A stretch of 64,000 bases of DNA. It comes from Cytophagaceae bacterium. Lineage in GTDB: Bacteria; Bacteroidota; Bacteroidia; Cytophagales; Spirosomataceae. The notes under the pieces are model-generated. The model was not told where the DNA came from, made no database searches, and worked only from the letters and a program-made list of their open reading frames with translations. Location: NCBI GenBank assembly GCA_027491315.1, contig JAIXWL010000001.1, positions 248,001 to 312,000 of the forward strand, written 5' to 3'. Of the stretch, positions 1 through 64,000 are shown in pieces (position 1 is the first letter of the stretch; each line of letters starts with the position of its first letter). A program made the translations under genes and the position numbers.

Positions 1-180
1 ACCTGTTTTGTTTATTTTATCAATACAGTCCTTAAAAGCACCTACTCCCGGAATAATTATTCGATCTACATGAGCAAGATCCTCGGGATGCTTACATATC
101 GTAACAGGTGATCCCAGGTAATCAAATGCATTGTAGACAGATAAAAGATTACCCATCCCATAGTCAACAATTCCTATCAT
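1..180 (-). CDS. HisH-like glutamine amidotransferase subunit, N-terminal 60 residues only
   Basis: The reading frame begins with ATG at 180 and runs off the left edge, so only 60 residues are visible. They start MIGIVDYGMGNL and continue to IIIPGVGAF, the hallmark N-terminus of the class-I glutaminase HisH; the catalytic Cys-His-Glu residues lie outside the window. HisH-type glutaminases release ammonia from glutamine. In histidine synthesis they serve HisF, but in O-antigen and flagellin-glycan loci a second copy serves an N-acetyl-sugar amidotransferase. Here the start codon abuts the stop codon of exactly such an amidotransferase gene (181-1377), so a surface-sugar role is inferred. Family assignment is firm, pathway role moderately so. 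Confidence 0.85.
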   Translation of the reverse strand, partial: MIGIVDYGMGNLLSVYNAFDYLGSPVTICKHPEDLAHVDRIIIPGVGAFKDCIDKINKTG

Positions 181-1377
181 TTATTGTGATCTTTTCCAGT
201 TTTCAAGCTGCTTTTCTGCATCTTCACGTTTCATTTTACCGTCCCTTGTCCATTGATTAAAATCCGGAAGTTTGGTTCCAGCTTCTTGTTCAAAAACATT
301 TAATTTCCACGGAGATACTGTATGGCTCTTAGATATTTCAAAAAACTCTTCTTCTGTTAACCCTACCATTTCAAGAAAAATTTCCAGACTAGCCGGTTTC
401 TTTCCTTCATACTTGCTCAGCATATCCATTCCTTCTTCTCTTGTCAACCTGTCATGGCGTATATCAATCGAGGCTAGGTGAGTAGGCCGAGTATATCCTC
501 TTTTAATATACTTAATATAGTCTCTAACGCCCTGCATGTGACATTCTATCTTCTCGTAATTATACTGCTCAGGAACATTTTCAACAAGATCTCCCTGCCA
601 GCCTAATTCATCCATAATAATCCGGGATTGCGTTTTAACATCCCAGGGAATATAGGACCCCAAACAAACACTTCGGTAATTCAATTGTCTCAACTCCTTT
701 AAGGGCGGATAAGTATATGGCTTAAAATCTCTTTCATCCATATCTCCACCCAATCTCACCGCCATATCCAGAGCAGTTATTCCAAGATTTACAAAACGGT
801 TAAATCTCTTTTCATCTACCTCTTCAGGCTGGTCATAACTGTAATAGGATGTGTATTCAGCAGAAGGCTCTCCCCAAAATATCAGGGGTACTTTAAACTT
901 TAAGGCAATATGCATAGGATAAGAAAATATCCCGGTATGACAATGCCAGCAAAAGTCACCTTTTTCAAGAAAGCTTTGTAGCATTAACTTTTGTACAACC
1001 TTCCAATTGGGGGTAAAGGATATAAAATCAGCACCAAGGTTTCTAAGCACCTTGGTGGTGTTATCGTTTAAATTTGGCCTTAGAAATCCATGATCAAAAC
1101 GTACGACGAGGGGTTTAACTTTAAACTCCTTCATCAAATAATAAAGTGTCCAGACACTGTCCTTTCCACCGCTAAAAGGAACTATACAATCATAGTCGTA
1201 AAGTCCCCGATGACTCTCAATGAGCTCAGAAAGATCCCTTTTCCTACTTTCCCAATCTATCATTCCTTCTTTAAACTCAACTTGCCTGCAGATACTGCAA
1301 ACTCCTGTTTCATCAAAAGTAATACTTTCATGTGTTTCAGGTAATAAACACTTTGTGCATCTTTTCAGTCCGCTCAT
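181..1377 (-). CDS. N-acetyl sugar amidotransferase, WbpG/PseA type
   Basis: A 398-residue cytoplasmic protein of the ATP-pyrophosphatase family. An N-terminal four-cysteine cluster (C7, C10, C27, C30) is probably a metal site, and an ATP-binding PP-loop SGGKDS lies at residues 69-74. Family members activate an N-acetyl group of a nucleotide-linked sugar with ATP and use ammonia from a HisH-type glutaminase to make an acetamidino group, as with PseA in modified pseudaminic acid or WbpG in P. aeruginosa O-antigen. The HisH-like gene starts at the very next base. Length is normal for the family. The preceding 118 bp hold a hairpin and separate it from the aminomutase-like gene. The exact substrate (nonulosonic acid or uronic acid) cannot be read from sequence. 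Confidence 0.85.
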   Translation of the reverse strand: MSGLKRCTKCLLPETHESITFDETGVCSICRQVEFKEGMIDWESRKRDLSELIESHRGLYDYDCIVPFSGGKDSVWTLYYLMKEFKVKPLVVRFDHGFLRPNLNDNTTKVLRNLGADFISFTPNWKVVQKLMLQSFLEKGDFCWHCHTGIFSYPMHIALKFKVPLIFWGEPSAEYTSYYSYDQPEEVDEKRFNRFVNLGITALDMAVRLGGDMDERDFKPYTYPPLKELRQLNYRSVCLGSYIPWDVKTQSRIIMDELGWQGDLVENVPEQYNYEKIECHMQGVRDYIKYIKRGYTRPTHLASIDIRHDRLTREEGMDMLSKYEGKKPASLEIFLEMVGLTEEEFFEISKSHTVSPWKLNVFEQEAGTKLPDFNQWTRDGKMKREDAEKQLENWKRSQ

Positions 1378-1447
1378 ACTCTTTTATAACTATATGATAA
1401 ATTTGCTTTTATACTTTTCAAATAAAAATAATCAACCCACAAGGTAA

Positions 1448-1481
1448 ATCATGCTGAAATTAGAATTTTTCGGCATGTGAT
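1448..1481. repeat. Hairpin in the gap between aminomutase-like and amidotransferase genes
   Basis: Arms CATGCTGAAA (1450-1459) and TTTCGGCATG (1468-1477) pair over 10 positions with one T:G contact and an 8-nt loop. It occupies the only sizeable gap (118 bp) in an otherwise tightly packed operon. No T-run follows on the minus strand, so it is more likely an mRNA processing or stability element than a terminator. Confidence 0.4.
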
Positions 1482-1495
1482 CAAATGTACTTCCT

Positions 1496-2803
1496 TTAAT
1501 TAAGTCTCTTAAACCCTGAATGGCATATAGGTCCTTCCAATAGGCTATTTACATCGATCGCACCGTTCTCACATTTTGCAATAAGCTTGTAAACTTCGTC
1601 TAAAGCAGTAAAATAAGATTCAAATTTATCATCTGTATGCTCGGTACATGCATAAAAGCTTGTACTTGCCAAAAATCCTTTTTTTAGCATCTCCTGAGTG
1701 ATCAAAGTTTTATATTCCAACGCATTTTTACTGTTGAAGCTATAAGTACTTAATGCAGGTATGCCGGATACGGAAATTGAAAGCTTATGTTGAGAGGCAA
1801 GATCCTGCCATCTCCGTTGCATTTGATTGCCTTTGTTAGTTATAATTTCCCATGATTTAACCCTTTCCATCACTTTCAAAGTGGCAAGGGCCGCAGTTGG
1901 ACCTATTCTTTCTGTCCAAAATGTACTACTTATAAAAGTAGTTTGTGCGGCCTCCATAACAGATCTTCTACCTACTATAGCAGTCAGAGCATAGCCATTT
2001 CCAATTGTCTTACCATACATGGCAATATCGGGTTCAACATTATATTTTTTATGAATACCTCCAAATGTTTCTCTGAACCCTGATGTACATTCGTCAAAAA
2101 CTAAGACAATTCCCTTCTCTGTGGCTAGATTTCTTACTTTTTGCAAGAAATTATCTTCTGGTCCGAAGTTTCTTACAACCTCCATTTTTATCACACCAAT
2201 TTCGTTTTTCTTCACAATAGAAAGGAGCTCTTCAAAATTATTGTAATGAAATGGAAAAACAGTATCCTTCAAGTTTCTTGGGACACCCTTAGGGCTTAAC
2301 CCGGGCAATAGATGGCCTGAAAGTTCATCGCCATCATTATGGTTTGCCGACAAATACCAGTCATGCCATCCGTGATAACCACAAATTGCCACTCTATCAC
2401 GCCCGGAGGCTGCGCGTGCAATCCGGATCGCAATAGAATTAGCTTCGCCACCACTTCTGGCAAAACGAACCATATCTGCCCAGGGATTTATCTCGACTAA
2501 TCTTTCTGCCAAATAAACTTCTTCAGGGCAATTCAGTGTACTCATATTCCCGCTTTTCACAGTTTCGAGTACAGCTGCGTCAACTTCTTCGTTTCCATAT
2601 CCCAGAGTATTGGTTCCAATACCCATAATGCACATGTCGATCAGCTCCCTGCCATCTAAATCCCAAACATTACATCCTTTCGTTTTGGAAAAATATGAGG
2701 GCCATTGCTCCGGCAGAAACATCTCCGGCCTTTTTGACAGAAGCATTGTTCCTCCAGGAATCAAGGCCTTTGCCCTTTTGTATAATTCTTGTCCTCTACC
2801 CAT
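1496..2803 (-). CDS. Glutamate-1-semialdehyde 2,1-aminomutase-like class-III aminotransferase
   Basis: A 435-residue PLP enzyme of fold type I. The PLP-anchoring aspartate lies in VFDE (D237) and the Schiff-base lysine in MYGKTIGNG (K265). The residue pattern after the PLP lysine matches aminomutase-like proteins, but this is not the heme-pathway HemL: it sits inside a nonulosonic-acid operon and overlaps the cytidylyltransferase gene by 8 bp. Similar proteins recur in pseudaminic/legionaminic and O-antigen loci, where they are thought to move or install an amino group on a sugar. Their exact reaction is not well established, so the substrate is left open. ATG at 2803 is the first start and gives the conserved N-terminus with IPGGT. 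Confidence 0.8.
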   Translation of the reverse strand: MGRGQELYKRAKALIPGGTMLLSKRPEMFLPEQWPSYFSKTKGCNVWDLDGRELIDMCIMGIGTNTLGYGNEEVDAAVLETVKSGNMSTLNCPEEVYLAERLVEINPWADMVRFARSGGEANSIAIRIARAASGRDRVAICGYHGWHDWYLSANHNDGDELSGHLLPGLSPKGVPRNLKDTVFPFHYNNFEELLSIVKKNEIGVIKMEVVRNFGPEDNFLQKVRNLATEKGIVLVFDECTSGFRETFGGIHKKYNVEPDIAMYGKTIGNGYALTAIVGRRSVMEAAQTTFISSTFWTERIGPTAALATLKVMERVKSWEIITNKGNQMQRRWQDLASQHKLSISVSGIPALSTYSFNSKNALEYKTLITQEMLKKGFLASTSFYACTEHTDDKFESYFTALDEVYKLIAKCENGAIDVNSLLEGPICHSGFKRLN

Positions 2804-3569
2804 TTATTTGATCGTCTTTTAAGGATTTGAGAAATCCTTCATTCCTTATAATGTTGCTGTTTATTTTATTATACTGATTTGAGATTATATGCTTAGTATA
2901 CGTTAACCAGGACTTATCCGTATCCAGATCTTCAATTACCTTTGTGATAAGGTCAAAATCTCTTTGCTCATCCACAGTCATTCGGATATCTGAAAAATCA
3001 TCGATACAGGCAAAATTAGCTGAACTAAAAATCTTACCACCGTTAAACGTACAGTTCTTACGCAAGTAAGGAGTAACATGCTCTCTCTCTGATGATAGCT
3101 TCGCTTCATTCCAGGCTTTCTCCAAGGCATCAAATTTAAAAACTTCCACATCTTGTCCATCCGGAAACCGCTCCAAGAGTATATTTGCAGCATAATCTGC
3201 TTCATTAACTTTTGCAAACTTCACCACTGCATCCACAAGCTCCGGATCAATTAATGGGCAATCAGAGGTCACACGTACTACCCATTTTGGCTTGTAGGGA
3301 AGTACCGCATGGTAGTACCTGTCTAACACATCATTCATTTGCCCTCTGCTCACTGAAACATCCCATCGCTCACAAAGATTTGCAATAACATCATCTGCAG
3401 GGTCTATTGTTGTTGCAATAATGATTTTATTAATTTCTTTACACTTACGTAAACGGGTAAGATGAATATTCAGCAATTCCTGGCCCTGAATTTTTAAAAG
3501 AACCTTTTGGGGTAACCTTGTACTACCCGATCTGGCCTGGGAAACTAAAATGGTCTGTTCTAATTCCAT
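2796..3569 (-). CDS. Nucleotidyltransferase of the SpsF/PseF (acylneuraminate cytidylyltransferase-like) family
   Basis: A 257-residue cytoplasmic protein. Near the N-terminus it has the CMP-sugar synthetase signature ARSGSTRLPQKVL (CTP-binding loop), followed by RVTSDCPLIDPELVD, the loop carrying the metal-binding aspartate. This matches the SpsF/PseF branch that activates nonulosonic acids as CMP-sugars. The gene overlaps the aminotransferase downstream (8 bp) and the aldo/keto reductase upstream (10 bp), suggesting translational coupling. PseF function is inferred from the PseB, PseC and acetyltransferase neighbours. No synthase (PseI) or hydrolase (PseG) is visible, so the final product is not proven. 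Confidence 0.78.
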   Translation of the reverse strand: MELEQTILVSQARSGSTRLPQKVLLKIQGQELLNIHLTRLRKCKEINKIIIATTIDPADDVIANLCERWDVSVSRGQMNDVLDRYYHAVLPYKPKWVVRVTSDCPLIDPELVDAVVKFAKVNEADYAANILLERFPDGQDVEVFKFDALEKAWNEAKLSSEREHVTPYLRKNCTFNGGKIFSSANFACIDDFSDIRMTVDEQRDFDLITKVIEDLDTDKSWLTYTKHIISNQYNKINSNIIRNEGFLKSLKDDQING

Positions 3570-4435
3570 AATGAAGGGTTTAGTAAATCAACTTGTTTGA
3601 CCATGATCTTATCAATTTGATTGATTAAATTAGATTTTAATAAGTAGTTGGCGTCAGATAAGTTTTGGTTTAGCTGATCCAGATTATCAACCCCTATCAA
3701 TACATTTTGAATCAAAGGCTGTTGAAGACAATAATTAATTGCGAGTTTTTGCATTGAAATACTATTCCCAATCGCCACTTTTTTCAGATAATCTAATTCC
3801 TCTTTTAAACACCTTGCAATCTTATTGTCACAATCAGATTCAACAAAAAATAATCCTTGCAGAAAAGCAGACCGGGTATGGACTATTTTCCCACTATCAT
3901 TTATTTTACTCAACATTTCTCCCCGAAGATTAATATTGTCCAATAGGTTAAAAGGCAACTGGATAATATCGATAAATTCGTCTTGCAATATCTTATCTAT
4001 TTCTAAATTAGTATAAACAGAAACTCCTATTGATTCGATCTGACCTTGAGCTTTTAAGGCACTTAATTTAACAATCTTGTCCTTATTTAATTGATATGAT
4101 TCGAAAGAATGAAATAAAAAGCCTTTTAAGCTATCTACATTCAATTCCTTTAGATAAGATTCAATTTTTGTAGTAATTGATCCATGAAAATTGCCTGGTA
4201 TTTTTGTAATGATATCAAAGCGGATATCAGGATACTTTTTATGAAAATTGCCAATAATTCTATGGGCGGTTCCATATGCCTCTGCAGTGTCTAAACATTT
4301 AATTCCACTTTCATAAGCACGAACTAATATTTTTTCAACTTCAGCCTCCCTAGGCTTCCCTGCTGGATTATTTATACCATAATCTAATCCAAACTGTACC
4401 GTTCCCAGGATTAGCTTTTGAATCTTATCTAGCAT
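3560..4435 (-). CDS. Aldo/keto reductase
   Basis: A 291-residue NAD(P)H-dependent oxidoreductase with the (beta/alpha)8 aldo/keto-reductase fold. The catalytic tetrad is recognisable: Asp and Tyr in LDTAEAYG (about residues 49 and 54), Lys in DIITKIPGN (about 78), and His in GFLFHSFE (about 112). I chose ATG at 4435 over the TTG one codon earlier. It overlaps the acetyltransferase gene by 11 bp and the cytidylyltransferase by 10 bp. AKRs of this type are often found beside spsF-like genes in sialic-acid-like loci, where they probably reduce a keto-sugar intermediate. The substrate is unknown. Confidence 0.8.
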   Translation of the reverse strand: MLDKIQKLILGTVQFGLDYGINNPAGKPREAEVEKILVRAYESGIKCLDTAEAYGTAHRIIGNFHKKYPDIRFDIITKIPGNFHGSITTKIESYLKELNVDSLKGFLFHSFESYQLNKDKIVKLSALKAQGQIESIGVSVYTNLEIDKILQDEFIDIIQLPFNLLDNINLRGEMLSKINDSGKIVHTRSAFLQGLFFVESDCDNKIARCLKEELDYLKKVAIGNSISMQKLAINYCLQQPLIQNVLIGVDNLDQLNQNLSDANYLLKSNLINQIDKIMVKQVDLLNPSLWN

Positions 4436-4961
4436 CAATTGGGTTAAAAATTGCCATTCGGATCAAATTGCAAAGCTTACCATTATAATATCCATGATCC
4501 CTATAAACACCTTCTATTGTAAATCCCAGCTTTCTATATAATTTCAACGCCGCAGAGTTATCTTCCACAACGCCCAATGTGATTTTTCTTAATCGAAGTT
4601 CACGAAAGCAATAATCAATAACGATATTGGAAGCTTCTTTAGCATAACCCTTACCCCATTCATCGGAATCCCCCATCATAATTCCATACTCACCTAAGCT
4701 GTGTCGTTTATTTACTGGATCTATCTTTATATTGCCTATATGCTTCCCAGTTTCTTTTATATGAATTGCCCAAAAAAGCATAAAAGGGTTGGCCTCAACG
4801 CTTTCAAGATATTTTCTAAGATCCTCAATTTTATAATCACCTCCTGTCTCAAGATATCTATAGACTTCAGGGTTATTCATCCAAGCTAAATATTCACTAG
4901 TGCAATATGTTAAATCTAAAGGATTTAAAACCAGTCTGTCAGAATTTAACGAAGAAATCAT
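4425..4961 (-). CDS. GNAT N-acetyltransferase, PseH/RimJ-like
   Basis: A 178-residue single-domain acetyltransferase of the RimJ/RimL-like GNAT group. The acetyl-CoA-binding stretch is around the segment DEWGKGYAKEAS, and the family C-terminal pattern NSAALKLYRKLGF is present. It lies between pseC (4-bp overlap) and the aldo/keto reductase. In the pathway PseH acetylates the 4-amino group produced by PseC, using acetyl-CoA. GNAT family is certain. The PseH role rests on the adjacent pseC and pseB. A WecD/Leg-type acetyltransferase for another amino sugar is the main alternative. Confidence 0.75.
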   Translation of the reverse strand: MISSLNSDRLVLNPLDLTYCTSEYLAWMNNPEVYRYLETGGDYKIEDLRKYLESVEANPFMLFWAIHIKETGKHIGNIKIDPVNKRHSLGEYGIMMGDSDEWGKGYAKEASNIVIDYCFRELRLRKITLGVVEDNSAALKLYRKLGFTIEGVYRDHGYYNGKLCNLIRMAIFNPIDAR

Positions 4962-6142
4962 AATTTATTATAGAAATCTCTGATTGCTGTCAAAACAAAT
5001 TCCTGCTCATTATCGGTTAATGTAGGGTACATTGGTAAACTCAGACAGTGCTTATAATAGTTCTCAGCAAAAGGGAAATCACCTTCTTTCCAACCAAGCT
5101 CCCTATAGTAAGGCATTAAATGACATGGTATATAGTGTACCTGAGCGAAAATACCCTTTTCCCGCAAGTAATTATACAATCCAAGCCGATCCTGAGTTTC
5201 GATCACATAAAGATGGTAGGCATGCCCATCAACATGACCGCTATGACCTTTAATAAAAGTTTTATCTAAAAAAAAGTCGTTATATCTGGAGGCAATTTGT
5301 CGTCTTCTTATCAGACCGGATTCGGCACGCTTCAACTGACTTGAACCCAATGCTGACTGGAAGTCAGTTATTCTGTAGTTAAATCCTAAAGTTTGCATCT
5401 CCATATACCATGCCGGGTAAGAATCCGATTTTACGCCAGAAGCGAAAGTAGGATCGTTTAAAAAAAGATCCGAATTTCGGGTGATACCGTGAGTTCGAAG
5501 CATCAACAACTTATTATATAATTGTTCATTATTAGTAGTTATCATTCCGCCCTCACCTGTAGCAATATGCTTTACCGGGTGAAACGAAAAAATAGCTAAA
5601 TCTGCGAATACACCATTGCCCGAATTTTGTTGAACACCGTTAGTATCCGTAAAGAAGGCTCCTGGAGCATGACAAGCATCTTCAATTACCCAGCAATCGA
5701 ACTCATCAGCAAGTCTTTTAAATGCCTGGAGATTAACCGATCTGCCGGCAAATGCAACCGTAATAATTCCTTTGTAGGTCCCTTTTGGAGAGCTTCTTAA
5801 CAGCTCCTCAACTTTAATGATATCTAGCAAATAAGTTTGGGGATTTATATCAGCAAAAACAACCTCAGCTCCACAATACCTTACGCAATTTGCTGATGCA
5901 GCAAAAGTGATGGGAGTGGTTATGACTTTATCGCCAGGGCTCAAATTGAGTGCCATGGCCGATAGATGTAATGCTGCTGTTCCATTAGAGACCGCTACCG
6001 CATATTTTACACCAATATATTTTGCAAAATCGTCTTCAAATGATTTTATAGCTGGTCCTTGAGTCAAAAAATCTGACTTAAGTGCACTTATTACCTCATC
6101 TATATCCTCTTGTGTTATATTCTGTCTTCCGTACGGTATCAT
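4958..6142 (-). CDS. pseC: UDP-4-amino-4,6-dideoxy-N-acetyl-beta-L-altrosamine transaminase
   Basis: A 394-residue DegT/DnrJ/EryC1 family PLP aminotransferase. Landmarks are SNGTAALHLSA (residues 52-62), the PLP-contacting aspartate in VIEDACHAPGA (D155) and the Schiff-base lysine in FHPVKHIATGEGG (K191). PseC transfers an amino group from glutamate to C4 of the UDP-4-keto sugar made by PseB, the second step of CMP-pseudaminic acid synthesis in the cytoplasm. It follows pseB by 19 bp and overlaps the acetyltransferase gene by 4 bp, matching the order of reactions. Length and the PseB partner favour PseC over related sugar aminotransferases. Confidence 0.87.
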   Translation of the reverse strand: MIPYGRQNITQEDIDEVISALKSDFLTQGPAIKSFEDDFAKYIGVKYAVAVSNGTAALHLSAMALNLSPGDKVITTPITFAASANCVRYCGAEVVFADINPQTYLLDIIKVEELLRSSPKGTYKGIITVAFAGRSVNLQAFKRLADEFDCWVIEDACHAPGAFFTDTNGVQQNSGNGVFADLAIFSFHPVKHIATGEGGMITTNNEQLYNKLLMLRTHGITRNSDLFLNDPTFASGVKSDSYPAWYMEMQTLGFNYRITDFQSALGSSQLKRAESGLIRRRQIASRYNDFFLDKTFIKGHSGHVDGHAYHLYVIETQDRLGLYNYLREKGIFAQVHYIPCHLMPYYRELGWKEGDFPFAENYYKHCLSLPMYPTLTDNEQEFVLTAIRDFYNKL

Positions 6143-6161
6143 ATTTTCTTAAGAAAGGACA

Positions 6162-7169
6162 TTATGAAAAAGTGGGATCAACATGTTCCTTGATCAGTGA
6201 ACGCAGGGTTTCTACTGTTTCCCACTCCTGATTATTTCCTGAATTATAGGCAAACCCTTCTTCGACCTTTTGAGCATTAAATTTTTCTTTAAAGTCCTCT
6301 ATAGACCATTTATGTGTTGCAGGCAAAATGGTGTAATATTTTCCAAGATCATAGGTGTAAAAAGAATCAGAAGGTGTGATCATTTCTTCATGAACCTTCT
6401 CTCCTGGCCTAATACCAACAACTTCATGTTTACATCCCGGCGCGATTGCGTTGGCGACATCAGTAATTTTGTATGATGGAATTTTCGGTATAAATATTTC
6501 ACCACCCCAGGCATGTTCAAGTGCATGCATCACCATTGCTACTCCTCCGTCTAATGAGATGTTAAAGCGAGTCATATTGGGGTCTGTAATAGGTAAAACA
6601 CCCTCAGCCTTTTTCTTAATAAAAAATGGAATAACGGAGCCATTAGAACCCATAACATTACCATATCTAACAACTGAAAAAATAATAGGATTTTCGCCTT
6701 TAATATTATTTGCTGCAACAAAAAGTTTGTCTGATGTTAGTTTTGTGGCTCCGTATAGATTGATTGGTGCGCAGGCTTTATCCGTTGATAAAGCAACTAC
6801 ACGCTGTACGGTTGTTTGAAAACAAGCATCAATTACATTCTGTGCCCCGTTGATATTAGTTTTTATACACTCGTCAGGATTATACTCTGCAATTGGTACA
6901 TGCTTCATTGCTGCGGCATGGATAACATAATCGACACCCTTAAATGCTCTTATTAACCTTTCCCTATCCCTAACATCCCCAATAAAAAACCGAATCTGTG
7001 GGTATTTAGATTCAGGGTATTCCTGAGCCATTTGAAACTGCTTCTGCTCGTCTCTTGAAAAGATAACCAATCTTTTAATCTGAGGATATTTTTTTAATAA
7101 ATGAAATGTTAATGCTTTACCAAGCGAACCGGTTCCACCGGTAATTAATATACTTTTGTTATTCAACAT
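6162..7169 (-). CDS. pseB: UDP-N-acetylglucosamine 4,6-dehydratase (inverting)
   Basis: A 335-residue extended SDR protein. The NAD(P)-binding loop TGGTGSLG is at residues 10-17. The active-site region is STDKACAPINLYGATK, with Asp130, Lys131, Tyr139 and Lys143 in the arrangement typical of inverting dehydratases such as FlaA1/PseB rather than the usual SDR triad. It removes water across C4-C6 of UDP-GlcNAc and inverts C5, the first committed step toward pseudaminic acid. It is soluble, unlike long membrane-bound PglF/WbpM relatives. The start overlaps the flippase stop by 11 bp and pseC follows directly. Confidence 0.9.
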   Translation of the reverse strand: MLNNKSILITGGTGSLGKALTFHLLKKYPQIKRLVIFSRDEQKQFQMAQEYPESKYPQIRFFIGDVRDRERLIRAFKGVDYVIHAAAMKHVPIAEYNPDECIKTNINGAQNVIDACFQTTVQRVVALSTDKACAPINLYGATKLTSDKLFVAANNIKGENPIIFSVVRYGNVMGSNGSVIPFFIKKKAEGVLPITDPNMTRFNISLDGGVAMVMHALEHAWGGEIFIPKIPSYKITDVANAIAPGCKHEVVGIRPGEKVHEEMITPSDSFYTYDLGKYYTILPATHKWSIEDFKEKFNAQKVEEGFAYNSGNNQEWETVETLRSLIKEHVDPTFS

Positions 7170-8511
7170 AATTATTTTTTTTATGCTCTTTACTTTTGCT
7201 AATTAGTGAGTATCCAAAACTCCATACAAATTGAACATCCTGCTTTTTTATAAAAAGTTTTTTCAAAATTCCATCAACAGCGTACTCACGCTTGAAAATA
7301 TACAATTGTGATAGTGAAGCTGTAACAGTCCCCAGTGCAAAGCATGCTGCTGCAGCAAGAATACCACCTTGGGGTATAAATAATATACCAGCAATAATTT
7401 GTATAATAACGGGAATTATTAATGATTTATAGGCCAATTGTGGTTTCCCTGTGCTCTGAAATAAAATATTCACTGGAGTAGTTGCAGTAGATAAGACTAT
7501 AGCAGGAAGAATTATAAATATCGGTATTATAACAGGTAAATATTTTACTCCATAAGTCAATTGCACTAATGGCTTAAGTAATAAGAATGCCAATATGAGA
7601 CAGGGAATAAGCATGGTCAACAGGACTCTAAAAACCTTTAAAGTTAACTCTATCCTTTCTTCGCTGTTCTCATTTTTGGTAATAGATGGAAAAAGAAAGA
7701 CACTAACAGCATCAGAAAGCTTTTGAAACAACTGGCTATTTTGCTGAGCTACAGTGTAATAACTCATTTGAATAGGTATTAAATAACTGAGTACCAAAAA
7801 CTGTACAACATACACATTTAAATAAGAGAATATTCCAGTGATATACAATTGAATACCATACTTAAACAAATCTCTCATCATAAATCTTTGATAGATAAAT
7901 CTAACAAATGAATGCACAGGCGCCTTAAAAATACCATAAAATAGAGCAGATAAGATTCCTGCAAACGTAGCCATCATTACACTTATAATATTGAGATTAA
8001 ACGATGTAAAGGCATAAGAAATAATGATGATTACAAACGATATCAGAGAGCGCATCAAAGCCATTCTATTTACAACCTTCCTATCATCTAAATATATATG
8101 AACATATAAATAATTCATATATAAAAATGTCAGTGGAATTTGCATTAAAATAAAAATGGCGAAGTACTTCATTTCATTTGCAAATTCTTTAAACAGAAAA
8201 AGGTTGATAGCCGGTGCAAAAATCAAATAGATACCTACTATAACAGCACTAAAAAAAATCGCCATAGTATTAATTACCGGTAATACCTCATTGAGAGAAT
8301 ATTTACCCTTGCTTAAATAATAAACTGCTGCAACGTCAATTTTAATTCTACCAAAAAGTTCAGCATAGGAGGGAATTAAATTAAGTGCAAACCATAGTCC
8401 TAAATATTGTGGACCCAATGACCTTGCTAGAATAATACTGATAATAGCATTAGAAACAAATAAGAAACCGTCCCTTAAAAAAATTGAAAGAGACTTTTTG
8501 GCTAAACTCAT
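7159..8511 (-). CDS. Wzx-like polysaccharide flippase (MATE/MOP superfamily)
   Basis: A 450-residue, very hydrophobic integral membrane protein with about a dozen predicted helices, starting [15 protein letters not shown] as many oligosaccharide flippases do. Members move undecaprenyl-linked repeat units across the inner membrane for O-antigen, capsule or exopolysaccharide assembly. No catalytic motif is expected. Its place inside the sugar-nucleotide operon (4-bp overlap with the upstream epimerase gene, 11-bp overlap with pseB) supports this. It is the most A+T-rich-looking gene of the locus, common for flippase genes. No Wzy polymerase or glycosyltransferase is visible in the window; these probably lie further left. 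Confidence 0.82.
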   Translation of the reverse strand: MSLAKKSLSIFLRDGFLFVSNAIISIILARSLGPQYLGLWFALNLIPSYAELFGRIKIDVAAVYYLSKGKYSLNEVLPVINTMAIFFSAVIVGIYLIFAPAINLFLFKEFANEMKYFAIFILMQIPLTFLYMNYLYVHIYLDDRKVVNRMALMRSLISFVIIIISYAFTSFNLNIISVMMATFAGILSALFYGIFKAPVHSFVRFIYQRFMMRDLFKYGIQLYITGIFSYLNVYVVQFLVLSYLIPIQMSYYTVAQQNSQLFQKLSDAVSVFLFPSITKNENSEERIELTLKVFRVLLTMLIPCLILAFLLLKPLVQLTYGVKYLPVIIPIFIILPAIVLSTATTPVNILFQSTGKPQLAYKSLIIPVIIQIIAGILFIPQGGILAAAACFALGTVTASLSQLYIFKREYAVDGILKKLFIKKQDVQFVWSFGYSLISKSKEHKKNNYVE

Positions 8512-9536
8512 TTATCTTTAGTCAAATTTTTTGAATGCAGCTTTTGGGTTCTTAATAATAAAGAAAGGCCTTCTTCAACATTATAATTGGGAAAATAGTT
8601 TAAATAATCAATGGCTTTAGTGATATTAGCTAAACTATCTCTGATATCGCCTTTTCTCTCTGGCCTGTACTCAGGTGAAATTCCATCAACATCAGAAAGA
8701 TGGGATATAATTTTCCAAAGTTCATTTAACGAAGTTCTCTGGCCACATGCTATATTAAAAACAACAGACTCAGATATTGTATTGCTATTCAATAATGATT
8801 TGATATTTGCCTGAACAACGTTTTCAACAAAAGTGAAATCTCTTGAAGTCTCTCCATCACCAAAGATAACTGGACTTTTACCTTCAACTGCTGCTTTAAT
8901 AAATAATGGTATCACAGCAGCATATGGATTATCTGGACTTTGATTAGGTCCAAATACATTAAAGTATCTTAATCCTATTGTATGGAATCCATATACCTTA
9001 CTAAAAACATCTGCATAAATTTCGTTAACCAATTTTGTGACTGCATACGGAGAAAGTGGCTTTCCAATAACATTTTCTGTTTTTGGTAATATAAGGCTAT
9101 CTCCATAAGTCGAGCTGCTGGCTGCATATACCATTCTTTTTATTAAAGGCTCATCTTTTGCAGCAGTTAAGACATTTAGAAATCCTGAAATGTTCACTTC
9201 GTTTGTTAGAAGTGGGTCATTAATTGATCTTGGAACAGATCCTAATGCAGCCTGATGACTTATATAATGAATACCTTCAACAGCCTGTTTACAAGTTTTA
9301 ATGTCTCTTATATCACCTTCGATGAACTCAAAATTTGGTCGGCCAACAAATGGCTTGATGTTTTCAAAATAACCGTTCGAAAGATTATCGAGTACCCTTA
9401 CATGTCCGGCATTATATTCTAATAAATATTCCACCAGATTAGACCCGATAAAGCCAGCACCTCCAGTAATTAGAAATCTAAAATTACTAAGATCAACTTT
9501 ATGATAAGGTATTGAGTACAGGCCTTGATTTATCAT
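8508..9536 (-). CDS. UDP-N-acetylglucosamine 4-epimerase-like SDR protein (TviC/WbpP type)
   Basis: A 342-residue extended short-chain dehydrogenase/reductase. The NAD-binding motif TGGAGFIGS is at residues 24-32, the catalytic serine region AASSSTYG near 139-145, and Tyr164 and Lys168 lie in SPYAVTK. The extra N-terminal segment of about 20 residues before the Rossmann fold is typical of WbpP/TviC enzymes, which interconvert the gluco and galacto forms of UDP-N-acetylhexosamine or its uronate. It overlaps the nucleotide-sugar dehydrogenase gene by 4 bp, the same pairing as tviB-tviC and wbpO-wbpP. The preferred substrate order is not deducible. Confidence 0.85.
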
Positions 9537-10831
9537 AATCTACCAGAAGTAATATTTTTAGGTAAAACTCCTTTAACATCATAGATAATCCCGTTAGACT
9601 TCAAATAAGATTTAAAATCAAAATTCAGATATTTATCATGAGAAACTGCAAGGATTAGCCCGTCATAGTAATCATTTTGAGCCGGATTCTGTACCATTTC
9701 AATATTATATTCCCTTTTTACTTCTTCCGGATCAGCCCAGGGATCAAAAACGTCTACCTGAATATCATAATCCCTTAATTCATTATAGATATCTATTACT
9801 CTGGTATTTCTGATATCAGGACAGTTTTCCTTAAAGGTGATACCCATTAGTAAAATCTTTGAACGAAGAATTTTAATCTCGTTCTTAAGCATCAACTTAA
9901 CAACTTCATTTGCAATATAGGAACCCATTCCATCGTTCAGCCTTCTTCCTGCCAGAATGATTTCTGGATGATAACCAACTTCCTGGGCTTTTTGAGCCAG
10001 ATAGTAAGGATCAACACCTATACAATGTCCGCCAACCAAACCAGGCTTAAATTTCAAAAAATTCCATTTTGTGCCGGCGGCTTCAAGAACCTCACTCGTA
10101 TCTATATTTAACAGGTTAAATATCTTGGAAAGCTCATTTACAAACGCAATATTTATGTCACGTTGAGAATTTTCTATAACCTTAGCTGCCTCTGCTACTT
10201 TAATTGAACTAGCCTTAAATGTTCCTGCTGTAATAATACTCTTATAAATTTGATCAACAAAATCAGCTATTTCAGGGGTTGAACCTGAAGTAATTTTAAG
10301 GATTTTAGTTACCGTGTGCTCTTTATCGCCTGGGTTAATTCTTTCAGGACTATAACCCACAAAAAAATCTGAATTAAATTCCAATCCACTAGTTTTTTCC
10401 AACACGGGCACACATTCATCTTCAGTAACACCTGGATAAACTGTTGATTCAAAAACAACAACGTCCCCTTTTTTTAAAACCTTGCCTATAGTTTCACTTG
10501 CTTTTAACAGAGGGGATAAAATAGGTCTATTATTTTTATCAGTAGGAGTTGGTACAGTAACTATATAAAAGTTGCAAACTTCTAACTCATCTAATCTATC
10601 TGTAATAAAAAGGTTCCCTGTTCTAGATAAGTTTGATTTCAGATCATTGCAAACGACTTCCATTAATTGTCCATTACTAATTTCCAATGTTTTATCTACA
10701 AATGATTTTAATTCTGAAACCCTTTGGGTATTTATATCAAATCCAATTGTTGGATATTTTTTGGAAAATTCAACCGCTAAAGGAAGGCCAACATAACCTA
10801 ATCCAATTACACCAATTTTAACTTTATTCAT
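9533..10831 (-). CDS. UDP-N-acetyl-hexosamine 6-dehydrogenase (TviB/WbpO type)
   Basis: A 432-residue member of the UDP-glucose/GDP-mannose dehydrogenase family with N-terminal NAD-binding, central and C-terminal UDP-binding domains. The Rossmann motif GLGYVG is at residues 10-15, and the catalytic cysteine is C270 in [12 protein letters not shown]. The enzyme oxidises C6 of a UDP-HexNAc twice to the uronic acid. The sequence resembles the VipA/TviB/WbpO branch more than Ugd. It heads the run of overlapping genes reaching the left edge. The 95-bp gap upstream, before gmd, is A+T rich and could hold a promoter, though I see no convincing box. Confidence 0.87.
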
Positions 10832-10926
10832 GCTTTTTAAATTAACCTATTTTTACAGCTTTAAAGATGACAAATTGAGTAATTATTTTATACAAGACAA
10901 CTACTCCAAGACTCAAATTATTCGAT

Positions 10927-11997
10927 TTAACTCATATTTTTTTTAAATAATAAAATATCACTAGCAACCATATCTTTAACTAGGGCCGGTAAATCATATT
11001 TAGGTTTCCAGCCTAATTTATTCATGGCTTTACTCGGATCACCAATCAATAAATCAACTTCTGTAGGTCTGAAATATTTGGGGTCAACTTTTACGATAAC
11101 TTTTCCAACTTCTAGTGGATATTCCCCATGATTACTCAAAATATAACCTTCCTCTGCTTCATTTTCTCCACGAAAACCTATTTCAATTCCCAATTCAGCA
11201 AAGCTCATCTTCACAAAATCTCTAATGGTTGTCGTAACTCCCGTTGCTAAAACAAAATCCTCCGGCTTGTCTTGTTGTAAAATCAAATACATACCTTCAA
11301 TATAATCTTTGGCATGCCCCCAATCTCTTTTGGCATCTAGATTACCTAAATACAAACAATCCTCCATTCCCAACACAATTTTAGCTGCGGCTCTGGTAAT
11401 TTTTCTAGTCACAAAAGTTTCTCCTCTTTGCGGAGATTCATGATTAAATAAAATGCCATTACATGCAAACATGTTATAAGCTTCACGGTAATTCACCGTA
11501 ATCCAATAGGCATATAATTTCGCCACGGCATAGGGAGATCTAGGATAAAATGGAGTGGTTTCTGATTGTGGAACGGCCTGAACTAAACCATACAATTCTG
11601 AGGTAGAAGCTTGATAGATTTTAGTTTTTTGGGTTAGTGCCAATAATCTTACTGCCTCTAAAATGCGTAATGTACCTATTCCATCTGCATTCGCAGTATA
11701 CTCTGGTTCTTCAAAACTCACAGCTACATGGCTCATTGCCGCCAAATTATAAATTTCATCTGGTTGCACTTCTTGAATAATTCTTATCAAGTTAGTACTA
11801 TCTGTTAGGTCACCATAATGTAAATGAAGATTACGATTAGAAACATGAGGATCTTGATACAAATGGTCAATCCTTTGAGTATTGATTGAGGAAGCTCTTC
11901 TTTTTATACCATGAACTTCATATCCTTTGTGAAGTAAAAACTCTGCCAAATAGGCCCCATCTTGACCGGTAATACCCGTAATTATTGCTTTTTTCAC
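10927..11997 (-). CDS. gmd: GDP-mannose 4,6-dehydratase
   Basis: A 356-residue SDR enzyme with near-canonical Gmd motifs: the NADP-binding loop [10 protein letters not shown] at 8-17, the catalytic Thr/Glu in ASTSELYG (130-137), and Tyr156 and Lys160 in SPYAVAK. It converts GDP-D-mannose to GDP-4-keto-6-deoxy-D-mannose, the precursor of GDP-fucose, rhamnose, colitose or perosamine. The start codon is GTG at 11997, fixed by the conserved N-terminus. No GDP-fucose synthase (Fcl/WcaG) or perosamine aminotransferase is adjacent; the next gene upstream is a small nucleotidylyltransferase 28 bp away. Confidence 0.93.
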
Positions 11998-12025
11998 TTA
12001 AAAGAAGTGTTTTCTGTTGGTAAAA

Positions 12026-12445
12026 TTATTTTAATAACCAAGATGACGATTGAATCTTATCTCCAAGCCCATCTAACAAACCGATACCCAATTTCTCGCA
12101 AATTGGTCTTTCTGGAATAGTATCATTATTTTGATCCCCTCCATTAGCAAAGGTCAATTGAAAATCATTAGCAAATTGTTGATGAATCCACTTTAAAGTA
12201 GCTGAAACGGTTCGATCTTGATCAATAGATAAAAAACATTGATCAACCATTTTTAAATTCTTTACAATATACAATCGCTCTTTTTCATCTTGAAACTCCT
12301 TACTTCCTTTTAAAGCTCTTTGAAAATCATTATTAACAATGACAAAAAGTAAGTCGCCCATTTCTTTGGCATGTTCAAAATACTCGATATGTCCCTTATG
12401 AATTGGGTTAAAATATCCACTTACAATAATAACTTTATTCTTCAT
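12026..12445 (-). CDS. Small cytidylyltransferase-like protein (RfaE C-domain/TagD superfamily)
   Basis: A 139-residue single-domain nucleotidylyltransferase. The signature SGYFNPIHKGHIEYFEHA contains the HxGH nucleotide-binding motif (H16-H19), followed by conserved VNNDFQ and, near the C-terminus, DRTVSATLKWI. Relatives attach CMP or AMP to small phosphorylated substrates such as glycerol-3-phosphate or heptose-1-phosphate. It lies 28 bp upstream of gmd and 9 bp downstream of the regulator gene, so a role in making an activated precursor for the surface glycan is likely. The substrate cannot be assigned from sequence. Confidence 0.8.
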   Translation of the reverse strand: MKNKVIIVSGYFNPIHKGHIEYFEHAKEMGDLLFVIVNNDFQRALKGSKEFQDEKERLYIVKNLKMVDQCFLSIDQDRTVSATLKWIHQQFANDFQLTFANGGDQNNDTIPERPICEKLGIGLLDGLGDKIQSSSWLLK

Positions 12446-12454
12446 CCCACTTTA

Positions 12455-13036
12455 CTAATTCAACAAATGAAAATAAGACCCCTTAAAGTTTTCCAAGAAA
12501 GCATGTTGCTCTTGGCTGGCATACACCGCTACGCGTATTTTTTTCTGGGGAATAAGCCCCTCGGCTTTCTGAATTAATTGATATAGATAATCTTTGTCCA
12601 CATCACCAATCAATACTAAATCTACAAAAGGAGAATCTTTCCCCTCGGCTAAATCCCCGGTGAGATAAACCTTTTCTACATTTCCTAGTTTATCTATTAC
12701 CTGCTCAATGATTTGATCTAGACCTACGAATTGCATGATAATTCCACGCAAGGAGCTGAACATAGGATGCGAGGTATTAACTGTGTAATGCTTCACTTTG
12801 GTATTATCCGGGTCCACCTGAACTTTGATGAGATGCATCTCATTCAGTTTGTTCAATTCCAAACGGACCGTGTTACTACTCACACCTAACTCCCTTTCTA
12901 AACCACGTAAGTATACTTTACTTGCTGGATTAAGTAAAAGTTTGGTCAATAGTTTGACACGTATTTTACCAGTAAAAATGGAATCTATTTGCAAAGAAAA
13001 GGGATGTCTTGCTACGGCTTCGCCCACCTGACTCAC
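12455..13036 (-). CDS. Winged-helix regulator fused to a degenerate nucleotidyltransferase-like domain
   Basis: About 193 residues. Residues 20-90 form a winged helix-turn-helix, with recognition-helix pattern LERELGVSSNTVRLELNKL. Residues 110-190 resemble the MNT nucleotidyltransferase fold, but the usual GSxARG...SDxDL motif reads GDLAEGKDSPFVDLVL, so the first serine and second catalytic aspartate are missing and catalysis is unlikely. Such proteins in Bacteroidota often head exopolysaccharide loci. It is divergent from the initiating sugar transferase and upstream of the nucleotidylyltransferase and gmd, so control of this locus is inferred. The start is uncertain: GTG at 13036, GTG at 13027 or a later TTG. 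No ATG lies before the HTH. Confidence 0.75.
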   Translation of the reverse strand: MSQVGEAVARHPFSLQIDSIFTGKIRVKLLTKLLLNPASKVYLRGLERELGVSSNTVRLELNKLNEMHLIKVQVDPDNTKVKHYTVNTSHPMFSSLRGIIMQFVGLDQIIEQVIDKLGNVEKVYLTGDLAEGKDSPFVDLVLIGDVDKDYLYQLIQKAEGLIPQKKIRVAVYASQEQHAFLENFKGSYFHLLN

Positions 13037-13048
13037 ATATTGTGTGAG
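13032..13048. promoter_or_regulatory. Inverted repeat at the regulator start codon, possible operator
   Basis: CTCACA (13032-13037) and TGTGAG (13043-13048) form a 6-bp inverted repeat with a 5-nt spacer, lying over the proposed GTG start of the winged-helix regulator and about 140 bp from the divergent sugar transferase. Size and position suit an autoregulatory operator. Binding is only inferred. Confidence 0.3.
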
Positions 13049-13161
13049 CAGACTGATACAAAATTGAGTAACAAAAATAAACTTTTTCCTTTAAACAGGG
13101 AAATAATATTTATTTTATGGTACGTTATTTCCCCTTAATCACTTCAAGGCTCCAAATTGCC

Positions 13162-13169
13162 TATATTTG
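13162..13169 (+). promoter_or_regulatory. Possible Bacteroidota -7 box upstream of the sugar transferase
   Basis: TATATTTG fits the TAnnTTTG -7 consensus of the Bacteroidota primary sigma factor and lies 16 bp before the ATG at 13185. This would give a very short leader. No clear TTG -33 element is present at normal spacing. Confidence 0.35.
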
Positions 13170-13184
13170 TAGCAAATTGGAACC

Positions 13185-13745
13185 ATGAAGCGATTATTTG
13201 ATTTACTTGTAGCCCTCATTTTGAGCCTGATTTTTGCTATTCCCGCTTTAATCATCGGTATTTTGGTCAAATTTACCTCCTCTGGCCCCATCATTTATTG
13301 GTCTACCCGCATGGGTAAAAACAATAGCACTTTTCGTATGCCTAAGTTCAGGACTATGTTGACCAATACTCCTGTTGTTGCCACACATTTACTGACTAAC
13401 CCAGATCAATTTCTTACGCCCATTGGTTCTTTTCTAAGAAAATCAAGTCTGGATGAAATCCCACAGCTTTGGTGCATCCTTACAGGAGACATGTCCTTTG
13501 TAGGCCCTCGACCCTCACTACCTAGTCAAACTGATTTAAATACTGCTCGAACTCAAGCTAATGTACATACCCTAGTACCAGGACTTACTGGCTGGGCACA
13601 AGTGAATGGTCGAGATGAAATTCCTAATGAACAAAAAGTGGCTTTCGATGCCGAATACTTTCAAAAACAATCTTTTTTCTTTGATTTGAAAATCATGTGC
13701 TTAACTGCTTGGAAGGTAGTTAAGCGAGATGGAGTGGCGCATTGA
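13185..13745 (+). CDS. Initiating sugar-phosphate transferase (bacterial sugar transferase, PF02397)
   Basis: A 186-residue membrane protein with one N-terminal hydrophobic helix (about 7-30) and the cytoplasmic catalytic domain typical of PglC-like short enzymes. The conserved blocks FRMPKFRTM, SLDEIPQLW, GDMSFVGPRPSL and PGLTGWAQVNGR are all present. These enzymes transfer a sugar-1-phosphate from a UDP-sugar to undecaprenyl phosphate, beginning repeat-unit synthesis. It is transcribed away from the rest of the polysaccharide locus and is followed by a 900-bp repeat-rich gap. The sugar may be one of the UDP-HexNAc derivatives made by the leftward operon. Confidence 0.9.
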   Translation: MKRLFDLLVALILSLIFAIPALIIGILVKFTSSGPIIYWSTRMGKNNSTFRMPKFRTMLTNTPVVATHLLTNPDQFLTPIGSFLRKSSLDEIPQLWCILTGDMSFVGPRPSLPSQTDLNTARTQANVHTLVPGLTGWAQVNGRDEIPNEQKVAFDAEYFQKQSFFFDLKIMCLTAWKVVKRDGVAH

Positions 13746-13838
13746 GAATGTAGAATTATAGTGTTTAGGGATTAGGGGTAAGTGATTACGATTTAGTGAT
13801 TAGGGGAAAAATGTTGAAAATACCATCGGTCTGCTAGT

Positions 13839-13876
13839 GAAAGGGAATGAGCAAAGCGTTAGACGAAGTTTTCGAC
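13839..13876 (+). repeat. Copy 1 of a roughly 40-bp dispersed repeat
   Basis: This copy contains GAAAGGGAATGA, then AGCG, then TAGACG and GTTTTCGAC. It matches the segment at 14184-14220 in order and spacing with scattered mismatches. The flanking arm that makes copy 2 a cruciform is degenerate here. Confidence 0.5.
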
Positions 13877-13965
13877 AAATTGACAATGATGCTCCTTCAA
13901 ATTCTACATTTTTCATTCTACATTCTTAAATCATAAACTTTGTTGGAGCTAAACATTCTTTGGCA

Positions 13966-13991
13966 TTTCTTTTTTTGGAGAAAAAAAGAAA
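13966..13991 (+). repeat. Perfect hairpin with GGAG loop, copy 1
   Basis: TTTCTTTTTTT (13966-13976) and AAAAAAAGAAA (13981-13991) are perfect 11-bp arms around a GGAG tetraloop. Related hairpins occur at 14336 (inverse orientation, CTCC) and 14454. Confidence 0.6.
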
Positions 13992-14161
13992 CAAAAAAAC
14001 ATATTAAAATACGGTTAATCCAACACGAATTCCGCATTCGCGGAACCGATGCTCACTCCGCATACGGCTGTTAGAATGTAGAATTAAAAGGATTAGTTAT
14101 TAGGGTTTAGGTTTTGAAAATAAAAAACAATGGGGTGATGTAAACAAATTCTATCTGAACG

Positions 14162-14218
14162 AAAACCCCGTCGTTCAGCCTAGCGAAAGGGAATGAACGA
14201 AGCGGTAGACGGGGTTTT
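14162..14218. repeat. Long cruciform containing copy 2 of the dispersed repeat
   Basis: AAAACCCCGTC (14162-14172) and GACGGGGTTTT (14208-14218) are perfect 11-bp arms. A nested pair, CGTTCA (14172-14177) with TGAACG (14194-14199), lies inside. The interior carries the GAAAGGGAATGA block shared with copy 1. Confidence 0.6.
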
Positions 14219-14335
14219 GACCTTAGCCTAGGCCATGCAGCGTAGGCGTCAAAAGTATAGGCGCAAGCGGAGTGAATCCTGGTTCTGCAAAGCAGAATTC
14301 GCCTTGGCAGAACGACAAAAAACCAAGTTTTTTTG

Positions 14336-14360
14336 TTTCTTTTTTCTCCAAAAAAAGAAA
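14336..14360 (-). repeat. A/T-stem hairpin, copy 2, opposite orientation
   Basis: TTTCTTTTTT and AAAAAAAGAAA arms flank CTCC, the complement of the GGAG loop of copy 1, so this copy is inverted relative to it. Pairing extends about 10 bp. Confidence 0.5.
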
Positions 14361-14453
14361 TACCTTGGTAATCAATATATTGTTAAGGCGCTACTTGAAT
14401 AGTAAGAAATGCTTTATTAATGCATAATATGGTATTTGACATTTCTTTGGTCT

Positions 14454-14476
14454 TTCTTTTTTTGGAGAAAAAAGAA
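14454..14476 (+). repeat. A/T-stem hairpin, copy 3, GGAG loop
   Basis: TTCTTTTTT and AAAAAAGAA arms flank GGAG, in the same orientation as copy 1. It lies about 170 bp upstream of recJ. Confidence 0.5.
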
Positions 14477-14648
14477 TCAATAAAATCTTGTTCCTGATAA
14501 TCTTCATATCCAACAAATCATGTAAGGCTTTTTACCGATATTTAGCTGTTAAAATTTATTTATTCCCGGTTCCTTTTGCTGACCCAAAATGAAGCCCAAA
14601 ATACTTCTAGAATTTTGCGTAATTTGTACCTTGACTCCCGAATAAGCT

Positions 14649-16379
14649 ATGTTGCCTAAAAAGAAATGGACGCTTTTGCCTCCGCCAGATAAAGAAGCAT
14701 TTCAACAACTCTCCCTTGAATTAAGTACCGTTAAAAATCCTTATTTCTTATCCTTACTTTTATCTAGAGGAATAAGAAACTTTGAGCAAGCCAAAGCTTT
14801 TATGCTACCTGAAATAGCATCAATCCATGATCCATTTTTGATGAAGGACATGGACAAAGCCGTTGAAAGGTTAGGCTTAGCCTTGGAAACAGGTGAAAAA
14901 ATCCTAATATATGGCGATTACGATGTTGATGGTACCACTTCAGTAGCTCTGGTTTATGGTTATTTAAGTGAAATTCTGGGAGCCGATTGCGATTATTACA
15001 TTCCCGACCGTTATACAGAAGGTTACGGAGTTTCTCAAGCTGGTATTCAATATGCCAAGGACAATGATTATAGCCTCATAATTTCCCTTGATTGCGGAAT
15101 CAAAGCCCATGATAGGGTAGAATGGTGCTCCAAACAAGGTATTGATTTTATTGTTTGCGATCACCATTTACCGGATGATGTACTTCCTAATGCTTTAGCT
15201 GTTTTAGATCCAAAACGAAAAGATTGCGCCTATCCTTTCAAAGAGTTAACAGGATGTGGCGTGGGTTTCAAACTAATTCAGGCATTCATTGAAGCCAATT
15301 TTTTAGAACCAGAACCGCTATGGGAGCGCATCGACTTATTAGCTTGCAGTATTGCTGCTGATATGGTTCCTATCACGGGAGAAAACCGAATATTTACCTA
15401 TTTTGGTTTAGAAAAACTAAGTAACAACCCCTCTCCTGGATTAGCCTATTTACTTCAAAATGCGGGGAGAACGGCTCCCATCCAAGTAACCGATATTGTT
15501 TTTTCTATTTCTCCGGTCATCAATGCTGCAGGCAGAATGGACCATGCCCATGGTGCTGTTAAATTATTACTATCCTCCGACATGTTGGAAGCAAGCCAAT
15601 TAGCCGAGGCTGTTTTGAAACAAAATCAAAGTCGGAAAGAGGTTGAAAAAGAAATTGTGCAACAAGCCTTGGAAATCTTTCAACAAGATTCCTTTCTTCC
15701 CAATGCCTTTTCAACAGTACTTTTTCATCCATCCTGGCACAAAGGCGTAGTAGGGATTGTAGCAAGTAAAATGCAAGAACACTATTATCGTCCAACCATC
15801 ATTCTCACCGAATCAAATGGTCACTTAGTAGGTTCGGCTCGCTCGGTCAAAGGTTTTGACATTCATGCGGCACTTGAGTCATGTGCTGATTTATTAGTTC
15901 AATTTGGTGGACATACCCATGCAGCTGGTTTACATTTAGAACCAGAAAACTTAGCTGCGTTTATTCAGCGATTTGATGAATTGGTAAAAATTGGATTAAC
16001 AGAAAATCCGCCACAAGCCGAATTATTAATTGATTTAGCATTGCCTCTATCCGCCCTAAATCTAGCTTTTCATGATAAATTGTTGATTCGTCTTTCCCCC
16101 TTCGGACCAGGAAATATGATTCCCCTTTTTCAAAGTGATCAAGTTTACCAAACTGCCCCACCCACCATTTTAAAAGAAGCTCACCTGAAATTATTTATTC
16201 AGGATCGCCCAGAAAATCCGGCTATAGAAGTTATTGCCTTTAACCTGAGAGCCGACTTCTACGAGGGCTTAATGGATGCCTATTTGAATCAAAAGCCTAT
16301 TTCATTGGTCTATCATTTGGAAGTAAATGAGTTTAGAGGAAACAGAAAGCTACAATTGAGGGCATTGGATATGGCTTAA
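14649..16379 (+). CDS. recJ: Single-stranded-DNA-specific 5'-3' exonuclease RecJ
   Basis: A 576-residue cytoplasmic DHH-family nuclease. Metal-binding motifs are in order: GDYDVDGTTS (residues 89-98), LDCG (D148), CDHH (D171-H173), and in the DHHA1 domain GGHTHAAG near residue 420, followed by a C-terminal OB-like domain. RecJ degrades single-stranded DNA 5' to 3' in recombination and mismatch/base-excision repair. Length is normal for Bacteroidota RecJ. It stands alone on the plus strand, with repeat-rich gaps on both sides. A weak TAATTTG box lies about 28 bp before the ATG. Confidence 0.94.
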   Translation: MLPKKKWTLLPPPDKEAFQQLSLELSTVKNPYFLSLLLSRGIRNFEQAKAFMLPEIASIHDPFLMKDMDKAVERLGLALETGEKILIYGDYDVDGTTSVALVYGYLSEILGADCDYYIPDRYTEGYGVSQAGIQYAKDNDYSLIISLDCGIKAHDRVEWCSKQGIDFIVCDHHLPDDVLPNALAVLDPKRKDCAYPFKELTGCGVGFKLIQAFIEANFLEPEPLWERIDLLACSIAADMVPITGENRIFTYFGLEKLSNNPSPGLAYLLQNAGRTAPIQVTDIVFSISPVINAAGRMDHAHGAVKLLLSSDMLEASQLAEAVLKQNQSRKEVEKEIVQQALEIFQQDSFLPNAFSTVLFHPSWHKGVVGIVASKMQEHYYRPTIILTESNGHLVGSARSVKGFDIHAALESCADLLVQFGGHTHAAGLHLEPENLAAFIQRFDELVKIGLTENPPQAELLIDLALPLSALNLAFHDKLLIRLSPFGPGNMIPLFQSDQVYQTAPPTILKEAHLKLFIQDRPENPAIEVIAFNLRADFYEGLMDAYLNQKPISLVYHLEVNEFRGNRKLQLRALDMA

Positions 16380-16382
16380 AAT

Positions 16383-16409
16383 CGGTGGCTTCGTGTACAT
16401 CAGCCACCG
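16383..16409. repeat. Hairpin directly after recJ
   Basis: CGGTGGCT (16383-16390) and AGCCACCG (16402-16409) form an 8-bp stem with an 11-nt loop starting 4 bp after the recJ stop. A related hairpin block follows the next gene at 17255. It may act as a 3' end structure. Confidence 0.5.
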
Positions 16410-16457
16410 AATATTTACAAGATTGGTAATAATTCACAGGCTTGTTATAAACCTAAA

Positions 16458-16720
16458 GCAGTCGACTTCGAGAGCCTCAGTCGACATTGGAGCATTAAAA
16501 CTGGCTTATCCACAAGAAGTTGGCTGAGGTGCTCGAAGCCAACTTTATCCAATGTTCGACATTACAAATGTCGAACAGCAGAAATATTTACAATCATAGT
16601 AATAATTCACAAGCTTGCTATAAACCTACAGCAGTCGACTTCGAGAGCCTCAGTCGACTGTGAGCCATTACATTTTGGCTGAGGTGCTCGAAGTTGGCTG
16701 AGGCTCTCGAAGCCAACTTG
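16458..16720. repeat. Two REP-like repeat units upstream of the small membrane protein gene
   Basis: Units begin at 16458 and 16631 with GCAGTCGACTTCGAGAGCCT. Each has a hairpin of AGTCGACT arms around an 11-nt loop and a second hairpin with GTTGGCT/AGCCAAC arms. The first unit also has GTTCGACATT/AATGTCGAAC, a perfect 10-bp inverted repeat. The same modules build the tandem array at 17326. Confidence 0.7.
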
Positions 16721-16821
16721 CACAATCTAGTAATTTCAAGAGACCTAGCCACCCGGGAGCTGATGTATATCATTTTTAATTCTATCACCTTCTCTTAGTT
16801 TTGAAGCAAAGGATTTAGGTT

Positions 16822-17244
16822 ATGGAAAGAAAAACAATCATTTGGTTCAGTAGAATCTCCTTATTTATCATCTACTTCTGGTTCGGCGCATTAAAAGTGA
16901 TAGGAATTTCACCAGCAGAAAAATTAGTAGAACACCTGTATGAAGCAACATTGCATCAAGCCTTGGAGCTTGAAACATTTTCTTTCTATTTTGGATTCAT
17001 AGAATGTGCCTTAGGCCTGATTTGGTTATTTCCTGCCATAACTTCTTGGGCTTTTTACGCTTTGGTTTTGCACCTTATCACCACTTTCCTCCCAACCATA
17101 TTTCTTCCAAATGATACGTGGCAATTCATTTTCACCCCTACTTTGATTGGCCAATACATTATTAAAAACTTAGCACTTTTATCTACCGCTTGGTTTATAC
17201 GTGAGGCACATTCCTTGGAAATAAAAATACAGCAAGAAGCATAG
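16822..17244 (+). CDS. Small DoxX-like integral membrane protein
   Basis: A 140-residue protein with four predicted membrane helices (about residues 8-25, 50-70, 75-97 and 105-125). The N-terminal pattern RISLFIIYFWFGALKVIGISPAE and a central GxxE-type segment resemble the DoxX/YkgB group, whose members are small four-helix proteins of uncertain function, some tied to terminal oxidases or redox stress. No catalytic motif can be read. It is isolated on the plus strand and bracketed by homologous repeat blocks (16383-16720 and 17255-17690), so its neighbours do not indicate a function. Confidence 0.6.
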   Translation: MERKTIIWFSRISLFIIYFWFGALKVIGISPAEKLVEHLYEATLHQALELETFSFYFGFIECALGLIWLFPAITSWAFYALVLHLITTFLPTIFLPNDTWQFIFTPTLIGQYIIKNLALLSTAWFIREAHSLEIKIQQEA

Positions 17245-17254
17245 ATATTACGCT

Positions 17255-17292
17255 GGCTTCGAGTACCTCAGCCACCGAATATTTACAAGTAG
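17255..17292. repeat. Second copy of the post-recJ repeat block
   Basis: GGCT, an 11-nt loop and AGCC (17255-17273) followed by ACCGAATATTTACAAG repeat the sequence found after recJ at 16387-16425. The copy starts about 10 bp after the membrane-protein stop codon. Confidence 0.55.
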
Positions 17293-17325
17293 GGTTAAAA
17301 TTCACAAGCTTAATTAGAACATAAT

Positions 17326-17690
17326 GCAGTCGACTTCGAAAGCCTCAGTCGACTGTGAGCCATTACATTTTGGCTTAGATACTCGAAGTTGGCTGAGGTG
17401 CTCGAAGCCAACTTTATCCAATATTCAACATTACAAATGTCGAACAGCAGAAATAAAACTACTGCAGTCGACTTCGAGAGCCTCAGTCGACTGTGAGCCA
17501 TTACATTTTGGCTGAGGTGCTCGAAGTTGGCTGAGGTGCTCGAAGCCAACTTTATCTAATGTTCGACATTACAAATGTCGAACAGCAGAAATAAAACTAC
17601 TGCAGTCGACTTCGAGAGCCTCAGTCGACTGTGAGCCATTACATTTTGGCTGAGGTATTCGAAGTTGGCTGAGGCTCTCGAAGCCAACTT
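17326..17690. repeat. Tandem array with 138-bp period, about 2.6 copies
   Basis: Units start at 17326, 17464 and 17602 with GCAGTCGACTTCGA. Each full unit holds three inverted repeats: AGTCGACT arms around an 11-nt loop, GTTGGCT/AGCCAAC arms around an 11-nt loop, and GTTCGACATT/AATGTCGAAC around ACA (slightly degenerate in the first unit). Copies 2 and 3 are almost identical. The array ends 3 bp before the stop codon of the convergent phosphoesterase gene, so it may also end transcripts from both sides. Confidence 0.85.
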
Positions 17691-17693
17691 CAC

Positions 17694-20117
17694 TCAATCC
17701 TTATCTTCTTCTTTTTTCTTTACCGGAAAAATAAAAGCAGCTCTTTTAGGCCCAGGAAATGGAATATTTCCTTTTAACCCATGCCAAAGCACTCGATTAA
17801 AGGCTACATCATTATTGGCATCTTCCTTGTCAAAATTGAATAATTCGGATTGTCTTTGCCATTCATTTCGAACCACATTTTTTTCCAATAAATTAATTTG
17901 AGGAATAATGGCTTTAAACTCAAATGGCTTTGCCACTGAATCAAAACTCCTCCACATAGGCGTTGCCGCGGCATCATATTGTGTCATAGGTGGTAAACCC
18001 AAAATCAACTCCATGGTTCTTAACATGGAGCTCGTGGTATACATCGTATGATCTACAAAATTACGTTTCACAAAACCTCCTGCCACATAAGCTGAACTGC
18101 GATGGGCATCCACATGGTCAGCTCCATTTTGGGCATCATCTTCCAAAATGAATACTGCTGTTTCATTCCAAATAGGGCTTTTTGCTAAAGTCTCGATTAA
18201 TTGACCCACCGCTAAATCATTGTCCGCTACGTGCGCATAAGGCGTTGGTCTTCCAATCCGCAATCCTTCTGTATGGTCATTTCCCATGCGTAATGAATTA
18301 AACTTAGGAACTCTATTTTCCTTAACCATTTGTTCGAATTCCTTCTTCCAAATAGACAAGCGCGTCGTATCTTGAATGGATAAATTATAACTAGGAAAAG
18401 TAGGGTGAAAATGATTATTCAATACTGGAATATTCGCCTTTCCATTGGACACAAATTCACCATAAGTTCTAAATGAAACTCCATAACGGTTACACTGATC
18501 CCAAATATATCCATTCTTATTTTGAGAAACACTTCGCTCCGCTTCTCCATATATTCCGCCTCCACGGCCTCCATAGCTTGTAGGCCAACTTTTCTCCATG
18601 TAATCGGTAGCATAAGCTCCCATGGTCCAATGGTGACCATCCGCACTTACTTCGGCATCTACATAAAAATTATCTAACAAAACGAATGATTCCGCAATGG
18701 CATGTTGATTTGGTGTATATTTTCTTCCAAAAAGCAATAAAGTGGTATCTCCATTTCCACCTTTCACATCAGCCAAAACTTGATCATAGGTCCGATTCTC
18801 TTTAATGACATAAAACACATACTTAATGGGAGACTTTTGCCCAGCCTTCATGGGAATAGGGAAAGTTGGAGCCTGCTGATCTACCAAGTCGGATTTATCA
18901 GGCTGATACGCTGAGTTTCGATAGGCTGCCTTCGTATAAACAGGTAATTCATTTGCTTTGGGACTCGGAATGACACTCATCGATCCTTTAAACATAGAAC
19001 CAATATATTGTACTTCCTTCGGTGCATTGGAATCTCCAGCGTGTAAATTCACTTCTTCACCTTTACGAATAGGTCTTGGCCCATAAGGATTAGCCATGGA
19101 GGTATTCCCCTTTCCATTAATAACCCAAATTTGATTTTGAATTACTTTAACATTGCTTGGATACCATCCCACAGGAATAAATCCCTTCGCTTGACTCTTT
19201 CCCGGATTACTTACATCAAAAACAGCAAGGCAATTATTATCCGCATTAGCTATGTATACATAATTATTTTTTGGATCTATAGCTAAGCCATTTGTGGTGG
19301 AGCCTGCAGGAGAATTAGGATATAAAGCTACATCCAAGGTTTCTATTACTTTTTGTGATTTTAAATCAATCACCGAGACACTGTTGTCATTAGCATTGCA
19401 AACCAATAAAGACTTCCCGTTGGGATGAAGGACCATTTCATTTGGATTATCTCCAACCTCAATGGACTTTTTCCAAAGATTGGTTTTTAAATCGAATACC
19501 AAAACCTGGTTACATCCCCAACATGAAACATACAATTCGTTTTTGGTTGGACTTAACACACACATATAAGCCTCTCCATCCATCCCAAATTGTTGAATCA
19601 CCTGGTTACTTTTCACATCAATGATGTATAAACTCCGATTATCTCTTGTGACAACATATAATCTTTGACGAAGATCATCAAAGGCTAAACCCGATGGGGC
19701 TATTCGATTAGGCCAAGCATCTCCTAACTTAATTTCTCCTAACAAGCTCAATTTGCCGGCACCTACTCCTAAGCGAAGTATTTTATTATCATGCCCGCCT
19801 GATACAAATAGCTGGGAGTCATCTGAATTAAAGGCCAAACCATACCAAGCCTTTGCCACAATCATAGAATCAACTACTTGTTGCTTGGCAATATCAATAA
19901 GGTATACGCTGTGTTTACTTTGCCCATTATTGGAGACTGCAGCCCATTTTTTGGAATGACTAATTACCATATTGAGAGGTAAATCCCCTAATGGAAATGA
20001 TTTTCCTGCTGGACTTAACTTCCAGCCATTGGGTAAAGAAACGGTTGCACCTAAATGCTGGGCATAAGATAGGTAGGAAAGGCATAATATGCCTAAAAGC
20101 AAACAAAGCTTTTTCAT
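17694..20117 (-). CDS. Secreted YncE-like beta-propeller/alkaline-phosphatase-family phosphoesterase fusion
   Basis: An 807-residue exported protein. Residues 1-19 are a signal peptide ending in SYAQ. Residues about 40-400 form a YVTN/YncE-type beta-propeller, with repeated blocks such as NRSLYIIDVKSNQVI and NSVSVIDLKSQKVIE. From about 440 to 790 there is a phosphoesterase domain (PF04185-like) with YVIKENRTYDQVLAD, the metal-site segment SADGHHWTMG and ILEDDAQNGADHVDAHR. Such fusions are common in Bacteroidota, but the substrate is not established; phospholipase-C-like or acid-phosphatase activity is expected. It is monocistronic and its 3' end abuts the repeat array. Confidence 0.85.
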   Translation of the reverse strand: MKKLCLLLGILCLSYLSYAQHLGATVSLPNGWKLSPAGKSFPLGDLPLNMVISHSKKWAAVSNNGQSKHSVYLIDIAKQQVVDSMIVAKAWYGLAFNSDDSQLFVSGGHDNKILRLGVGAGKLSLLGEIKLGDAWPNRIAPSGLAFDDLRQRLYVVTRDNRSLYIIDVKSNQVIQQFGMDGEAYMCVLSPTKNELYVSCWGCNQVLVFDLKTNLWKKSIEVGDNPNEMVLHPNGKSLLVCNANDNSVSVIDLKSQKVIETLDVALYPNSPAGSTTNGLAIDPKNNYVYIANADNNCLAVFDVSNPGKSQAKGFIPVGWYPSNVKVIQNQIWVINGKGNTSMANPYGPRPIRKGEEVNLHAGDSNAPKEVQYIGSMFKGSMSVIPSPKANELPVYTKAAYRNSAYQPDKSDLVDQQAPTFPIPMKAGQKSPIKYVFYVIKENRTYDQVLADVKGGNGDTTLLLFGRKYTPNQHAIAESFVLLDNFYVDAEVSADGHHWTMGAYATDYMEKSWPTSYGGRGGGIYGEAERSVSQNKNGYIWDQCNRYGVSFRTYGEFVSNGKANIPVLNNHFHPTFPSYNLSIQDTTRLSIWKKEFEQMVKENRVPKFNSLRMGNDHTEGLRIGRPTPYAHVADNDLAVGQLIETLAKSPIWNETAVFILEDDAQNGADHVDAHRSSAYVAGGFVKRNFVDHTMYTTSSMLRTMELILGLPPMTQYDAAATPMWRSFDSVAKPFEFKAIIPQINLLEKNVVRNEWQRQSELFNFDKEDANNDVAFNRVLWHGLKGNIPFPGPKRAAFIFPVKKKEEDKD

Positions 20118-20221
20118 AGTTGAAGTGAGGTTTATACGAGCAAGATAAGGTAAGTCCCTAGTAATACCAATAGGTATGTGTAAAGACCTTGTTAAATATG
20201 CCTAAATCCCTCTATTTCAAG

Positions 20222-20878
20222 CTACAAGCTTATCCTTATAAAAGCACCTGTATTCAATTTTTCAGCCTTGAACGGTCCATAATAATCGAAGTTCATTCCG
20301 AGGCCATAGGTAAACTTTTGGCGACTTATACCCGCCCGAAATTGATATCCGCTACGGGCATGTATTCCCCCTTCAATCACTTGATTATACAAAACTTGGG
20401 CTCTCGTATACAGTCGGGTTTTAGGACTAAGCACAGGTTTGAATTCTACTAAACTCACAACCTCCATATTTGTGGTTGGTAAAAAACAAATATTGGGGGA
20501 TACCAAAAGCAACCAGGTTGGATTGGCTTTAAAATATTGTACTCCCAATATGGGTACTAATCCCAATTTAAAATGCCACTGTGCTCCAGCACCGGCCTTA
20601 AAATTGCTTCCTAAATCATAATTAATAGAATTTACGACTACAATCTCCGTTTCTTCATTTTTATTATGATAATCCACAGCGCCATTAGTCACGTTGAAAA
20701 AGGAGAATTTTCCCTTGGCATCGATGGGTTTATTGAGTATCAACTGGAAGTTCATGCGGTTATTTCCAAACATTACCTCTACAGGAATGGGAGCGGGTGG
20801 TGGACCAACTTGCTGAGCAATTAAGGAACTACTTCCCATGAGTAAAATTCCTAAAAATAATAAAAGACCATTTTTCAT
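20222..20878 (-). CDS. Predicted outer-membrane beta-barrel protein, unknown function
   Basis: I chose ATG at 20878 because it yields a clean signal peptide of about 21 residues ending SLIAQQ; an upstream in-frame start would add 20 residues lacking export features. The mature part of the 218-residue protein has alternating hydrophobic/polar strands and ends with an aromatic-rich segment and a final ISL, consistent with a small barrel. I do not recognise a named family. It lies downstream of the SusCD/cytochrome operon, 102 bp away on the same strand, so it could be cotranscribed, but this is not shown. Confidence 0.55.
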   Translation of the reverse strand: MKNGLLLFLGILLMGSSSLIAQQVGPPPAPIPVEVMFGNNRMNFQLILNKPIDAKGKFSFFNVTNGAVDYHNKNEETEIVVVNSINYDLGSNFKAGAGAQWHFKLGLVPILGVQYFKANPTWLLLVSPNICFLPTTNMEVVSLVEFKPVLSPKTRLYTRAQVLYNQVIEGGIHARSGYQFRAGISRQKFTYGLGMNFDYYGPFKAEKLNTGAFIRISL

Positions 20879-20980
20879 GGCGACAAATATAAAAAGGAAA
20901 AATGGGCAGTGAACTATATTCGGCCAACGAACAAGCATAAAGCGACAAAAACCAGAAATTAGCAGGATGAAATGGAATAA

Positions 20981-23152
20981 CTAATTGAAAAACATCTCGT
21001 CAACCAAAAATAAGGCTCGTTTATCTTTTGCGGGATGCCAACCAGGAATTTTCTCCAGTGGCTTAGCCACTATTTTGATGTATTTAACGTTGGCTGTTTT
21101 GAATTTTGTCCCAATCAAAGGAAGGGTATGCGGAAAATTTTCCTTAGGAATAATGGGTTTAAACTTGGTAATAAGCTTCCATTGATTCTCCACACTTGCC
21201 CCCCAAACTTCCACCAATTCCGGAGGGAAAATCCCCGTTTGAGTTTCAACCATGATCCTTAACTCTACCGAGGAAAGTGGAATGGCTTGTTTGAACATGG
21301 ACACTAATACTAAGTCATTATTTCTAACTCCCGCCCAATTATTTGCCCAAGCTGGACTATTGGCATTAAAAGTACCCAATCTACCATCAAAAAATGTTTT
21401 GGCACCCGCGGCTTGATGAACTCGGTTGAGTGGAGTCAATAAAACGGCACTATCAGGTTTAAAATGACCACGATAAAAATCAAAAATAGCCTCATCACTA
21501 CCTTTCCATCCCGGTTTAAAGGCCCTCGCCCGAATAGACGTATTCTGATTCAATCGTAAATTTCCAGCAAATACAGGCGACTGTGCGCTATCTGGTATAC
21601 TACCATCGGTGGTATATCGGATTTCCACTCCTTTAATCGGATGACCTAGCTGGGCCATGATAAACTCATCAAAAATGGTAGATGGATTTTTTACTTGAGG
21701 GGGATTAAGTTTCAATGGATTGCTTCCATCATCTTGGAATCCTCCTATGACTTGAATTCCTTTTACCTGTTTTTGAAGTATTTGAATATCTTCTCGACTC
21801 AACCCAGCATCCCAAACATAGACCTTCTTTAGGTTAGGGATGGCTTTCAAGGAATTAGCCAAGCCTGCTGCTTTTAACTTAGTTCCGGAAAGGGATAAAA
21901 CCATTAATTCTTTTAATCCATTCAATTCTTTCAATCCCGCTTCCGTGATATCGGTAAAATTCAGGTTTAACGTATGAAGGTGTTCTAGATCTTTTAAATA
22001 TGCCAAATCAGAATTCTGCACAGGCATTTTAGCGAGACTTAAGGTAACTACTTGTTCTTTGATCTCTTTAAGCTCCTCTAATTTTTGGGCTTTATATTGA
22101 GCCTTATTAAAAAAATTAACCGATAAAGCTGGCGAATCTTTAGCAAATAACATTATGGTTCGATACTCATTGGAAAGCTTTTGAATAGTCTCTTCATCTG
22201 CTTCTGGGAAATCATACACTTCTTCTTGCGGGCCAGCCGAAGCAAGAAGTTTAGTTGAAAATATCCGTAAAGAATCATTGGAGGCTAAATCCACCACTTT
22301 TTTAGTGAAGGAGGCTTTTTCCTTAACCCACCAAGTTAATAATTGCAATTCATCATCGCTTAACTGTGGCCTCCCGATTGGCGGCATATGTTTTTTGTCG
22401 TCTATGGACAAATGGGCACGCTGAATCAATAAACTCAATTCCGGCTTTCCGGCTACCCAAAGTGGTCCTGTTTTACCTCCCTTAGCCATGGACTTCGCAT
22501 CCGTTAATAAAAGCTCTCCTTTGATTTTATCTGGATTATGGCAAGCCACACATTTCTTTTCTAGAATAGGTTGTACTACATCTTGAAATACGACTGCTTC
22601 TTCCAAGGGCACTGATTGACTTTTAATCAAAGGCTCTAGGACAAAGTTTCCTCCATGAGTAAGATTCCCTCCAAAATGGCCCACTAAAACGAGCAGCAAG
22701 GCCATACCAATCGAAGTACTCTTGGCTATAGTGGCTTGATACCAATTCTTATTTCGAATCCAATATATCAGAGCTGCCAACACATAGGTGCTTACACCCA
22801 ACCAGCGATGCCAATATAAATCTCCTCCTCCGTAGCCAGGCTCTTTGGCAAGGAAAATACCCATAATAACCGTTATTCCAGCACTTAAGGCCCCAACAAG
22901 CAGCAGGTATTCTGTCAACTGAAGATAGGTCTTGTTTTCATGTAAGCTAGCTTGAAAACGGAAAAATTCCATGAACATAGCCAGTAATAACAAGACAATG
23001 GGGAAATGCAGAAGAAGTGTGTGCAGTCGACCGATTGGTTGCAAATACACCGGGATTTTTAATTCACTTTCGAATACCAGTAAAAAGCCTACAAAGAAAA
23101 AAGAGGCTAATAATATCTGTTCAAATATACCGGTAAGCTTACTGTTCTTCAT
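20981..23152 (-). CDS. Membrane-anchored DUF2231/cytochrome c/LRR/chitobiase-C-like fusion protein
   Basis: About 723 residues from ATG 23152 (a GTG three codons earlier is possible). Order of parts: a DUF2231-like block with four membrane helices (about 10-165); a planctomycete-type cytochrome c domain with heme motif CVACH (C201, C204, H205) and the downstream methionine in MPPIGRPQL; two or three leucine-rich repeats (about 365-445, LEHLHTLNLNFTDITEAGL); a chitobiase/hexosaminidase C-terminal-like domain (VEIRYTTDGSIPDSAQ, about 505-560); and a C-terminal beta region. This implies an inner-membrane electron carrier with a periplasmic binding module. It ends the operon, starting 9 bp after the DUF1501 stop. 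Confidence 0.8.
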   Translation of the reverse strand: MKNSKLTGIFEQILLASFFFVGFLLVFESELKIPVYLQPIGRLHTLLLHFPIVLLLLAMFMEFFRFQASLHENKTYLQLTEYLLLVGALSAGITVIMGIFLAKEPGYGGGDLYWHRWLGVSTYVLAALIYWIRNKNWYQATIAKSTSIGMALLLVLVGHFGGNLTHGGNFVLEPLIKSQSVPLEEAVVFQDVVQPILEKKCVACHNPDKIKGELLLTDAKSMAKGGKTGPLWVAGKPELSLLIQRAHLSIDDKKHMPPIGRPQLSDDELQLLTWWVKEKASFTKKVVDLASNDSLRIFSTKLLASAGPQEEVYDFPEADEETIQKLSNEYRTIMLFAKDSPALSVNFFNKAQYKAQKLEELKEIKEQVVTLSLAKMPVQNSDLAYLKDLEHLHTLNLNFTDITEAGLKELNGLKELMVLSLSGTKLKAAGLANSLKAIPNLKKVYVWDAGLSREDIQILQKQVKGIQVIGGFQDDGSNPLKLNPPQVKNPSTIFDEFIMAQLGHPIKGVEIRYTTDGSIPDSAQSPVFAGNLRLNQNTSIRARAFKPGWKGSDEAIFDFYRGHFKPDSAVLLTPLNRVHQAAGAKTFFDGRLGTFNANSPAWANNWAGVRNNDLVLVSMFKQAIPLSSVELRIMVETQTGIFPPELVEVWGASVENQWKLITKFKPIIPKENFPHTLPLIGTKFKTANVKYIKIVAKPLEKIPGWHPAKDKRALFLVDEMFFN

Positions 23153-23161
23153 ATAAAGCAC

Positions 23162-24619
23162 TTAACTAATGATATCTCGAACCACTTTTCCTGATACATC
23201 AGTTAAACGGAACCTACGACCCATATGTTTATAGACTAATTTTTCATGATCTAAGCCCAATTGATTCAATACAGTTGCTTGAAAATCATGTACATGGACT
23301 GGATTTTTTTGAACGTTATAGCCCAATTCGTCCGTTTCACCATATACCATACCAGGCTTAATGCCACCGCCGGCCATCCAAATACTGAAACAGCGTGGAT
23401 GGTGATCTCGACCATAATTTTCAATAGTCAATTTACCTTGACTGTAGCAAGTACGGCCAAACTCTCCGCCCCAAATGACTAATGTTTCATCCAACAATCC
23501 TCGTTGCTTTAAATCAGTAATTAAGGCTGCAGATGCTTGATCTGTATCTTTCGCCTGACTTTGAATTTCAAAAGGCAGATTTCCATGTTGATCCCAACCT
23601 TGGTGATATAACTGTACAAAACGTACCCCATTTTCAGAGAGTTTTCTAGCTAAAAGGCAGTTCGCCGCAAAGGTTCCAGGAACCAAACAGTCTGGACCGT
23701 ATAATTTGATGATATCATCCGACTCTTTCGACAAATCCATCACCTCAGGAACGGCGGTTTGCATGCGGTAAGCCATTTCATACTGCTTGACTTTGGCAGA
23801 AATTTCTGGATCTCCAAACTCTTGGTATGACAAATCATTGAGTTCCGCTAAATGGTCTAGCATCTCTCTTCTTTCTTTGCGACCCATGCCTTCTGGATCT
23901 CTCAGGTATAAAACAGGATCCTCTCCTTTGCTAAATTGTACTCCTTGGTGAATGGAGTCTAAGAAACCATTGGACCACAATTTTGAATATACCCCTTGCC
24001 CATTACCAATGCCACGTGAAAGTAATACAGTAAAGTCAGGTAAATTTTTATTCTCGTTTCCTAAACCATAACTCAACCAAGAACCCATACTAGGACGGTT
24101 TCCCTGCTGAGAACCCGTCTGAAAAAAGGTCAAGGCAGGGTCATGGTTGATAGCTTCTGTATACATGGACCGTATGATGCAAATATCATCTACAATCTTA
24201 GATGTATAAGGCATAATATCACTTATCCAAGCTCCCGATTGTCCATATTGTTTGAAATTTGTAAAGGAAGGCGCCAAAGGAAAACTTGCCTGATTGGCCG
24301 TCATTCCCGTCAAACGCTGCGAACCTCGTACAGAAGCAGGAAGATCTAAACCCATCATATCACAAAGTTTGGGCTTGTAATCAAAAGTCTCTAACTGAGA
24401 GGGTGCCCCATTTTGAAATAGGTAAATTACCCGTTTTGCTTTCGGGGCAAAATGAGGAATACCGGGTGTAAAATCTGCTCCATCTTGGTCGCCACCATTT
24501 AATAAACTAGGGACCAAAAGGGAGCCCAAGGCCACACTTCCTAGCCCTAGACTCATCGTAGATAAGAATCTTCTCCGATTAAAACTTAGCCCGTGTTCTA
24601 ATATCTCTTTTTCTAACAT
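23162..24619 (-). CDS. DUF1501 protein, copy B (Tat-exported, sulfatase/phosphatase-like fold)
   Basis: A 485-residue exported protein. A twin-arginine signal (NRRRFLSTMSLG, residues 14-25) precedes the DUF1501 domain. That family belongs to the alkaline-phosphatase-like superfamily and contains many planctomycete proteins. Visible landmarks are YLFQNGAPSQLETFDYK, LYHQGWDQHG, and VIWGGEFGRTCYSQG near the C-terminus. Substrate and reaction are not known for the family. It follows the 777-residue cytochrome protein by 4 bp and precedes the DUF2231 fusion. It is paralogous to the gene at 26957-28393. Confidence 0.87.
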   Translation of the reverse strand: MLEKEILEHGLSFNRRRFLSTMSLGLGSVALGSLLVPSLLNGGDQDGADFTPGIPHFAPKAKRVIYLFQNGAPSQLETFDYKPKLCDMMGLDLPASVRGSQRLTGMTANQASFPLAPSFTNFKQYGQSGAWISDIMPYTSKIVDDICIIRSMYTEAINHDPALTFFQTGSQQGNRPSMGSWLSYGLGNENKNLPDFTVLLSRGIGNGQGVYSKLWSNGFLDSIHQGVQFSKGEDPVLYLRDPEGMGRKERREMLDHLAELNDLSYQEFGDPEISAKVKQYEMAYRMQTAVPEVMDLSKESDDIIKLYGPDCLVPGTFAANCLLARKLSENGVRFVQLYHQGWDQHGNLPFEIQSQAKDTDQASAALITDLKQRGLLDETLVIWGGEFGRTCYSQGKLTIENYGRDHHPRCFSIWMAGGGIKPGMVYGETDELGYNVQKNPVHVHDFQATVLNQLGLDHEKLVYKHMGRRFRLTDVSGKVVRDIIS

Positions 24620-24623
24620 CAGC

Positions 24624-26957
24624 TTAGGTTCTAGTAATGGTTTCCTCTAAATTATAAATGGTATTAACCACACGCATTAAGGCCGCTAACAGTTGTCTAT
24701 CTACTTGATTAGGAATAGGATATTCCCCCACAGCCAATATTTTATTGGCTTGTTTCAAATTGATTTTCTTCAACTCTTTGCTATAATAAGTGGTCAAAAT
24801 AGTCAATTCCTTATCCGTAGGTTTTCGACAAACAATCAATCGGAATGCTTTTTTGATTTTATCAGGAACCTGATTATTTTCTTGTAAAAGCTTTGCCGCT
24901 AAAACTCGTGAAGCTTCCAGCACGGTTGGGTCATTCATCATAACCAAAGCCTGTAAAGGGGTATTGGTTTTCAACCTTCTTACCTCACAAACATCGCGAT
25001 TACTCGCGTCAAAAATACTCATGGTGGGAGGAGGAACTGTTCTTTTAATTAAGGTATACATTCCCCGACGGTACAAACTAGCCCCATGGTCTTGAACATA
25101 CATAGACAATAAACCGCGGCCTGAAGTAGCACCCTCCCATAATCCAGGTGGTTGATATGGCTTCACACTAGGTCCACCTACCTGAGGTACTAACAGACCA
25201 CTGCTAGACAAAACCACATCGCGAATGAATTCAGCATTGATACGTGAACGAGAAGAACGAGACAAATAGATGTTCTCTGGATCTTTGGCTAATTTTTCTG
25301 GGCTGAGTTTGGCTGACTGACGATAAGTGGCTGACATCACCATTTGCTTGACTAGGCGTTTGATATTCCAGCCATGCTCCATGAAGTCTACTGCCAACCA
25401 ATCCAATAAGGCTGGATTAGTAGGTAATTCTCCTTGCATACCAAAATCTCCCGCCGTTTTCACAATACCCTTACCAAAAAACTCCTGCCACATTTGATTC
25501 ACAAAAACGCGTGATGTTAAAGGATTTTTTCTGTCAAATAACCATTTGGTTAAACCAAGCCTATTCTTAGGCAAATTTTTAGCAAATGGCAAAATAACAC
25601 TCGGCATGGCTGGTTGAACTACATCGCCAGGGACATCATAATTTCCCCTTTTTAAAATAGTGCTAACACGCGGGGTATCTAAATCACTCATAACCGACAC
25701 GATCAATCGGGATGTATCCTGTTTATTGATAAACTTCAAAATCCCTTTGACATCTTCATTACTGATTTCCATCAAAGGCTTTTTGGCATAGGTTTCTGGA
25801 CCACCTATCACCGACTCTATCCCTACTTCCTTTACATTATTAAAAAAGGCAAATGTCTGGTAATAATCTTTCTGTGTAATGGGGTCATATTTATGGTCAT
25901 GACAACGAGCACATTCCATGGTCACCCCTAAAAATGCTTTTCCAAATAAATCGCTTCGGTCGGCCACATAACTGACCCGATATTCCTCTTGAATGACGCC
26001 CCCTTCTTCCGTAATTTTATGATTACGGTTAAAACCCGTGGCCAATAATTGCTCCTTAGCTTGCGCAGGATTAGAAGTTGGTACTAAATCCCCTGCCAAT
26101 TGCCACGTAACAAACTGACTGTAAGGAATATTTTTGTTGAGTGCATGAATGACCCAATCTCTCCAAGGCCATTGAGTACGATAGCCATCATCTTGATAAC
26201 CATGTGAGTCGGCATAGCGCGCTAAGTCCAACCAATACACCGCCATCTTTTCACCATAACTTGGATTTCGCAATAACTCATCCACCATTTTTTCATAGGC
26301 CTTGGGTGAATTATCCGCCAAAAAACGATCCATTTGGCTAATGCTTGGAGGTAAGCCATTAAGATCCAACGCGACCCGCTTCAATAAACGCTCTTTGTCG
26401 GCTTCCTCATTCGGGCTTAGGTCTTTTTGCTCCAATTTATGAAGCACAAAATAATCAATCTCATTTTTTACCCAGTCCTTCTGATCTACCTCGGGAAGTG
26501 CGGGTTTTTTAGGCGCCACAAATGCCCAATGCTTTTCGTATTTAGCACCCTGTTTAATCCATTTTTCTATTAAGTCTATTTCCCTCGCAGAAAGCTTCAG
26601 ATGCGATGCTTTAGGGGGCATCATTTTGATGGTATCCTCGGTAGTGATACGAAGAAAAACTTCCGATAATTCTGGCTTTCCAGGTACTAAAGCATAAGCA
26701 TTCGGATGCTCTTTCAATGCCTTAAATACACTAACGGAATCGTCTAGTCGTAAACCGGCTTCTCGTTTGTTGGCATCTGGTCCGTGACAAGCAGAGCATT
26801 TATCAGAAAGAATAGGCCGTATATCAAAATTATAACTGACCAATTCGGGTATTGGCTCTTCCTTTACTTGAGAAGCGCTACTTGAAGAGCATGCATCTAA
26901 AGTCAGAACAAAACCAAGTGCCAAACAATACGTATAAAAAAGGTAAATTCCTTTCAT
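24624..26957 (-). CDS. PSD1-type cytochrome c/DUF1549/DUF1553 lipoprotein, copy B
   Basis: A 777-residue protein with a lipoprotein signal (LDAC, Cys23). A cytochrome c domain with CSACH (C54, C57, H58) and the MPPKASHLKLS segment is followed by DUF1549 (about 155-360), which carries a second heme-like motif CARCHDHKYDPI, and by DUF1553 (about 490-740, with NPLTSRVFVNQMWQ and TYRQSAKLSPE). This architecture is a planctomycete/Verrucomicrobia hallmark. Its reaction is unknown, although oxidative attack on glycans or electron transfer to a partner DUF1501 protein has been suggested from gene pairing. The start overlaps the upstream stop by one base (TAATG). Confidence 0.87.
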   Translation of the reverse strand: MKGIYLFYTYCLALGFVLTLDACSSSSASQVKEEPIPELVSYNFDIRPILSDKCSACHGPDANKREAGLRLDDSVSVFKALKEHPNAYALVPGKPELSEVFLRITTEDTIKMMPPKASHLKLSAREIDLIEKWIKQGAKYEKHWAFVAPKKPALPEVDQKDWVKNEIDYFVLHKLEQKDLSPNEEADKERLLKRVALDLNGLPPSISQMDRFLADNSPKAYEKMVDELLRNPSYGEKMAVYWLDLARYADSHGYQDDGYRTQWPWRDWVIHALNKNIPYSQFVTWQLAGDLVPTSNPAQAKEQLLATGFNRNHKITEEGGVIQEEYRVSYVADRSDLFGKAFLGVTMECARCHDHKYDPITQKDYYQTFAFFNNVKEVGIESVIGGPETYAKKPLMEISNEDVKGILKFINKQDTSRLIVSVMSDLDTPRVSTILKRGNYDVPGDVVQPAMPSVILPFAKNLPKNRLGLTKWLFDRKNPLTSRVFVNQMWQEFFGKGIVKTAGDFGMQGELPTNPALLDWLAVDFMEHGWNIKRLVKQMVMSATYRQSAKLSPEKLAKDPENIYLSRSSRSRINAEFIRDVVLSSSGLLVPQVGGPSVKPYQPPGLWEGATSGRGLLSMYVQDHGASLYRRGMYTLIKRTVPPPTMSIFDASNRDVCEVRRLKTNTPLQALVMMNDPTVLEASRVLAAKLLQENNQVPDKIKKAFRLIVCRKPTDKELTILTTYYSKELKKINLKQANKILAVGEYPIPNQVDRQLLAALMRVVNTIYNLEETITRT

Positions 26958-28393
26958 TAGGCTTTTATCAATAAATCTTTGACTACTTGACCTTTACCAT
27001 CAGGTGTCGTGTAGAAAGGTCTTTTTTCAATTTCATACTGTGTATCAGGTTTGATTCCCAAAGCATGGTACATTGTTTGGTGAATTCCCGCAATTTTCAC
27101 TGGATTTTCAATGGTTTTACATGGCCTTTCATCGGCTGTTTTACCATAAACATGTCCTCGTTTAATGCCTCCTCCAAACATCAAAATAGAGCAGCCATCT
27201 GTAAAGTGACGATGCATTCCATAAAACTTCATATCATTCAGAATTTCTGGCTGATTCACCTGTTCTTTCACGGTTTGATCAGGGCGCCCTTCTACCATCA
27301 TATCTCTACTGAACTCTGAAGCCACAATGACTAAAGTTCTATCTAAATGGCCGGTTTTATCCAAATCTTTGATCAATTGAGATATAGGTCCATCAATTTG
27401 TTTTTTCATACCCGCCATGCGCGTATGGCCATTTTCATGGGTGTCAAAACCAAAGAATGGTTCGTATTCAGTGGTCACAGAAATAAATCGAGCTCCTTGT
27501 TCCGTTAATCGACGAGCCAAAAGACATCCTAAACCAAAACGGCCTGTATTGTAAATATCATAGCTTTCTTTGGGTTCAGAGCTTAAATTAAAGGCCTTCG
27601 ATTCCGGGGAATTCAATAAAATATAAGCCTGCTCCATAGAACGGCGAAGAGATTCTTTTTGATAATCACTGCCAAAATCTCCAAAAGGACTCTTACTGAT
27701 TAAATCATTGTATAACTTATTTCTGCTTTCAAAACGTTTCATGTTCATTCCTACAGGAGGGCGAACGCTGTCCAATCCCTGACTTGGATCTGGGATGAAA
27801 AATGGACCAAACTCATTTCCTAAAAATCCTGCCGAATGAAAAGCTTTTAATTCCTCCCCCTCACCTACGGTGAATCGCTGTCCAATGTCAATAAACGCTG
27901 GAATTACTGGATTTTTAGGGCCTAATTCTTTGGCTATCCAAGCTCCCATGTGCGGAGCCGCTACCGTTTGAGGTGGTTCATAGCAAGTATGCCAATTGTA
28001 CTGATGGCGCGTGTGTAAGATGTGACCTAAGTCGGCAGCTACATAAGAACGGATTAAGGTTCCTTTGTCCATCACACTTCCTATTCCTTCCAAACCTTCT
28101 GAAAAATGAATGCCATCCAGCTTAGTAGGTACCGATTTAAATGTACTTAAAACCCGATTCCCCTCCATACCTTTTTCATAGGGAGTATATCGTTTGGGAT
28201 CAAAGGTTTCCGTATGAGCCATTCCACCCGCCATCCAAAGTAAGATAACGGTATCCGCCGTAGCGGCCCTTTGGGCAATTGGATTATTAGAACCTGCGAG
28301 CAAACTTGCCATAGGCGAGTTCATTCCCATAGCTGCCAAAGTGGCCATGCTCGTATTCTGTAAAAATTCCCTTCTGTTATAATTCGTCTTCAT
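26957..28393 (-). CDS. DUF1501 protein, copy A (Tat-exported)
   Basis: I chose ATG at 28393 (two codons after a TTG), giving a 478-residue protein that begins MKTNYNRREFLQ, a short twin-arginine signal. DUF1501 landmarks are VILLWMAGGMAHTETFDPK, the histidine-rich DLGHILHTRHQYNWHTCYEP, and VIVASEFSRD, with GGGIKRGHVYG near the C-terminus. It is paralogous to the protein at 23162 but clearly diverged. The next gene, copy B of the cytochrome/DUF1549/DUF1553 protein, overlaps by one base, so the two are probably translationally coupled. The function is unknown. Confidence 0.86.
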   Translation of the reverse strand: MKTNYNRREFLQNTSMATLAAMGMNSPMASLLAGSNNPIAQRAATADTVILLWMAGGMAHTETFDPKRYTPYEKGMEGNRVLSTFKSVPTKLDGIHFSEGLEGIGSVMDKGTLIRSYVAADLGHILHTRHQYNWHTCYEPPQTVAAPHMGAWIAKELGPKNPVIPAFIDIGQRFTVGEGEELKAFHSAGFLGNEFGPFFIPDPSQGLDSVRPPVGMNMKRFESRNKLYNDLISKSPFGDFGSDYQKESLRRSMEQAYILLNSPESKAFNLSSEPKESYDIYNTGRFGLGCLLARRLTEQGARFISVTTEYEPFFGFDTHENGHTRMAGMKKQIDGPISQLIKDLDKTGHLDRTLVIVASEFSRDMMVEGRPDQTVKEQVNQPEILNDMKFYGMHRHFTDGCSILMFGGGIKRGHVYGKTADERPCKTIENPVKIAGIHQTMYHALGIKPDTQYEIEKRPFYTTPDGKGQVVKDLLIKA

Positions 28394-28425
28394 ATACAAA
28401 AATACAAGATATTCTATTTCAAAAC

Positions 28426-31215
28426 TTAGATAATTAATTGAAATTCAGGAAGTAGGGTAATAGCCCAAACAAAATCCTGAACTCCTTCTACTGTAGGCTT
28501 TTTGCCCAAGTACCTAATAGCCAATTCCATCTCGCGAGGACTCGGATTACGACCCAATGCCTGACGATACAAGGCATTTACCAAAGCGTCACTGGTAGCA
28601 TATTTAGCAACCCAAATCTTAGCGCCCGTATTTAAGGTATAATTAAATTTAACACCATTCGTCAATTCCAAAGCTTGTAATAAGTTAGCTTGTGAAGTTC
28701 TACTGGTAGAAACTGTCTCCCGGTTAGGTCTTCCTAAAGCCGTTAAGAATGGATCGTTTTTAACCAAAGCTGCCCGAGCAAAAGGAATTTCTTTCTTGAT
28801 ATCAGCTGGTAACATTTTTACAGCTAGAGCAGAATCTGAATATAAGGGGAAGAACGATTGACTCACGGCATCAGCAAATTGTTCCGCTGTTAAGCGTCTT
28901 TTCGTCATTCCTTTAAAGACATAATTGGAAGCTGTCAACATGGATACCTCTTTGAAGCCAACCGTCGGCAATTGGTAAGTTTTAGACGTCAAAATCTGAT
29001 ACATTAAACGCTTCATATCTGAACCATTATTGGCAAAATCATAGGCTAAGTAATCCAACAAATCCTGGCTCCATGGTTCATTATCCATCACATCCACTGG
29101 CTCCACAATTCCTCTTCCCATCAATTGAGCCCACACCCGATTCACCAAAGTACGGTATAGGCGGCCATTTTTCTTCTGAACTAAAATATCCGCTAATTGC
29201 ACTAAACGATCAGCAGTAATCGGGGTTTCTTTAATTTTACCTAAAGAATTATACAAAACACCTCGGCCAGCCATGCGGCCTGTAGGTAAGTCGCACTTAT
29301 GAATTTCTAAGGTTTGATCCGCAAAAACATTGGCAAAGGCATAAGCATCATCCAATTTCCAATCACTGATAAAACTGTCGTGGCAGGAAGCACATTTTAA
29401 ATTTAATCCTAAAAATACTTGAGCTACGTTTTGAGCCGCCTGCATCTCGGTACTTTGGCTAGAGTTGATGGTTCCTCTCCATTTAATTCCCTTAATAAAC
29501 CCTTCAGACTCTTTGCTTGGACTGATTAATTCCTTGACAAATTGCTCATAAGGTTTATTGTTTTTCAATGAACCATAAAGCCATTTGGAGATGGCAAATC
29601 GGCCACCCGTGATATAACCGGTTCCTGTATAATCATTCCGCAAAGCATCATTCCAGAAACTAAACCAATGCTGGGCATAAGCAGAATTATCGTTCAGTAA
29701 AGATTGAACTAATTGCTCCCTTTTGTTTGGACGCTTATCTGTGATGAAATTTTGGATTGCTTGTGGAGAAGGTAATAAACCTTGAACATCTAGATAAACC
29801 CGACGGATGTAGGTAGCATCATCCACTGGTTTTTTCCAAGCAATTTTATTTTTCTTGAAATATTGATCCACAAACAAATCAATGGGCTGCTGTGCCTGTG
29901 CATTAGCCGCAGGTAAATTAGGTAAGCGAGGCTCCAAGGCCGCAACTCGATACAAACTTTTTTCTGGACCTGTTGGCCAAGGAGCTCCTTGTTTAATCCA
30001 AAATTCGAGTAAGGCAATGTCTTCCTTGGTTAAACGCTTTCCTTTAGTAGGCATGGCATCATCATGACCTTCCGGCAATTTAACCCGACGAATGATATCA
30101 CTTTTCTCTGGATAACCAGCTACTAAAATAGGCCCGTTTTCACCCCCTTTAAACAGAAATTCTTTTTTGTCTAAACGAAGTTTTCCTTTGGTTTTGGTGG
30201 CATTATGGCAACTATAGCAATTATGGGCTAAGATGGTTCGAACTTTTATGTTCAATTCATCCACTTGATTCGCATTTAAAATTTGTGCGGCTGGACTTAC
30301 TGTGGCACTTTCTACTTCTTGAAAAGCAGCAGGAACAGGTCCAGTAGGTAGGTCATTGGAAACTGATAAATCTGTTTCCTCAGGCAAAGCTAATGGACGA
30401 GTGGTGTTGGGAGAATTAGGCCAAGGAGCGCCCTGCTTAATCCATGTTTCCAATACTTCAATTTCTGCTTTGGTCAGGCGCTTACCCTTGGTAGGCATAG
30501 CGTCATCATGACTAGCAGGTAATTTGATGCGATGAATGATATCGCTTTTTTCTGGATGGCCGATAATCAAGGCCTTTCCATTTTCTCCCCCTTTTAAGAC
30601 GTATTTTAATTCGTCAAGACGAAGTTTTCCTTTTACTTTTTTGGTACCATGACAACTGGTACAATGTTTTGTCAAAATACTTCTAGCCTCTATGGCTAAA
30701 GCTTCTTTCTGATCGACGTTGATGTCGCCTTGTAATTTTTTAACATCTATTTTAGGGGCTACCGAAGTAGAATCTTTGGCTATTTCAGGATTCCAAACAG
30801 AACTCAAATAATCGTCACCATGGGTTAACATGGCTCCATAATGTCCGGCAAAAGTTACGCCAAACACGGAAAGGATTAACAAGGCCCGGTAGGATTTGGT
30901 CTCATCCGCTTTAAAAGCTAATAAGGCCAAAGCTGCCAACACGAGGGTTGCAATACCCGACCATTGGTGCCAGACTACAGTATTACCTGCATAATCATCT
31001 TGATTGGCTAGTATTAAGCCGAAAGTCACTGCCAATAGCGCAGAAATACTTACGACCCAAAGCATCAAATGAATGGCAGGTTTAAATTGATTGGATGATT
31101 GCTTCCAAGAAATGGCTTCAAGCAGCAATACTACCCATAATAAACTTAGGGGGAAGTGAACAATCAGTGGGTGTAATCGACCCAAAAAGGTAATAAATTC
31201 AGTACTATTTTGCAC
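28426..31215 (-). CDS. DUF2231/double cytochrome c/DUF1549/DUF1553 membrane protein, copy A
   Basis: About 929 residues from GTG 31215. An open frame continues to GTG 31281, but that codon lies inside a strong hairpin, so the later start is preferred. The N-terminus has four membrane helices of DUF2231 type (GRLHPLIVHFPLSLLW). Two adjacent cytochrome c domains follow, with CTSCHG and CYSCHN, each ending MPTKGKRLT...WIKQGAPWP. Then come DUF1549, with a third CxxCH (KCASCHDSFISDW), and DUF1553. The duplicated heme domains are about 65% identical, so the duplication looks fairly recent. It is the first gene after susD in the operon. Confidence 0.85.
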   Translation of the reverse strand: MQNSTEFITFLGRLHPLIVHFPLSLLWVVLLLEAISWKQSSNQFKPAIHLMLWVVSISALLAVTFGLILANQDDYAGNTVVWHQWSGIATLVLAALALLAFKADETKSYRALLILSVFGVTFAGHYGAMLTHGDDYLSSVWNPEIAKDSTSVAPKIDVKKLQGDINVDQKEALAIEARSILTKHCTSCHGTKKVKGKLRLDELKYVLKGGENGKALIIGHPEKSDIIHRIKLPASHDDAMPTKGKRLTKAEIEVLETWIKQGAPWPNSPNTTRPLALPEETDLSVSNDLPTGPVPAAFQEVESATVSPAAQILNANQVDELNIKVRTILAHNCYSCHNATKTKGKLRLDKKEFLFKGGENGPILVAGYPEKSDIIRRVKLPEGHDDAMPTKGKRLTKEDIALLEFWIKQGAPWPTGPEKSLYRVAALEPRLPNLPAANAQAQQPIDLFVDQYFKKNKIAWKKPVDDATYIRRVYLDVQGLLPSPQAIQNFITDKRPNKREQLVQSLLNDNSAYAQHWFSFWNDALRNDYTGTGYITGGRFAISKWLYGSLKNNKPYEQFVKELISPSKESEGFIKGIKWRGTINSSQSTEMQAAQNVAQVFLGLNLKCASCHDSFISDWKLDDAYAFANVFADQTLEIHKCDLPTGRMAGRGVLYNSLGKIKETPITADRLVQLADILVQKKNGRLYRTLVNRVWAQLMGRGIVEPVDVMDNEPWSQDLLDYLAYDFANNGSDMKRLMYQILTSKTYQLPTVGFKEVSMLTASNYVFKGMTKRRLTAEQFADAVSQSFFPLYSDSALAVKMLPADIKKEIPFARAALVKNDPFLTALGRPNRETVSTSRTSQANLLQALELTNGVKFNYTLNTGAKIWVAKYATSDALVNALYRQALGRNPSPREMELAIRYLGKKPTVEGVQDFVWAITLLPEFQLII

Positions 31216-31240
31216 AGAAATGTTTGTTATAATAGGTTTA

Positions 31241-31301
31241 AATCTTTGTGTTGCCGAGGCTTGGAGAGCAAGTCCAAGCACTCGGCAATTTTACAAAGAT
31301 T
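31241..31301. repeat. 61-bp inverted repeat between susD and the cytochrome operon genes
   Basis: The stem is built from three paired blocks: AATCTTTGT (31241-31249) with ACAAAGATT (31293-31301), TTGCCGAG (31251-31258) with CTCGGCAA (31281-31288), and GCTTGGA (31259-31265) with TCCAAGC (31273-31279), around a GAGCAAG loop. No T-run follows on the minus strand. It is a likely intra-operon attenuator, processing site or mRNA stabiliser separating SusCD from downstream expression. Confidence 0.8.
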
Positions 31302-31320
31302 AATCTAAATAAAAAATCCC

Positions 31321-32823
31321 TTAGTTATACCCTGGGTTTTGGGTTAATTTACTGTTAATCAAAATTTGAGGAGCAGGAATAGGTAGGTAATATTCAAAAT
31401 CAGAATATACATAATCCAAAGCGTTGAAGGCAATTCCTCCTCTTGAAACGGTAGGATTTGCTTTTTCTCTAGCTCCATGAGCATTCATAAATGCCGTCAA
31501 TTCAGAAGGAGTCATGGTTCTTTGTAAATCAAACCAGCGGTGATTTTCAAAGGCTAATTCTACACGACGCTCTTGCATGATAGCTGCACGTAAACCTTCT
31601 TTGGATAAACCTGCCAATTCAGCCAATCCAGCTCTTTTTCTTACGGCATTCACATACCCTAATGCTTCGGCTGTTGGTCCAGCTGATTCATTGATTGATT
31701 CAGCTAACATCAATAATGCATCGGCATAACGTAACACCGGCCAGTTATTATCCGAGCGACCAGAAATGGTGTGCGGATATTGGTATTTAGCTACGAATGG
31801 AATACCAACAAAAGTACCATTCAAGGTATATCCTGTTTTCAAGGAAATATCTTTACGCAAGTCTCCCGCCTCATAGGCGTTGATCATATCACGAGTAGGA
31901 ATATTTCTACCACTTGGCGTAGTATTTGCGTATCCTGTTACAGCACCTTGAGATAAACGAGGTGCAAACACATAAACAAAGTTACTTTGCTCACCTAAGT
32001 CGTTACCTCCTTGATATTGAACTTCAAAGATGGACTCAGGCCCATTTTTCCTAGCTGGATCAAAGTTGTCTTTGTAATTAGCATTCAAAGAATACCCTAA
32101 GCTCAAAATATCTTTTAAGGTAGTAACTGCAGCTGAATAGTTCTTTCTAGTTAAATATACTTTTCCTAGCAATGCCACAGCAGCTCCTTTGGTAGCCTTT
32201 CCTCTTCCTGAAGCAGGATATGAAGCAGGTAATAATTTCACTGCATCACCCAAGTCTGTTTCAATCTGCTTGTAAACCTCAGCTTGAGGAGAACGCACTA
32301 AATCAAATGACTCATTAGGATTTGATAAAGTCTTCGTTGCTAAAACCACATCTCCGAAATAACGCGTTAAGTTGAAATAATGGTAAGCGCGTAAGAATTT
32401 CAATTGCCCTTCAATGGATCCCTTAGCCGTTGCATCTATGGTAGAAGTAGCTAATTTTTCCAAGGCATAATTGATGTTGTACATCGTTGCATAATGGTTA
32501 TTCCAAAGCGTATTGATTTCTCCATTTCCTTGATTAACCGTTGAGAATTCAAATGCCTCCCAACCAGCTGCACCTCCACGATCCAATGGATTGAAGTCTA
32601 GCGTGGTATTGTCTGACATAAATTCCTGCTGAATATAGGCCGAGTTGGTGATCGTTTGCAATTGACCATATATTCCATTCAAAGCTTGATTGAATTGAGT
32701 TTCGTTTTGATAAAACAAATCTCGACCAATCCTCGTAGGGTCTGTTGTCGTCAAAAAGTCTTCTTGACAAGAAAACTGAATGAAGCAAAAGGATAATAAT
32801 ATTGAAGCTGTTATTTTTTTCAT
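31321..32823 (-). CDS. SusD/RagB-family surface glycan-binding lipoprotein
   Basis: A 500-residue protein with a lipoprotein signal ending IQFSC (Cys19). The N-terminal TPR-like SusD region includes FNQALNGIYGQLQ and YNINYALEKL, and the C-terminal block reads RYADALLMLAESINE then ERRVELAFENHRWFDLQRT, all diagnostic of SusD. It sits on the cell surface and delivers ligand to its SusC partner, encoded 10 bp upstream. The ligand cannot be predicted from sequence. In this operon the next genes are cytochrome/DUF1501 proteins, not glycoside hydrolases. Confidence 0.94.
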   Translation of the reverse strand: MKKITASILLSFCFIQFSCQEDFLTTTDPTRIGRDLFYQNETQFNQALNGIYGQLQTITNSAYIQQEFMSDNTTLDFNPLDRGGAAGWEAFEFSTVNQGNGEINTLWNNHYATMYNINYALEKLATSTIDATAKGSIEGQLKFLRAYHYFNLTRYFGDVVLATKTLSNPNESFDLVRSPQAEVYKQIETDLGDAVKLLPASYPASGRGKATKGAAVALLGKVYLTRKNYSAAVTTLKDILSLGYSLNANYKDNFDPARKNGPESIFEVQYQGGNDLGEQSNFVYVFAPRLSQGAVTGYANTTPSGRNIPTRDMINAYEAGDLRKDISLKTGYTLNGTFVGIPFVAKYQYPHTISGRSDNNWPVLRYADALLMLAESINESAGPTAEALGYVNAVRKRAGLAELAGLSKEGLRAAIMQERRVELAFENHRWFDLQRTMTPSELTAFMNAHGAREKANPTVSRGGIAFNALDYVYSDFEYYLPIPAPQILINSKLTQNPGYN

Positions 32824-32833
32824 TTCTGTATAA

Positions 32834-35800
32834 TTAGAAGTTTAATTTAACACCAAGAGCCACTGTTCTAGGAACTGGATATGACTCATCGTCATTGTTC
32901 AATTCCGTTCCACCTCTAACACCTGCGTCCGGGTTATTTCCTGGGTAATTGGTAAATAAGAATAAGTTATTCGCAGTTAAGAATACTCTAGACTCGCTGA
33001 ATATATTGCTCATTTTAGGAAGTTTATACCCTAAAGTCACTGCCTTTAACCAAACATAACTTCCGTCATATACATAACGCTCACTACTTTCACGAGACCA
33101 CTTGAAATAACTAGTTCCTCCTTGTGAGTTTTTGTCATTCGGATTGGTACCTGGATTAGTAGCCGATCTCCAACGATCTTTGGCTTTATCTAATACGTTA
33201 AACACACCGTCCATGTTCATGGTAGATGCTTCAATATTACGGTAGATATCAAAATCTTGAGCTCCTACAAATAATACGTTCAAATCCCATTGACGGTAAT
33301 CAGCTGCCATGGTCCAAGCCCAAGTAAAGGCAGGATTTGGATTTCCAATTTCAGTCATGTCTTGTGTATCATATGAAATAACACCATCTCCGTTCATGTC
33401 TTTGAACTTCATTCCGCCAGGAATTACACCATCTTGCTTAGCCCAAGCATCAATTTCTGCCTGAGTATTGAAAATGCCTTCTTTTCTGTAACCGTAAATC
33501 ATACCAATCGGACGACCCACTTTCATGACGTTATACCCACCATAAAAACTACCATACCAAAGTATGTCATTGGCTCCTTTGATGGCCAAAATTTTACTTT
33601 GGTTCATCGTTAAGTTCATGTTAGTTCTGAAATTCACAGGACCAAAACTAGTGCGATAATCTGCGCTTAATTCAACCCCTGTATTTTGAACCTGACCAAT
33701 GTTGTCCAAACTGGTAGTAAAACCAGAAACCGCTGGAATCGAAACTGGTAATAACATATCGTTGGTTACTTTCTTGTAGTACTCAAAAGTGAAGGTCAAC
33801 TTATTGTTAAACGTGGCTAAATCTAAACCAATGTCCAACTGATCTGATTTTTCCCATTTCAAAGAAGAGTTAGCAAAGTTGCTAATCACTTTACCTGGTG
33901 CAAAACTGTTTCCTAAGATGTAGTTATTTGCCCCTACGAATGCCAAGCTTGGATAGTTACCAATGTTATTGTTACCTGTAACACCCCAGCTCGCACGAAT
34001 TTTCATGTCATTGATAAAGCTGATATCCTTCATGAAAGGCTCTTCTGAAATTCTCCAACCTACCGATGCTGCTGGGAAATCTCCAAACTTATTATTCTCT
34101 CCAAAACGAGAGCTTCCTTCTCTACGGAATGAAGCAGAGAAAAGGTATTTATCTTTTAATGCATAGTTTACACGAGCAAAATAGGCTAATAAAGACCAGC
34201 TATACTCATAAGAGTTAGATGAACGGATAGATCCAGCACCTAAATAAGGAACTAAGTCATCTGGAAATGTATTGGCAGAACCATCAATGCCATATACTTG
34301 CTCTTTTTGAGAAGTAAAACCTAGCATTGCATCCAATTTATGGTCTTCTCCAATTTTTGGAGAATATGTCAATAACTCATCAAAAGAAACGTTTTGTAAT
34401 TGCTCAGAAATATCACGAGCTGTGGCTATCCTTGGTGGCGCACCAGCTGTTCCTGAAGCTACAGAAGCTCCAATGGTAGAGGGCACAAACTCCTTGAAGC
34501 GGTTAAAGTTCATTTTTCCATTGATGGAAGATCTAAATTTCAAACCATCAAGAATGGTAAACTCAGCAAAAGCATTCGCCAAAACATCGGATATATTTCT
34601 TTTACGAATAACATTTTGTAATAAAAATACTGGATTAGGGAAACCAAAAGCTCCATCCACACCTCCGATATAAGGTCGCATCGATCCGTCTGCATTATAA
34701 ATAGGCTCACGTGGATCCATCAATAATGCGCCACCTACTAAGGCACTGCGACCATCTGTATTCGCTACATTTTGACGAGTCAAACTTCCGTTGACATTTA
34801 ATCCAACAGTTAAAAACTTACTCACCTGACCACCGTTATTTGAACGAATAGAAATACGATCATAATCGGTATTCATGATAGCTCCATCTTCCTTGTAGTA
34901 ACCTACAGAAAACATGGATTTAATTGGCCCTTTACCTGAACTAATGGTTAGGTTGGCATCTTGATATGCCGAATTCTTATTCAGGATAGCACCAAACCAA
35001 TCTGTAGAATATTTAGTCTGCTCAGGAAAACGATATCCTAGCGGAACCTCCTCAATAGATGGCTCTCTTTTTTGTAAAATACGGATGGCATCCATGAAAA
35101 CATCTTTCTTGAATTGCGCAAACTCCTGGCCTGTCAACATTTTCACACGACGAGAGTCAGGAATGGAGTTAACTCCATAGTCTACAGAAAAATTTACATT
35201 CACTTTCCCTTCTTGCGCATTCTTGGTAGTAATTAACACTACCCCGTTTGAACCCCTTGCACCGTAAATTGCCGTAGAAGCAGCATCCTTTAATACGGAG
35301 ATACTTTCTATGTCATTCGGGTTAAAGTTAGCACCTACGGATGTACCCACAGGGAAACCATCGATTACATACAAAGGATCACTACCAGCTCCCAAAGAAC
35401 CTATACCACGAACTCGAACCTCAAAAGCTCCACCCGGTGTTCCGGCTTTTTGCTTTACCACAACTCCGGATGCACGGCCTTGTAATAATTGGTTCATGTT
35501 ATTGGCAGGTTGTTCTCCAATATCCTTCATACCGATGACAGAAACGGCTGAAGTAATATCTTGCTTTCTTTGGGAACCATATCCCACAACAACCACTTCA
35601 GTTAATTCTTTTTGATTTTCTTCTAAAAGGACATCGATTACCGTACGGCCTTGAACGGCTTCTGACTTAGGTAATAAGCCTACTGAAGAAAAATTTAGAA
35701 CGGCATTTTTGGAAGAAACTCGGATCGAGTACTCTCCATTTGCATTGGTAACTGCACCGTTGGTCGTTCCTTTCTCCAACACCGAGGTGCCAGGAACGCC

Positions 35801-35902
35801 TACTCCTCCGGTAGTGCTAACCTTACCTCGGACTTGCACACTTTGAGCAAGTCCTTGGTAAACCAGGAGCATACAAAAAATTAGTAATGATAGTTTTTTC
35901 AT
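32834..35902 (-). CDS. SusC/RagA-family TonB-linked outer-membrane transporter
   Basis: About 1022 residues from ATG 35902. A longer frame exists, but this start gives a proper signal peptide ending YQGLAQ. A carboxypeptidase-D-regulatory-like domain (about 22-100) is followed by the SusC signature ELTEVVVVGYGSQRK, the plug (LLQGRASGVVVKQ, YVIDGFPVG, VLKDAASTAIYGARGSNGVVLITTK) and the barrel, ending in ALGVKLNF. It imports an oligomeric substrate with energy from TonB. It heads a seven-gene operon and has a 390-bp divergent upstream region with an inverted repeat at 36070-36102. Confidence 0.95.
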   Translation of the reverse strand: MKKLSLLIFCMLLVYQGLAQSVQVRGKVSTTGGVGVPGTSVLEKGTTNGAVTNANGEYSIRVSSKNAVLNFSSVGLLPKSEAVQGRTVIDVLLEENQKELTEVVVVGYGSQRKQDITSAVSVIGMKDIGEQPANNMNQLLQGRASGVVVKQKAGTPGGAFEVRVRGIGSLGAGSDPLYVIDGFPVGTSVGANFNPNDIESISVLKDAASTAIYGARGSNGVVLITTKNAQEGKVNVNFSVDYGVNSIPDSRRVKMLTGQEFAQFKKDVFMDAIRILQKREPSIEEVPLGYRFPEQTKYSTDWFGAILNKNSAYQDANLTISSGKGPIKSMFSVGYYKEDGAIMNTDYDRISIRSNNGGQVSKFLTVGLNVNGSLTRQNVANTDGRSALVGGALLMDPREPIYNADGSMRPYIGGVDGAFGFPNPVFLLQNVIRKRNISDVLANAFAEFTILDGLKFRSSINGKMNFNRFKEFVPSTIGASVASGTAGAPPRIATARDISEQLQNVSFDELLTYSPKIGEDHKLDAMLGFTSQKEQVYGIDGSANTFPDDLVPYLGAGSIRSSNSYEYSWSLLAYFARVNYALKDKYLFSASFRREGSSRFGENNKFGDFPAASVGWRISEEPFMKDISFINDMKIRASWGVTGNNNIGNYPSLAFVGANNYILGNSFAPGKVISNFANSSLKWEKSDQLDIGLDLATFNNKLTFTFEYYKKVTNDMLLPVSIPAVSGFTTSLDNIGQVQNTGVELSADYRTSFGPVNFRTNMNLTMNQSKILAIKGANDILWYGSFYGGYNVMKVGRPIGMIYGYRKEGIFNTQAEIDAWAKQDGVIPGGMKFKDMNGDGVISYDTQDMTEIGNPNPAFTWAWTMAADYRQWDLNVLFVGAQDFDIYRNIEASTMNMDGVFNVLDKAKDRWRSATNPGTNPNDKNSQGGTSYFKWSRESSERYVYDGSYVWLKAVTLGYKLPKMSNIFSESRVFLTANNLFLFTNYPGNNPDAGVRGGTELNNDDESYPVPRTVALGVKLNF

Positions 35903-36069
35903 AATAAGAGGTTTGAGTTTGGTTATAAAAGGTTGAATAAAAGCTGCTTCATAAATAGAACTATTCATAGAAACAATAATATTATAAAGTACAACTAACT
36001 CATTTGAGCATAGTCAACCATCCTTAACTATCCTTATAAATTTATGAAGCTGTTTATTGTATCTTTTTG

Positions 36070-36102
36070 ATAATCAAGCAGAAACAACGAAAGGTTGATT
36101 AT
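36070..36102. promoter_or_regulatory. Inverted repeat in the susC upstream region
   Basis: ATAATCAA (36070-36077) and TTGATTAT (36095-36102) are perfect 8-bp arms 17 nt apart, about 170 bp upstream of the susC start. The spacing suits a dimeric regulator on adjacent helix faces. The nearby Crp/Fnr-type gene is one candidate, with no direct support. Confidence 0.35.
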
Positions 36103-36267
36103 ACGGCAATGCGAAAAACATGACTTGGTCAGATAAAATGCTTTTTTATCAAAAAAAAATTAAATTATAGTCGTATCGTGAATCCTTAGAGGCCAATTCT
36201 CCCTTAAAGCATACTTTAAAAAATAGTAACTATTCAAGATTCAAAACTGCGGTATACAAAATATTTC

Positions 36268-36275
36268 TACCTTTG
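36268..36275 (+). promoter_or_regulatory. Possible -7 box for the Dabb-crp operon
   Basis: TACCTTTG fits the TAnnTTTG consensus and lies 18 bp before the ATG at 36293. No TTG occurs at the expected -33 distance, so this is tentative. Confidence 0.35.
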
Positions 36276-36292
36276 AACAATAAATTTATGCC

Positions 36293-36589
36293 ATGATTCA
36301 TCATTCCGTTTTTCTTCAATTTAAGTCTACCATAAACCAAGAGCAACAGGATCTTTTCTTTGTTGAAGCTAAAAAATTAGCACAAATACCAGGCGTACAA
36401 AACTTTCAGTGCCTCAAAGAAATTAGCCCTAAAAATCCATACGAATTTGGGCTAATCATGCAGTTTGAAAACGTAGCCTTATATGAAGCTTATACGAACC
36501 ATCCTGACCATGTTCATTTTGTTGAAAACATATGGATACCATCGGTAGCAGATTTTCAAGAGATTGATTACACCGTAATTCCTTCCTAG
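36293..36589 (+). CDS. Dabb-family (stress-responsive A/B barrel) protein
   Basis: A 98-residue dimeric ferredoxin-like alpha/beta-barrel protein. It starts MIHHSVFLQFKS, with the conserved N-terminal histidine of Dabb proteins, and ends with the HPDHVHFVENIWIPSV segment typical of the fold. Dabb proteins are small cytoplasmic proteins of varied or unknown function, some acting as aromatic-polyketide cyclases in other phyla. It precedes the Crp/Fnr gene by 2 bp and is probably cotranscribed with it. No catalytic assignment is possible. Confidence 0.8.
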   Translation: MIHHSVFLQFKSTINQEQQDLFFVEAKKLAQIPGVQNFQCLKEISPKNPYEFGLIMQFENVALYEAYTNHPDHVHFVENIWIPSVADFQEIDYTVIPS

Positions 36590-36591
36590 CA

Positions 36592-37179
36592 ATGACAGAA
36601 AACTCAGTCTTGAACAACATAAAAAAACTCATCCACTTGACGGAGGCTGAATGTACATTGATAGAAAGTACCTGGAGAAGAGTGAAACTGAATAAAAAGG
36701 ACTTTTTGTTTGAACGAGGAGAGGTAAGCAAAGATGCAGCCTTAGTCATTTCAGGTTGTTTAAGATCCTTTTCTGTGGATGAAAATGGATTTGAACACAT
36801 CATGCAATTTGCTCCTGCCAATTGGTGGATAACTGATATGTACAGTTTTATTTCACAAAAACCAGGAGATCTGAGTGTTCAAGCCATCATGGACTCAGAA
36901 GTCATGCTCCTCAGTCGAAAAGACCAATTAATGCTTTTTGATCAAATACCCGCCTTAGAAAGATATTTTCGGATATTAACAGAAAACTCATTGGTTGCCT
37001 ATCGACAAAGGCTCATAGATAATCTTAGTCTAAGTGCTAAACAACGATATGCTAATTTTTGTCAGACTTTCCCATCATTAACCAATGATATCCCCCAAAA
37101 ACTTGTTGCAGCCTACATAGGGGTTACCCCCGAATTCCTAAGTAAAATGCGAAGCGAATACCTTCGTAGCCTATCCTAG
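36592..37179 (+). CDS. Crp/Fnr-family transcriptional regulator
   Basis: A 195-residue regulator. Residues 15-115 are a cyclic-nucleotide-binding-like beta roll (KKDFLFERGEVSKDAALVISG). The C-terminal part carries a short helix-turn-helix (VAAYIGVTPEFLSKMRSEYL, about 172-191). Many small Bacteroidota relatives respond to no known nucleotide, and the ligand here is unknown. It is 2 bp after the Dabb gene and close to the divergent SusCD/cytochrome operon, making that operon a plausible target. Length is slightly short for the family but complete. Confidence 0.87.
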   Translation: MTENSVLNNIKKLIHLTEAECTLIESTWRRVKLNKKDFLFERGEVSKDAALVISGCLRSFSVDENGFEHIMQFAPANWWITDMYSFISQKPGDLSVQAIMDSEVMLLSRKDQLMLFDQIPALERYFRILTENSLVAYRQRLIDNLSLSAKQRYANFCQTFPSLTNDIPQKLVAAYIGVTPEFLSKMRSEYLRSLS

Positions 37180-37688
37180 TATCCTTAAAAACAAACCTTG
37201 AATCTCCTTCTTGGTTTGATTTCACTAGTAAAAGTTCTATTGGCAGGTCTTAGAAAAATTCAATTTCTAGGCATTTCTATAGGTCGTATCCTATGCTTTG
37301 AATCCATTAGAAGAATAATGCAAAGCTGACGAATCTCATAAAAAACATAGGCGAACTCATTTTTTTTATTCAAAAATCTCATTTTCAAAATGTGGCATTT
37401 AGCTATATATTTTTCTGAATTTCATATTTTATGATGGTAAAATCCTTACCAAAACATTTATGTCTTCTTTTAAAAATTCTTTTAAAAAGGAATAAACATA
37501 TGCCAACAAATTAATATTTGTGCTGAATTTAAAATAAAAATCAAAAATTTTATTTTAAATGAAAATGTAATTTTATTGCCCTAAAATATCATATGACAAA
37601 TATTTGTATTTTAAATTGATTTAAAATGTTCTCATTTATCAATTAATGGCTTCAAGATTTGCTGCGAAAGTCTACTAAGCCAATCTAC

Positions 37689-37723
37689 TTGATTATTTTA
37701 TGATAAATATGGTACTATATTTG
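37689..37723 (+). promoter_or_regulatory. Possible promoter for the secreted-protein gene
   Basis: TATATTTG (37716-37723) fits TAnnTTTG, with TTG at 37689-37691 upstream. The 24-nt spacing is a little longer than usual. It would start a leader of about 350 nt. Confidence 0.4.
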
Positions 37724-37881
37724 CGTCAACAAGAAAAAATAGTAACAGGGTGATTGATTTTGAATTTTTGAAATGATTCCCAACAAACATTAAAAAAAAT
37801 ACGAATTCGACCATAATTATAAGACCTATTAGTCACTGAAAAGTACTATTTCTCTTCGTGTTCCTAAATTATAATCAAAAT

Positions 37882-37948
37882 TTGTCTTTGAAAGACAACG
37901 TGGATCATTATCGTCACACAAAGTGAATTTGTGTGACGTATCCTTGTC
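37882..37948 (+). ncRNA. Structured 5' leader element with alternative pairings
   Basis: The core is a perfect 11-bp hairpin CGTCACACAAA (37912-37922) / TTTGTGTGACG (37928-37938) with loop GTGAA. GGAT and GACAA upstream can extend it by pairing with ATCC and TTGTC downstream (to 37948). The same GACAA (37894-37898) can instead pair with TTGTC at 37882-37886, so two structures are mutually exclusive. It may be a cis-regulatory RNA. No known riboswitch family was recognised. Confidence 0.4.
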
Positions 37949-38079
37949 TGTCTAAATCCAGAACATGTGATTATAATGCTCGGAAAATCTTAAGGATTTT
38001 GACAGGTAAATTATTGTGCCTGTTGGTCTAAATGAATAAAGAATACTCTGTGTTAAAAAATTATATATCAACATCAACG

Positions 38080-38610
38080 ATGAAAAAGAATTTTATTACC
38101 AATTCCTATATATGTGTTCTAAACTTGCTACTACTATTGGCGCTTACGATTCCATCGTTAGCTGCCAATATGCAAGTAGCAGAAGTTGGTTTTACGGTAT
38201 CGCTAGAAAGTAGTTCATACAATAGTACCACGAACAAATCTACTTTCCTGTACAAGATCACGCAGAAAGAAAGTCAGCAAACTGGTTTGAGTCATTTTGT
38301 AATTCAAAACTTTTGTCTTCCTAGTGGTTCAGGAATTAAAGGGGAAAATTCTCCTAATGGATCAACTGAATGGGAAACTATCTCTTCAGACAAAATGAAT
38401 ACTTCCGATGGTAGCACAACAGAATGTCAAGACGACTTTGGGTCTTTATTAAAATTTAACTACAACAGCGGAGAAAAAATTAACTATTACCGCTTGACAA
38501 TAAATGGTCACTTTTTACCTACTGATGGATACGGTATTTTACGTTGGGGAGGAAAATCAGGAACTGTTACTTGTGGACAAATCATCCGTGGTAAGATTGT
38601 AGGAGAATAA
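38080..38610 (+). CDS. Secreted cysteine-containing protein of unknown function
   Basis: I start at ATG 38080 (MKKNFITNSY) because it yields a signal peptide ending SLAANM; an upstream ATG at 38032 would add 16 non-export residues. The mature protein (about 150 residues) looks all-beta, rich in Ser/Thr/Gly, with three spaced cysteines (QNFCLPS, TTECQDD, VTCGQI) and the motif LSHFVIQNF. That pattern recalls secreted self-standing beta domains seen in surface-anchored proteins, but I cannot name the family. It has its own promoter candidate, a long structured leader and a strong terminator, so it is a monocistronic, probably tightly controlled gene. Confidence 0.7.
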   Translation: MKKNFITNSYICVLNLLLLLALTIPSLAANMQVAEVGFTVSLESSSYNSTTNKSTFLYKITQKESQQTGLSHFVIQNFCLPSGSGIKGENSPNGSTEWETISSDKMNTSDGSTTECQDDFGSLLKFNYNSGEKINYYRLTINGHFLPTDGYGILRWGGKSGTVTCGQIIRGKIVGE

Positions 38611-38631
38611 AAATCAACATACGAATATTAC

Positions 38632-38666
38632 ACAAAGCCCGTTCATTTGAATGGGCTTTGTTTTTT
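38632..38666 (+). terminator. Rho-independent terminator after the secreted-protein gene
   Basis: ACAAAGCCC (38632-38640) pairs with GGGCTTTGT (38653-38661), with extra TTCA/TGAA pairing inside, followed by a run of T. It is 22 bp after the stop codon. Confidence 0.88.
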
Positions 38667-38751
38667 CTTTAAAGCCTTTTTACTTTCTTAATCTAGATTA
38701 TCTTTTTCGCTTTTATTAGTTCAGATCTTTGTATCGCTAATTCAAAACAAT

Positions 38752-39471
38752 ATGAAAAAGAGCATCTTTCACAAAGCTGAATCCAGAGGCCAAGCCAACC
38801 ACGGATGGTTGGTTAGCGCTCATACTTTTAGTTTCGCCAATTATTACGATCCGGAAAGAATTCATTTCGGAGCACTTAGGGTATTGAATGATGATTCTGT
38901 AAAAGGGGGAATGGGTTTTGGACAACATCCCCATGACAACATGGAAATCATCAGTATCCCCTTAGAAGGAGATTTAGAACACAAGGATAGTATGGGAAAC
39001 CTAGCGGTCATACGCCAAGGAGATATTCAGGTGATGAGTGCAGGTACGGGTATTTACCATAGCGAGTACAATCACCATAAAGAACAAGCCGTCAAATTCC
39101 TGCAAATTTGGGTCTTTCCGAATAAGAAAAATGTAACACCACGATATGACCAAATTACCCTTCAAAATAAGTATAGCCTGAATCAACTTCAGCAAATTCT
39201 ATCACCCAACCCAGAGGACGAAGGAGTTTGGATACATCAAGATGCTTGGTTTCATTTGGGGCATTTTGAAGCAGGAAAAATAAGTCATTATCGGATAAAA
39301 AAACCGGGAAATGGCGTTTACGCTTTTGTCTTAGAAGGTAATTTTCAAATCGAAGGATATGATGTAAACCGTCGAGATGGTCTAGGCTTATGGGATCTAG
39401 ATAGCTTTGATTTAAAAGCTCAAACTGATAATTCAAAAATTCTACTCATGGAAGTTCCCATGAATATTTAA
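38752..39471 (+). CDS. Pirin-family bicupin (YhhW-like)
   Basis: A 239-residue cytoplasmic bicupin. The N-terminal cupin carries the metal-binding pattern GQHPHDNMEI and further on GIYHSEYNH, the three-histidine/one-glutamate iron site of pirins. The C-terminal cupin (about 125-239) lacks metal ligands, as usual. YhhW-type pirins have quercetin 2,3-dioxygenase activity in vitro; their physiological role is unclear. It begins a plus-strand run with a YceI-family gene 28 bp downstream. A second, longer pirin gene is at 62138-63022. Confidence 0.9.
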   Translation: MKKSIFHKAESRGQANHGWLVSAHTFSFANYYDPERIHFGALRVLNDDSVKGGMGFGQHPHDNMEIISIPLEGDLEHKDSMGNLAVIRQGDIQVMSAGTGIYHSEYNHHKEQAVKFLQIWVFPNKKNVTPRYDQITLQNKYSLNQLQQILSPNPEDEGVWIHQDAWFHLGHFEAGKISHYRIKKPGNGVYAFVLEGNFQIEGYDVNRRDGLGLWDLDSFDLKAQTDNSKILLMEVPMNI

Positions 39472-39499
39472 CGTAACCTTAATCAAACTAACAAACAAC

Positions 39500-40030
39500 A
39501 TGGCAAATTTAAATTGGGCATTAGATCCGACTCACTCCGAAATTCAATTTAAAGTAAAGCACTTAATGATCACTAACGTGACTGGTGGTTTTACCGATTT
39601 TAATGTAAATGCAGAAAGCTCTGATGAGACTTTTGCTGATGCAAAAATTAGCTTTACCGCAAAGGCCGCTAGTATTTCAACAGGAAACGAACAGCGTGAT
39701 GCCCATTTGGCAAGTGCAGATTTCTTTGAAGCTGATAAATTTGAAAACATTAGCTTTAGCTCCACAGGAATAGAAAAGTCAAGCAGTGACGAATTTAACC
39801 TATTGGGTAATTTAACCATCAAAGATGTGACTAAACCGGTCAAAATTCATGTAGAATTTGGTGGCGTAGCTAAAGATCCATGGGGACATTTAAAAGCAGG
39901 ATTTACCATTAATACAAAAATCAACCGTACGGATTTCGGATTAAACTGGAATGCCGCTTTAGAAACAGGTGGTGTTTTGGTAAGTGAAGAAATCAAGATT
40001 GCCGGAGAAATCCAATTAGTAAAAGCCTAA
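39500..40030 (+). CDS. YceI-family lipid-binding lipocalin-like protein
   Basis: A 176-residue protein with the YceI beta-barrel pattern: WALDPTHSEIQFKVKHL at the start, NEQRDAHLASADFF in the middle, and KAGFTINTKINRTDFGLNWN near the C-terminus. YceI proteins bind polyisoprenoids or similar amphiphiles. No signal peptide is visible here, so it is cytoplasmic, unlike E. coli YceI. It lies 28 bp after pirin and 23 bp before the receiver-like gene, probably in one transcript. Confidence 0.92.
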   Translation: MANLNWALDPTHSEIQFKVKHLMITNVTGGFTDFNVNAESSDETFADAKISFTAKAASISTGNEQRDAHLASADFFEADKFENISFSSTGIEKSSSDEFNLLGNLTIKDVTKPVKIHVEFGGVAKDPWGHLKAGFTINTKINRTDFGLNWNAALETGGVLVSEEIKIAGEIQLVKA

Positions 40031-40053
40031 TCACAAAACCCCAAAACCAAAAC

Positions 40054-40377
40054 ATGAAAAAAGTAAATGTTTTAGTTGTTGGTAAAAACGAAGCAATCGT
40101 AGAATTGCTTATCAGACTAGTGAATAAGTATCCTGAGCTTTCTGCTCAGGGTACTTGTAATCTAGAGGAAATAGAAAGCTTATGCCTTTCATCATCCACT
40201 ATTGAGCTAATAATATTGAGTAGTGGTTTGTCGACAACACAAGAGATGGATATTAAAAATATCGTCTCAAAAATTCATCCAAAAGTAAAATGCTTGGAGC
40301 ATTTTGGAGGAGGTAGTGGTCTATTGCGCACAGAAATTATTCAAGCCTTGGGTTACCTTGTAGCCTGCCCTGAATAA
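40054..40377 (+). CDS. Small receiver-domain-like protein without the phosphoacceptor
   Basis: A 107-residue protein that fits the alpha/beta receiver fold: the first strand is KVNVLVVGKNEA and the third is ELIILSSGLS. In true response regulators the third strand ends in the phosphorylated Asp; here the position is Ser-Ser, and the acidic pair after strand 1 is also replaced. Phosphotransfer is therefore unlikely, and it may be a pseudo-receiver acting by protein contact. It follows the YceI gene closely and converges on the lipoprotein gene 12 bp away. The family is tentative. Confidence 0.5.
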   Translation: MKKVNVLVVGKNEAIVELLIRLVNKYPELSAQGTCNLEEIESLCLSSSTIELIILSSGLSTTQEMDIKNIVSKIHPKVKCLEHFGGGSGLLRTEIIQALGYLVACPE

Positions 40378-40389
40378 TGATGCCCTCCA

Positions 40390-40770
40390 TTAATCACAAA
40401 TTTCAATCGATAGTCCTTTTTTAGGAACAGGGCTATAAGCCTTACATTGGGCACACATCTTATCCTCCGGTAAAGCCGAAATACTAAAATAAAACTCATC
40501 TCCTTCCTTCAGATTTTCTGGAAAAGAACAGATACTTTTAAGGGCAAAAGCCTTGGTATACACTTTATTTGTCATGGGATTCTGCCAAGCCAATTCCACT
40601 TTACTACTATCTACCTGGCCTTCTATCACTTCAATGACATAGTTCATACAAACTCCTTTCAACGCTAATCTGCCTTTTAAGCAAGTGGCCTTGGGGAGCT
40701 CTTCTCGTTTACAGGAAGAACTCATGGTTAAAAACAGGCCAAAAAGTAGAAATAAGCCGCTATTTTTCAT
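40390..40770 (-). CDS. Cysteine-rich lipoprotein, paralogue A
   Basis: A 126-residue exported lipoprotein (signal ending SSSC, Cys20). After the lipobox it keeps six cysteines, in KATCLKG, GVCMNYVIE, SICS, CAQC and EICD. The layout matches the protein at 41797-42165 throughout (roughly half identical), so the two form a family I do not recognise. The spacing suggests up to three disulfides. It is 10 bp downstream of the patatin gene on the same strand and likely cotranscribed with it. The function is unknown. Confidence 0.7.
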   Translation of the reverse strand: MKNSGLFLLFGLFLTMSSSCKREELPKATCLKGRLALKGVCMNYVIEVIEGQVDSSKVELAWQNPMTNKVYTKAFALKSICSFPENLKEGDEFYFSISALPEDKMCAQCKAYSPVPKKGLSIEICD

Positions 40771-40780
40771 ATTTACTTCT

Positions 40781-41665
40781 TTAAATCGTTTTCTTTATCA
40801 AAGCTTCCTCGCAGGCCTTTCGCCCATAGGCAATTAAATCTTTAGCTCGATCAAAATCAAATATAGAAGAAGTTGATTTAGGAATTTCAATTAAGATATC
40901 TGGGGGATATTTATCCAACATCATTTCCGTCACTTTATCTTGGGTCATTTCATAAGAATAAAACAAAATATCACTCAGGGATTTAGTACTTGCCAGGGCA
41001 GATAAATCTTGGGGAGCTGCATTCACCCAATATTTTCCTAACCAATCTTTTATGCCTTTTAAAAGTTCTGAATCCTCTGAATCATTTTTTTCAGGTAATA
41101 CAAAAAACGGCGAATCTCCATTTAAATCCACGGCGATAAGCAGTTCTCCCTCTTGCTTTTTTACAACGTTTAAGGGCAAAGGATTGAGTACTCCTCCATC
41201 TACTAAAACATGCTCTCCATCGATCACAGGAGTAAAAATGCCAGGTATTGCAATCGAGGCCCTTAATGCCCGGTATAAATCCCCCGATTGAAACCATACT
41301 TCTTTCTTGGTATTCATGTCAGCCGCAACTGCCGTAAATGGAATCTTAAAATCTTCAATTTGGGGTACATTAATGAATTGAGACAATACTTCAAAAATAC
41401 GCTCACCTTTCACAAATCCGTGTTTACCCAAAGTAAAGTCCAAGAGACTAAACACCTTTGCTTTGGTCAGTTCCAGTGCCCAGCTTTTATAGGCTTCATG
41501 GAAACCCGCTGCATATATTCCACCAACTACTGCTCCCATGGAACAGCCTGTCACACTGATAATTTCATATCCCTGCTCCTCTAAAACATCAATAACCCCC
41601 ATGTGGGCAAAGCCTCTGGCTCCTCCACTCCCTAAAACCAGGTGTACTTTTCTATTCCTATCCAT
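40781..41665 (-). CDS. Patatin-like phospholipase (RssA-type)
   Basis: A 294-residue acyl hydrolase of the patatin family. The oxyanion-hole motif GSGGARGFAHMG is at 12-23, the nucleophile elbow is GCSMG (Ser42), and the catalytic aspartate is in VDGG (D155-G157), a complete Ser-Asp dyad. No signal peptide is seen, so it acts inside the cell, probably on phospholipids or acyl-CoA-like substrates. Length is typical of short bacterial RssA-like proteins. It is followed by lipoprotein A and diverges from lipoprotein B with a 131-bp spacer. Confidence 0.92.
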   Translation of the reverse strand: MDRNRKVHLVLGSGGARGFAHMGVIDVLEEQGYEIISVTGCSMGAVVGGIYAAGFHEAYKSWALELTKAKVFSLLDFTLGKHGFVKGERIFEVLSQFINVPQIEDFKIPFTAVAADMNTKKEVWFQSGDLYRALRASIAIPGIFTPVIDGEHVLVDGGVLNPLPLNVVKKQEGELLIAVDLNGDSPFFVLPEKNDSEDSELLKGIKDWLGKYWVNAAPQDLSALASTKSLSDILFYSYEMTQDKVTEMMLDKYPPDILIEIPKSTSSIFDFDRAKDLIAYGRKACEEALIKKTI

Positions 41666-41796
41666 CCCAATTTTGGTTTAATTAGTTTTTTATAGATCAA
41701 ACTCCGAACTCAACAATACCCCCATTGGAAAACAATTTTTCTATCAAAGGACAATAAATTATTTCTTCCAACGTATGGATTGTAGTCTAAAAAACG

Positions 41797-42165
41797 ATGA
41801 AAAAGTACGGAATATTACTCTTATTGCCACTTCTTGTACAGTGCAAAAGTGCTGAGAAAATTAGTCCAACCTGCTACCAAGGCAAATTTGTTTTACAGGG
41901 CATCTGCATGAATTATGTGATTGAGGCCATAAATAAGGACATTGATACCTCAAAGGTAGAGGTCAATTGGAAAAACCCCGAAACGGGTAAATCATATCAA
42001 CATGTTTTTGCTTTGGCAAACCCCTGTAGCGTTACAGCGCGCATCAAAGAGGGAGAAATTTTCACCTTTAAAATAATGAGTCCCCCAAAAGAAGCCACCT
42101 GCGCTCAATGCTTAGCTTACAGCCCAACGCCCAACAAAAAACTCTATATTGAAATTTGTCCTTAA
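41797..42165 (+). CDS. Cysteine-rich lipoprotein, paralogue B
   Basis: A 122-residue lipoprotein (signal ending LVQC, Cys16) with the same six-cysteine layout as the 40390 gene: PTCYQGK, GICMNYVIE, NPCSV, CAQC and EICP. Shared patterns such as CMNYVIE, DTSKVE and CAQCxAYSPxP leave no doubt of paralogy. It is divergent from the patatin gene and converges on the 595-residue gene, sharing a palindromic TTAA as both stop codons. The function is unknown. Confidence 0.72.
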   Translation: MKKYGILLLLPLLVQCKSAEKISPTCYQGKFVLQGICMNYVIEAINKDIDTSKVEVNWKNPETGKSYQHVFALANPCSVTARIKEGEIFTFKIMSPPKEATCAQCLAYSPTPNKKLYIEICP

Positions 42166-43949
42166 GCTAAATTCCTTTCTAAACTTGGGATAATCAGGCC
42201 TTCAATATGTTCCTCCATTTTCTTTAGATCTGGCAACATATCCTTCCAGTTAGGAATCTGCAAGGACTTATAATATTCTACCCCAGCGAGTAAATTTTGC
42301 TTGAATGTTTTCAAATAGCGCTCCTGCTTTACATTCATATTTTCCATACTTTCAGCGAGTTCGTTTTTAAGGTAGTCAACATAAAGTCCTAATTCCTTCA
42401 CAAATAAGTTAGGCCGTTCCTGGGTATTCAGGATATTGATTCGACCATAGATATGATCTACCATTTCTTTCAAGGAATATACTCCTGAAAAATAGGCCAA
42501 ATTGGGCCCAGGACAAATTGCGATAGCATGTAAATGATGCTTTGGTTTGATGCCATAGTTTTTTAATGCAGAAGTCCCCAAACCGGTACATAGACAAGCT
42601 TTTTCGGTAATCTTATCCACTTGTTTTTTCAATTCTTGGCTTGGTAAATTTTGAGCTTCCAACTCCTTAATTTTGGCATGCTGGTACTGCCTTGAAGCAG
42701 TACAAATGGGCTTTTCCGTGAATTCGGTATTCGTAGACAAATACTCCAAATTACATGGACTACCCGGCCTACCCTTTTCTATTCTTTCTAACCGCTGTTT
42801 TTCAGAACTACTCTTTCTAAAATTGTTAAAAGGAACACCTAGAGGAGAGGCATGGCTCATGTAATAATCGGATTCTTCGGCTGTAGCCAAGGCTTGTAAA
42901 GTAGCTTCATCTACATTCGTTGCTTCAGGTACCAACAAAAAAGGACTTCCCCAACCTGTCCCCTGGGTTTCATAATGATCAAGTAAAAATTCATTTTCTT
43001 CGCTTGTACCTATTCCCCCTTGCACGGTGATACGCATCTCGGGTATATCCGAAAAATGCGTGAGTCCTTTTTCCACCAAGACTTTTTGGCACATATCAAA
43101 AAGCTCCTTTTTCATGTCCGCACGACTTTGCTTAAATTCTTCTAAAATGGGGCCTAATAATAATCCATCCGTCGCAAAAGCATGGCCTCCACAATTCAAG
43201 CCTGATTCAATTCGGAACTCAGAGATCCAAAGTCCCTTTTTGGCTAATAATTTACCCTGAGTCAAGGCACTCCTAAAATCACTCACTTTTAAAATAATTT
43301 GCTTCTTTAGTTCCTCTTTTTCATTTGGGAAAAAATCTGCAAACTGGTCGATGTAGCTGTATAACAATGGATTATATCCTGCTGAAAATATGACGGAAGA
43401 TTTCAAGTCACTCAAGGCATATCCCCTTAAGGCAGATAAGGCATCTGAAAATTCTTTTTCAAGAGCTTCACCATCTTTGGAATAATTGGTTTTATTCACC
43501 TTAGACATGATATTCACGTCAATGGAACCTGGAATGATGCTTTCTCTCAAATAATTTTCTAATACCTCCTCTTTCGAGATCAACCAGTTTTGATATACCT
43601 GTTTTAAGGCTGAGGACTCTGGTAATAGCTCAAAATACCGATGTAAGTCTGTTCCTTCCTCGAATGATTGATGACGCATAGCCTCCATCTTTTCATTCAC
43701 TAATTCATTGACCAAATTCAAATAAGCTTGTATGCGCTTAGCTCGGTAATCGTTTTCTGTTTTTAAAATAGCTTGAAAAGGTCGATTATTCGCTTTAGCA
43801 TGAACTTCCCTCATTTCCTCCACCAGGTGGTCATCCATGATGGATATAACCGAGGAAATTCCTAAATGTGCCACTTTTACTGGAGTATCAATGGTAAAGC
43901 CTAATCCCATAACAGGGATATGAAATGAATGTGCGAGCTTTTTAGACAT
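42162..43949 (-). CDS. Large nitronate-monooxygenase-like TIM-barrel protein, unknown function
   Basis: A 595-residue cytoplasmic protein. The opening PVMGLGFTIDTPVKVAHLG and the paired motifs LNCGGHAFATDGLL (about 250-263) and VQGGIGTSEEN...GTGWGSPFLL...EAT (about 308-345) follow the order of FMN-binding nitronate monooxygenase/PfaD-type barrels, where the GGH and GG...GT segments hold FMN. It is nearly twice the usual length. The extra parts include a helical insertion before the GGH motif, a cysteine-containing C-terminal half (PCNLE, ICTASRQ, ACLCTG, ICPGPN), and a helical tail. I know no characterised homologue; it could be a flavin-dependent oxygenase or a divergent reductase. Confidence 0.55.
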   Translation of the reverse strand: MSKKLAHSFHIPVMGLGFTIDTPVKVAHLGISSVISIMDDHLVEEMREVHAKANNRPFQAILKTENDYRAKRIQAYLNLVNELVNEKMEAMRHQSFEEGTDLHRYFELLPESSALKQVYQNWLISKEEVLENYLRESIIPGSIDVNIMSKVNKTNYSKDGEALEKEFSDALSALRGYALSDLKSSVIFSAGYNPLLYSYIDQFADFFPNEKEELKKQIILKVSDFRSALTQGKLLAKKGLWISEFRIESGLNCGGHAFATDGLLLGPILEEFKQSRADMKKELFDMCQKVLVEKGLTHFSDIPEMRITVQGGIGTSEENEFLLDHYETQGTGWGSPFLLVPEATNVDEATLQALATAEESDYYMSHASPLGVPFNNFRKSSSEKQRLERIEKGRPGSPCNLEYLSTNTEFTEKPICTASRQYQHAKIKELEAQNLPSQELKKQVDKITEKACLCTGLGTSALKNYGIKPKHHLHAIAICPGPNLAYFSGVYSLKEMVDHIYGRINILNTQERPNLFVKELGLYVDYLKNELAESMENMNVKQERYLKTFKQNLLAGVEYYKSLQIPNWKDMLPDLKKMEEHIEGLIIPSLERNLA

Positions 43950-44079
43950 AATCTAATTTGATTTGTCGCAAAGTTCAAGCCTAAGAAACCAAATAACTAT
44001 GACCTTCGTCAGGTATGACTTTATATTAAAGGCCCTTAAATAGACAATACCTCACAAAAATGACCTTGAGTTAAAACTA

Positions 44080-44814
44080 TTATCGCTTTTTGTATATTCT
44101 TTTTTCCCCCAATATCCATAAAGGTTGATTTGGATTTTTCCTAGGAGGGATTCGTTTCTCCGATTTGGTTTGAATATGATTGATGGCTAAGGAAATATCA
44201 TCCGTAAATAAGATATAGTCAAAGTCATTGGGACTAACGGTTTGCTCTTGAATCAAGGATTCGAAATAGGCCATCAATTTTTCATGGTATTCTAATCCCA
44301 TGACCACGACAGGAAAGTGATTGATTTTTCCGGTCTGAATAAGGGTTATTACTTCGAAAAATTCATCCAAGGTGCCTAATCCTCCAGGCATAACCACAAA
44401 ACCCGAAGAATATTTCCTTAACAATTCCTTTCTTACTGAGAAATATCGAATGGTAACAAATTTATCTAAATAGGGATTAGCCATTTGCTCAAAGGGTAAT
44501 TCAATATTACAGCCAAGTGATACTCCTCCAGCTTGCATAGCCCCTTTATTTGCCGCTTCCATAATACCTGGACCTCCGCCTGTCATGATGGCAAAACCAA
44601 GTTTGGATAGTTCTTCAGCCAACTTTTCGGTAGTTTGATAATAAGAATGATTGGCGTCAAATCGAGCTGAGCCAAAAATGGTAATACAGGGTCCTATAAA
44701 GTGGAGATTTCTAAATCCTTTGATGTATTGAAAAAGTACTTCAATGGAGAAAATTAACTCTTTCCAACGTGCTCGTGGTCCTTTTAAAAAATCAAACTCA
44801 TTTGTCCATTTCAT
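44080..44814 (-). CDS. LOG-family nucleotide 5'-monophosphate phosphoribohydrolase-like protein
   Basis: A 244-residue Rossmann-fold protein of the LOG family (TIGR00730 type). The two diagnostic motifs are GGGPGIMEAANKGA (79-92) and PGGLGTLDE (143-151). LOG proteins remove ribose-5-phosphate from cytokinin or purine/pyrimidine monophosphates; older annotations as lysine decarboxylase are wrong. The protein is somewhat longer at the N-terminus than plant LOGs, as is common in Bacteroidota. It is probably monocistronic: the gaps on each side are 130 and 175 bp. Confidence 0.9.
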   Translation of the reverse strand: MKWTNEFDFLKGPRARWKELIFSIEVLFQYIKGFRNLHFIGPCITIFGSARFDANHSYYQTTEKLAEELSKLGFAIMTGGGPGIMEAANKGAMQAGGVSLGCNIELPFEQMANPYLDKFVTIRYFSVRKELLRKYSSGFVVMPGGLGTLDEFFEVITLIQTGKINHFPVVVMGLEYHEKLMAYFESLIQEQTVSPNDFDYILFTDDISLAINHIQTKSEKRIPPRKNPNQPLWILGEKRIYKKR

Positions 44815-44989
44815 CTGTTTTCTGTTTTATGCTATACCAAACGAATTTACACGATAAATCAGATGTGGCAAGCATATTAAAATAAAAGATATGGGCTACC
44901 TCATACTCAAAACATCCAAGTAAGGATACTATAAGAAGTAAGAAATGCTACCTTGTAAGTAATTTAATTTCATTTCCTCTTACCTGTTC

Positions 44990-47419
44990 ATGAAAAAACA
45001 TTTTTTAGTTATTCTATTAACGATTACCACCCTCTCTTTAGCTTTTGGTCAAGGTAAGGTGTTATCAGGTAAATTAGTCGACAAACAAAGTCGACGAAAT
45101 ATTGAATTCGCCAACGTCAGCCTTTGGAAAAAAGACTCCACAGTTTGGAAAGGAACATTAAGTGATACATTAGGAAATTTTACTTTTAAAGAACTCCCCT
45201 CCAATCTAGCTTTCATAAAATTTCAAGCTCTTTCCTATAAAACTCGAATCATTAGTTTAGCTGAATTCTTTTCTATTAAGTCAAATGAGATTACTCTTGA
45301 AGCAGAAAATCAAACACTTAGTGAAATTATTGTCAAGGGAGAAAAAGCGGTTTCTGCTCTTCAAATAGATAAACAGACCTTTCAGACCAAGCAATTTCAA
45401 AATGCTGCCAACGGGACAGGTTTAGATTTAATGCAAAGACTCCCCGCAGTAACAGTCAATACGGAGGGAGAAATTTCCTTGAGAGGGAGTACAGGTTTTA
45501 TATTATTAATTGACGGAAAACCGTCTACTCGGACTCCCGCTGATATTTTAGCCCAAATACCCGCTAATTTGATTGAAAGTATTGAACTAATCACAAGCCC
45601 TTCGGCTAAATACGATGCCGACGGTAAAGCGGGGATGATAAACATCATTACCAAAAAAAATACGAGAATTGGAAGCGCATGGTCTGGAAACATCATGAAT
45701 GGGGGTACGCTACCTTTACGATTTAGTAGTGATCTGCAATGGAGTTTTACCGACAAAAAATGGAGTGTATTTGCTGCAGCAGATTATAGAAGGTACGATA
45801 TTGATGGCTTTCGAGTGGGAGAAATTCGTACAAAATTCCTGGATACGCTTAGCTACATGCCTTCCGAAGGCGTCAGAAATTATATGGATTTTCAATATTC
45901 CATCCGAGCAGGTGGTACCTGGCAGGCAAGTACCAATGACCTTTGGAATTGGTCTGCCTATGTAGGAGAAAAACAAACCGACCGAACCGCGAACCTTCAC
46001 TACCAGGACTTTATTCAAACACAATCAAGGGGTGACCTTTTTTCCTCTTTCCAGTCTACTATAAACCCATATAGGCAATTTTTCAACCAAAATTTATTTG
46101 TTAGATCGGGTAAATTTCAAACTTATAACGTCGATTATTCTCACACCTATGCTAATCAAGCTAAGTTAAGCCTACTGGGTTTATATGAATATTCAAAATT
46201 AGGTGGACCTCTAAATAATTATGATACCTATGAGGGCAGCAACAAGCTCTTATTATGGGAAAGGTCTACCGAAACTAGTCCTTTGAGTGCATGGAGGTTC
46301 CAATTAGATTATAGCCTACCGCTGCCAGCCAAGAATAAACTTGAATTTGGTTATCACTTTAGATATGTTAATCATCAAGGAGATTTTCTATTTGAACGTT
46401 TTGCTGCAGGAACCAATAGCTGGTACTCTGATCCTAATTACACAGATAAGATGGAATTGGCGCAAAGTATACATGCACCATATGTTCAATTAAACGGAAG
46501 TCGTCAGAAGTTTTCATATGCCTTGGGATTAAGGTCAGAATGGATGGACCGTAATCTTACTCATGCCGGAGAACCAGGTAAAACCTACACCCTAAATCAA
46601 ATATACCTATTCCCCTCTTTACAAGGAATCTGGAAATTAGAAGGAGAAAAAACCCTTCGCATGGCATATAGTAGAAGAATTGAACGCCCTTCGAGCAAAT
46701 TAATGTCGCCTTTTAAAAACCATCGCCATGCTGAAACGATTGAAACAGGAGACCCTAATTTATTACCAGAAATAGCCAATGTGTTGGAGTTAGGATTTAG
46801 TAAGGGCTTTAACAATATCTCCTTTACCGCTACGGCTTATGTTAATTTTCTACAAGATAAAGTTTTTCGGGTGAATGAAATTTATAGTAGGACAATATTA
46901 GGAAGAACCTATACCAATGCGGGAAGTTCTCAATCCACAGGAGTGGAATTTTTAACGGAAATAAGACCTAGTAAAATTTGGAGAGTATACTTATCAGGAA
47001 ATCTATATCAGTTTGATGTTCAAGGAAATTTTAGAGGAATAGAAACCCAGCAAAGCAGCTTTAATTACAATTTAAACGGTAATACTAGCCTAGACATCAG
47101 TCCTAAATTACGTTTTGTTTGGGATTTCAACTATTTATCTAGATCCGTGACTACACAAGGTTACGACTCTGATTTATTGCTTTCCAATGTTAGCATAAAA
47201 TATGCGCTTTGGGAAAATCGGGCAAATTTGAATTTACAATGCCTCAATGTTTTTAATACCAACATTCAAACCATTGTCACTCAAACACCTGATTTTTTCT
47301 CTAGTACAGATTATCGCAAATGGGACCGAGTGATTCAGTTGAGTTTTGGTTTCCGAATCAATGATCGAGGACAAAAAACGAAATCGACCAAAACAGATTA
47401 CGGAGAAAAAGATTTTTAA
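44990..47419 (+). CDS. TonB-dependent receptor of the outer-membrane beta-barrel (PF14905) family
   Basis: An 809-residue outer-membrane protein with a signal peptide ending AFGQ. A carboxypeptidase-regulatory-like domain (about 22-100) is followed by a plug region (LDLMQRLPAVTV, SLRGSTGFILLIDGKPS, SIELITSPSAKYDADGKAG) and a long barrel. This is the non-SusC class, which has no SusD partner; ligands range from siderophores and cofactors to peptides. It has its own terminator immediately downstream, shared with the convergent isomerase gene, and no obvious operon partners. Confidence 0.9.
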   Translation: MKKHFLVILLTITTLSLAFGQGKVLSGKLVDKQSRRNIEFANVSLWKKDSTVWKGTLSDTLGNFTFKELPSNLAFIKFQALSYKTRIISLAEFFSIKSNEITLEAENQTLSEIIVKGEKAVSALQIDKQTFQTKQFQNAANGTGLDLMQRLPAVTVNTEGEISLRGSTGFILLIDGKPSTRTPADILAQIPANLIESIELITSPSAKYDADGKAGMINIITKKNTRIGSAWSGNIMNGGTLPLRFSSDLQWSFTDKKWSVFAAADYRRYDIDGFRVGEIRTKFLDTLSYMPSEGVRNYMDFQYSIRAGGTWQASTNDLWNWSAYVGEKQTDRTANLHYQDFIQTQSRGDLFSSFQSTINPYRQFFNQNLFVRSGKFQTYNVDYSHTYANQAKLSLLGLYEYSKLGGPLNNYDTYEGSNKLLLWERSTETSPLSAWRFQLDYSLPLPAKNKLEFGYHFRYVNHQGDFLFERFAAGTNSWYSDPNYTDKMELAQSIHAPYVQLNGSRQKFSYALGLRSEWMDRNLTHAGEPGKTYTLNQIYLFPSLQGIWKLEGEKTLRMAYSRRIERPSSKLMSPFKNHRHAETIETGDPNLLPEIANVLELGFSKGFNNISFTATAYVNFLQDKVFRVNEIYSRTILGRTYTNAGSSQSTGVEFLTEIRPSKIWRVYLSGNLYQFDVQGNFRGIETQQSSFNYNLNGNTSLDISPKLRFVWDFNYLSRSVTTQGYDSDLLLSNVSIKYALWENRANLNLQCLNVFNTNIQTIVTQTPDFFSSTDYRKWDRVIQLSFGFRINDRGQKTKSTKTDYGEKDF

Positions 47420-47421
47420 TA

Positions 47422-47447
47422 AAAAAGCCCCGAATTCGGGGCTTTTT
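47422..47447. terminator. Bidirectional terminator between convergent genes
   Basis: AAAAAGCCCCGAATTCGGGG and the following CTTTTT form a perfect palindrome with A/T tails on both sides. It lies 2 bp after the TonB receptor stop and 1 bp from the isomerase-like gene stop, so it can end both transcripts. Confidence 0.9.
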
Positions 47448-47448
47448 C

Positions 47449-48297
47449 CTACAATGATTTAAGATAACTTATACTTAAAGGTACATTGACCATTTCATTA
47501 TCGCTCTCATCTTCAATAAAGCAATGTTCCACACCCGCTTTTTTACCTAATTGGATAATCTTTTTCCAATTTCCCTGGCCCGTTCCTACGGGAACGTCAT
47601 TGATGGCTGGAGTATGACCCGTTAAATCACCAACTACCCCCTTGCGTAAATCTTTCACGTGCATTAATTTCCAACGACCTGGGTATTTTTTCAAAAGCTT
47701 CACTGGCATTTTTTCGCCCCCTCCATGCAATGTCCATAATACATCCATTTCAAAAGAAACATAAGCTGGATCAGTCTTTTGAATAATGTAGTCTAATAAG
47801 GTGCCTTTTTCAAATGGATGAAACTCGTATCCATGGTCATGGTAGCAAAGCGTAATCCCATTTTCTTTCAAAACCTTACCCGCTTTATTAAATACGTTTA
47901 CTGCTTTCTGAGCGTCTTCTAAAGTAAAATCGTTTCCTTTATGAGGAATCCATGCACACATGACAAATTTAGCTCCCAAGACTTTTGCCTTTTGAACTAC
48001 AGCCATGGGGTCTTTTTCTAACTCTCCAAAATCTGCTCCAGTAGAGGGAATAGAAATACCCCTAGCATCACATTGCTGTTTAAATTCCTGTAAAGTCATA
48101 CCTTTAGCGCCTCCACCTTCCAACTCCGTAAAACCCATTCCTTTGATAATATCCAAGGTTTTGAGTGGATCTTGAGGAAATTGTTTTCTAAAAGTATAAG
48201 CTTGTACCCCTAATGGATAGGTGTACACTTTTTGGGCATAAGCACCCCAGCTAAGACAAATTCCCAATAGGGCAATCATTAATCGATTCTTTTTCAT
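47449..48297 (-). CDS. Exported sugar isomerase/epimerase-like TIM-barrel protein, copy 1
   Basis: A 282-residue AP-endonuclease-2/xylose-isomerase-like barrel with a signal peptide (residues 1-21, ending AYAQ). Visible landmarks are FTELEGGGAKG, LCYHDHGYEFHP, FEMDVLW, KLMHVKDLRK and HCFIEDESD, placing Glu, His, Asp and Glu metal ligands as in sugar isomerases. Exported members occur in Bacteroidota keto-sugar pathways, acting in the periplasm on 3-keto-sugars or similar. It is 12 bp after the GMC oxidoreductase gene, so this context supports a keto-sugar role. Confidence 0.82.
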   Translation of the reverse strand: MKKNRLMIALLGICLSWGAYAQKVYTYPLGVQAYTFRKQFPQDPLKTLDIIKGMGFTELEGGGAKGMTLQEFKQQCDARGISIPSTGADFGELEKDPMAVVQKAKVLGAKFVMCAWIPHKGNDFTLEDAQKAVNVFNKAGKVLKENGITLCYHDHGYEFHPFEKGTLLDYIIQKTDPAYVSFEMDVLWTLHGGGEKMPVKLLKKYPGRWKLMHVKDLRKGVVGDLTGHTPAINDVPVGTGQGNWKKIIQLGKKAGVEHCFIEDESDNEMVNVPLSISYLKSL

Positions 48298-48309
48298 GTG
48301 TATTTTGTT

Positions 48310-50013
48310 TTATAAGTTCTTTTTTTTCAATTCGTTCACTGCATGATTAGCCGCGCGTGCGGTTAAAGCCATGAAAGTTAAGGTAGGATTTTGTGTCCCT
48401 GTGGATGTCATACAGGCTCCATCGGTGACAAATACATTTTTACAAGCATGTAATTGATTCCATTCATTTAACAGGGAATCCTTAGGATTTTTCCCCATTC
48501 GAACACCGCCCATTTCATGGATATCAGCACCTGGAGCAGATTTTGAATCAGCTGTTCTAATTTGCTGAAATCCTGCTTTTTCAAACATTTCCTGCATTTG
48601 CTCTCTAAAATCTTTGACCATTTTGACATCATTTTCTGTCCAGTCACAAGAGAACACAATTTGCGGTATGCCATATTTATCTTTCAAATCGGCATGTAAC
48701 CTAATGTGATTTTGTTCCGTAGGCACTGTTTCTCCCATCATCCAAGCGGAGATATTCCATTGGCCCAATTGACGATTCAATAAGTTTTCTCGCAGCGTAT
48801 CTCCAATTCCATCTTGTTTCGAATATTCACCTCGTCCTCCTCCTACTCCCACGGCATAGCCCCGTAAAAAATCGGTCTCTTGCCTTAATACATTTCTAAA
48901 TCGCGGGATATAGGCATTGCTTGGGTTTCCTCCCGCTGTCTTTTTATCTTTAAACCCATCATAACTGGCATTTGCCGATCCGCGGTAATTATGCCAAGCT
49001 ATGTATTTCCCCAAAAGTCCTGAGTCATTTCCCAAACCCTGGGGAAACCGACTAGATATTGAATTCAAAAGTATGGCATTGGTATTGATGGTAGACCCAT
49101 TCACAAAAATCACCTTGGCATAAAAAGGAATCATTTCATGACTGATGGCATCAATGACCTGAACACCAATGGCCTTTTGCTTTTTCTCATCGTAAATAAC
49201 AGAATGTACCACCGAATGAGGTCTTAAAGTCAAATTTCCTGTTTTGGCAGCCCAAGGTAAGGTGGAAGAATTACTACTAAAATATGCCCCATAATTACAT
49301 CCTCTATTACATTGACGCTGACTTAAACACCTACCCCGACCTTGTTTAAAATGAATTTCCTGAGGATCCGTCAAGTGAGCACATCGACCGGCTATCACCC
49401 AGCGATTACCATAGGCTTTTTTTAATGTCTCTTTAAGATGCTGTTCTAAACAATTTAATTCAAATCCAGGCTGAACTATACTATTAGGTAGCTCCGCCAA
49501 ATTATCATTAAAACCCGCTATACCCGCAAAAGTCTCGACATGGTCATACCAAGCAGCTATATCTTTGTATCGTATGGGCCAATCCGTCGCAAAACCATCA
49601 CGGATAGGACCTTCAAAATCAAAATCAGACCAACGCTGCGTTTGTCTTGCCCATAATAATGACTTCCCCCCGACATGATATCCACGCGTCCATCGAAATG
49701 GTTTTTCATACACCACAGGTTGTTCATCATCTGGCAAAGCCCAATGTTTGGTTTCTTCCCGCATAAAGCCACTGGCTGAAAAACCTTGTTTGTCCGCCAA
49801 AGTAACTGTCCCACGATGTTCAAACTCCCAGGGGGCTTTAGAGGCGGTAGGATAATCTTCTACATGTTTTACTTGCCTGCCCCGATCCAAAACCAAAGTC
49901 TTTAGGCCCCGTTCACAAAATTCCTTGGCAGCCCAGCCTCCACTAGCTCCAGAGCCAATGACAATAACATCATAGGTGTTTTTCTTGGCACTATTTATAT
50001 TCAAATTGGCCAT
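48310..50013 (-). CDS. GMC-family oxidoreductase, likely sugar 3-dehydrogenase catalytic subunit
   Basis: A 567-residue FAD enzyme. The dinucleotide-binding motif GSGASGG is at 20-26, LVLDRG follows, and the substrate-domain and C-terminal GMC blocks HEMGGVRMG and GTQNPTLTFMALTARAA are present. No signal peptide is visible, so export probably depends on the Tat-like signal of its partner, encoded 3 bp upstream. A GMC protein with a gluconate-2-dehydrogenase-subunit-3-like partner is the known layout of glucoside/sugar 3-dehydrogenases (LacA/LacC type) that oxidise C3 of glycosides. The cytochrome subunit usually found with them is not in this operon. Confidence 0.87.
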   Translation of the reverse strand: MANLNINSAKKNTYDVIVIGSGASGGWAAKEFCERGLKTLVLDRGRQVKHVEDYPTASKAPWEFEHRGTVTLADKQGFSASGFMREETKHWALPDDEQPVVYEKPFRWTRGYHVGGKSLLWARQTQRWSDFDFEGPIRDGFATDWPIRYKDIAAWYDHVETFAGIAGFNDNLAELPNSIVQPGFELNCLEQHLKETLKKAYGNRWVIAGRCAHLTDPQEIHFKQGRGRCLSQRQCNRGCNYGAYFSSNSSTLPWAAKTGNLTLRPHSVVHSVIYDEKKQKAIGVQVIDAISHEMIPFYAKVIFVNGSTINTNAILLNSISSRFPQGLGNDSGLLGKYIAWHNYRGSANASYDGFKDKKTAGGNPSNAYIPRFRNVLRQETDFLRGYAVGVGGGRGEYSKQDGIGDTLRENLLNRQLGQWNISAWMMGETVPTEQNHIRLHADLKDKYGIPQIVFSCDWTENDVKMVKDFREQMQEMFEKAGFQQIRTADSKSAPGADIHEMGGVRMGKNPKDSLLNEWNQLHACKNVFVTDGACMTSTGTQNPTLTFMALTARAANHAVNELKKKNL

Positions 50014-50016
50014 AAA

Positions 50017-50523
50017 CTATACATTTACGCACCCATGGTAAAAGCCAGGTGCCATGACATAATGATAATGCGCTGTTAATACATACTCGGAGCTAGTATA
50101 TCCACGAATGGTTTCAGCCCTCAACGTGGTATAAGCCCAAAGATGCTCAGCTGATTTCTCTAAGTCCATGAGCAAGGCTTCTCGTTGAGAGGTATTACAT
50201 GCTCCAAAAGTCAGGTGATGGTTTAAATCTGCTTGAAGCGACAAAGCCTTCATCGCTGATTTTATTTTATTTTGATCCTCCACTGTATAACAATCGCTAA
50301 ATAGTTTTTCGAGAAAAAGCTCTACACCTACTCCATTTCCCCCTTTTGACTTACCCTCCGGAATGAATGTCCCTACTATCAGTCGAAGCATTTCCTTTTC
50401 TTCGTTTTTAAAAACTGAAATGGGTGCAATACTTTCTTTATTCCAAGCTTCCGCCCAGCTTGGTAAAGCGACCAAAGCCCCAGCTGAAAGGGCTAATGAT
50501 TGTAAAAGCTTTCTTCTTTTCAT
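50017..50523 (-). CDS. Gluconate 2-dehydrogenase subunit 3-like protein (LacC type), Tat-exported
   Basis: About 168 residues from ATG 50523; an in-frame start 24 codons upstream would bury the signal. It begins MKRRKLLQSLALSAG, a basic export signal resembling a Tat leader, cleaved near PSWAEA. The mature part resembles gluconate_2-dh3, the small subunit that accompanies GMC dehydrogenases and helps export the folded flavoprotein. The GMC gene begins 3 bp after its stop. Function as the escort of the sugar dehydrogenase is well supported by context. Confidence 0.82.
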   Translation of the reverse strand: MKRRKLLQSLALSAGALVALPSWAEAWNKESIAPISVFKNEEKEMLRLIVGTFIPEGKSKGGNGVGVELFLEKLFSDCYTVEDQNKIKSAMKALSLQADLNHHLTFGACNTSQREALLMDLEKSAEHLWAYTTLRAETIRGYTSSEYVLTAHYHYVMAPGFYHGCVNV

Positions 50524-50621
50524 TTTAAATTTTATGGCTGAAATTTGAATGAAATCAGTTGGAAAATTACCATTAGCTGCCCTGATTTCATTCAAGAAAT
50601 TCGTATGTGAAAATGTAGTGC

Positions 50622-51503
50622 TTATTTCAATTGACCTATTTGTTCTCGGTAATACTGAACCGATCGAATGACAGATGGCAGATTACTTGGCTTCTCTTGG
50701 GTATCTCTTTCAATATTGATATTCCCTTGAAAACCTTGGCGCTTTAACTCAGCAAAGACTTCAGGAAAATTTACTACTCCCGTTCCTATAGTTACATCCC
50801 TCAATTTTGGATTATTGTATTCGGCTATATCCTTTAAATGGATAGCAATAATGCGCCCTTGTAATTTTTTTAATGCATCTACCGGATTTATACCACTTTT
50901 AGGGTAATGTCCTAGGTCTGGGCAAGCATAAAAATTTGGATGATTTTTCATGGCTATTAATAAAGAGTCTGGTGTCCAATAGACACTTGTACCTTTCCAG
51001 TGATTATGAATGGCGACCTTAATCTTATATAAATTGGCCAAACTATCTACCCCATCCCATAAATGCACGGGAGGTTCGGCCGTTACATAATTAACTTCCA
51101 ACTCTTTGGCTATATCAAATTCCTTCTTCCAGCGGTCAATCGTTTTGCCTCCAACTAAATAGATGGATTCCATCTTGAGCCCCTTGGCTTTAATCATCTG
51201 TTTCAGTTGTCTGATTCCAGATTTTGATAAATTCATCACGGCAGAGTCTTTCAAGACAGCCCCCGCTTTTCCAAAAGTATAACCCTCAATAAATTTCAAG
51301 CCTGCGCTATCCGCTTTGGCTAATTGTTCTGGAAATGAAAATCCGTTAAATGTATATAGGGCCACACCCAAATGCCAATCTTTAGGAGCGAATTTTGCCA
51401 TATTTGATTTTTTATTCACATATTTATTGGGCTGTTTAGCTAAATTGTCAAAGGTTATACCCAGACAAAAGCTTATGGTGCAGAAGACAAGTATTTTTTT
51501 CAT
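50622..51503 (-). CDS. Exported sugar isomerase/epimerase-like TIM-barrel protein, copy 2
   Basis: From ATG 51503, chosen for the MKKILVFCTISFCLG signal peptide, the protein has 293 residues. TIM-barrel landmarks include GLKFIEGYTFGK, the VAIHNHWKG histidine pair, ACPDLGHYPKSG, IAIHLKDIAEY and INIERDTQE, giving the Glu/Asp/His/Glu metal set of this superfamily. It is diverged from copy 1. It starts the leftward operon with subunit 3, GMC oxidoreductase and copy 1, and lies 98 bp upstream of subunit 3. A keto-glycoside lyase or isomerase is the leading guess. Confidence 0.8.
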   Translation of the reverse strand: MKKILVFCTISFCLGITFDNLAKQPNKYVNKKSNMAKFAPKDWHLGVALYTFNGFSFPEQLAKADSAGLKFIEGYTFGKAGAVLKDSAVMNLSKSGIRQLKQMIKAKGLKMESIYLVGGKTIDRWKKEFDIAKELEVNYVTAEPPVHLWDGVDSLANLYKIKVAIHNHWKGTSVYWTPDSLLIAMKNHPNFYACPDLGHYPKSGINPVDALKKLQGRIIAIHLKDIAEYNNPKLRDVTIGTGVVNFPEVFAELKRQGFQGNINIERDTQEKPSNLPSVIRSVQYYREQIGQLK

Positions 51504-51667
51504 ATTGAGGTTTTTATTTTCTATGGATACACACAACCAGGTGGATCTAAATCAAATTAAATGAAAAAAATCAGTATTATCCTTATATAAAGCTGCAAAA
51601 TAACAAGGCAAACAACTCAAATTTATTCCTAAAAACATACCATTAAACATTGAACCAAACAACTACT

Positions 51668-53191
51668 ATGAAAAAAACGCTTATTCTATTACTTATTAGC
51701 TTTTATGGTTGGGGACAAGCTAAACAAAAGCCAAACATCATTTTTATTATTTCAGATGATCATACTTCTCAGGCCATCAGTGCATATGGAAGTAAATTGG
51801 CGAAGACACCCAACATTGATCGAATTGCTAGAGAAGGAGCTATATTATATAATAATGTAGTTACCAATTCCATTTGTGGTCCAAGCAGGGCCACTTTGTT
51901 AACTGGAAAATTCAGTCATAAAAATGGCTATAAGTTCAATGAAAAGAAATTTGATATTGAGCAAGCCGTCTTTCCTGAAGAATTACAAAAAAATGGATAT
52001 CAAACTGCCTGGGTGGGAAAAATGCACTTGGGTACCTTACCCCATGGTTTTGATTACCTAAATATACTTCCGGGGCATGGAAGTTACTATAATTCTGATT
52101 TTGTAGATAGTCAAAATAAAACCACGCGCCATGAAGGCTATGTCACGAATGTCATTACGCAACTCTCCAAAGAATGGCTAGACAAAAGAAATCCCGACAA
52201 ACCCTTTTTCATGGTCGTTGGACACAAAGCTACTCACCGTTCATGGTTACCTGATATTCCCGATTTAGGGGCATACGACCATGTAACATTCCCTATTCCA
52301 GACACATTTTATGATCAATATGAGGGGAGATTAGCTGCAGCAGATCAAGACATGACCATTGATAAAACCATGATTCTAAGCCAGGACCTAAAAATCCATG
52401 GTAAATATGAAGGAGTGGGCGATGGTGGCAATTTCAACCGTTTTACTCCTCAGCAAAGACCGGCTTTCTATGATTATTATGAAAATAAAATAAGTAAAGA
52501 GTTTGAGGAGAAAAAGCTAAGCGGTAAAGCCTTGGCAGAATGGAAATACCAACGATACATGAAAGACTATCTTTCAACTGCCAATTCCTTAGATAGAAAT
52601 ATTGGTGAATTATTGGAATATCTAGATAAAACAGGTTTGGCTAAAAATACCGTAGTGGTATATACTTCGGACCAAGGCTTTTATTTAGGAGAACATGGCT
52701 GGTTTGATAAACGCTTCATATATGAAGAATCGTTAAAGACCCCATTTGTTATTCGTTACCCAGGAGCCATCAAACCGGGCACTAAAGTGAGCCAAGTAGT
52801 TTCTAATGTAGATTGGGCACCAACTCTGCTGGATATTGCTCAGACTAAAGTCCCAGCAGAAATTCAAGGAAAATCTTTTTTACCTGTTTTAAAAGGTCAA
52901 GGGAAAAATTGGAAGAATGAATCCTATTACCATTATTACGAATACCCACAACCTCATCATGTTTACCCACACTTTGGTTTAAGAACAGCCCAGTATACCT
53001 TAGTTCGTTTTTATGGACCCAAAGACTTTTGGGAATTATATGACATCAAGAAAGACCCAAAAAATTTGCACAATATCTACAGCAAAAAAGAAAATGCGCA
53101 AATTATTGCCGATTTGAAAAGAGAATTAGAAAAGAAGATGATTCAGTATGATGACAAAGAGGCACTAGAAATATACCGTAAAGGCATATAA
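51668..53191 (+). CDS. Sulfatase (FGly-dependent, exported)
   Basis: From ATG 51668 (the one giving the MKKTLILLLIS signal peptide; an ATG six codons earlier is less likely) the protein has 507 residues. The formylglycine motif is CGPSR (C70-R74), and the calcium-binding aspartates are in ISDDHT (D30, D31) and the DQGFYLGEHGWFDKR block. A C-terminal DUF4976-like subdomain (YELYDIKKDP region) is present. It removes sulfate esters from a substrate, probably a sulfated glycan, in the periplasm. An FGly-activating enzyme is not visible here. The gene is divergent from the keto-sugar operon and has its own terminator. Confidence 0.93.
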   Translation: MKKTLILLLISFYGWGQAKQKPNIIFIISDDHTSQAISAYGSKLAKTPNIDRIAREGAILYNNVVTNSICGPSRATLLTGKFSHKNGYKFNEKKFDIEQAVFPEELQKNGYQTAWVGKMHLGTLPHGFDYLNILPGHGSYYNSDFVDSQNKTTRHEGYVTNVITQLSKEWLDKRNPDKPFFMVVGHKATHRSWLPDIPDLGAYDHVTFPIPDTFYDQYEGRLAAADQDMTIDKTMILSQDLKIHGKYEGVGDGGNFNRFTPQQRPAFYDYYENKISKEFEEKKLSGKALAEWKYQRYMKDYLSTANSLDRNIGELLEYLDKTGLAKNTVVVYTSDQGFYLGEHGWFDKRFIYEESLKTPFVIRYPGAIKPGTKVSQVVSNVDWAPTLLDIAQTKVPAEIQGKSFLPVLKGQGKNWKNESYYHYYEYPQPHHVYPHFGLRTAQYTLVRFYGPKDFWELYDIKKDPKNLHNIYSKKENAQIIADLKRELEKKMIQYDDKEALEIYRKGI

Positions 53192-53209
53192 AAAAACAAC
53201 AACAGGATA

Positions 53210-53242
53210 AAAAAGCCTATCGCTAACAACGATAGGCTTTTT
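53210..53242 (+). terminator. Rho-independent terminator after the sulfatase gene
   Basis: Perfect 13-bp arms AAAAAGCCTATCG (53210-53222) and CGATAGGCTTTTT (53230-53242) with a 7-nt loop. They lie 18 bp after the stop codon. Confidence 0.93.
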
Positions 53243-53834
53243 GCATTCCTGTGTTCTATAATTGTATACTGTCTTTAATCTCACTATTCATTTAAATAAC
53301 TCTAATTAGAATCATGTAAACGAGTCATCTTTTTAAAATATTAGAATCAATAGATTTCTATTATTAAATCGATTCTTCAAAACTAGGAGAAATCTTGTAA
53401 AAATTTCAATAAAATCTTAGTTATTAGTACAATTTAATAATTCAGTACTAATTTATTCACTATTGCTCGCCCTACCCAGGGGCGTAAAAATGGAGTTAAT
53501 GGTTAGGCATTTTCTTATTATTTCGAAGATTAAACTGTAATTAGTTAGTTTTTTTTATCAAAATAATGTTTAATTTTAGAAAAATAATTTTTTCTTTTTT
53601 AAGTAGCCACTATCTATTTAGGTATAGAATTTGAATTTTAGGACAAAGGAATTTGCCTTTCAAATTCAGCTCCGATGAAGCTTACCTAACTTAAAACTTT
53701 AACATGATAATTCCGTTCTAAATTTATAAATAATTACTAATCAAGTAATTCAATTGGCGTTGAAAGCATCCATCAGATTAACAATTTTAAAGTTAATCGG
53801 TTAAGAAGTTGTAAATCCTTACTAGGGGCTTTCC
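53243..53834. other. 592-bp A+T-rich intergenic region upstream of the AraC gene
   Basis: No gene is visible. Apart from a small hairpin CGCCC/GGGCG near 53470-53487 I see no defined element. The region probably contains the promoter for the membrane AraC gene, but I could not place a convincing TAnnTTTG box. Confidence 0.4.
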
Positions 53835-55064
53835 ATGAATTACTTTGTTAGTTTAGTTCTAGCAACCATGTTCTTAACCTTACCATTTCTATCACTTCTA
53901 TTTTCGATTATCATCGCTTATTTTAACTATAAGAAGAATAGAGGCATTATTTTCCTTTCCATATTTTACTTTTTGATTGGTATAATCAGTCTATTATACT
54001 ATTTGTTCACTTACGATGAACAATTACCCTGGCTTTTAGCCATATTATATGGGCACTTCTCCCCATTGTTTTTTTTGATTGGACCAGCAGCATATATATA
54101 TGTCCGTAACACCGTAACTGACCAAGAAGGTCTATCCAAAAAAGATGTGTGGCACCTACTTCCCAGTATTTATATGCTGATTGGGCTGATTCCTTATTTT
54201 TTAAAACCGTACCAAGAAAAAATGGCATTGGTTATTAAAATTCTCAACCAACCAGGAGAGCTTTATCTCAATCAAATTCATTTGCTTACCTCCAATCTAG
54301 TCAATGATTTTATTCGTAATTTCTTGTATGTCTTGTATGCTTGGATGATGATCATGTTATTAATTAATGCAGCATGGACTCATAACCCAAAATCCAACGA
54401 TTCCTATGAAATTCAAAGACGCATTACCTTTCAATGGCTCATCATTTTTGTGGCTTTCAATACTTTTATTGCCAGCATTTTACTTTCATCTAATTTCATC
54501 GTTCTTTTTAGTCCGGAAAGAGACTTCAGTAACTTAAATGAATATCTACCCTATTACCGTATCCTAATCATGTTCGCCTTTGTCATGCCTTTGCTAATCT
54601 TGCTATTTCCAAGGGTATTATATGGTATACCAAAATTAACTTTAGAAGAACTAGAACTTATCCAATCTAAAAAGAAAAAAAATACTTCCGATAAAATGGA
54701 ACAAGAGGTAGACGATTCATTTTTTGAATTATCGGATATCATCATGAAGTACATTGAAAATGAGAAACCCTATTTGAATCCTCGCTTTTCTATCCGAGAT
54801 ATTGTGGTCACCCTAAATATTCCCCAGCATCATGTCTCCTTTTGTTTTAACAAAATTTTGAATACTCCATTCCCAACCATAAAAAACAAATACCGCATTG
54901 AATACGTAAAAGAACTTATATTAAAGGATAAGGAAAAGCGCTATTCTTTGGAGGGATTAATGAAAGAAGCCGGTTTCACATCCAAAAACAGCTTTTTCCA
55001 AGCGTTTAAAGAAATTGAAGGTTGTACACCTAAAGTATGGTCAGAACAACAAAAAATTGCTTAA
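53835..55064 (+). CDS. Membrane-anchored AraC-family regulator
   Basis: A 409-residue protein. The first 265 residues form about seven membrane helices; then a charged linker (KSKKKKNTSDKMEQE) leads to an AraC/XylS DNA-binding domain at about 300-405 with two helix-turn-helix parts (FSIRDIVVTLNIPQHHVSF and YSLEGLMKEAGFTSKNSFFQAFKEIEGCTPK). It is an integral inner-membrane transcription factor that may sense an external or periplasmic signal directly, a design known in Bacteroidota. The GH2 gene starts 79 bp downstream, and the sulfatase is upstream on the same strand, so either could be a target. Confidence 0.87.
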   Translation: MNYFVSLVLATMFLTLPFLSLLFSIIIAYFNYKKNRGIIFLSIFYFLIGIISLLYYLFTYDEQLPWLLAILYGHFSPLFFLIGPAAYIYVRNTVTDQEGLSKKDVWHLLPSIYMLIGLIPYFLKPYQEKMALVIKILNQPGELYLNQIHLLTSNLVNDFIRNFLYVLYAWMMIMLLINAAWTHNPKSNDSYEIQRRITFQWLIIFVAFNTFIASILLSSNFIVLFSPERDFSNLNEYLPYYRILIMFAFVMPLLILLFPRVLYGIPKLTLEELELIQSKKKKNTSDKMEQEVDDSFFELSDIIMKYIENEKPYLNPRFSIRDIVVTLNIPQHHVSFCFNKILNTPFPTIKNKYRIEYVKELILKDKEKRYSLEGLMKEAGFTSKNSFFQAFKEIEGCTPKVWSEQQKIA

Positions 55065-55142
55065 TTCCATCAATATGTTTTTATAAAAAGCCGAGTACAC
55101 GAGCTTTTTAATAACTTAGGTTTTTCAAATCTATACCTTAAC

Positions 55143-56954
55143 ATGAAAAACCTATTCGTTCTAGCCCTGATGGCTATGCAAGTCTTCTCCGTAAATGCGC
55201 AAGCATGGAAACCTGCAGGAAATAAAATCAAAAGCCCCTGGGCAGATAAAGTAGATCCCAATAATACTCTTCCTGAATATCCAAGACCACAAATGGTCCG
55301 TGATCAATGGCAAAACCTAAATGGCTTATGGGATTATGCCATTCTCAACAAAGGGAGTAATATCCCAAGTCAATTTGAGGGCAAAATTTTAGTCCCATTT
55401 GCTGCAGAGTCTAGTTTATCCGGGGTTCAAAAAACGGTGGGAGATCAAAAAGAACTTTGGTACCATCGCACCTTTATGGTTCCAAGCACCTGGAAAAATA
55501 AAAATATCATCCTACATTTTGGTGCAGTAGATTGGAAAGCAGATGTGTGGGTCAATGACATCAAGGTAGGGACCCATCAAGGAGGTTATACCCCATTTAG
55601 TTTTGACATTACCGCCTTTTTGCAAAAAGATAAAGAACAAAAAGTGGTGGTCAAGGTTTGGGACCCGAGTGATTTAGGTTTTCAACCTAGGGGTAAACAA
55701 GTGAACAACCCTAGGGGAATTTGGTATACTCCCGTAACTGGAATATGGCAAACGGTTTGGTTAGAGCCTGTAGAATCAACATTCATCAGTCAATTAAAAA
55801 CGGTGCCTAACATAGACGGAGGAAATATCAGCGTTCAATCCAAAATAGAAGGAGCTAATCCCACGGATATCATCGAAGTAAAAGTCTTAGATCAAGGTAA
55901 ACTAGTTTCTTCAGGAAAGGCTGCCCTCGGACAAGAAGTTTTGGTGGCCATTCCGGATGCCAAATTATGGAGCCCAGAGTCTCCCTTTCTTTATGATTTA
56001 GAAGTTTCCGTTTTACGCAATGGTTTAGTTAAGGATAAATTGAAAAGTTATGTAGGGATGCGTAAAATATCCACGAAAATTGATGCTAATGGGATACACC
56101 GACTTCAGTTAAATAATAAAAATGTATTTCAATTAGGTCCCTTGGATCAGGGTTGGTGGCCAGATGGATTATATACTGCACCAACGGATGAAGCGCTCTT
56201 GTATGACATTAAAAAGACCAAGGATTTAGGTTACAACATGATTCGCAAGCACGTCAAAGTGGAACCTGCCAGATGGTATACGCACTGTGATCGTGAGGGA
56301 ATTTTAGTATGGCAAGATATGCCAAGTGGCGATAAGGATCCGAAATGGGTAACCAGAAATTATTTCAACGATAAGGAATTCATTCGTTCAAAAGCCTCTG
56401 AAGAAAACTTCATGAAGGAGTGGAAAGAAATTATGGACCTAAGCTATTCTAATCCAAGTGTAGTGGTTTGGGTACCATTTAATGAAGCATGGGGACAATT
56501 TAAAACACCAGAGGTGGTAGAATGGACAAAAAACTACGATCCATCTCGATTAGTCAATCCTGCAAGTGGAGGAAATCATTATGATGTAGGTGACATGCTG
56601 GACATGCATAATTATCCTGATCCTAAAATGGGCTTATTTGATTCCAAGCGGGTGAATGTCTTAGGAGAATATGGTGGTATAGGTTTAGCCCTAGACCAAC
56701 ACCTTTGGGAATCAAATCGGAATTGGGGATATGTACAATATAAAACAAGCGAAGAGGCCACGAAAGCGTATGTTGACCTGGCAGAAAAATTGAAAAAATT
56801 AATCCCTTTCGGTTATTCAGCCGCGGTTTATACGCAAACCACCGATGTAGAAATTGAAGTAAATGGTTTAATGACCTATGATAGAAAGGTCATCAAGCTA
56901 CTTGAAGATAAAATCCGCCAGGCCAATATCGAGATTCGAGAAACATTGAAATAA
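55143..56954 (+). CDS. Glycoside hydrolase family 2 enzyme (secreted)
   Basis: A 603-residue protein with a signal peptide ending VNAQ. It has the GH2 order: N-terminal sugar-binding jelly roll (about 45-210), Ig-like domain (about 215-310) and TIM barrel (about 315-600). The acid/base glutamate is in VPFNEAWGQ (E448) and the nucleophile in LGEYGG (E509). GH2 covers beta-galactosidases, glucuronidases, mannosidases and others; specificity is not readable. It ends with a hairpin terminator, so it is probably transcribed alone or with the AraC gene. Confidence 0.92.
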   Translation: MKNLFVLALMAMQVFSVNAQAWKPAGNKIKSPWADKVDPNNTLPEYPRPQMVRDQWQNLNGLWDYAILNKGSNIPSQFEGKILVPFAAESSLSGVQKTVGDQKELWYHRTFMVPSTWKNKNIILHFGAVDWKADVWVNDIKVGTHQGGYTPFSFDITAFLQKDKEQKVVVKVWDPSDLGFQPRGKQVNNPRGIWYTPVTGIWQTVWLEPVESTFISQLKTVPNIDGGNISVQSKIEGANPTDIIEVKVLDQGKLVSSGKAALGQEVLVAIPDAKLWSPESPFLYDLEVSVLRNGLVKDKLKSYVGMRKISTKIDANGIHRLQLNNKNVFQLGPLDQGWWPDGLYTAPTDEALLYDIKKTKDLGYNMIRKHVKVEPARWYTHCDREGILVWQDMPSGDKDPKWVTRNYFNDKEFIRSKASEENFMKEWKEIMDLSYSNPSVVVWVPFNEAWGQFKTPEVVEWTKNYDPSRLVNPASGGNHYDVGDMLDMHNYPDPKMGLFDSKRVNVLGEYGGIGLALDQHLWESNRNWGYVQYKTSEEATKAYVDLAEKLKKLIPFGYSAAVYTQTTDVEIEVNGLMTYDRKVIKLLEDKIRQANIEIRETLK

Positions 56955-56965
56955 CCTGGATATCT

Positions 56966-56997
56966 AAGAACCCATGGAGTATTTCCATGGGTTCTTT
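56966..56997 (+). terminator. Hairpin terminator after the GH2 gene
   Basis: Perfect 13-bp arms AAGAACCCATGGA (56966-56978) and TCCATGGGTTCTT (56984-56996) with a 5-nt loop. The T-tail is short, so termination may be partial. Confidence 0.7.
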
Positions 56998-57011
56998 AAA
57001 CTCATCATACC

Positions 57012-57518
57012 ATGAAACTAAATCAAAAATGGGTATTCAGCTTTGCCCTTTTGCTTGGCTTTAGTTACCTCATGCAATGGCAAGGAGCTGCCCTAAAAAA
57101 TAGCTTTACACCCATGGGGATTATCCACTTGGAGTTTGCTCCTTCGGCTGAGGTATTTCAAAAGATACTTAGTCAGTGGGACCTCCAAACTCTTCGATGG
57201 AATTTAGCGCTTGACTTTCTCTACATACCTGTTTACACCTATTTTTTTCGGCTTACTTTAGCGCTATTAGCTCATAGACATAGGAGTAAACTTGTCCAGC
57301 AAATAGGATTACTTTTAAGAAATGCGGCATTGCTTGCCTTCTTATGTGATATCCTAGAGAATATAGGGATGATCATTTCCCTGGGAGGCTTAACATCCAC
57401 TTGGATTTACTCCTTAACCAATAAGCTTGCAGGAGTTAAATTCGCCATTATTGGCATCAATATGATATATATTTTAGTCTCTTTACCTACTTTATTTTTA
57501 CGGAACAAAGAGGCTTAG
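57012..57518 (+). CDS. Small integral membrane protein, unknown function
   Basis: A 168-residue protein with four predicted membrane helices (about 8-25, 75-95, 105-130 and 140-162). Its opening helix (WVFSFALLLGFSYLM) is not followed by a clear cleavage site. I do not recognise the family. It lies 15 bp after the GH2 terminator and converges on the sterol-desaturase-like gene 12 bp away, so context gives no functional clue. Confidence 0.6.
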   Translation: MKLNQKWVFSFALLLGFSYLMQWQGAALKNSFTPMGIIHLEFAPSAEVFQKILSQWDLQTLRWNLALDFLYIPVYTYFFRLTLALLAHRHRSKLVQQIGLLLRNAALLAFLCDILENIGMIISLGGLTSTWIYSLTNKLAGVKFAIIGINMIYILVSLPTLFLRNKEA

Positions 57519-57530
57519 TCTCTCTCTGGA

Positions 57531-58511
57531 TTAACTTATTCCAGCTGCTTTCTTCATAGCTGATGCTGTTTTATGCTGACCCGTATGGCTCCAACCTGGG
57601 GGCATAAAAATGTATAACAACTTATTCCATAGTCCTGGCGCATGATAGACATCCCTAGCCAAGGCGACAATTTCTCCAAAATAGGCATCTAAAAAATGAT
57701 TGGGCTTCATCTCTCGGGTAATCCCATACTCTACCTTGACATCATCTAATTCGGGTTGATAGGTCTTAAAAACTCGATCCCAAATGTTTAATAAATTACA
57801 AAAATTAGTATCCATGTACTGTACATTTCGAGCATGATGTACCCGGTGATGCGAAGGACTGAGCATAAAATTACCCAATTTGCCTAGGCGAGCATCTTTA
57901 ATCCAATGATCTCCAATATGTATAAAAGCACCCCAAGTTCCATCAATGAACATGATGGCAAAAAGCATGGCTGGGGGAAGTCCTGCCAAAATACATATAC
58001 TAGCTCGAATGATATCAGCATAAGGCCCCTCCAAGAAAAAATGAGCATAAGAAACCGCCAAATTCATGTTTTCTGGTGCATGGTGCGTTGAATGTAAACA
58101 CCAAAATAACCGAACCTTATGCGCTAAATAATGATAAATAAAATGGGCAAATTCCCAGATGATATAGCCATAAACAAACCAATACCAAGTAAATGATACT
58201 TGAAATAATGCCTTGGGTTCAAAAAAGCCGATGCATATAACCGTCATCCCCAAGGATAAATATTTTCCAATGAAAGCATTCAGCAGGTAACTAAAAAAGG
58301 GAATCTTGTAGTTTGACAAACCAAAGCTTTTGAAAATTAAACCCCGCACTAATTCTAGTACTAGGGCGATGGGAAATAAAGGTCTTATTAAAACTTTTAT
58401 TCCCTCATAGCTTAAAAAATCAGCGAAGGTTTTCTCTTGTAGAAATTCCCATAAATCATCAAATCCAAAAAATCCTACGATCCAATCTCCAATGGCTTGT
58501 AATATTTCCAT
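57531..58511 (-). CDS. Sterol desaturase/fatty-acid hydroxylase-family membrane protein
   Basis: A 326-residue membrane-bound di-iron enzyme. The histidine clusters of the family are complete: HFIYHYLAH (H123, H127, H131), HSTHH (H140-H144), H157 and HHRVHH (H221-H226), between hydrophobic helices. Members oxidise sterols, carotenoids or fatty acids using molecular oxygen. The bacterial substrate is unknown. It is the last gene of a minus-strand run with the GlcN6P-deaminase-like gene 53 bp upstream. Confidence 0.9.
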   Translation of the reverse strand: MEILQAIGDWIVGFFGFDDLWEFLQEKTFADFLSYEGIKVLIRPLFPIALVLELVRGLIFKSFGLSNYKIPFFSYLLNAFIGKYLSLGMTVICIGFFEPKALFQVSFTWYWFVYGYIIWEFAHFIYHYLAHKVRLFWCLHSTHHAPENMNLAVSYAHFFLEGPYADIIRASICILAGLPPAMLFAIMFIDGTWGAFIHIGDHWIKDARLGKLGNFMLSPSHHRVHHARNVQYMDTNFCNLLNIWDRVFKTYQPELDDVKVEYGITREMKPNHFLDAYFGEIVALARDVYHAPGLWNKLLYIFMPPGWSHTGQHKTASAMKKAAGIS

Positions 58512-58564
58512 ATGTATTTTATTAAACAGGTTGATTCACCAGCAAGTGAATTAGTATTAAATTT

Positions 58565-59275
58565 TTAAATAGCTTCTTGGTCCACATAACACTCTACATG
58601 AGGGTGCATCCATAGGAATGTAGCCGGACAGCTCGTCGTAATTTTTTTCTCCATGATTGTATTAAAAGCATCCTGCTTCCCTTTCCCCGTAATCAAGAAA
58701 ATGATTTTCTTTGATTGCAAAATACCCTCCATCCCCACACAAAGACCAAAAGCTGGTTCTGCACCCTGTGATAATGCAGGATCATGCTGGATGGTTGACT
58801 CTGCTAGCTTAGCCTTATGAAAAGGCGCTTGCAAATATTCTCCTGGTTCGTTAAATGCGATATGGCCATTTTTCCCTAATCCCAAGATACAAATGTCCAT
58901 GGGTCCTTCTTGCTCAATGATGGTTTGAACCCGATCACATTCTGCTTGATAATTTGGAAGGTTTGTATCAAAACTAATATATCGGTCATCTGAAATATTC
59001 AGCGGTCCTAATAAATGCTTTTTTAAATAACTTTCACAAGAATCAGGATGCTCAGATGGGATTATTCCCCATTCATCCATTTTAATGGTTCTCATGGAAG
59101 AAAACAAGCTTGGATTAGCCACATGTGCCTGATGCATGTGCGCATACATTCCAGTGGGAGATCCACCGGTGGCAGCACAAAATAACAAATCAGGTTTCTC
59201 TTTGACTGAATGAATGATGCTTTGACTAGCTAGTTCACTCAATTCGGCATAGTTCTTTACGTAGGTAATTTTCAT
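58565..59275 (-). CDS. nagB: Glucosamine-6-phosphate deaminase-like protein
   Basis: A 236-residue cytoplasmic sugar-phosphate isomerase. Landmarks are ATGGSPTGMY (35-44), the catalytic aspartate in KMDEWG (D67) and GLGKNGHIAFNEPG (132-145, His138), all diagnostic of GlcN6P deaminase rather than 6-phosphogluconolactonase. It converts glucosamine-6-phosphate to fructose-6-phosphate and ammonia, feeding amino-sugar catabolism. It is slightly shorter than E. coli NagB, lacking the allosteric C-terminal part, like other short members. It is 24 bp after the M28 peptidase gene. Confidence 0.87.
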   Translation of the reverse strand: MKITYVKNYAELSELASQSIIHSVKEKPDLLFCAATGGSPTGMYAHMHQAHVANPSLFSSMRTIKMDEWGIIPSEHPDSCESYLKKHLLGPLNISDDRYISFDTNLPNYQAECDRVQTIIEQEGPMDICILGLGKNGHIAFNEPGEYLQAPFHKAKLAESTIQHDPALSQGAEPAFGLCVGMEGILQSKKIIFLITGKGKQDAFNTIMEKKITTSCPATFLWMHPHVECYVDQEAI

Positions 59276-59299
59276 AAACTTATGAGCTGTTTCAAGGTT

Positions 59300-60586
59300 C
59301 TATTTCAATTGGGAAGTATCCACACGACTGGGCGTATCTTTCCCAGAAATAATGGTTTGGGCACTTAAAGCGATCGATTTAATGATGGCCGTCATGTTCT
59401 CCAAATCCAAGGTTTCAATTTGATCACTTGGCTTATGATAATTAGGCTCACTGTCCATTTTAGAAGTGGAAATCGTATGAGCAGGAACACCTAACCTAGC
59501 CAAGGTGGCATTGTCTGATCGGTAAAATAAATTTTGATCGGTATAAGGATCTGGATGAAATGTAAAACCCGTTCCTTCCAAATTTTTCTGCAAAATAGCC
59601 CCCATATCCGTCTTCTCAAAACCTGTTATGTAAGCACTATTTTTACCCCATTTACTTTCCGTACCAATCATTTCCAAATTAAACATGGCTTTTACGGAAG
59701 CTGGATCAAACTGCTCAGAAAAATAGGACGCCCCATATCCACCACTTTCTTCCGCAGTAAAAGCTGCAAACACTAAGGTTCTCTCATTTTTATTCCATTT
59801 CTTAAAATACTTGGCTAGCATCATCATACCCGTGGTGCCAGCAGCATCATCGTTTGCCCCATTGTAAATAGAATCTCCTTTTACCGCACGGTTTGGCATC
59901 ACTCCCAAATGATCATAATGACCTGAAAAGATAACATATTCATGCACCAAAGATTTACCTGGAATGATACCGACTACATTACTTAAAGGCATGGGCGTAA
60001 CTTCATTTTCAACTTCAATATGGAAGGTACTTGCTGCTTTATTTGATAAAATAAAGGCTACATTTACTTGGCTCACTCTTAGCAGATTACGGTTACTCAA
60101 ACGGGCAAACATGGCTGCAAATTCCTCATCTACCCATACCACCGTAGGAGTTTTACCCGATATAAATCGATAAGCCGACTGAAAGAAATTTTCTCCTTTG
60201 GCTATTGTTGCCTGAGCATAAGCTGAACTTTCTCGAATTTGAGTCTTTGTCTCTTTACCAATCACCACGACTTTTTTGGCATCAAAATTCTCTCCATTGA
60301 CTGTCGCTTTTAATGACTTCAAGCTAGGCTTGTAGACCTGAAAAGTTTGCAAATAAGAAGCGGACTTCCCCCAAGGCTTTAATTTCGTTTGGGCAAATTC
60401 CTTTGAAATAAAAGTTGCGGCCAATTCTATTCCTGGTGTAAATGGTTTTCTTCCGGCCAATTCATCTGAAGCTAAATACCGTTCGATACGCTCCACTTCT
60501 TTCACGTTGATGATTTTGTCAATCGATTGCCCCAGAACGGAAAAAGAACAGATTAGTCCGACGAGTATTAAATTGGTTTTTCTCAT
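59300..60586 (-). CDS. Exported M28-family zinc aminopeptidase
   Basis: A 428-residue protein with a signal peptide ending VLGQ. It belongs to peptidase family M28. Zinc-ligand motifs occur in the usual order: SGHYDHLG (His), NGANDDAAGTTG (Asp), FTAEESGGYGA (Glu-Glu), NLEMIGT (Asp position replaced by Glu) and PAHTIST (His). A PA-domain-like insertion precedes them. It cleaves peptides from the N-terminus in the periplasm or outside the cell. It starts the operon with nagB. Confidence 0.9.
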   Translation of the reverse strand: MRKTNLILVGLICSFSVLGQSIDKIINVKEVERIERYLASDELAGRKPFTPGIELAATFISKEFAQTKLKPWGKSASYLQTFQVYKPSLKSLKATVNGENFDAKKVVVIGKETKTQIRESSAYAQATIAKGENFFQSAYRFISGKTPTVVWVDEEFAAMFARLSNRNLLRVSQVNVAFILSNKAASTFHIEVENEVTPMPLSNVVGIIPGKSLVHEYVIFSGHYDHLGVMPNRAVKGDSIYNGANDDAAGTTGMMMLAKYFKKWNKNERTLVFAAFTAEESGGYGASYFSEQFDPASVKAMFNLEMIGTESKWGKNSAYITGFEKTDMGAILQKNLEGTGFTFHPDPYTDQNLFYRSDNATLARLGVPAHTISTSKMDSEPNYHKPSDQIETLDLENMTAIIKSIALSAQTIISGKDTPSRVDTSQLK

Positions 60587-60710
60587 ATAGATGGTTGATT
60601 TACACTAAATTTCAAGCTTTAAAAGTATTAAAATAATATCAATCATTCGGTCCAAATTAGCGATTTTACTGTAATTGAATTTTCTTTGTCAAATTCCCCC
60701 CTGTAATATC

Positions 60711-61742
60711 ATGCTTAAAGTCTTCCTTTGTTTATTAATAAGCCCACTTCTGGTAACACAAGCTTCTTTGTTTAACACACCTGGCCAACAAGCCGATTTT
60801 TGCCTAGGGTCATCAGGAAAAATAGAATTGGTTTTTGGTCAAAAAAATAAGATTTATTATTCCTTTTCTTCGGATCAAGGGCAGCATTTTTCAGAGCCTA
60901 GTTTGGTTGATTCTTTAGTTGGTTTACACTTAGGAGCCTCTCGAGGACCTAGAATTGTCAGTTCAACATCACAAACCATCATTACGGCCATCGATAGGGC
61001 AGGAAATGTCTATGCTTTTAGAAAAACCGAAAATGGGACTTGGTTAAAAAATCAAGTTAATGATGTTCCCGAAGTTGCCAAGGAAGGTTTTAATGCCATC
61101 GCTGCCAACCAGAATCAGTTTACGGTCATTTGGTTGGATTTACGGGGGAACAATAAAAACAAATTGATGTCGAGCAGCTCCCAAGATGGGGGCAAATCAT
61201 GGCAAAAAAACCAACTCGTTTATAACTCTCCAGAAAACAGTATTTGCGAATGCTGTCAACCTAATATCATCATGAAAGACCAACATATTGCTATTATGTT
61301 TCGGAATTGGTTAAAAGGTTCTAGGGATATGTATGTGATTGAATCAAAAAACGGAGGGAAAAGCTATGGTCCAGCAAAGAAATTAGGGCAGGGCACTTGG
61401 GTTTTGGAGGCTTGCCCGATGGATGGCGGCAGTCTTAGCTGGACAGCCCAAGGTGAAATAGCCACTGTTTGGCGAAGAGCAGAAAACCTCTACATTTCAG
61501 GCACCAAAGGAGAGGAAAAATTACTGGGTCCCGGTAAAAATGCCTCCACGGCCATTTTATCCTCAGGTCAATGGATGATTTGGAGCCATTTGGGACAAAT
61601 TGTTTTGCAGTCGAATGCTACTGGAATAAGTAAGCCCCTAGGCCCTGGTCGTTTTCCAATAATGAAAGCCCTCAATGCCCACCAGGCCTTCCTCGTTTGG
61701 GAAAACAAAGGTCAGATTTTGGGACAATTACTAGAAGATTAA
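60711..61742 (+). CDS. Exported sialidase-like BNR beta-propeller protein
   Basis: From ATG 60711 (an earlier start would place 12 non-export residues before the signal) the protein has 343 residues and a signal peptide ending VTQA. It has a six-bladed propeller with Asp-boxes such as SSDQGQHFS, SSQDGGKSWQ and SKNGGKSYG. The classical FRIP motif is not clear (the equivalent segment reads RGPRIV), and an unusual ICECC cluster near residue 182 lies where catalytic residues cluster, so it may be a binding or divergent hydrolase domain. It converges on the OsmC gene, sharing TTAA. Confidence 0.65.
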   Translation: MLKVFLCLLISPLLVTQASLFNTPGQQADFCLGSSGKIELVFGQKNKIYYSFSSDQGQHFSEPSLVDSLVGLHLGASRGPRIVSSTSQTIITAIDRAGNVYAFRKTENGTWLKNQVNDVPEVAKEGFNAIAANQNQFTVIWLDLRGNNKNKLMSSSSQDGGKSWQKNQLVYNSPENSICECCQPNIIMKDQHIAIMFRNWLKGSRDMYVIESKNGGKSYGPAKKLGQGTWVLEACPMDGGSLSWTAQGEIATVWRRAENLYISGTKGEEKLLGPGKNASTAILSSGQWMIWSHLGQIVLQSNATGISKPLGPGRFPIMKALNAHQAFLVWENKGQILGQLLED

Positions 61743-62134
61743 CTGAGATTAGAAATGATTTCAATGGGGTGACTGTATACTTTATGAATTGGACACATAT
61801 TAGCTATGCTCAACAATCTTTCCCTTTGTGCTTCATCCAAATTCCCTGACAACTGAATATTTCGATGAATGGTGGTTTTGCTGAGCTCCTTATCCCAAAC
61901 CATATCTATTTCTAAATTCACTTCTTTTAAATCCCAGCCTTTACGGTTGGCATACATCTGCAAAGTAGCCGTAGTACAGGCTGCTAAGGCCGCTCTAACT
62001 AACTCATCGGGTGAAAAACCCAAATTGCCTCCACCCAGTTCCAGAGGCTCATCGGCTAGTATTTGATTCCCAGAATCACTATGAATTTCTACTTGAAATG
62101 GAGCTGGTCCACTATTTGATCTGATTTTCCCCAT
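61739..62134 (-). CDS. OsmC/Ohr-family peroxiredoxin-like protein
   Basis: A 131-residue cytoplasmic protein of the OsmC/Ohr/YhfA family. The two redox cysteines are at ALAACTTATLQ (C53) and NMCPIHKV (C114), as required for thiol-dependent reduction of organic hydroperoxides. It is 3 bp after the pirin gene and probably cotranscribed, a common pair in Bacteroidota. It shares the TTAA palindrome with the sialidase-like gene for both stop codons. Confidence 0.9.
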   Translation of the reverse strand: MGKIRSNSGPAPFQVEIHSDSGNQILADEPLELGGGNLGFSPDELVRAALAACTTATLQMYANRKGWDLKEVNLEIDMVWDKELSKTTIHRNIQLSGNLDEAQRERLLSIANMCPIHKVYSHPIEIISNLS

Positions 62135-62137
62135 AAC

Positions 62138-63022
62138 TTATTTATTCGTTAAACTAGGATATGGAACAAACTCATTTTCCTCTCCTTTAATTTTATCAAA
62201 GAGCTGATTTTTCCAATCTTCCTTGGCTTTTTCTATCAAGGCTTTATCGCTGGAAACAAAATTCCAATTGATATATCGCTCTTCTGGAAATGGCTCTCCA
62301 CCAAAAATATAAATGGTTGTATGAGCCTCCATGGTAAATGTACATAAGCTTTGGTCTTTAGCTACCAGCAATTGCTTGGGACCAAAGGTATTTTCATCAT
62401 CAGTCAGGGCACCCTCTAAAATATAAATGCCAGATTCACCATAAAGCTGATCCTCCAGAGAAAGCACTGTTTTTTCTTGACTTTTAACCTCTATCATATA
62501 AAGCGGGCTATACACAGGAACCGCAGATTCTCTCCCAAACGCTTTTCCTGCAATCAAGGTAAATCGGGTATTCCCTTCTTGCCAAGTAGGTAAATGCTCC
62601 TTAGCTACATGAACAAATGAGGGTTCCATCTGCTCCAATTCTTTAGGCAAAGCCACCCAAATTTGTAATCCATGCAATATTTTGTCGGAATGCCTCAAAT
62701 ACTCGGGCGTTTTTTCCGAATGAACAATCCCCCTTCCTGCCGTCATCCAATTTACCTCTCCCGGTTTTATTTCTAAAGCTGAACCTAGGGAATCTCGGTG
62801 CATGATGCTTCCTTCAAATAGATAGGTCAAAGTAGATAAACCAATGTGTGGATGAGCTAACACATCTAAATTCTCTCGTTCACTCAACTTGGTTGGTCCC
62901 ATGTGGTCAATGAAAGAAAATGGACCTATCATCCTTTTTTGCCGAAATGGCAATAAACGACCCACCATAAATTGACCTATGCTGGCTGCTCTCTCCTCGA
63001 TAATTAATTGAATATTTGACAT
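62138..63022 (-). CDS. Pirin-family bicupin, long form
   Basis: I start at ATG 63022 (a TTG three codons earlier is possible), giving 294 residues. The metal-binding histidines of the N-terminal cupin are present in LAHPHIGLSTLTY and GIVHSEKTPE. A longer C-terminal part distinguishes it from the 239-residue pirin at 38752. It resembles YhaK/pirin proteins with quercetinase-like activity or transcription-cofactor roles, but the physiological role is unknown. The OsmC gene follows by 3 bp. Confidence 0.88.
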   Translation of the reverse strand: MSNIQLIIEERAASIGQFMVGRLLPFRQKRMIGPFSFIDHMGPTKLSERENLDVLAHPHIGLSTLTYLFEGSIMHRDSLGSALEIKPGEVNWMTAGRGIVHSEKTPEYLRHSDKILHGLQIWVALPKELEQMEPSFVHVAKEHLPTWQEGNTRFTLIAGKAFGRESAVPVYSPLYMIEVKSQEKTVLSLEDQLYGESGIYILEGALTDDENTFGPKQLLVAKDQSLCTFTMEAHTTIYIFGGEPFPEERYINWNFVSSDKALIEKAKEDWKNQLFDKIKGEENEFVPYPSLTNK

Positions 63023-63349
63023 AGAATCCAAGATTTATAGAACGAATTTACAGGCTTTCTTGAGGAATAAAACTTAATCTAGATGAAGAAAATTAGACGC
63101 AAGCCTAGAGCTAATTTTATAGAAATTTAATAGATGCCAAAACATCAAGTTAAATTCCGAAGGCACTTTTGTGAAAACCTTAACCAAGATGATGCACAAA
63201 AATAAATTTATCCAACTAATTCTTTTTTTTTTACTATTATTATGTAATTTGGGTCTAGTAATTACACCAAAAAATTAACCAAAATTTCTAAGCCCCCCTC
63301 TTTTATCTTCAGAGGTAGGGAAAACTAATCAACCTAATAATTAAACTTT
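63023..63349. other. Intergenic region before the edge susC gene
   Basis: About 327 bp, A+T rich. It contains one small hydrophobic open frame (63189-63278) and no clear promoter box. It should hold the promoter of the rightward susC gene. Confidence 0.4.
63189..63278 (+). CDS. Possible 29-residue hydrophobic peptide upstream of susC
   Basis: ATG 63189 (or 63192) to TAA 63278 encodes MMHKNKFIQLILFFLLLLCN and 9 more residues: a basic start, one strongly hydrophobic helix and a polar tail. It could be a small membrane peptide or leader peptide, since it is 72 bp before the susC start on the same strand. No Shine-Dalgarno is expected in this phylum. The frame could also be chance in A+T-rich DNA. 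Confidence 0.25.
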   Translation: MMHKNKFIQLILFFLLLLCNLGLVITPKN

Positions 63350-64000
63350 ATGAAAAAAAATCAGACCATGAGACCCGCTGTCTCATACCTGAGAATGTGT
63401 ATTCTCTCTTTTGCCCTAATTTGTGGAGCCGTCCACTCGTCTTGGGCAGTGGCAGCACCCCTGTTTGAAAAATCAGTTTCTGGAAAAGTTACTGAAGAAA
63501 ACGGCGCTCCTATTCCGGGAGTTTCCGTTACCCAAAAAGGTAGCACACGTGGAACGACCACTGACATCAATGGAAATTTCAAAATCAATGTCGACAGTGA
63601 CAAATCGATACTTGCATTTTCTTTTGTTGGTTATATTCCTCAGGAATTAGAAGTAGGAAGTCAAACTAATATCACCATCAAATTAAAAGTTGATACCAAA
63701 TTATTGACTGAAGTGGTCGTGGTAGGTTATGGTAGCCAGAAAAAGGCCAATTTAACTGGAGCAGTAGATCAAGTTAGTAGTGAGGTATTTGATAATAGGC
63801 CATTAACCAATTTAAATCAGGGTCTTCAAGGTGTTATGCCCAATTTAAATATCAAAATGGGAGATGGTAAACCTAATCAAGCCCCTAGTTTTAATATACG
63901 TGGTACCACATCCATTGGTCAGGGAGGCAATGCTTTAGTGTTAATAGATAACGTAGAAGGGGACCCTAGCCTTTTAAATCCGAACGATATTGCCACCATT
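63350..64000 (+). CDS. SusC/RagA-family TonB-linked transporter, N-terminal 217 residues
   Basis: The frame starts ATG 63350 and runs off the right edge. It has an unusually long N-terminal region (about 35 residues, including MRPAVSYLRM) before a signal-like hydrophobic segment ending SWAVAA. The carboxypeptidase-regulatory domain follows (VSGKVTEENGAPIPGVSV), then the SusC signature TEVVVVGYGSQKKANLTGAV and the plug start (NLNQGLQGVMPNLNIKMGDG). It is a second SusC in the window. A SusD is expected beyond the edge. Confidence 0.92.
   Translation, partial: MKKNQTMRPAVSYLRMCILSFALICGAVHSSWAVAAPLFEKSVSGKVTEENGAPIPGVSVTQKGSTRGTTTDINGNFKINVDSDKSILAFSFVGYIPQELEVGSQTNITIKLKVDTKLLTEVVVVGYGSQKKANLTGAVDQVSSEVFDNRPLTNLNQGLQGVMPNLNIKMGDGKPNQAPSFNIRGTTSIGQGGNALVLIDNVEGDPSLLNPNDIATI

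Follow-up and report, generated by a model that had tools for sequence, protein, structure and literature searches.

A conserved SusCD-linked operon pairing PSCyt/PSD1 heme proteins with DUF1501 proteins in Spirosomaceae-type bacteria, possibly for uptake and processing of rhamnose-type oligosaccharides

Results

Organization of the locus

The stretch of DNA analysed here (the window, 64,000 nucleotides) comes from a freshwater bacterium whose genome groups with Aquirufa. ORF and Pfam scans bear out the seven same-strand genes, running from 35902 to 20981 on the minus strand, and the main domains named in a preliminary description of the locus (Table 1). For the last gene, the DUF2231 and PSCyt1 domains of that description are present but Pfam, run at E 0.001, did not detect its leucine-rich repeats; the chitobiase_C/Fn3_assoc domain is additional to its list. 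Both DUF2231 matches are weak yet above the cut-off (33.8 and 27.5 bits versus 26.4). SusC and SusD are separated by 10 bp and PSC951 and DUF1501b by 26 bp, and the next three junctions are a 1-bp overlap, 4 bp and 0 bp. Two further same-strand genes lie beyond the seven, the first of them encoding a small product with no Pfam or NCBIfam match.

Table 1. Features of the operon and its flanks, in order of transcription
Feature	Position	Strand	Basis and remarks
Operator-like direct repeat TAAGGATAGT/TAAGGATGGT upstream of susC	36016..36036	-	AAGGATAGTT scan
SusC/RagA TonB-dependent outer-membrane transporter	32834..35902	-	Pfam Plug and barrel; TIGR04056 814 bits (cut-off 368)
SusD/RagB lipoprotein	31321..32823	-	Pfam PF07980, PF14322
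Predicted RNA hairpin between susD and PSC951	31241..31301	-	-32.9 kcal/mol, z -6.45
PSC951: DUF2231 membrane domain, two PSCyt1, PSCyt2 (DUF1549), PSD1 (DUF1553)	28426..31215	-	Pfam; ORF opens at 31281, likely start 31215
DUF1501b: Tat-like signal (NRREFL), Ala where DUF1501a has Ser	26957..28399	-	Pfam and alignment
PSC2a: PSCyt1, PSCyt2 (DUF1549), PSD1 (DUF1553)	24624..26957	-	Pfam
DUF1501a: Tat-like signal (NRRRFL), predicted AlkP/sulfatase-like fold	23162..24619	-	Pfam and Foldseek
DUF2231, PSCyt1, chitobiase_C/Fn3_assoc protein	20981..23161	-	Pfam
Small protein after the operon	20222..20938	-	Present in 5/5 close-clade loci (L034-L038)
YncE-like propeller and phosphoesterase protein, possible operon tail	17694..20117	-	Pfam; in 4/5 close-clade loci (L034-L038)

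The SusC start in Table 1 is correct: relatives share its ATG but not the ORF start at 35968. For PSC951, the candidate GTG at 31281 falls within the hairpin, and the GTG-CAA-AAT at 31215 is conserved in both Aquirufa clades; a start at the latter gives a protein of ~929 aa and therefore a gap of ~105 bp behind SusD. A TatC gene was found in the source genome. Searched against the PDB, SusD matched 33 sequences at E <=1e-5 (best 6e-57), whose names alone gave no substrate assignment, and a search of an annotated plasmid collection returned five distant records.

Flanking signals and the hairpin behind susD

The AAGGATAGTT pattern has 26 matches in ~3.2 Mb of locus sequence, in which some stretches are represented twice. 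All but one of these (25/26, two of the 25 being assigned by SusC position) immediately precede a SusC gene, either in Aquirufa or in the MAGs related to it. The sister clade carries an operator-like element upstream of susC in inverted-repeat form, and the rhaEW region of the source genome (L191) holds no exact copy of AAGGATAGTT. In Spirosoma, a motif (the GTATAGGAAAG site) occurs 78-103 bp before susC (L081, L089) and before rhaEW (L084, L086); this shared motif was not found in the window. A sigma-70-like promoter scan, a model unsuited to Bacteroidota, performed at chance level (48 found versus 50.5 in shuffles). No ECF-sigma/FecR or hybrid two-component regulator adjoins susCD in the window, and ECF/FecR genes are present at the loci of some relatives. 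The next upstream regulator gene (36592-37179) encodes a cyclic-nucleotide-binding domain, with a small unscanned ORF between it and susC.

The hairpin between susD and PSC951 shows covariation, 5 of its 24 pairs having changed on both sides among five distinct sequences. Folding z-scores were adopted because a perfect-arm measure, by which 9/34 loci beat 100 shuffles, was too strict; they reach z <=-3 within 160 nt of the susD stop in 36/42 SusCD-PSC951 loci, near-copies counted. We rejected the idea that the hairpin is peculiar to this operon, as a comparable one stands behind 14 of 19 paralogous SusD genes in related genomes. The hairpin, which other SusD genes commonly have behind them as well, neither proves nor excludes a single transcript.

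Conservation of the SusCD linkage

Comparison of gene neighbourhoods, the test set in the preliminary description for its proposal that SusCD is tied to the PSCyt/DUF1501 genes, found the linkage conserved within one group. Orthologous SusCD lies directly upstream of PSC951 in 25 of the 67 named loci with sufficient flank, spanning seven genera; the other 42 have no orthologous SusD in that position. Conversely, the SusD orthologue was found in 23 genomes: it adjoins PSC951 in 20, both genes sit at contig ends in two, and one genome is without PSC951. A GH43 accompanies one SusCD orthologue that has no PSC951. SusD and PSC951 distances are correlated (r 0.845, 24 loci), and the linkage label clusters on the tree (12 changes versus 21 in shuffles). 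Among the 78 named loci whose sequence extends to another ORF, PSC951 is followed directly by DUF1501b in 76. We rejected the idea that PSCyt2 genes of Bacteroidota are generally linked to SusCD, since only one of 40 PSCyt2 loci, in a Runella, has SusCD beside it. We found no description of a SusCD-PSCyt/DUF1501 operon in the open-licence literature; in the tabulated part of PMC5888151, 'DUF1501' and 'SusD' occur as separate entries.

Heme proteins and DUF1501 proteins

Two PSCyt1-PSCyt2-PSD1 proteins are present in the window, each beside a DUF1501 partner. The CxxCH motifs of PSCyt1 and PSCyt2 are invariant in all 46 aligned proteins. In DUF2231, five histidines are conserved in 77-79 of 80 sequences and in 20-21 of 21, a pattern that suits electron transfer to a membrane site. 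PSC2a gave neither a structural match in Foldseek at E 0.001 nor a credible relative in a sequence search of the PDB (best E 0.16).

For DUF1501a, the sequence search of the PDB likewise returned no credible relative (best E 0.16). A low-confidence DUF1501 model (pLDDT 55, TM ~0.3) nonetheless gave a Foldseek probability of 1.00 and a best E of 1.4e-5, and its 35 PDB matches at E <=0.001 are all sulfatases, alkaline phosphatases or members of the lipoteichoic-acid-synthase/YejM type. By this model DUF1501 looks like a hydrolase of the alkaline-phosphatase/sulfatase superfamily. Residues E/D77, D80, D343, H345, E386 and H407 are conserved in both DUF1501 groups of the alignment; Ser74 is replaced by Ala in 27/27 readable DUF1501b rows, and DUF1501b, without the conserved Ser, might not be an enzyme. 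The two 'enzyme couples' of the preliminary description, read as oxidases, are thus not borne out: because DUF1501 models as an AlkP/sulfatase fold, each couple is more likely a hydrolase with a heme protein.

Glycosidases, dehydrogenases and rhamnose genes

Pfam found no glycoside hydrolase in the seven genes, as originally described, nor any rha catabolic gene or dehydrogenase. A profile scan covering RhaM, RhaEW, RhaT and the rhamnosidase families GH78 and GH106 gave no match above 100 bits in the available flank of any of the 25 SusCD-linked loci. Relatives without orthologous SusCD present a different picture, with GH78, GH106 or GH28 beside PSC951. Rhamnose genes (rhamnosidases, RhaM or RhaEW) lie <=2 kb from PSC951 in six of the 67 evaluable named loci (L069, L084, L086, L113, L120, L142) and <=8 kb away in three more: L073 (7.8 kb), L108 (GH106, 5.3 kb) and L133. 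The count leaves out L097, whose GH106-like match is weak (78 bits). In L069 the order is RhaT, GH78, isomerase-like, GH78, RhaM, PSC951, DUF1501, and a second copy in this MAG (L070), with proteins 96.2% and 99.6% identical, is SusCD-linked. RhaEW is directly upstream of PSC951 in Spirosoma L084 and L086, as is GH106 in L113 and L120, while in L142 GH106 stands two genes upstream.

In a post hoc test with a modest effect, GH106 was observed three times within 5 kb of PSC951 versus 0.53 expected (P 0.016) and rhaM once versus 0.28 (P 0.24), and within 7.5 kb the two together were observed six times versus 1.13 (P 0.001); L113 and L120 are not independent because both fall in one clade. The source genome itself contains a 74% RhaEW homologue as well as two strong GH106 hits. 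Other neighbours of PSC951 in relatives are unrelated, comprising peptidases, glycosyltransferases and penicillin-amidase-like and beta-lactamase-like proteins.

In the sister Aquirufa operons, genes for a GMC dehydrogenase with its small subunit and for a lactonase lie upstream in the same orientation, an arrangement that speaks for an oxidative step. The GMC flavoprotein and small subunit were not found by Pfam in the window operon, and a separate GMC unit lies in the window at 48310-50595.

Discussion

The gene content, the conserved linkage, the heme motifs and the predicted hairpin with its covariation are established. Beyond them, we tentatively favour, as a reading that is possible if somewhat short of probable, an operon for sugar uptake and periplasmic processing in Spirosomaceae-type bacteria, built on pairs of heme and AlkP-fold proteins with DUF2231 as the exit for electrons and probably with a rhamnose-type substrate. 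SusCD would import into the periplasm an oligosaccharide whose sugars most likely include L-rhamnose or another 6-deoxyhexose, and the two protein pairs would process it there. Judging by its fold, the Tat-exported DUF1501 may remove or transfer an ester group, while the PSCyt1-PSCyt2-PSD1 protein, carrying two or three c-type hemes, could perform a redox step or relay electrons. DUF2231, with its five conserved histidines, would hold the heme proteins at the inner membrane as their anchor and might pass the electrons to the respiratory chain.

A rather less likely alternative is that oxidation of the imported oligomer falls to the heme proteins themselves, with DUF1501 only assisting and electrons leaving by DUF2231. 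The invariant heme motifs and DUF2231 histidines fit this, as do the GMC dehydrogenase and lactonase of the sister operons and, in some relatives, 3-keto-disaccharide hydrolase and Gfo/Idh neighbours; at the same time, DUF1501 is predicted to be AlkP-like, the conserved core is without a known dehydrogenase, and the PSCyt2-PSD1 fold is unmatched. The proposal first made for this locus, oxidative processing with a heme relay, is supported in part, by the heme motifs, the histidines and the sister-operon enzymes, but not in its pairing of DUF1501 as an oxidase partner.

Use of sulfated or esterified glycans, with DUF1501 proteins as glycan sulfatases or esterases and cytochromes of unrelated role, is unlikely. 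It would accord with the predicted AlkP/sulfatase fold, with sulfatase-like ORFs beside PSC-DUF1501 in L150 and L177, a sulfatase in L044 and an FGE-sulfatase-family neighbour in L043, and with the published report that PSCyt genes of freshwater Verrucomicrobia have sulfatase genes in their vicinity (PMC5615132). However, the window operon is without a Sulfatase-family gene, and the near-strict pairing of PSC951 with DUF1501b argues against an unrelated cytochrome. That the genes are neighbours by chance or through recent shuffling, with no functional coupling, is highly improbable: the 42 loci without SusD would suit it, but it is contradicted by the reciprocal comparison, by the tree clustering and by the same gene order with orthologous SusCD in seven genera, and because that order is conserved in relatives a chance arrangement is excluded.

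The operon resembles the Sus-like loci of Bacteroidota in its adjacent susC and susD homologues, followed on one strand by genes for exported proteins, and in the hairpin behind susD. It differs in that processing would fall to PSCyt2/PSD1 and DUF1501 proteins, no glycoside hydrolase, lyase or other carbohydrate-active enzyme having been found by Pfam in the seven genes. GMC sugar dehydrogenases such as glucoside 3-dehydrogenase have a Gluconate_2-dh3 subunit. These FAD-dependent enzymes use cytochrome c as acceptor, according to a passage of PMC9915066, and the sister Aquirufa operons resemble such systems, whereas the cytochromes of the window operon are PSCyt proteins. As in clusters of Planctomycetes and freshwater Verrucomicrobia, PSCyt and PSD are joined in one protein, PSCyt2 genes there having an uncharacterised family as their usual neighbour (passages of PMC5615132 and PMC2754498); the usual neighbour and the sulfatases near some relatives' loci are further likenesses, but here the genes are tied to SusCD in one Cytophagales group and a double PSCyt1 is fused to DUF2231. 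With L-rhamnose catabolic loci containing RhaEW (PMC3870299), the likeness is that some relatives have their PSC951-DUF1501 pair within or next to genes of this kind, while the window operon contains no rha gene.

We regard it as doubtful that this is a distinct kind of uptake locus in which PSCyt2-PSD1/DUF1501 pairs, connected by DUF2231 to the respiratory chain, take the place of glycoside hydrolases in breaking down a rhamnose-containing oligosaccharide. If true, it would allow a role to be assigned to the large PSCyt/DUF1501 families found in Planctomycetes and Verrucomicrobia. The conserved SusCD operon occurs in genera with named strains, namely Spirosoma, Dyadobacter, Runella, Larkinella and Aquirufa, and together with the nearby rhamnose genes of relatives it offers a concrete substrate class and testable organisms.

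The operon and its gene starts

The preliminary description named seven genes and their domain families, and all are present and tightly packed (Table), with the exception of a leucine-rich repeat in the last gene, where Pfam calls no LRR and reports a chitobiase_C/Fn3_assoc domain. Bit scores in the window operon are strong for SusC, SusD, DUF1501 (509 and 249), PSCyt2 (290 and 164) and PSD1 (330 and 132), and weak, yet passing, for DUF2231 (33.8 and 27.5 against a cut-off of 26.4). The third gene, PSC951, joins DUF2231 and two PSCyt1 domains to PSCyt2 and PSD1. The GTG that opens its reading frame sits within a hairpin, and a downstream GTG-CAA-AAT is common to both Aquirufa clades compared; we therefore favor a protein of ~929 aa and a SusD-PSC951 gap of ~105 bp. 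Three PSC951 matches in the genus (L015, L017, L019) are listed with an in-frame TAA; two of the three places correspond to uninterrupted ORFs of 932 and 928 aa (L058, L043), and the TAA may lie upstream of the true start, in agreement with the start favored above.

Table. Features of the window discussed in the text
Feature	Position	Strand	Remark
SusC to DUF2231/PSCyt1 operon	35902-20981	-	seven genes
AAGGATAGTT	36016-36036		direct repeat
Hairpin after susD	31241-31301		z -6.45, covariation
GTG opening the PSC951 frame	31281	-	within hairpin
GTG-CAA-AAT	31215	-	favored PSC951 start
Protein of no known family	20222-20938	-	3' of operon
Row of sugar-related genes	47449-51536	-	~11 kb from operon

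SusCD as a long-standing but separable partner

A SusCD-PSCyt/DUF1501 operon type is real and conserved, and the literature searches we made found no description of it. At E 1e-30, 45 of 99 relative genomes contain PSC951 matches, some of which cover the DUF2231-PSCyt1 part alone; 30 neighbourhoods from these genomes were compared along with 80 named ones, 67 of which were evaluated after 13 with less than 4 kb upstream were dropped. An orthologous SusD (63-97% identity) lies directly 5' of PSC951 on the same strand in 25 of the 67: Aquirufa and its MAG relatives (6), Runella (2), Larkinella (4), Spirosoma (2), Rudanella (1), Dyadobacter (9) and Adhaeribacter (1). The complete seven-gene order is found in Aquirufa, Runella, Spirosoma and Rudanella, while Adhaeribacter has the second half of the operon before SusC. 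In the reverse direction, 23 of the 99 genomes hold a SusD orthologue at E 1e-120, and by coordinates it adjoins PSC951 in 20; in G001 and G043 the two genes each lie at a contig end, and no match to PSC951 was obtained in G056.

A PSC951 tree with 68 rows, of which 26 are SusCD-linked, requires 12 changes of the linkage label, versus 21 in shuffles; the label is thus inherited, with repeated loss or gain. Across 24 loci, PSC951 distances correlate with those of SusD (r 0.845) and of DUF1501b, the fourth gene (0.898), whereas DUF1501b and SusD reach only 0.672. Where a named locus continues with another ORF after PSC951, that next gene is DUF1501b in 76 of 78 cases (exceptions L114 and L128). 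Thus PSC951-DUF1501b forms a tight core, SusCD is its long-standing but separable partner, and PSC2a (PSCyt1-PSCyt2-PSD1), DUF1501a and the DUF2231/PSCyt1 protein form a second module.

The SusCD linkage proposed earlier accordingly holds in one Cytophagales group, but not in Bacteroidota at large. A PSCyt2-PSD1 profile (E 1e-40) matched 37 of 296 Bacteroidota genomes and 26 of 140 genera; among 40 neighbourhoods chosen from 35 of those genomes, orthologous SusCD stands 5' of the PSCyt2 gene in one, L144, with the full operon. L146 carries an unrelated SusCD on the downstream side, L179 has a SusC-like gene upstream, and L151, L153 and L163 give weak or partial matches only.

Several observations accompany this comparison. 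A second, paralogous SusCD (36-40% identity) lies 3' of DUF1501b in Dyadobacter, Larkinella and one Spirosoma (L075, L084, L092, L093, L095-L098, L101, L103-L105, L109, L110, L121, L130, L136), in most cases followed by a protein of 889-983 aa; that of L096, the one scanned, ends in a C-terminal cytochrome c. In the close Aquirufa clade, the protein of no known family is retained 3' of the operon, where the sister clade has a GDSL esterase. Near the PSCyt2-DUF1501 pairs of L150 and L177 stand seven and five sulfatase-like ORFs, respectively (by a profile built from two sequences), in agreement with the sulfatases near PSCyt genes of freshwater Verrucomicrobia described in PMC5615132.

Putative regulatory elements

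The element AAGGATAGTT has 26 matches in the loci compared, some counted twice, and 25 lie just 5' of a SusC gene in Aquirufa or its MAG relatives; in the sister clade it is a perfect inverted repeat. A hairpin (z <=-3) follows susD in 36 of 42 SusCD-PSC951 loci, near-copies included, and paralogous SusD genes in 14 of 19, compared with 5 of 40 PSC951 ends and 16 of 73 DUF1501b ends; the hairpin is thus widespread at SusCD pairs in these genomes, and may allow the transporter and the genes after it to be expressed at different levels. These hairpins are strong in many genomes, their position kept and their sequence differing between genera.

Possible roles in oxidation and rhamnose use

The preliminary reading of the operon as purely oxidative enzyme couples is supported in part only, and the best support for an oxidative step, with electrons entering the PSCyt/DUF2231 proteins, comes from the Aquirufa sister clade. 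There, Gluconate_2-dh3, a GMC oxidoreductase and an SMP-30 lactonase lie 5' of the operon on the same strand, 203-318 bp before SusC in L039, L041 and L057, and a GDSL esterase closes the operon in several loci. GMC is present in 8 loci, some being the same place counted twice, and 21 bp separate the lactonase from PSC951 in L042, a locus with no SusCD at this position.

Among new hypotheses for the operon, a rhamnose-glycan function is the most testable. Its leads come from loci without orthologous SusCD directly 5' of PSC951. Beside PSC951 in L069/L058 are RhaT (a Pfam match, under the NCBIfam cut-off), RhaM, an arabinose-isomerase-like protein and two GH78, one by Pfam and the other by similarity. 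Spirosoma L084 has RhaEW (NF006191, 1344 bits versus a cut-off of 1240) and L086 an 80% homologue of it. GH106 lies beside PSC951 in L113, L120 and L142, each with an isomerase-like protein 69-71% identical to one in L184. Pfam matches the L184 protein weakly to the ends of fucose and arabinose isomerases, one score falling just over and one just under cut-off; the sole SusCD orthologue without PSC951 is followed by this L184 protein and a GH43. GH28 lies 5' in L044 and, as an 84% homologue, in L046. One MAG carries near-identical PSC951-DUF1501 copies (proteins 96.2% and 99.6% identical), behind SusCD in L070 and in the rhamnose cluster in L069. Spirosoma L081, L084, L085, L086 and L089 share a divergent GntR-type gene (86-88% identity to that of L084), and six of the 8 matches of GTATAGGAAAG in about 3.2 Mb of loci lie 78-103 bp before susC, at the upstream pair in L081 and L089 and the downstream pair in L081 and L084, or before rhaEW (L084, L086); if mismatches are allowed, the element also stands ahead of the downstream SusC in L086 and L089.

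Profile matches above 100 bits to RhaM, RhaEW, RhaT, GH78 or GH106 come within 2 kb of PSC951 at 6 of 67 loci, and within 8 kb at L073, L108 and L133 as well; the 25 SusCD-linked loci have none. A chance expectation was computed from the 267 GH106 matches (each fragment scored separately) and 136 rhaM matches in 50 of the 67 genomes. Within 5 kb of PSC951, 3 GH106 were observed versus 0.53 expected (P 0.016) and 1 rhaM versus 0.28 (P 0.24); the two together gave 6 observed within 7.5 kb versus 1.13 expected (P 0.001; GH106 in L108, L113, L120, L142, rhaM in L069, L142). Because the categories were picked post hoc, and L113 lies near L120 on the PSC951 tree, this enrichment is a lead, not proof. 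The window genome encodes a 74% RhaEW homologue and two strong GH106, and so may use rhamnose; within the window, nothing ties the operon itself to rhamnose.

Protein features

The CxxCH motifs of PSCyt1 and PSCyt2 are invariant in 46 of 46 aligned proteins, as is a PSCyt1 Met that could be an axial ligand. DUF2231 His37, 42, 105, 147 and 154 are kept in 77-79 of 80 PSC951 and 20-21 of 21 DUF2231/LRR-group proteins, and would be apt ligands for b-heme or copper within the membrane. The DUF1501 N-terminus is Tat-like (R15, R16 and F18 almost invariant), and the window genome encodes TatC. AlphaFold models are of limited quality (mean pLDDT 55 for DUF1501a, 63 for PSC2a): DUF1501a has 35 structure matches at E <=0.001 to sulfatases and other alkaline-phosphatase-superfamily members (probability 0.97-1.00, TM-scores only 0.2-0.4), and the all-helical PSC2a model matched no structure at E 0.001. 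Ser74 of DUF1501a is Ala in DUF1501b in 27 of 27 readable rows, against a background of six acidic or His residues common to the two proteins, so one of the two may have different or lost chemistry.

The host genome

The closest named relatives are Aquirufa nivalisilvae, A. aurantiipilula and A. rosea. The 2.92 Mb genome holds 13 SusD genes, nine GMC oxidoreductases and five PSCyt2 genes in four places; at the other three, PSCyt2 forms a pair with DUF1501, a separate PSCyt1 protein lies nearby, and the same gene run has no SusCD, L003 having a SusCD pair on the opposite strand. Elsewhere in the window, a row of xylose-isomerase-like, GMC oxidoreductase, Gluconate_2-dh3 and xylose-isomerase-like genes is likely a keto-sugar unit.
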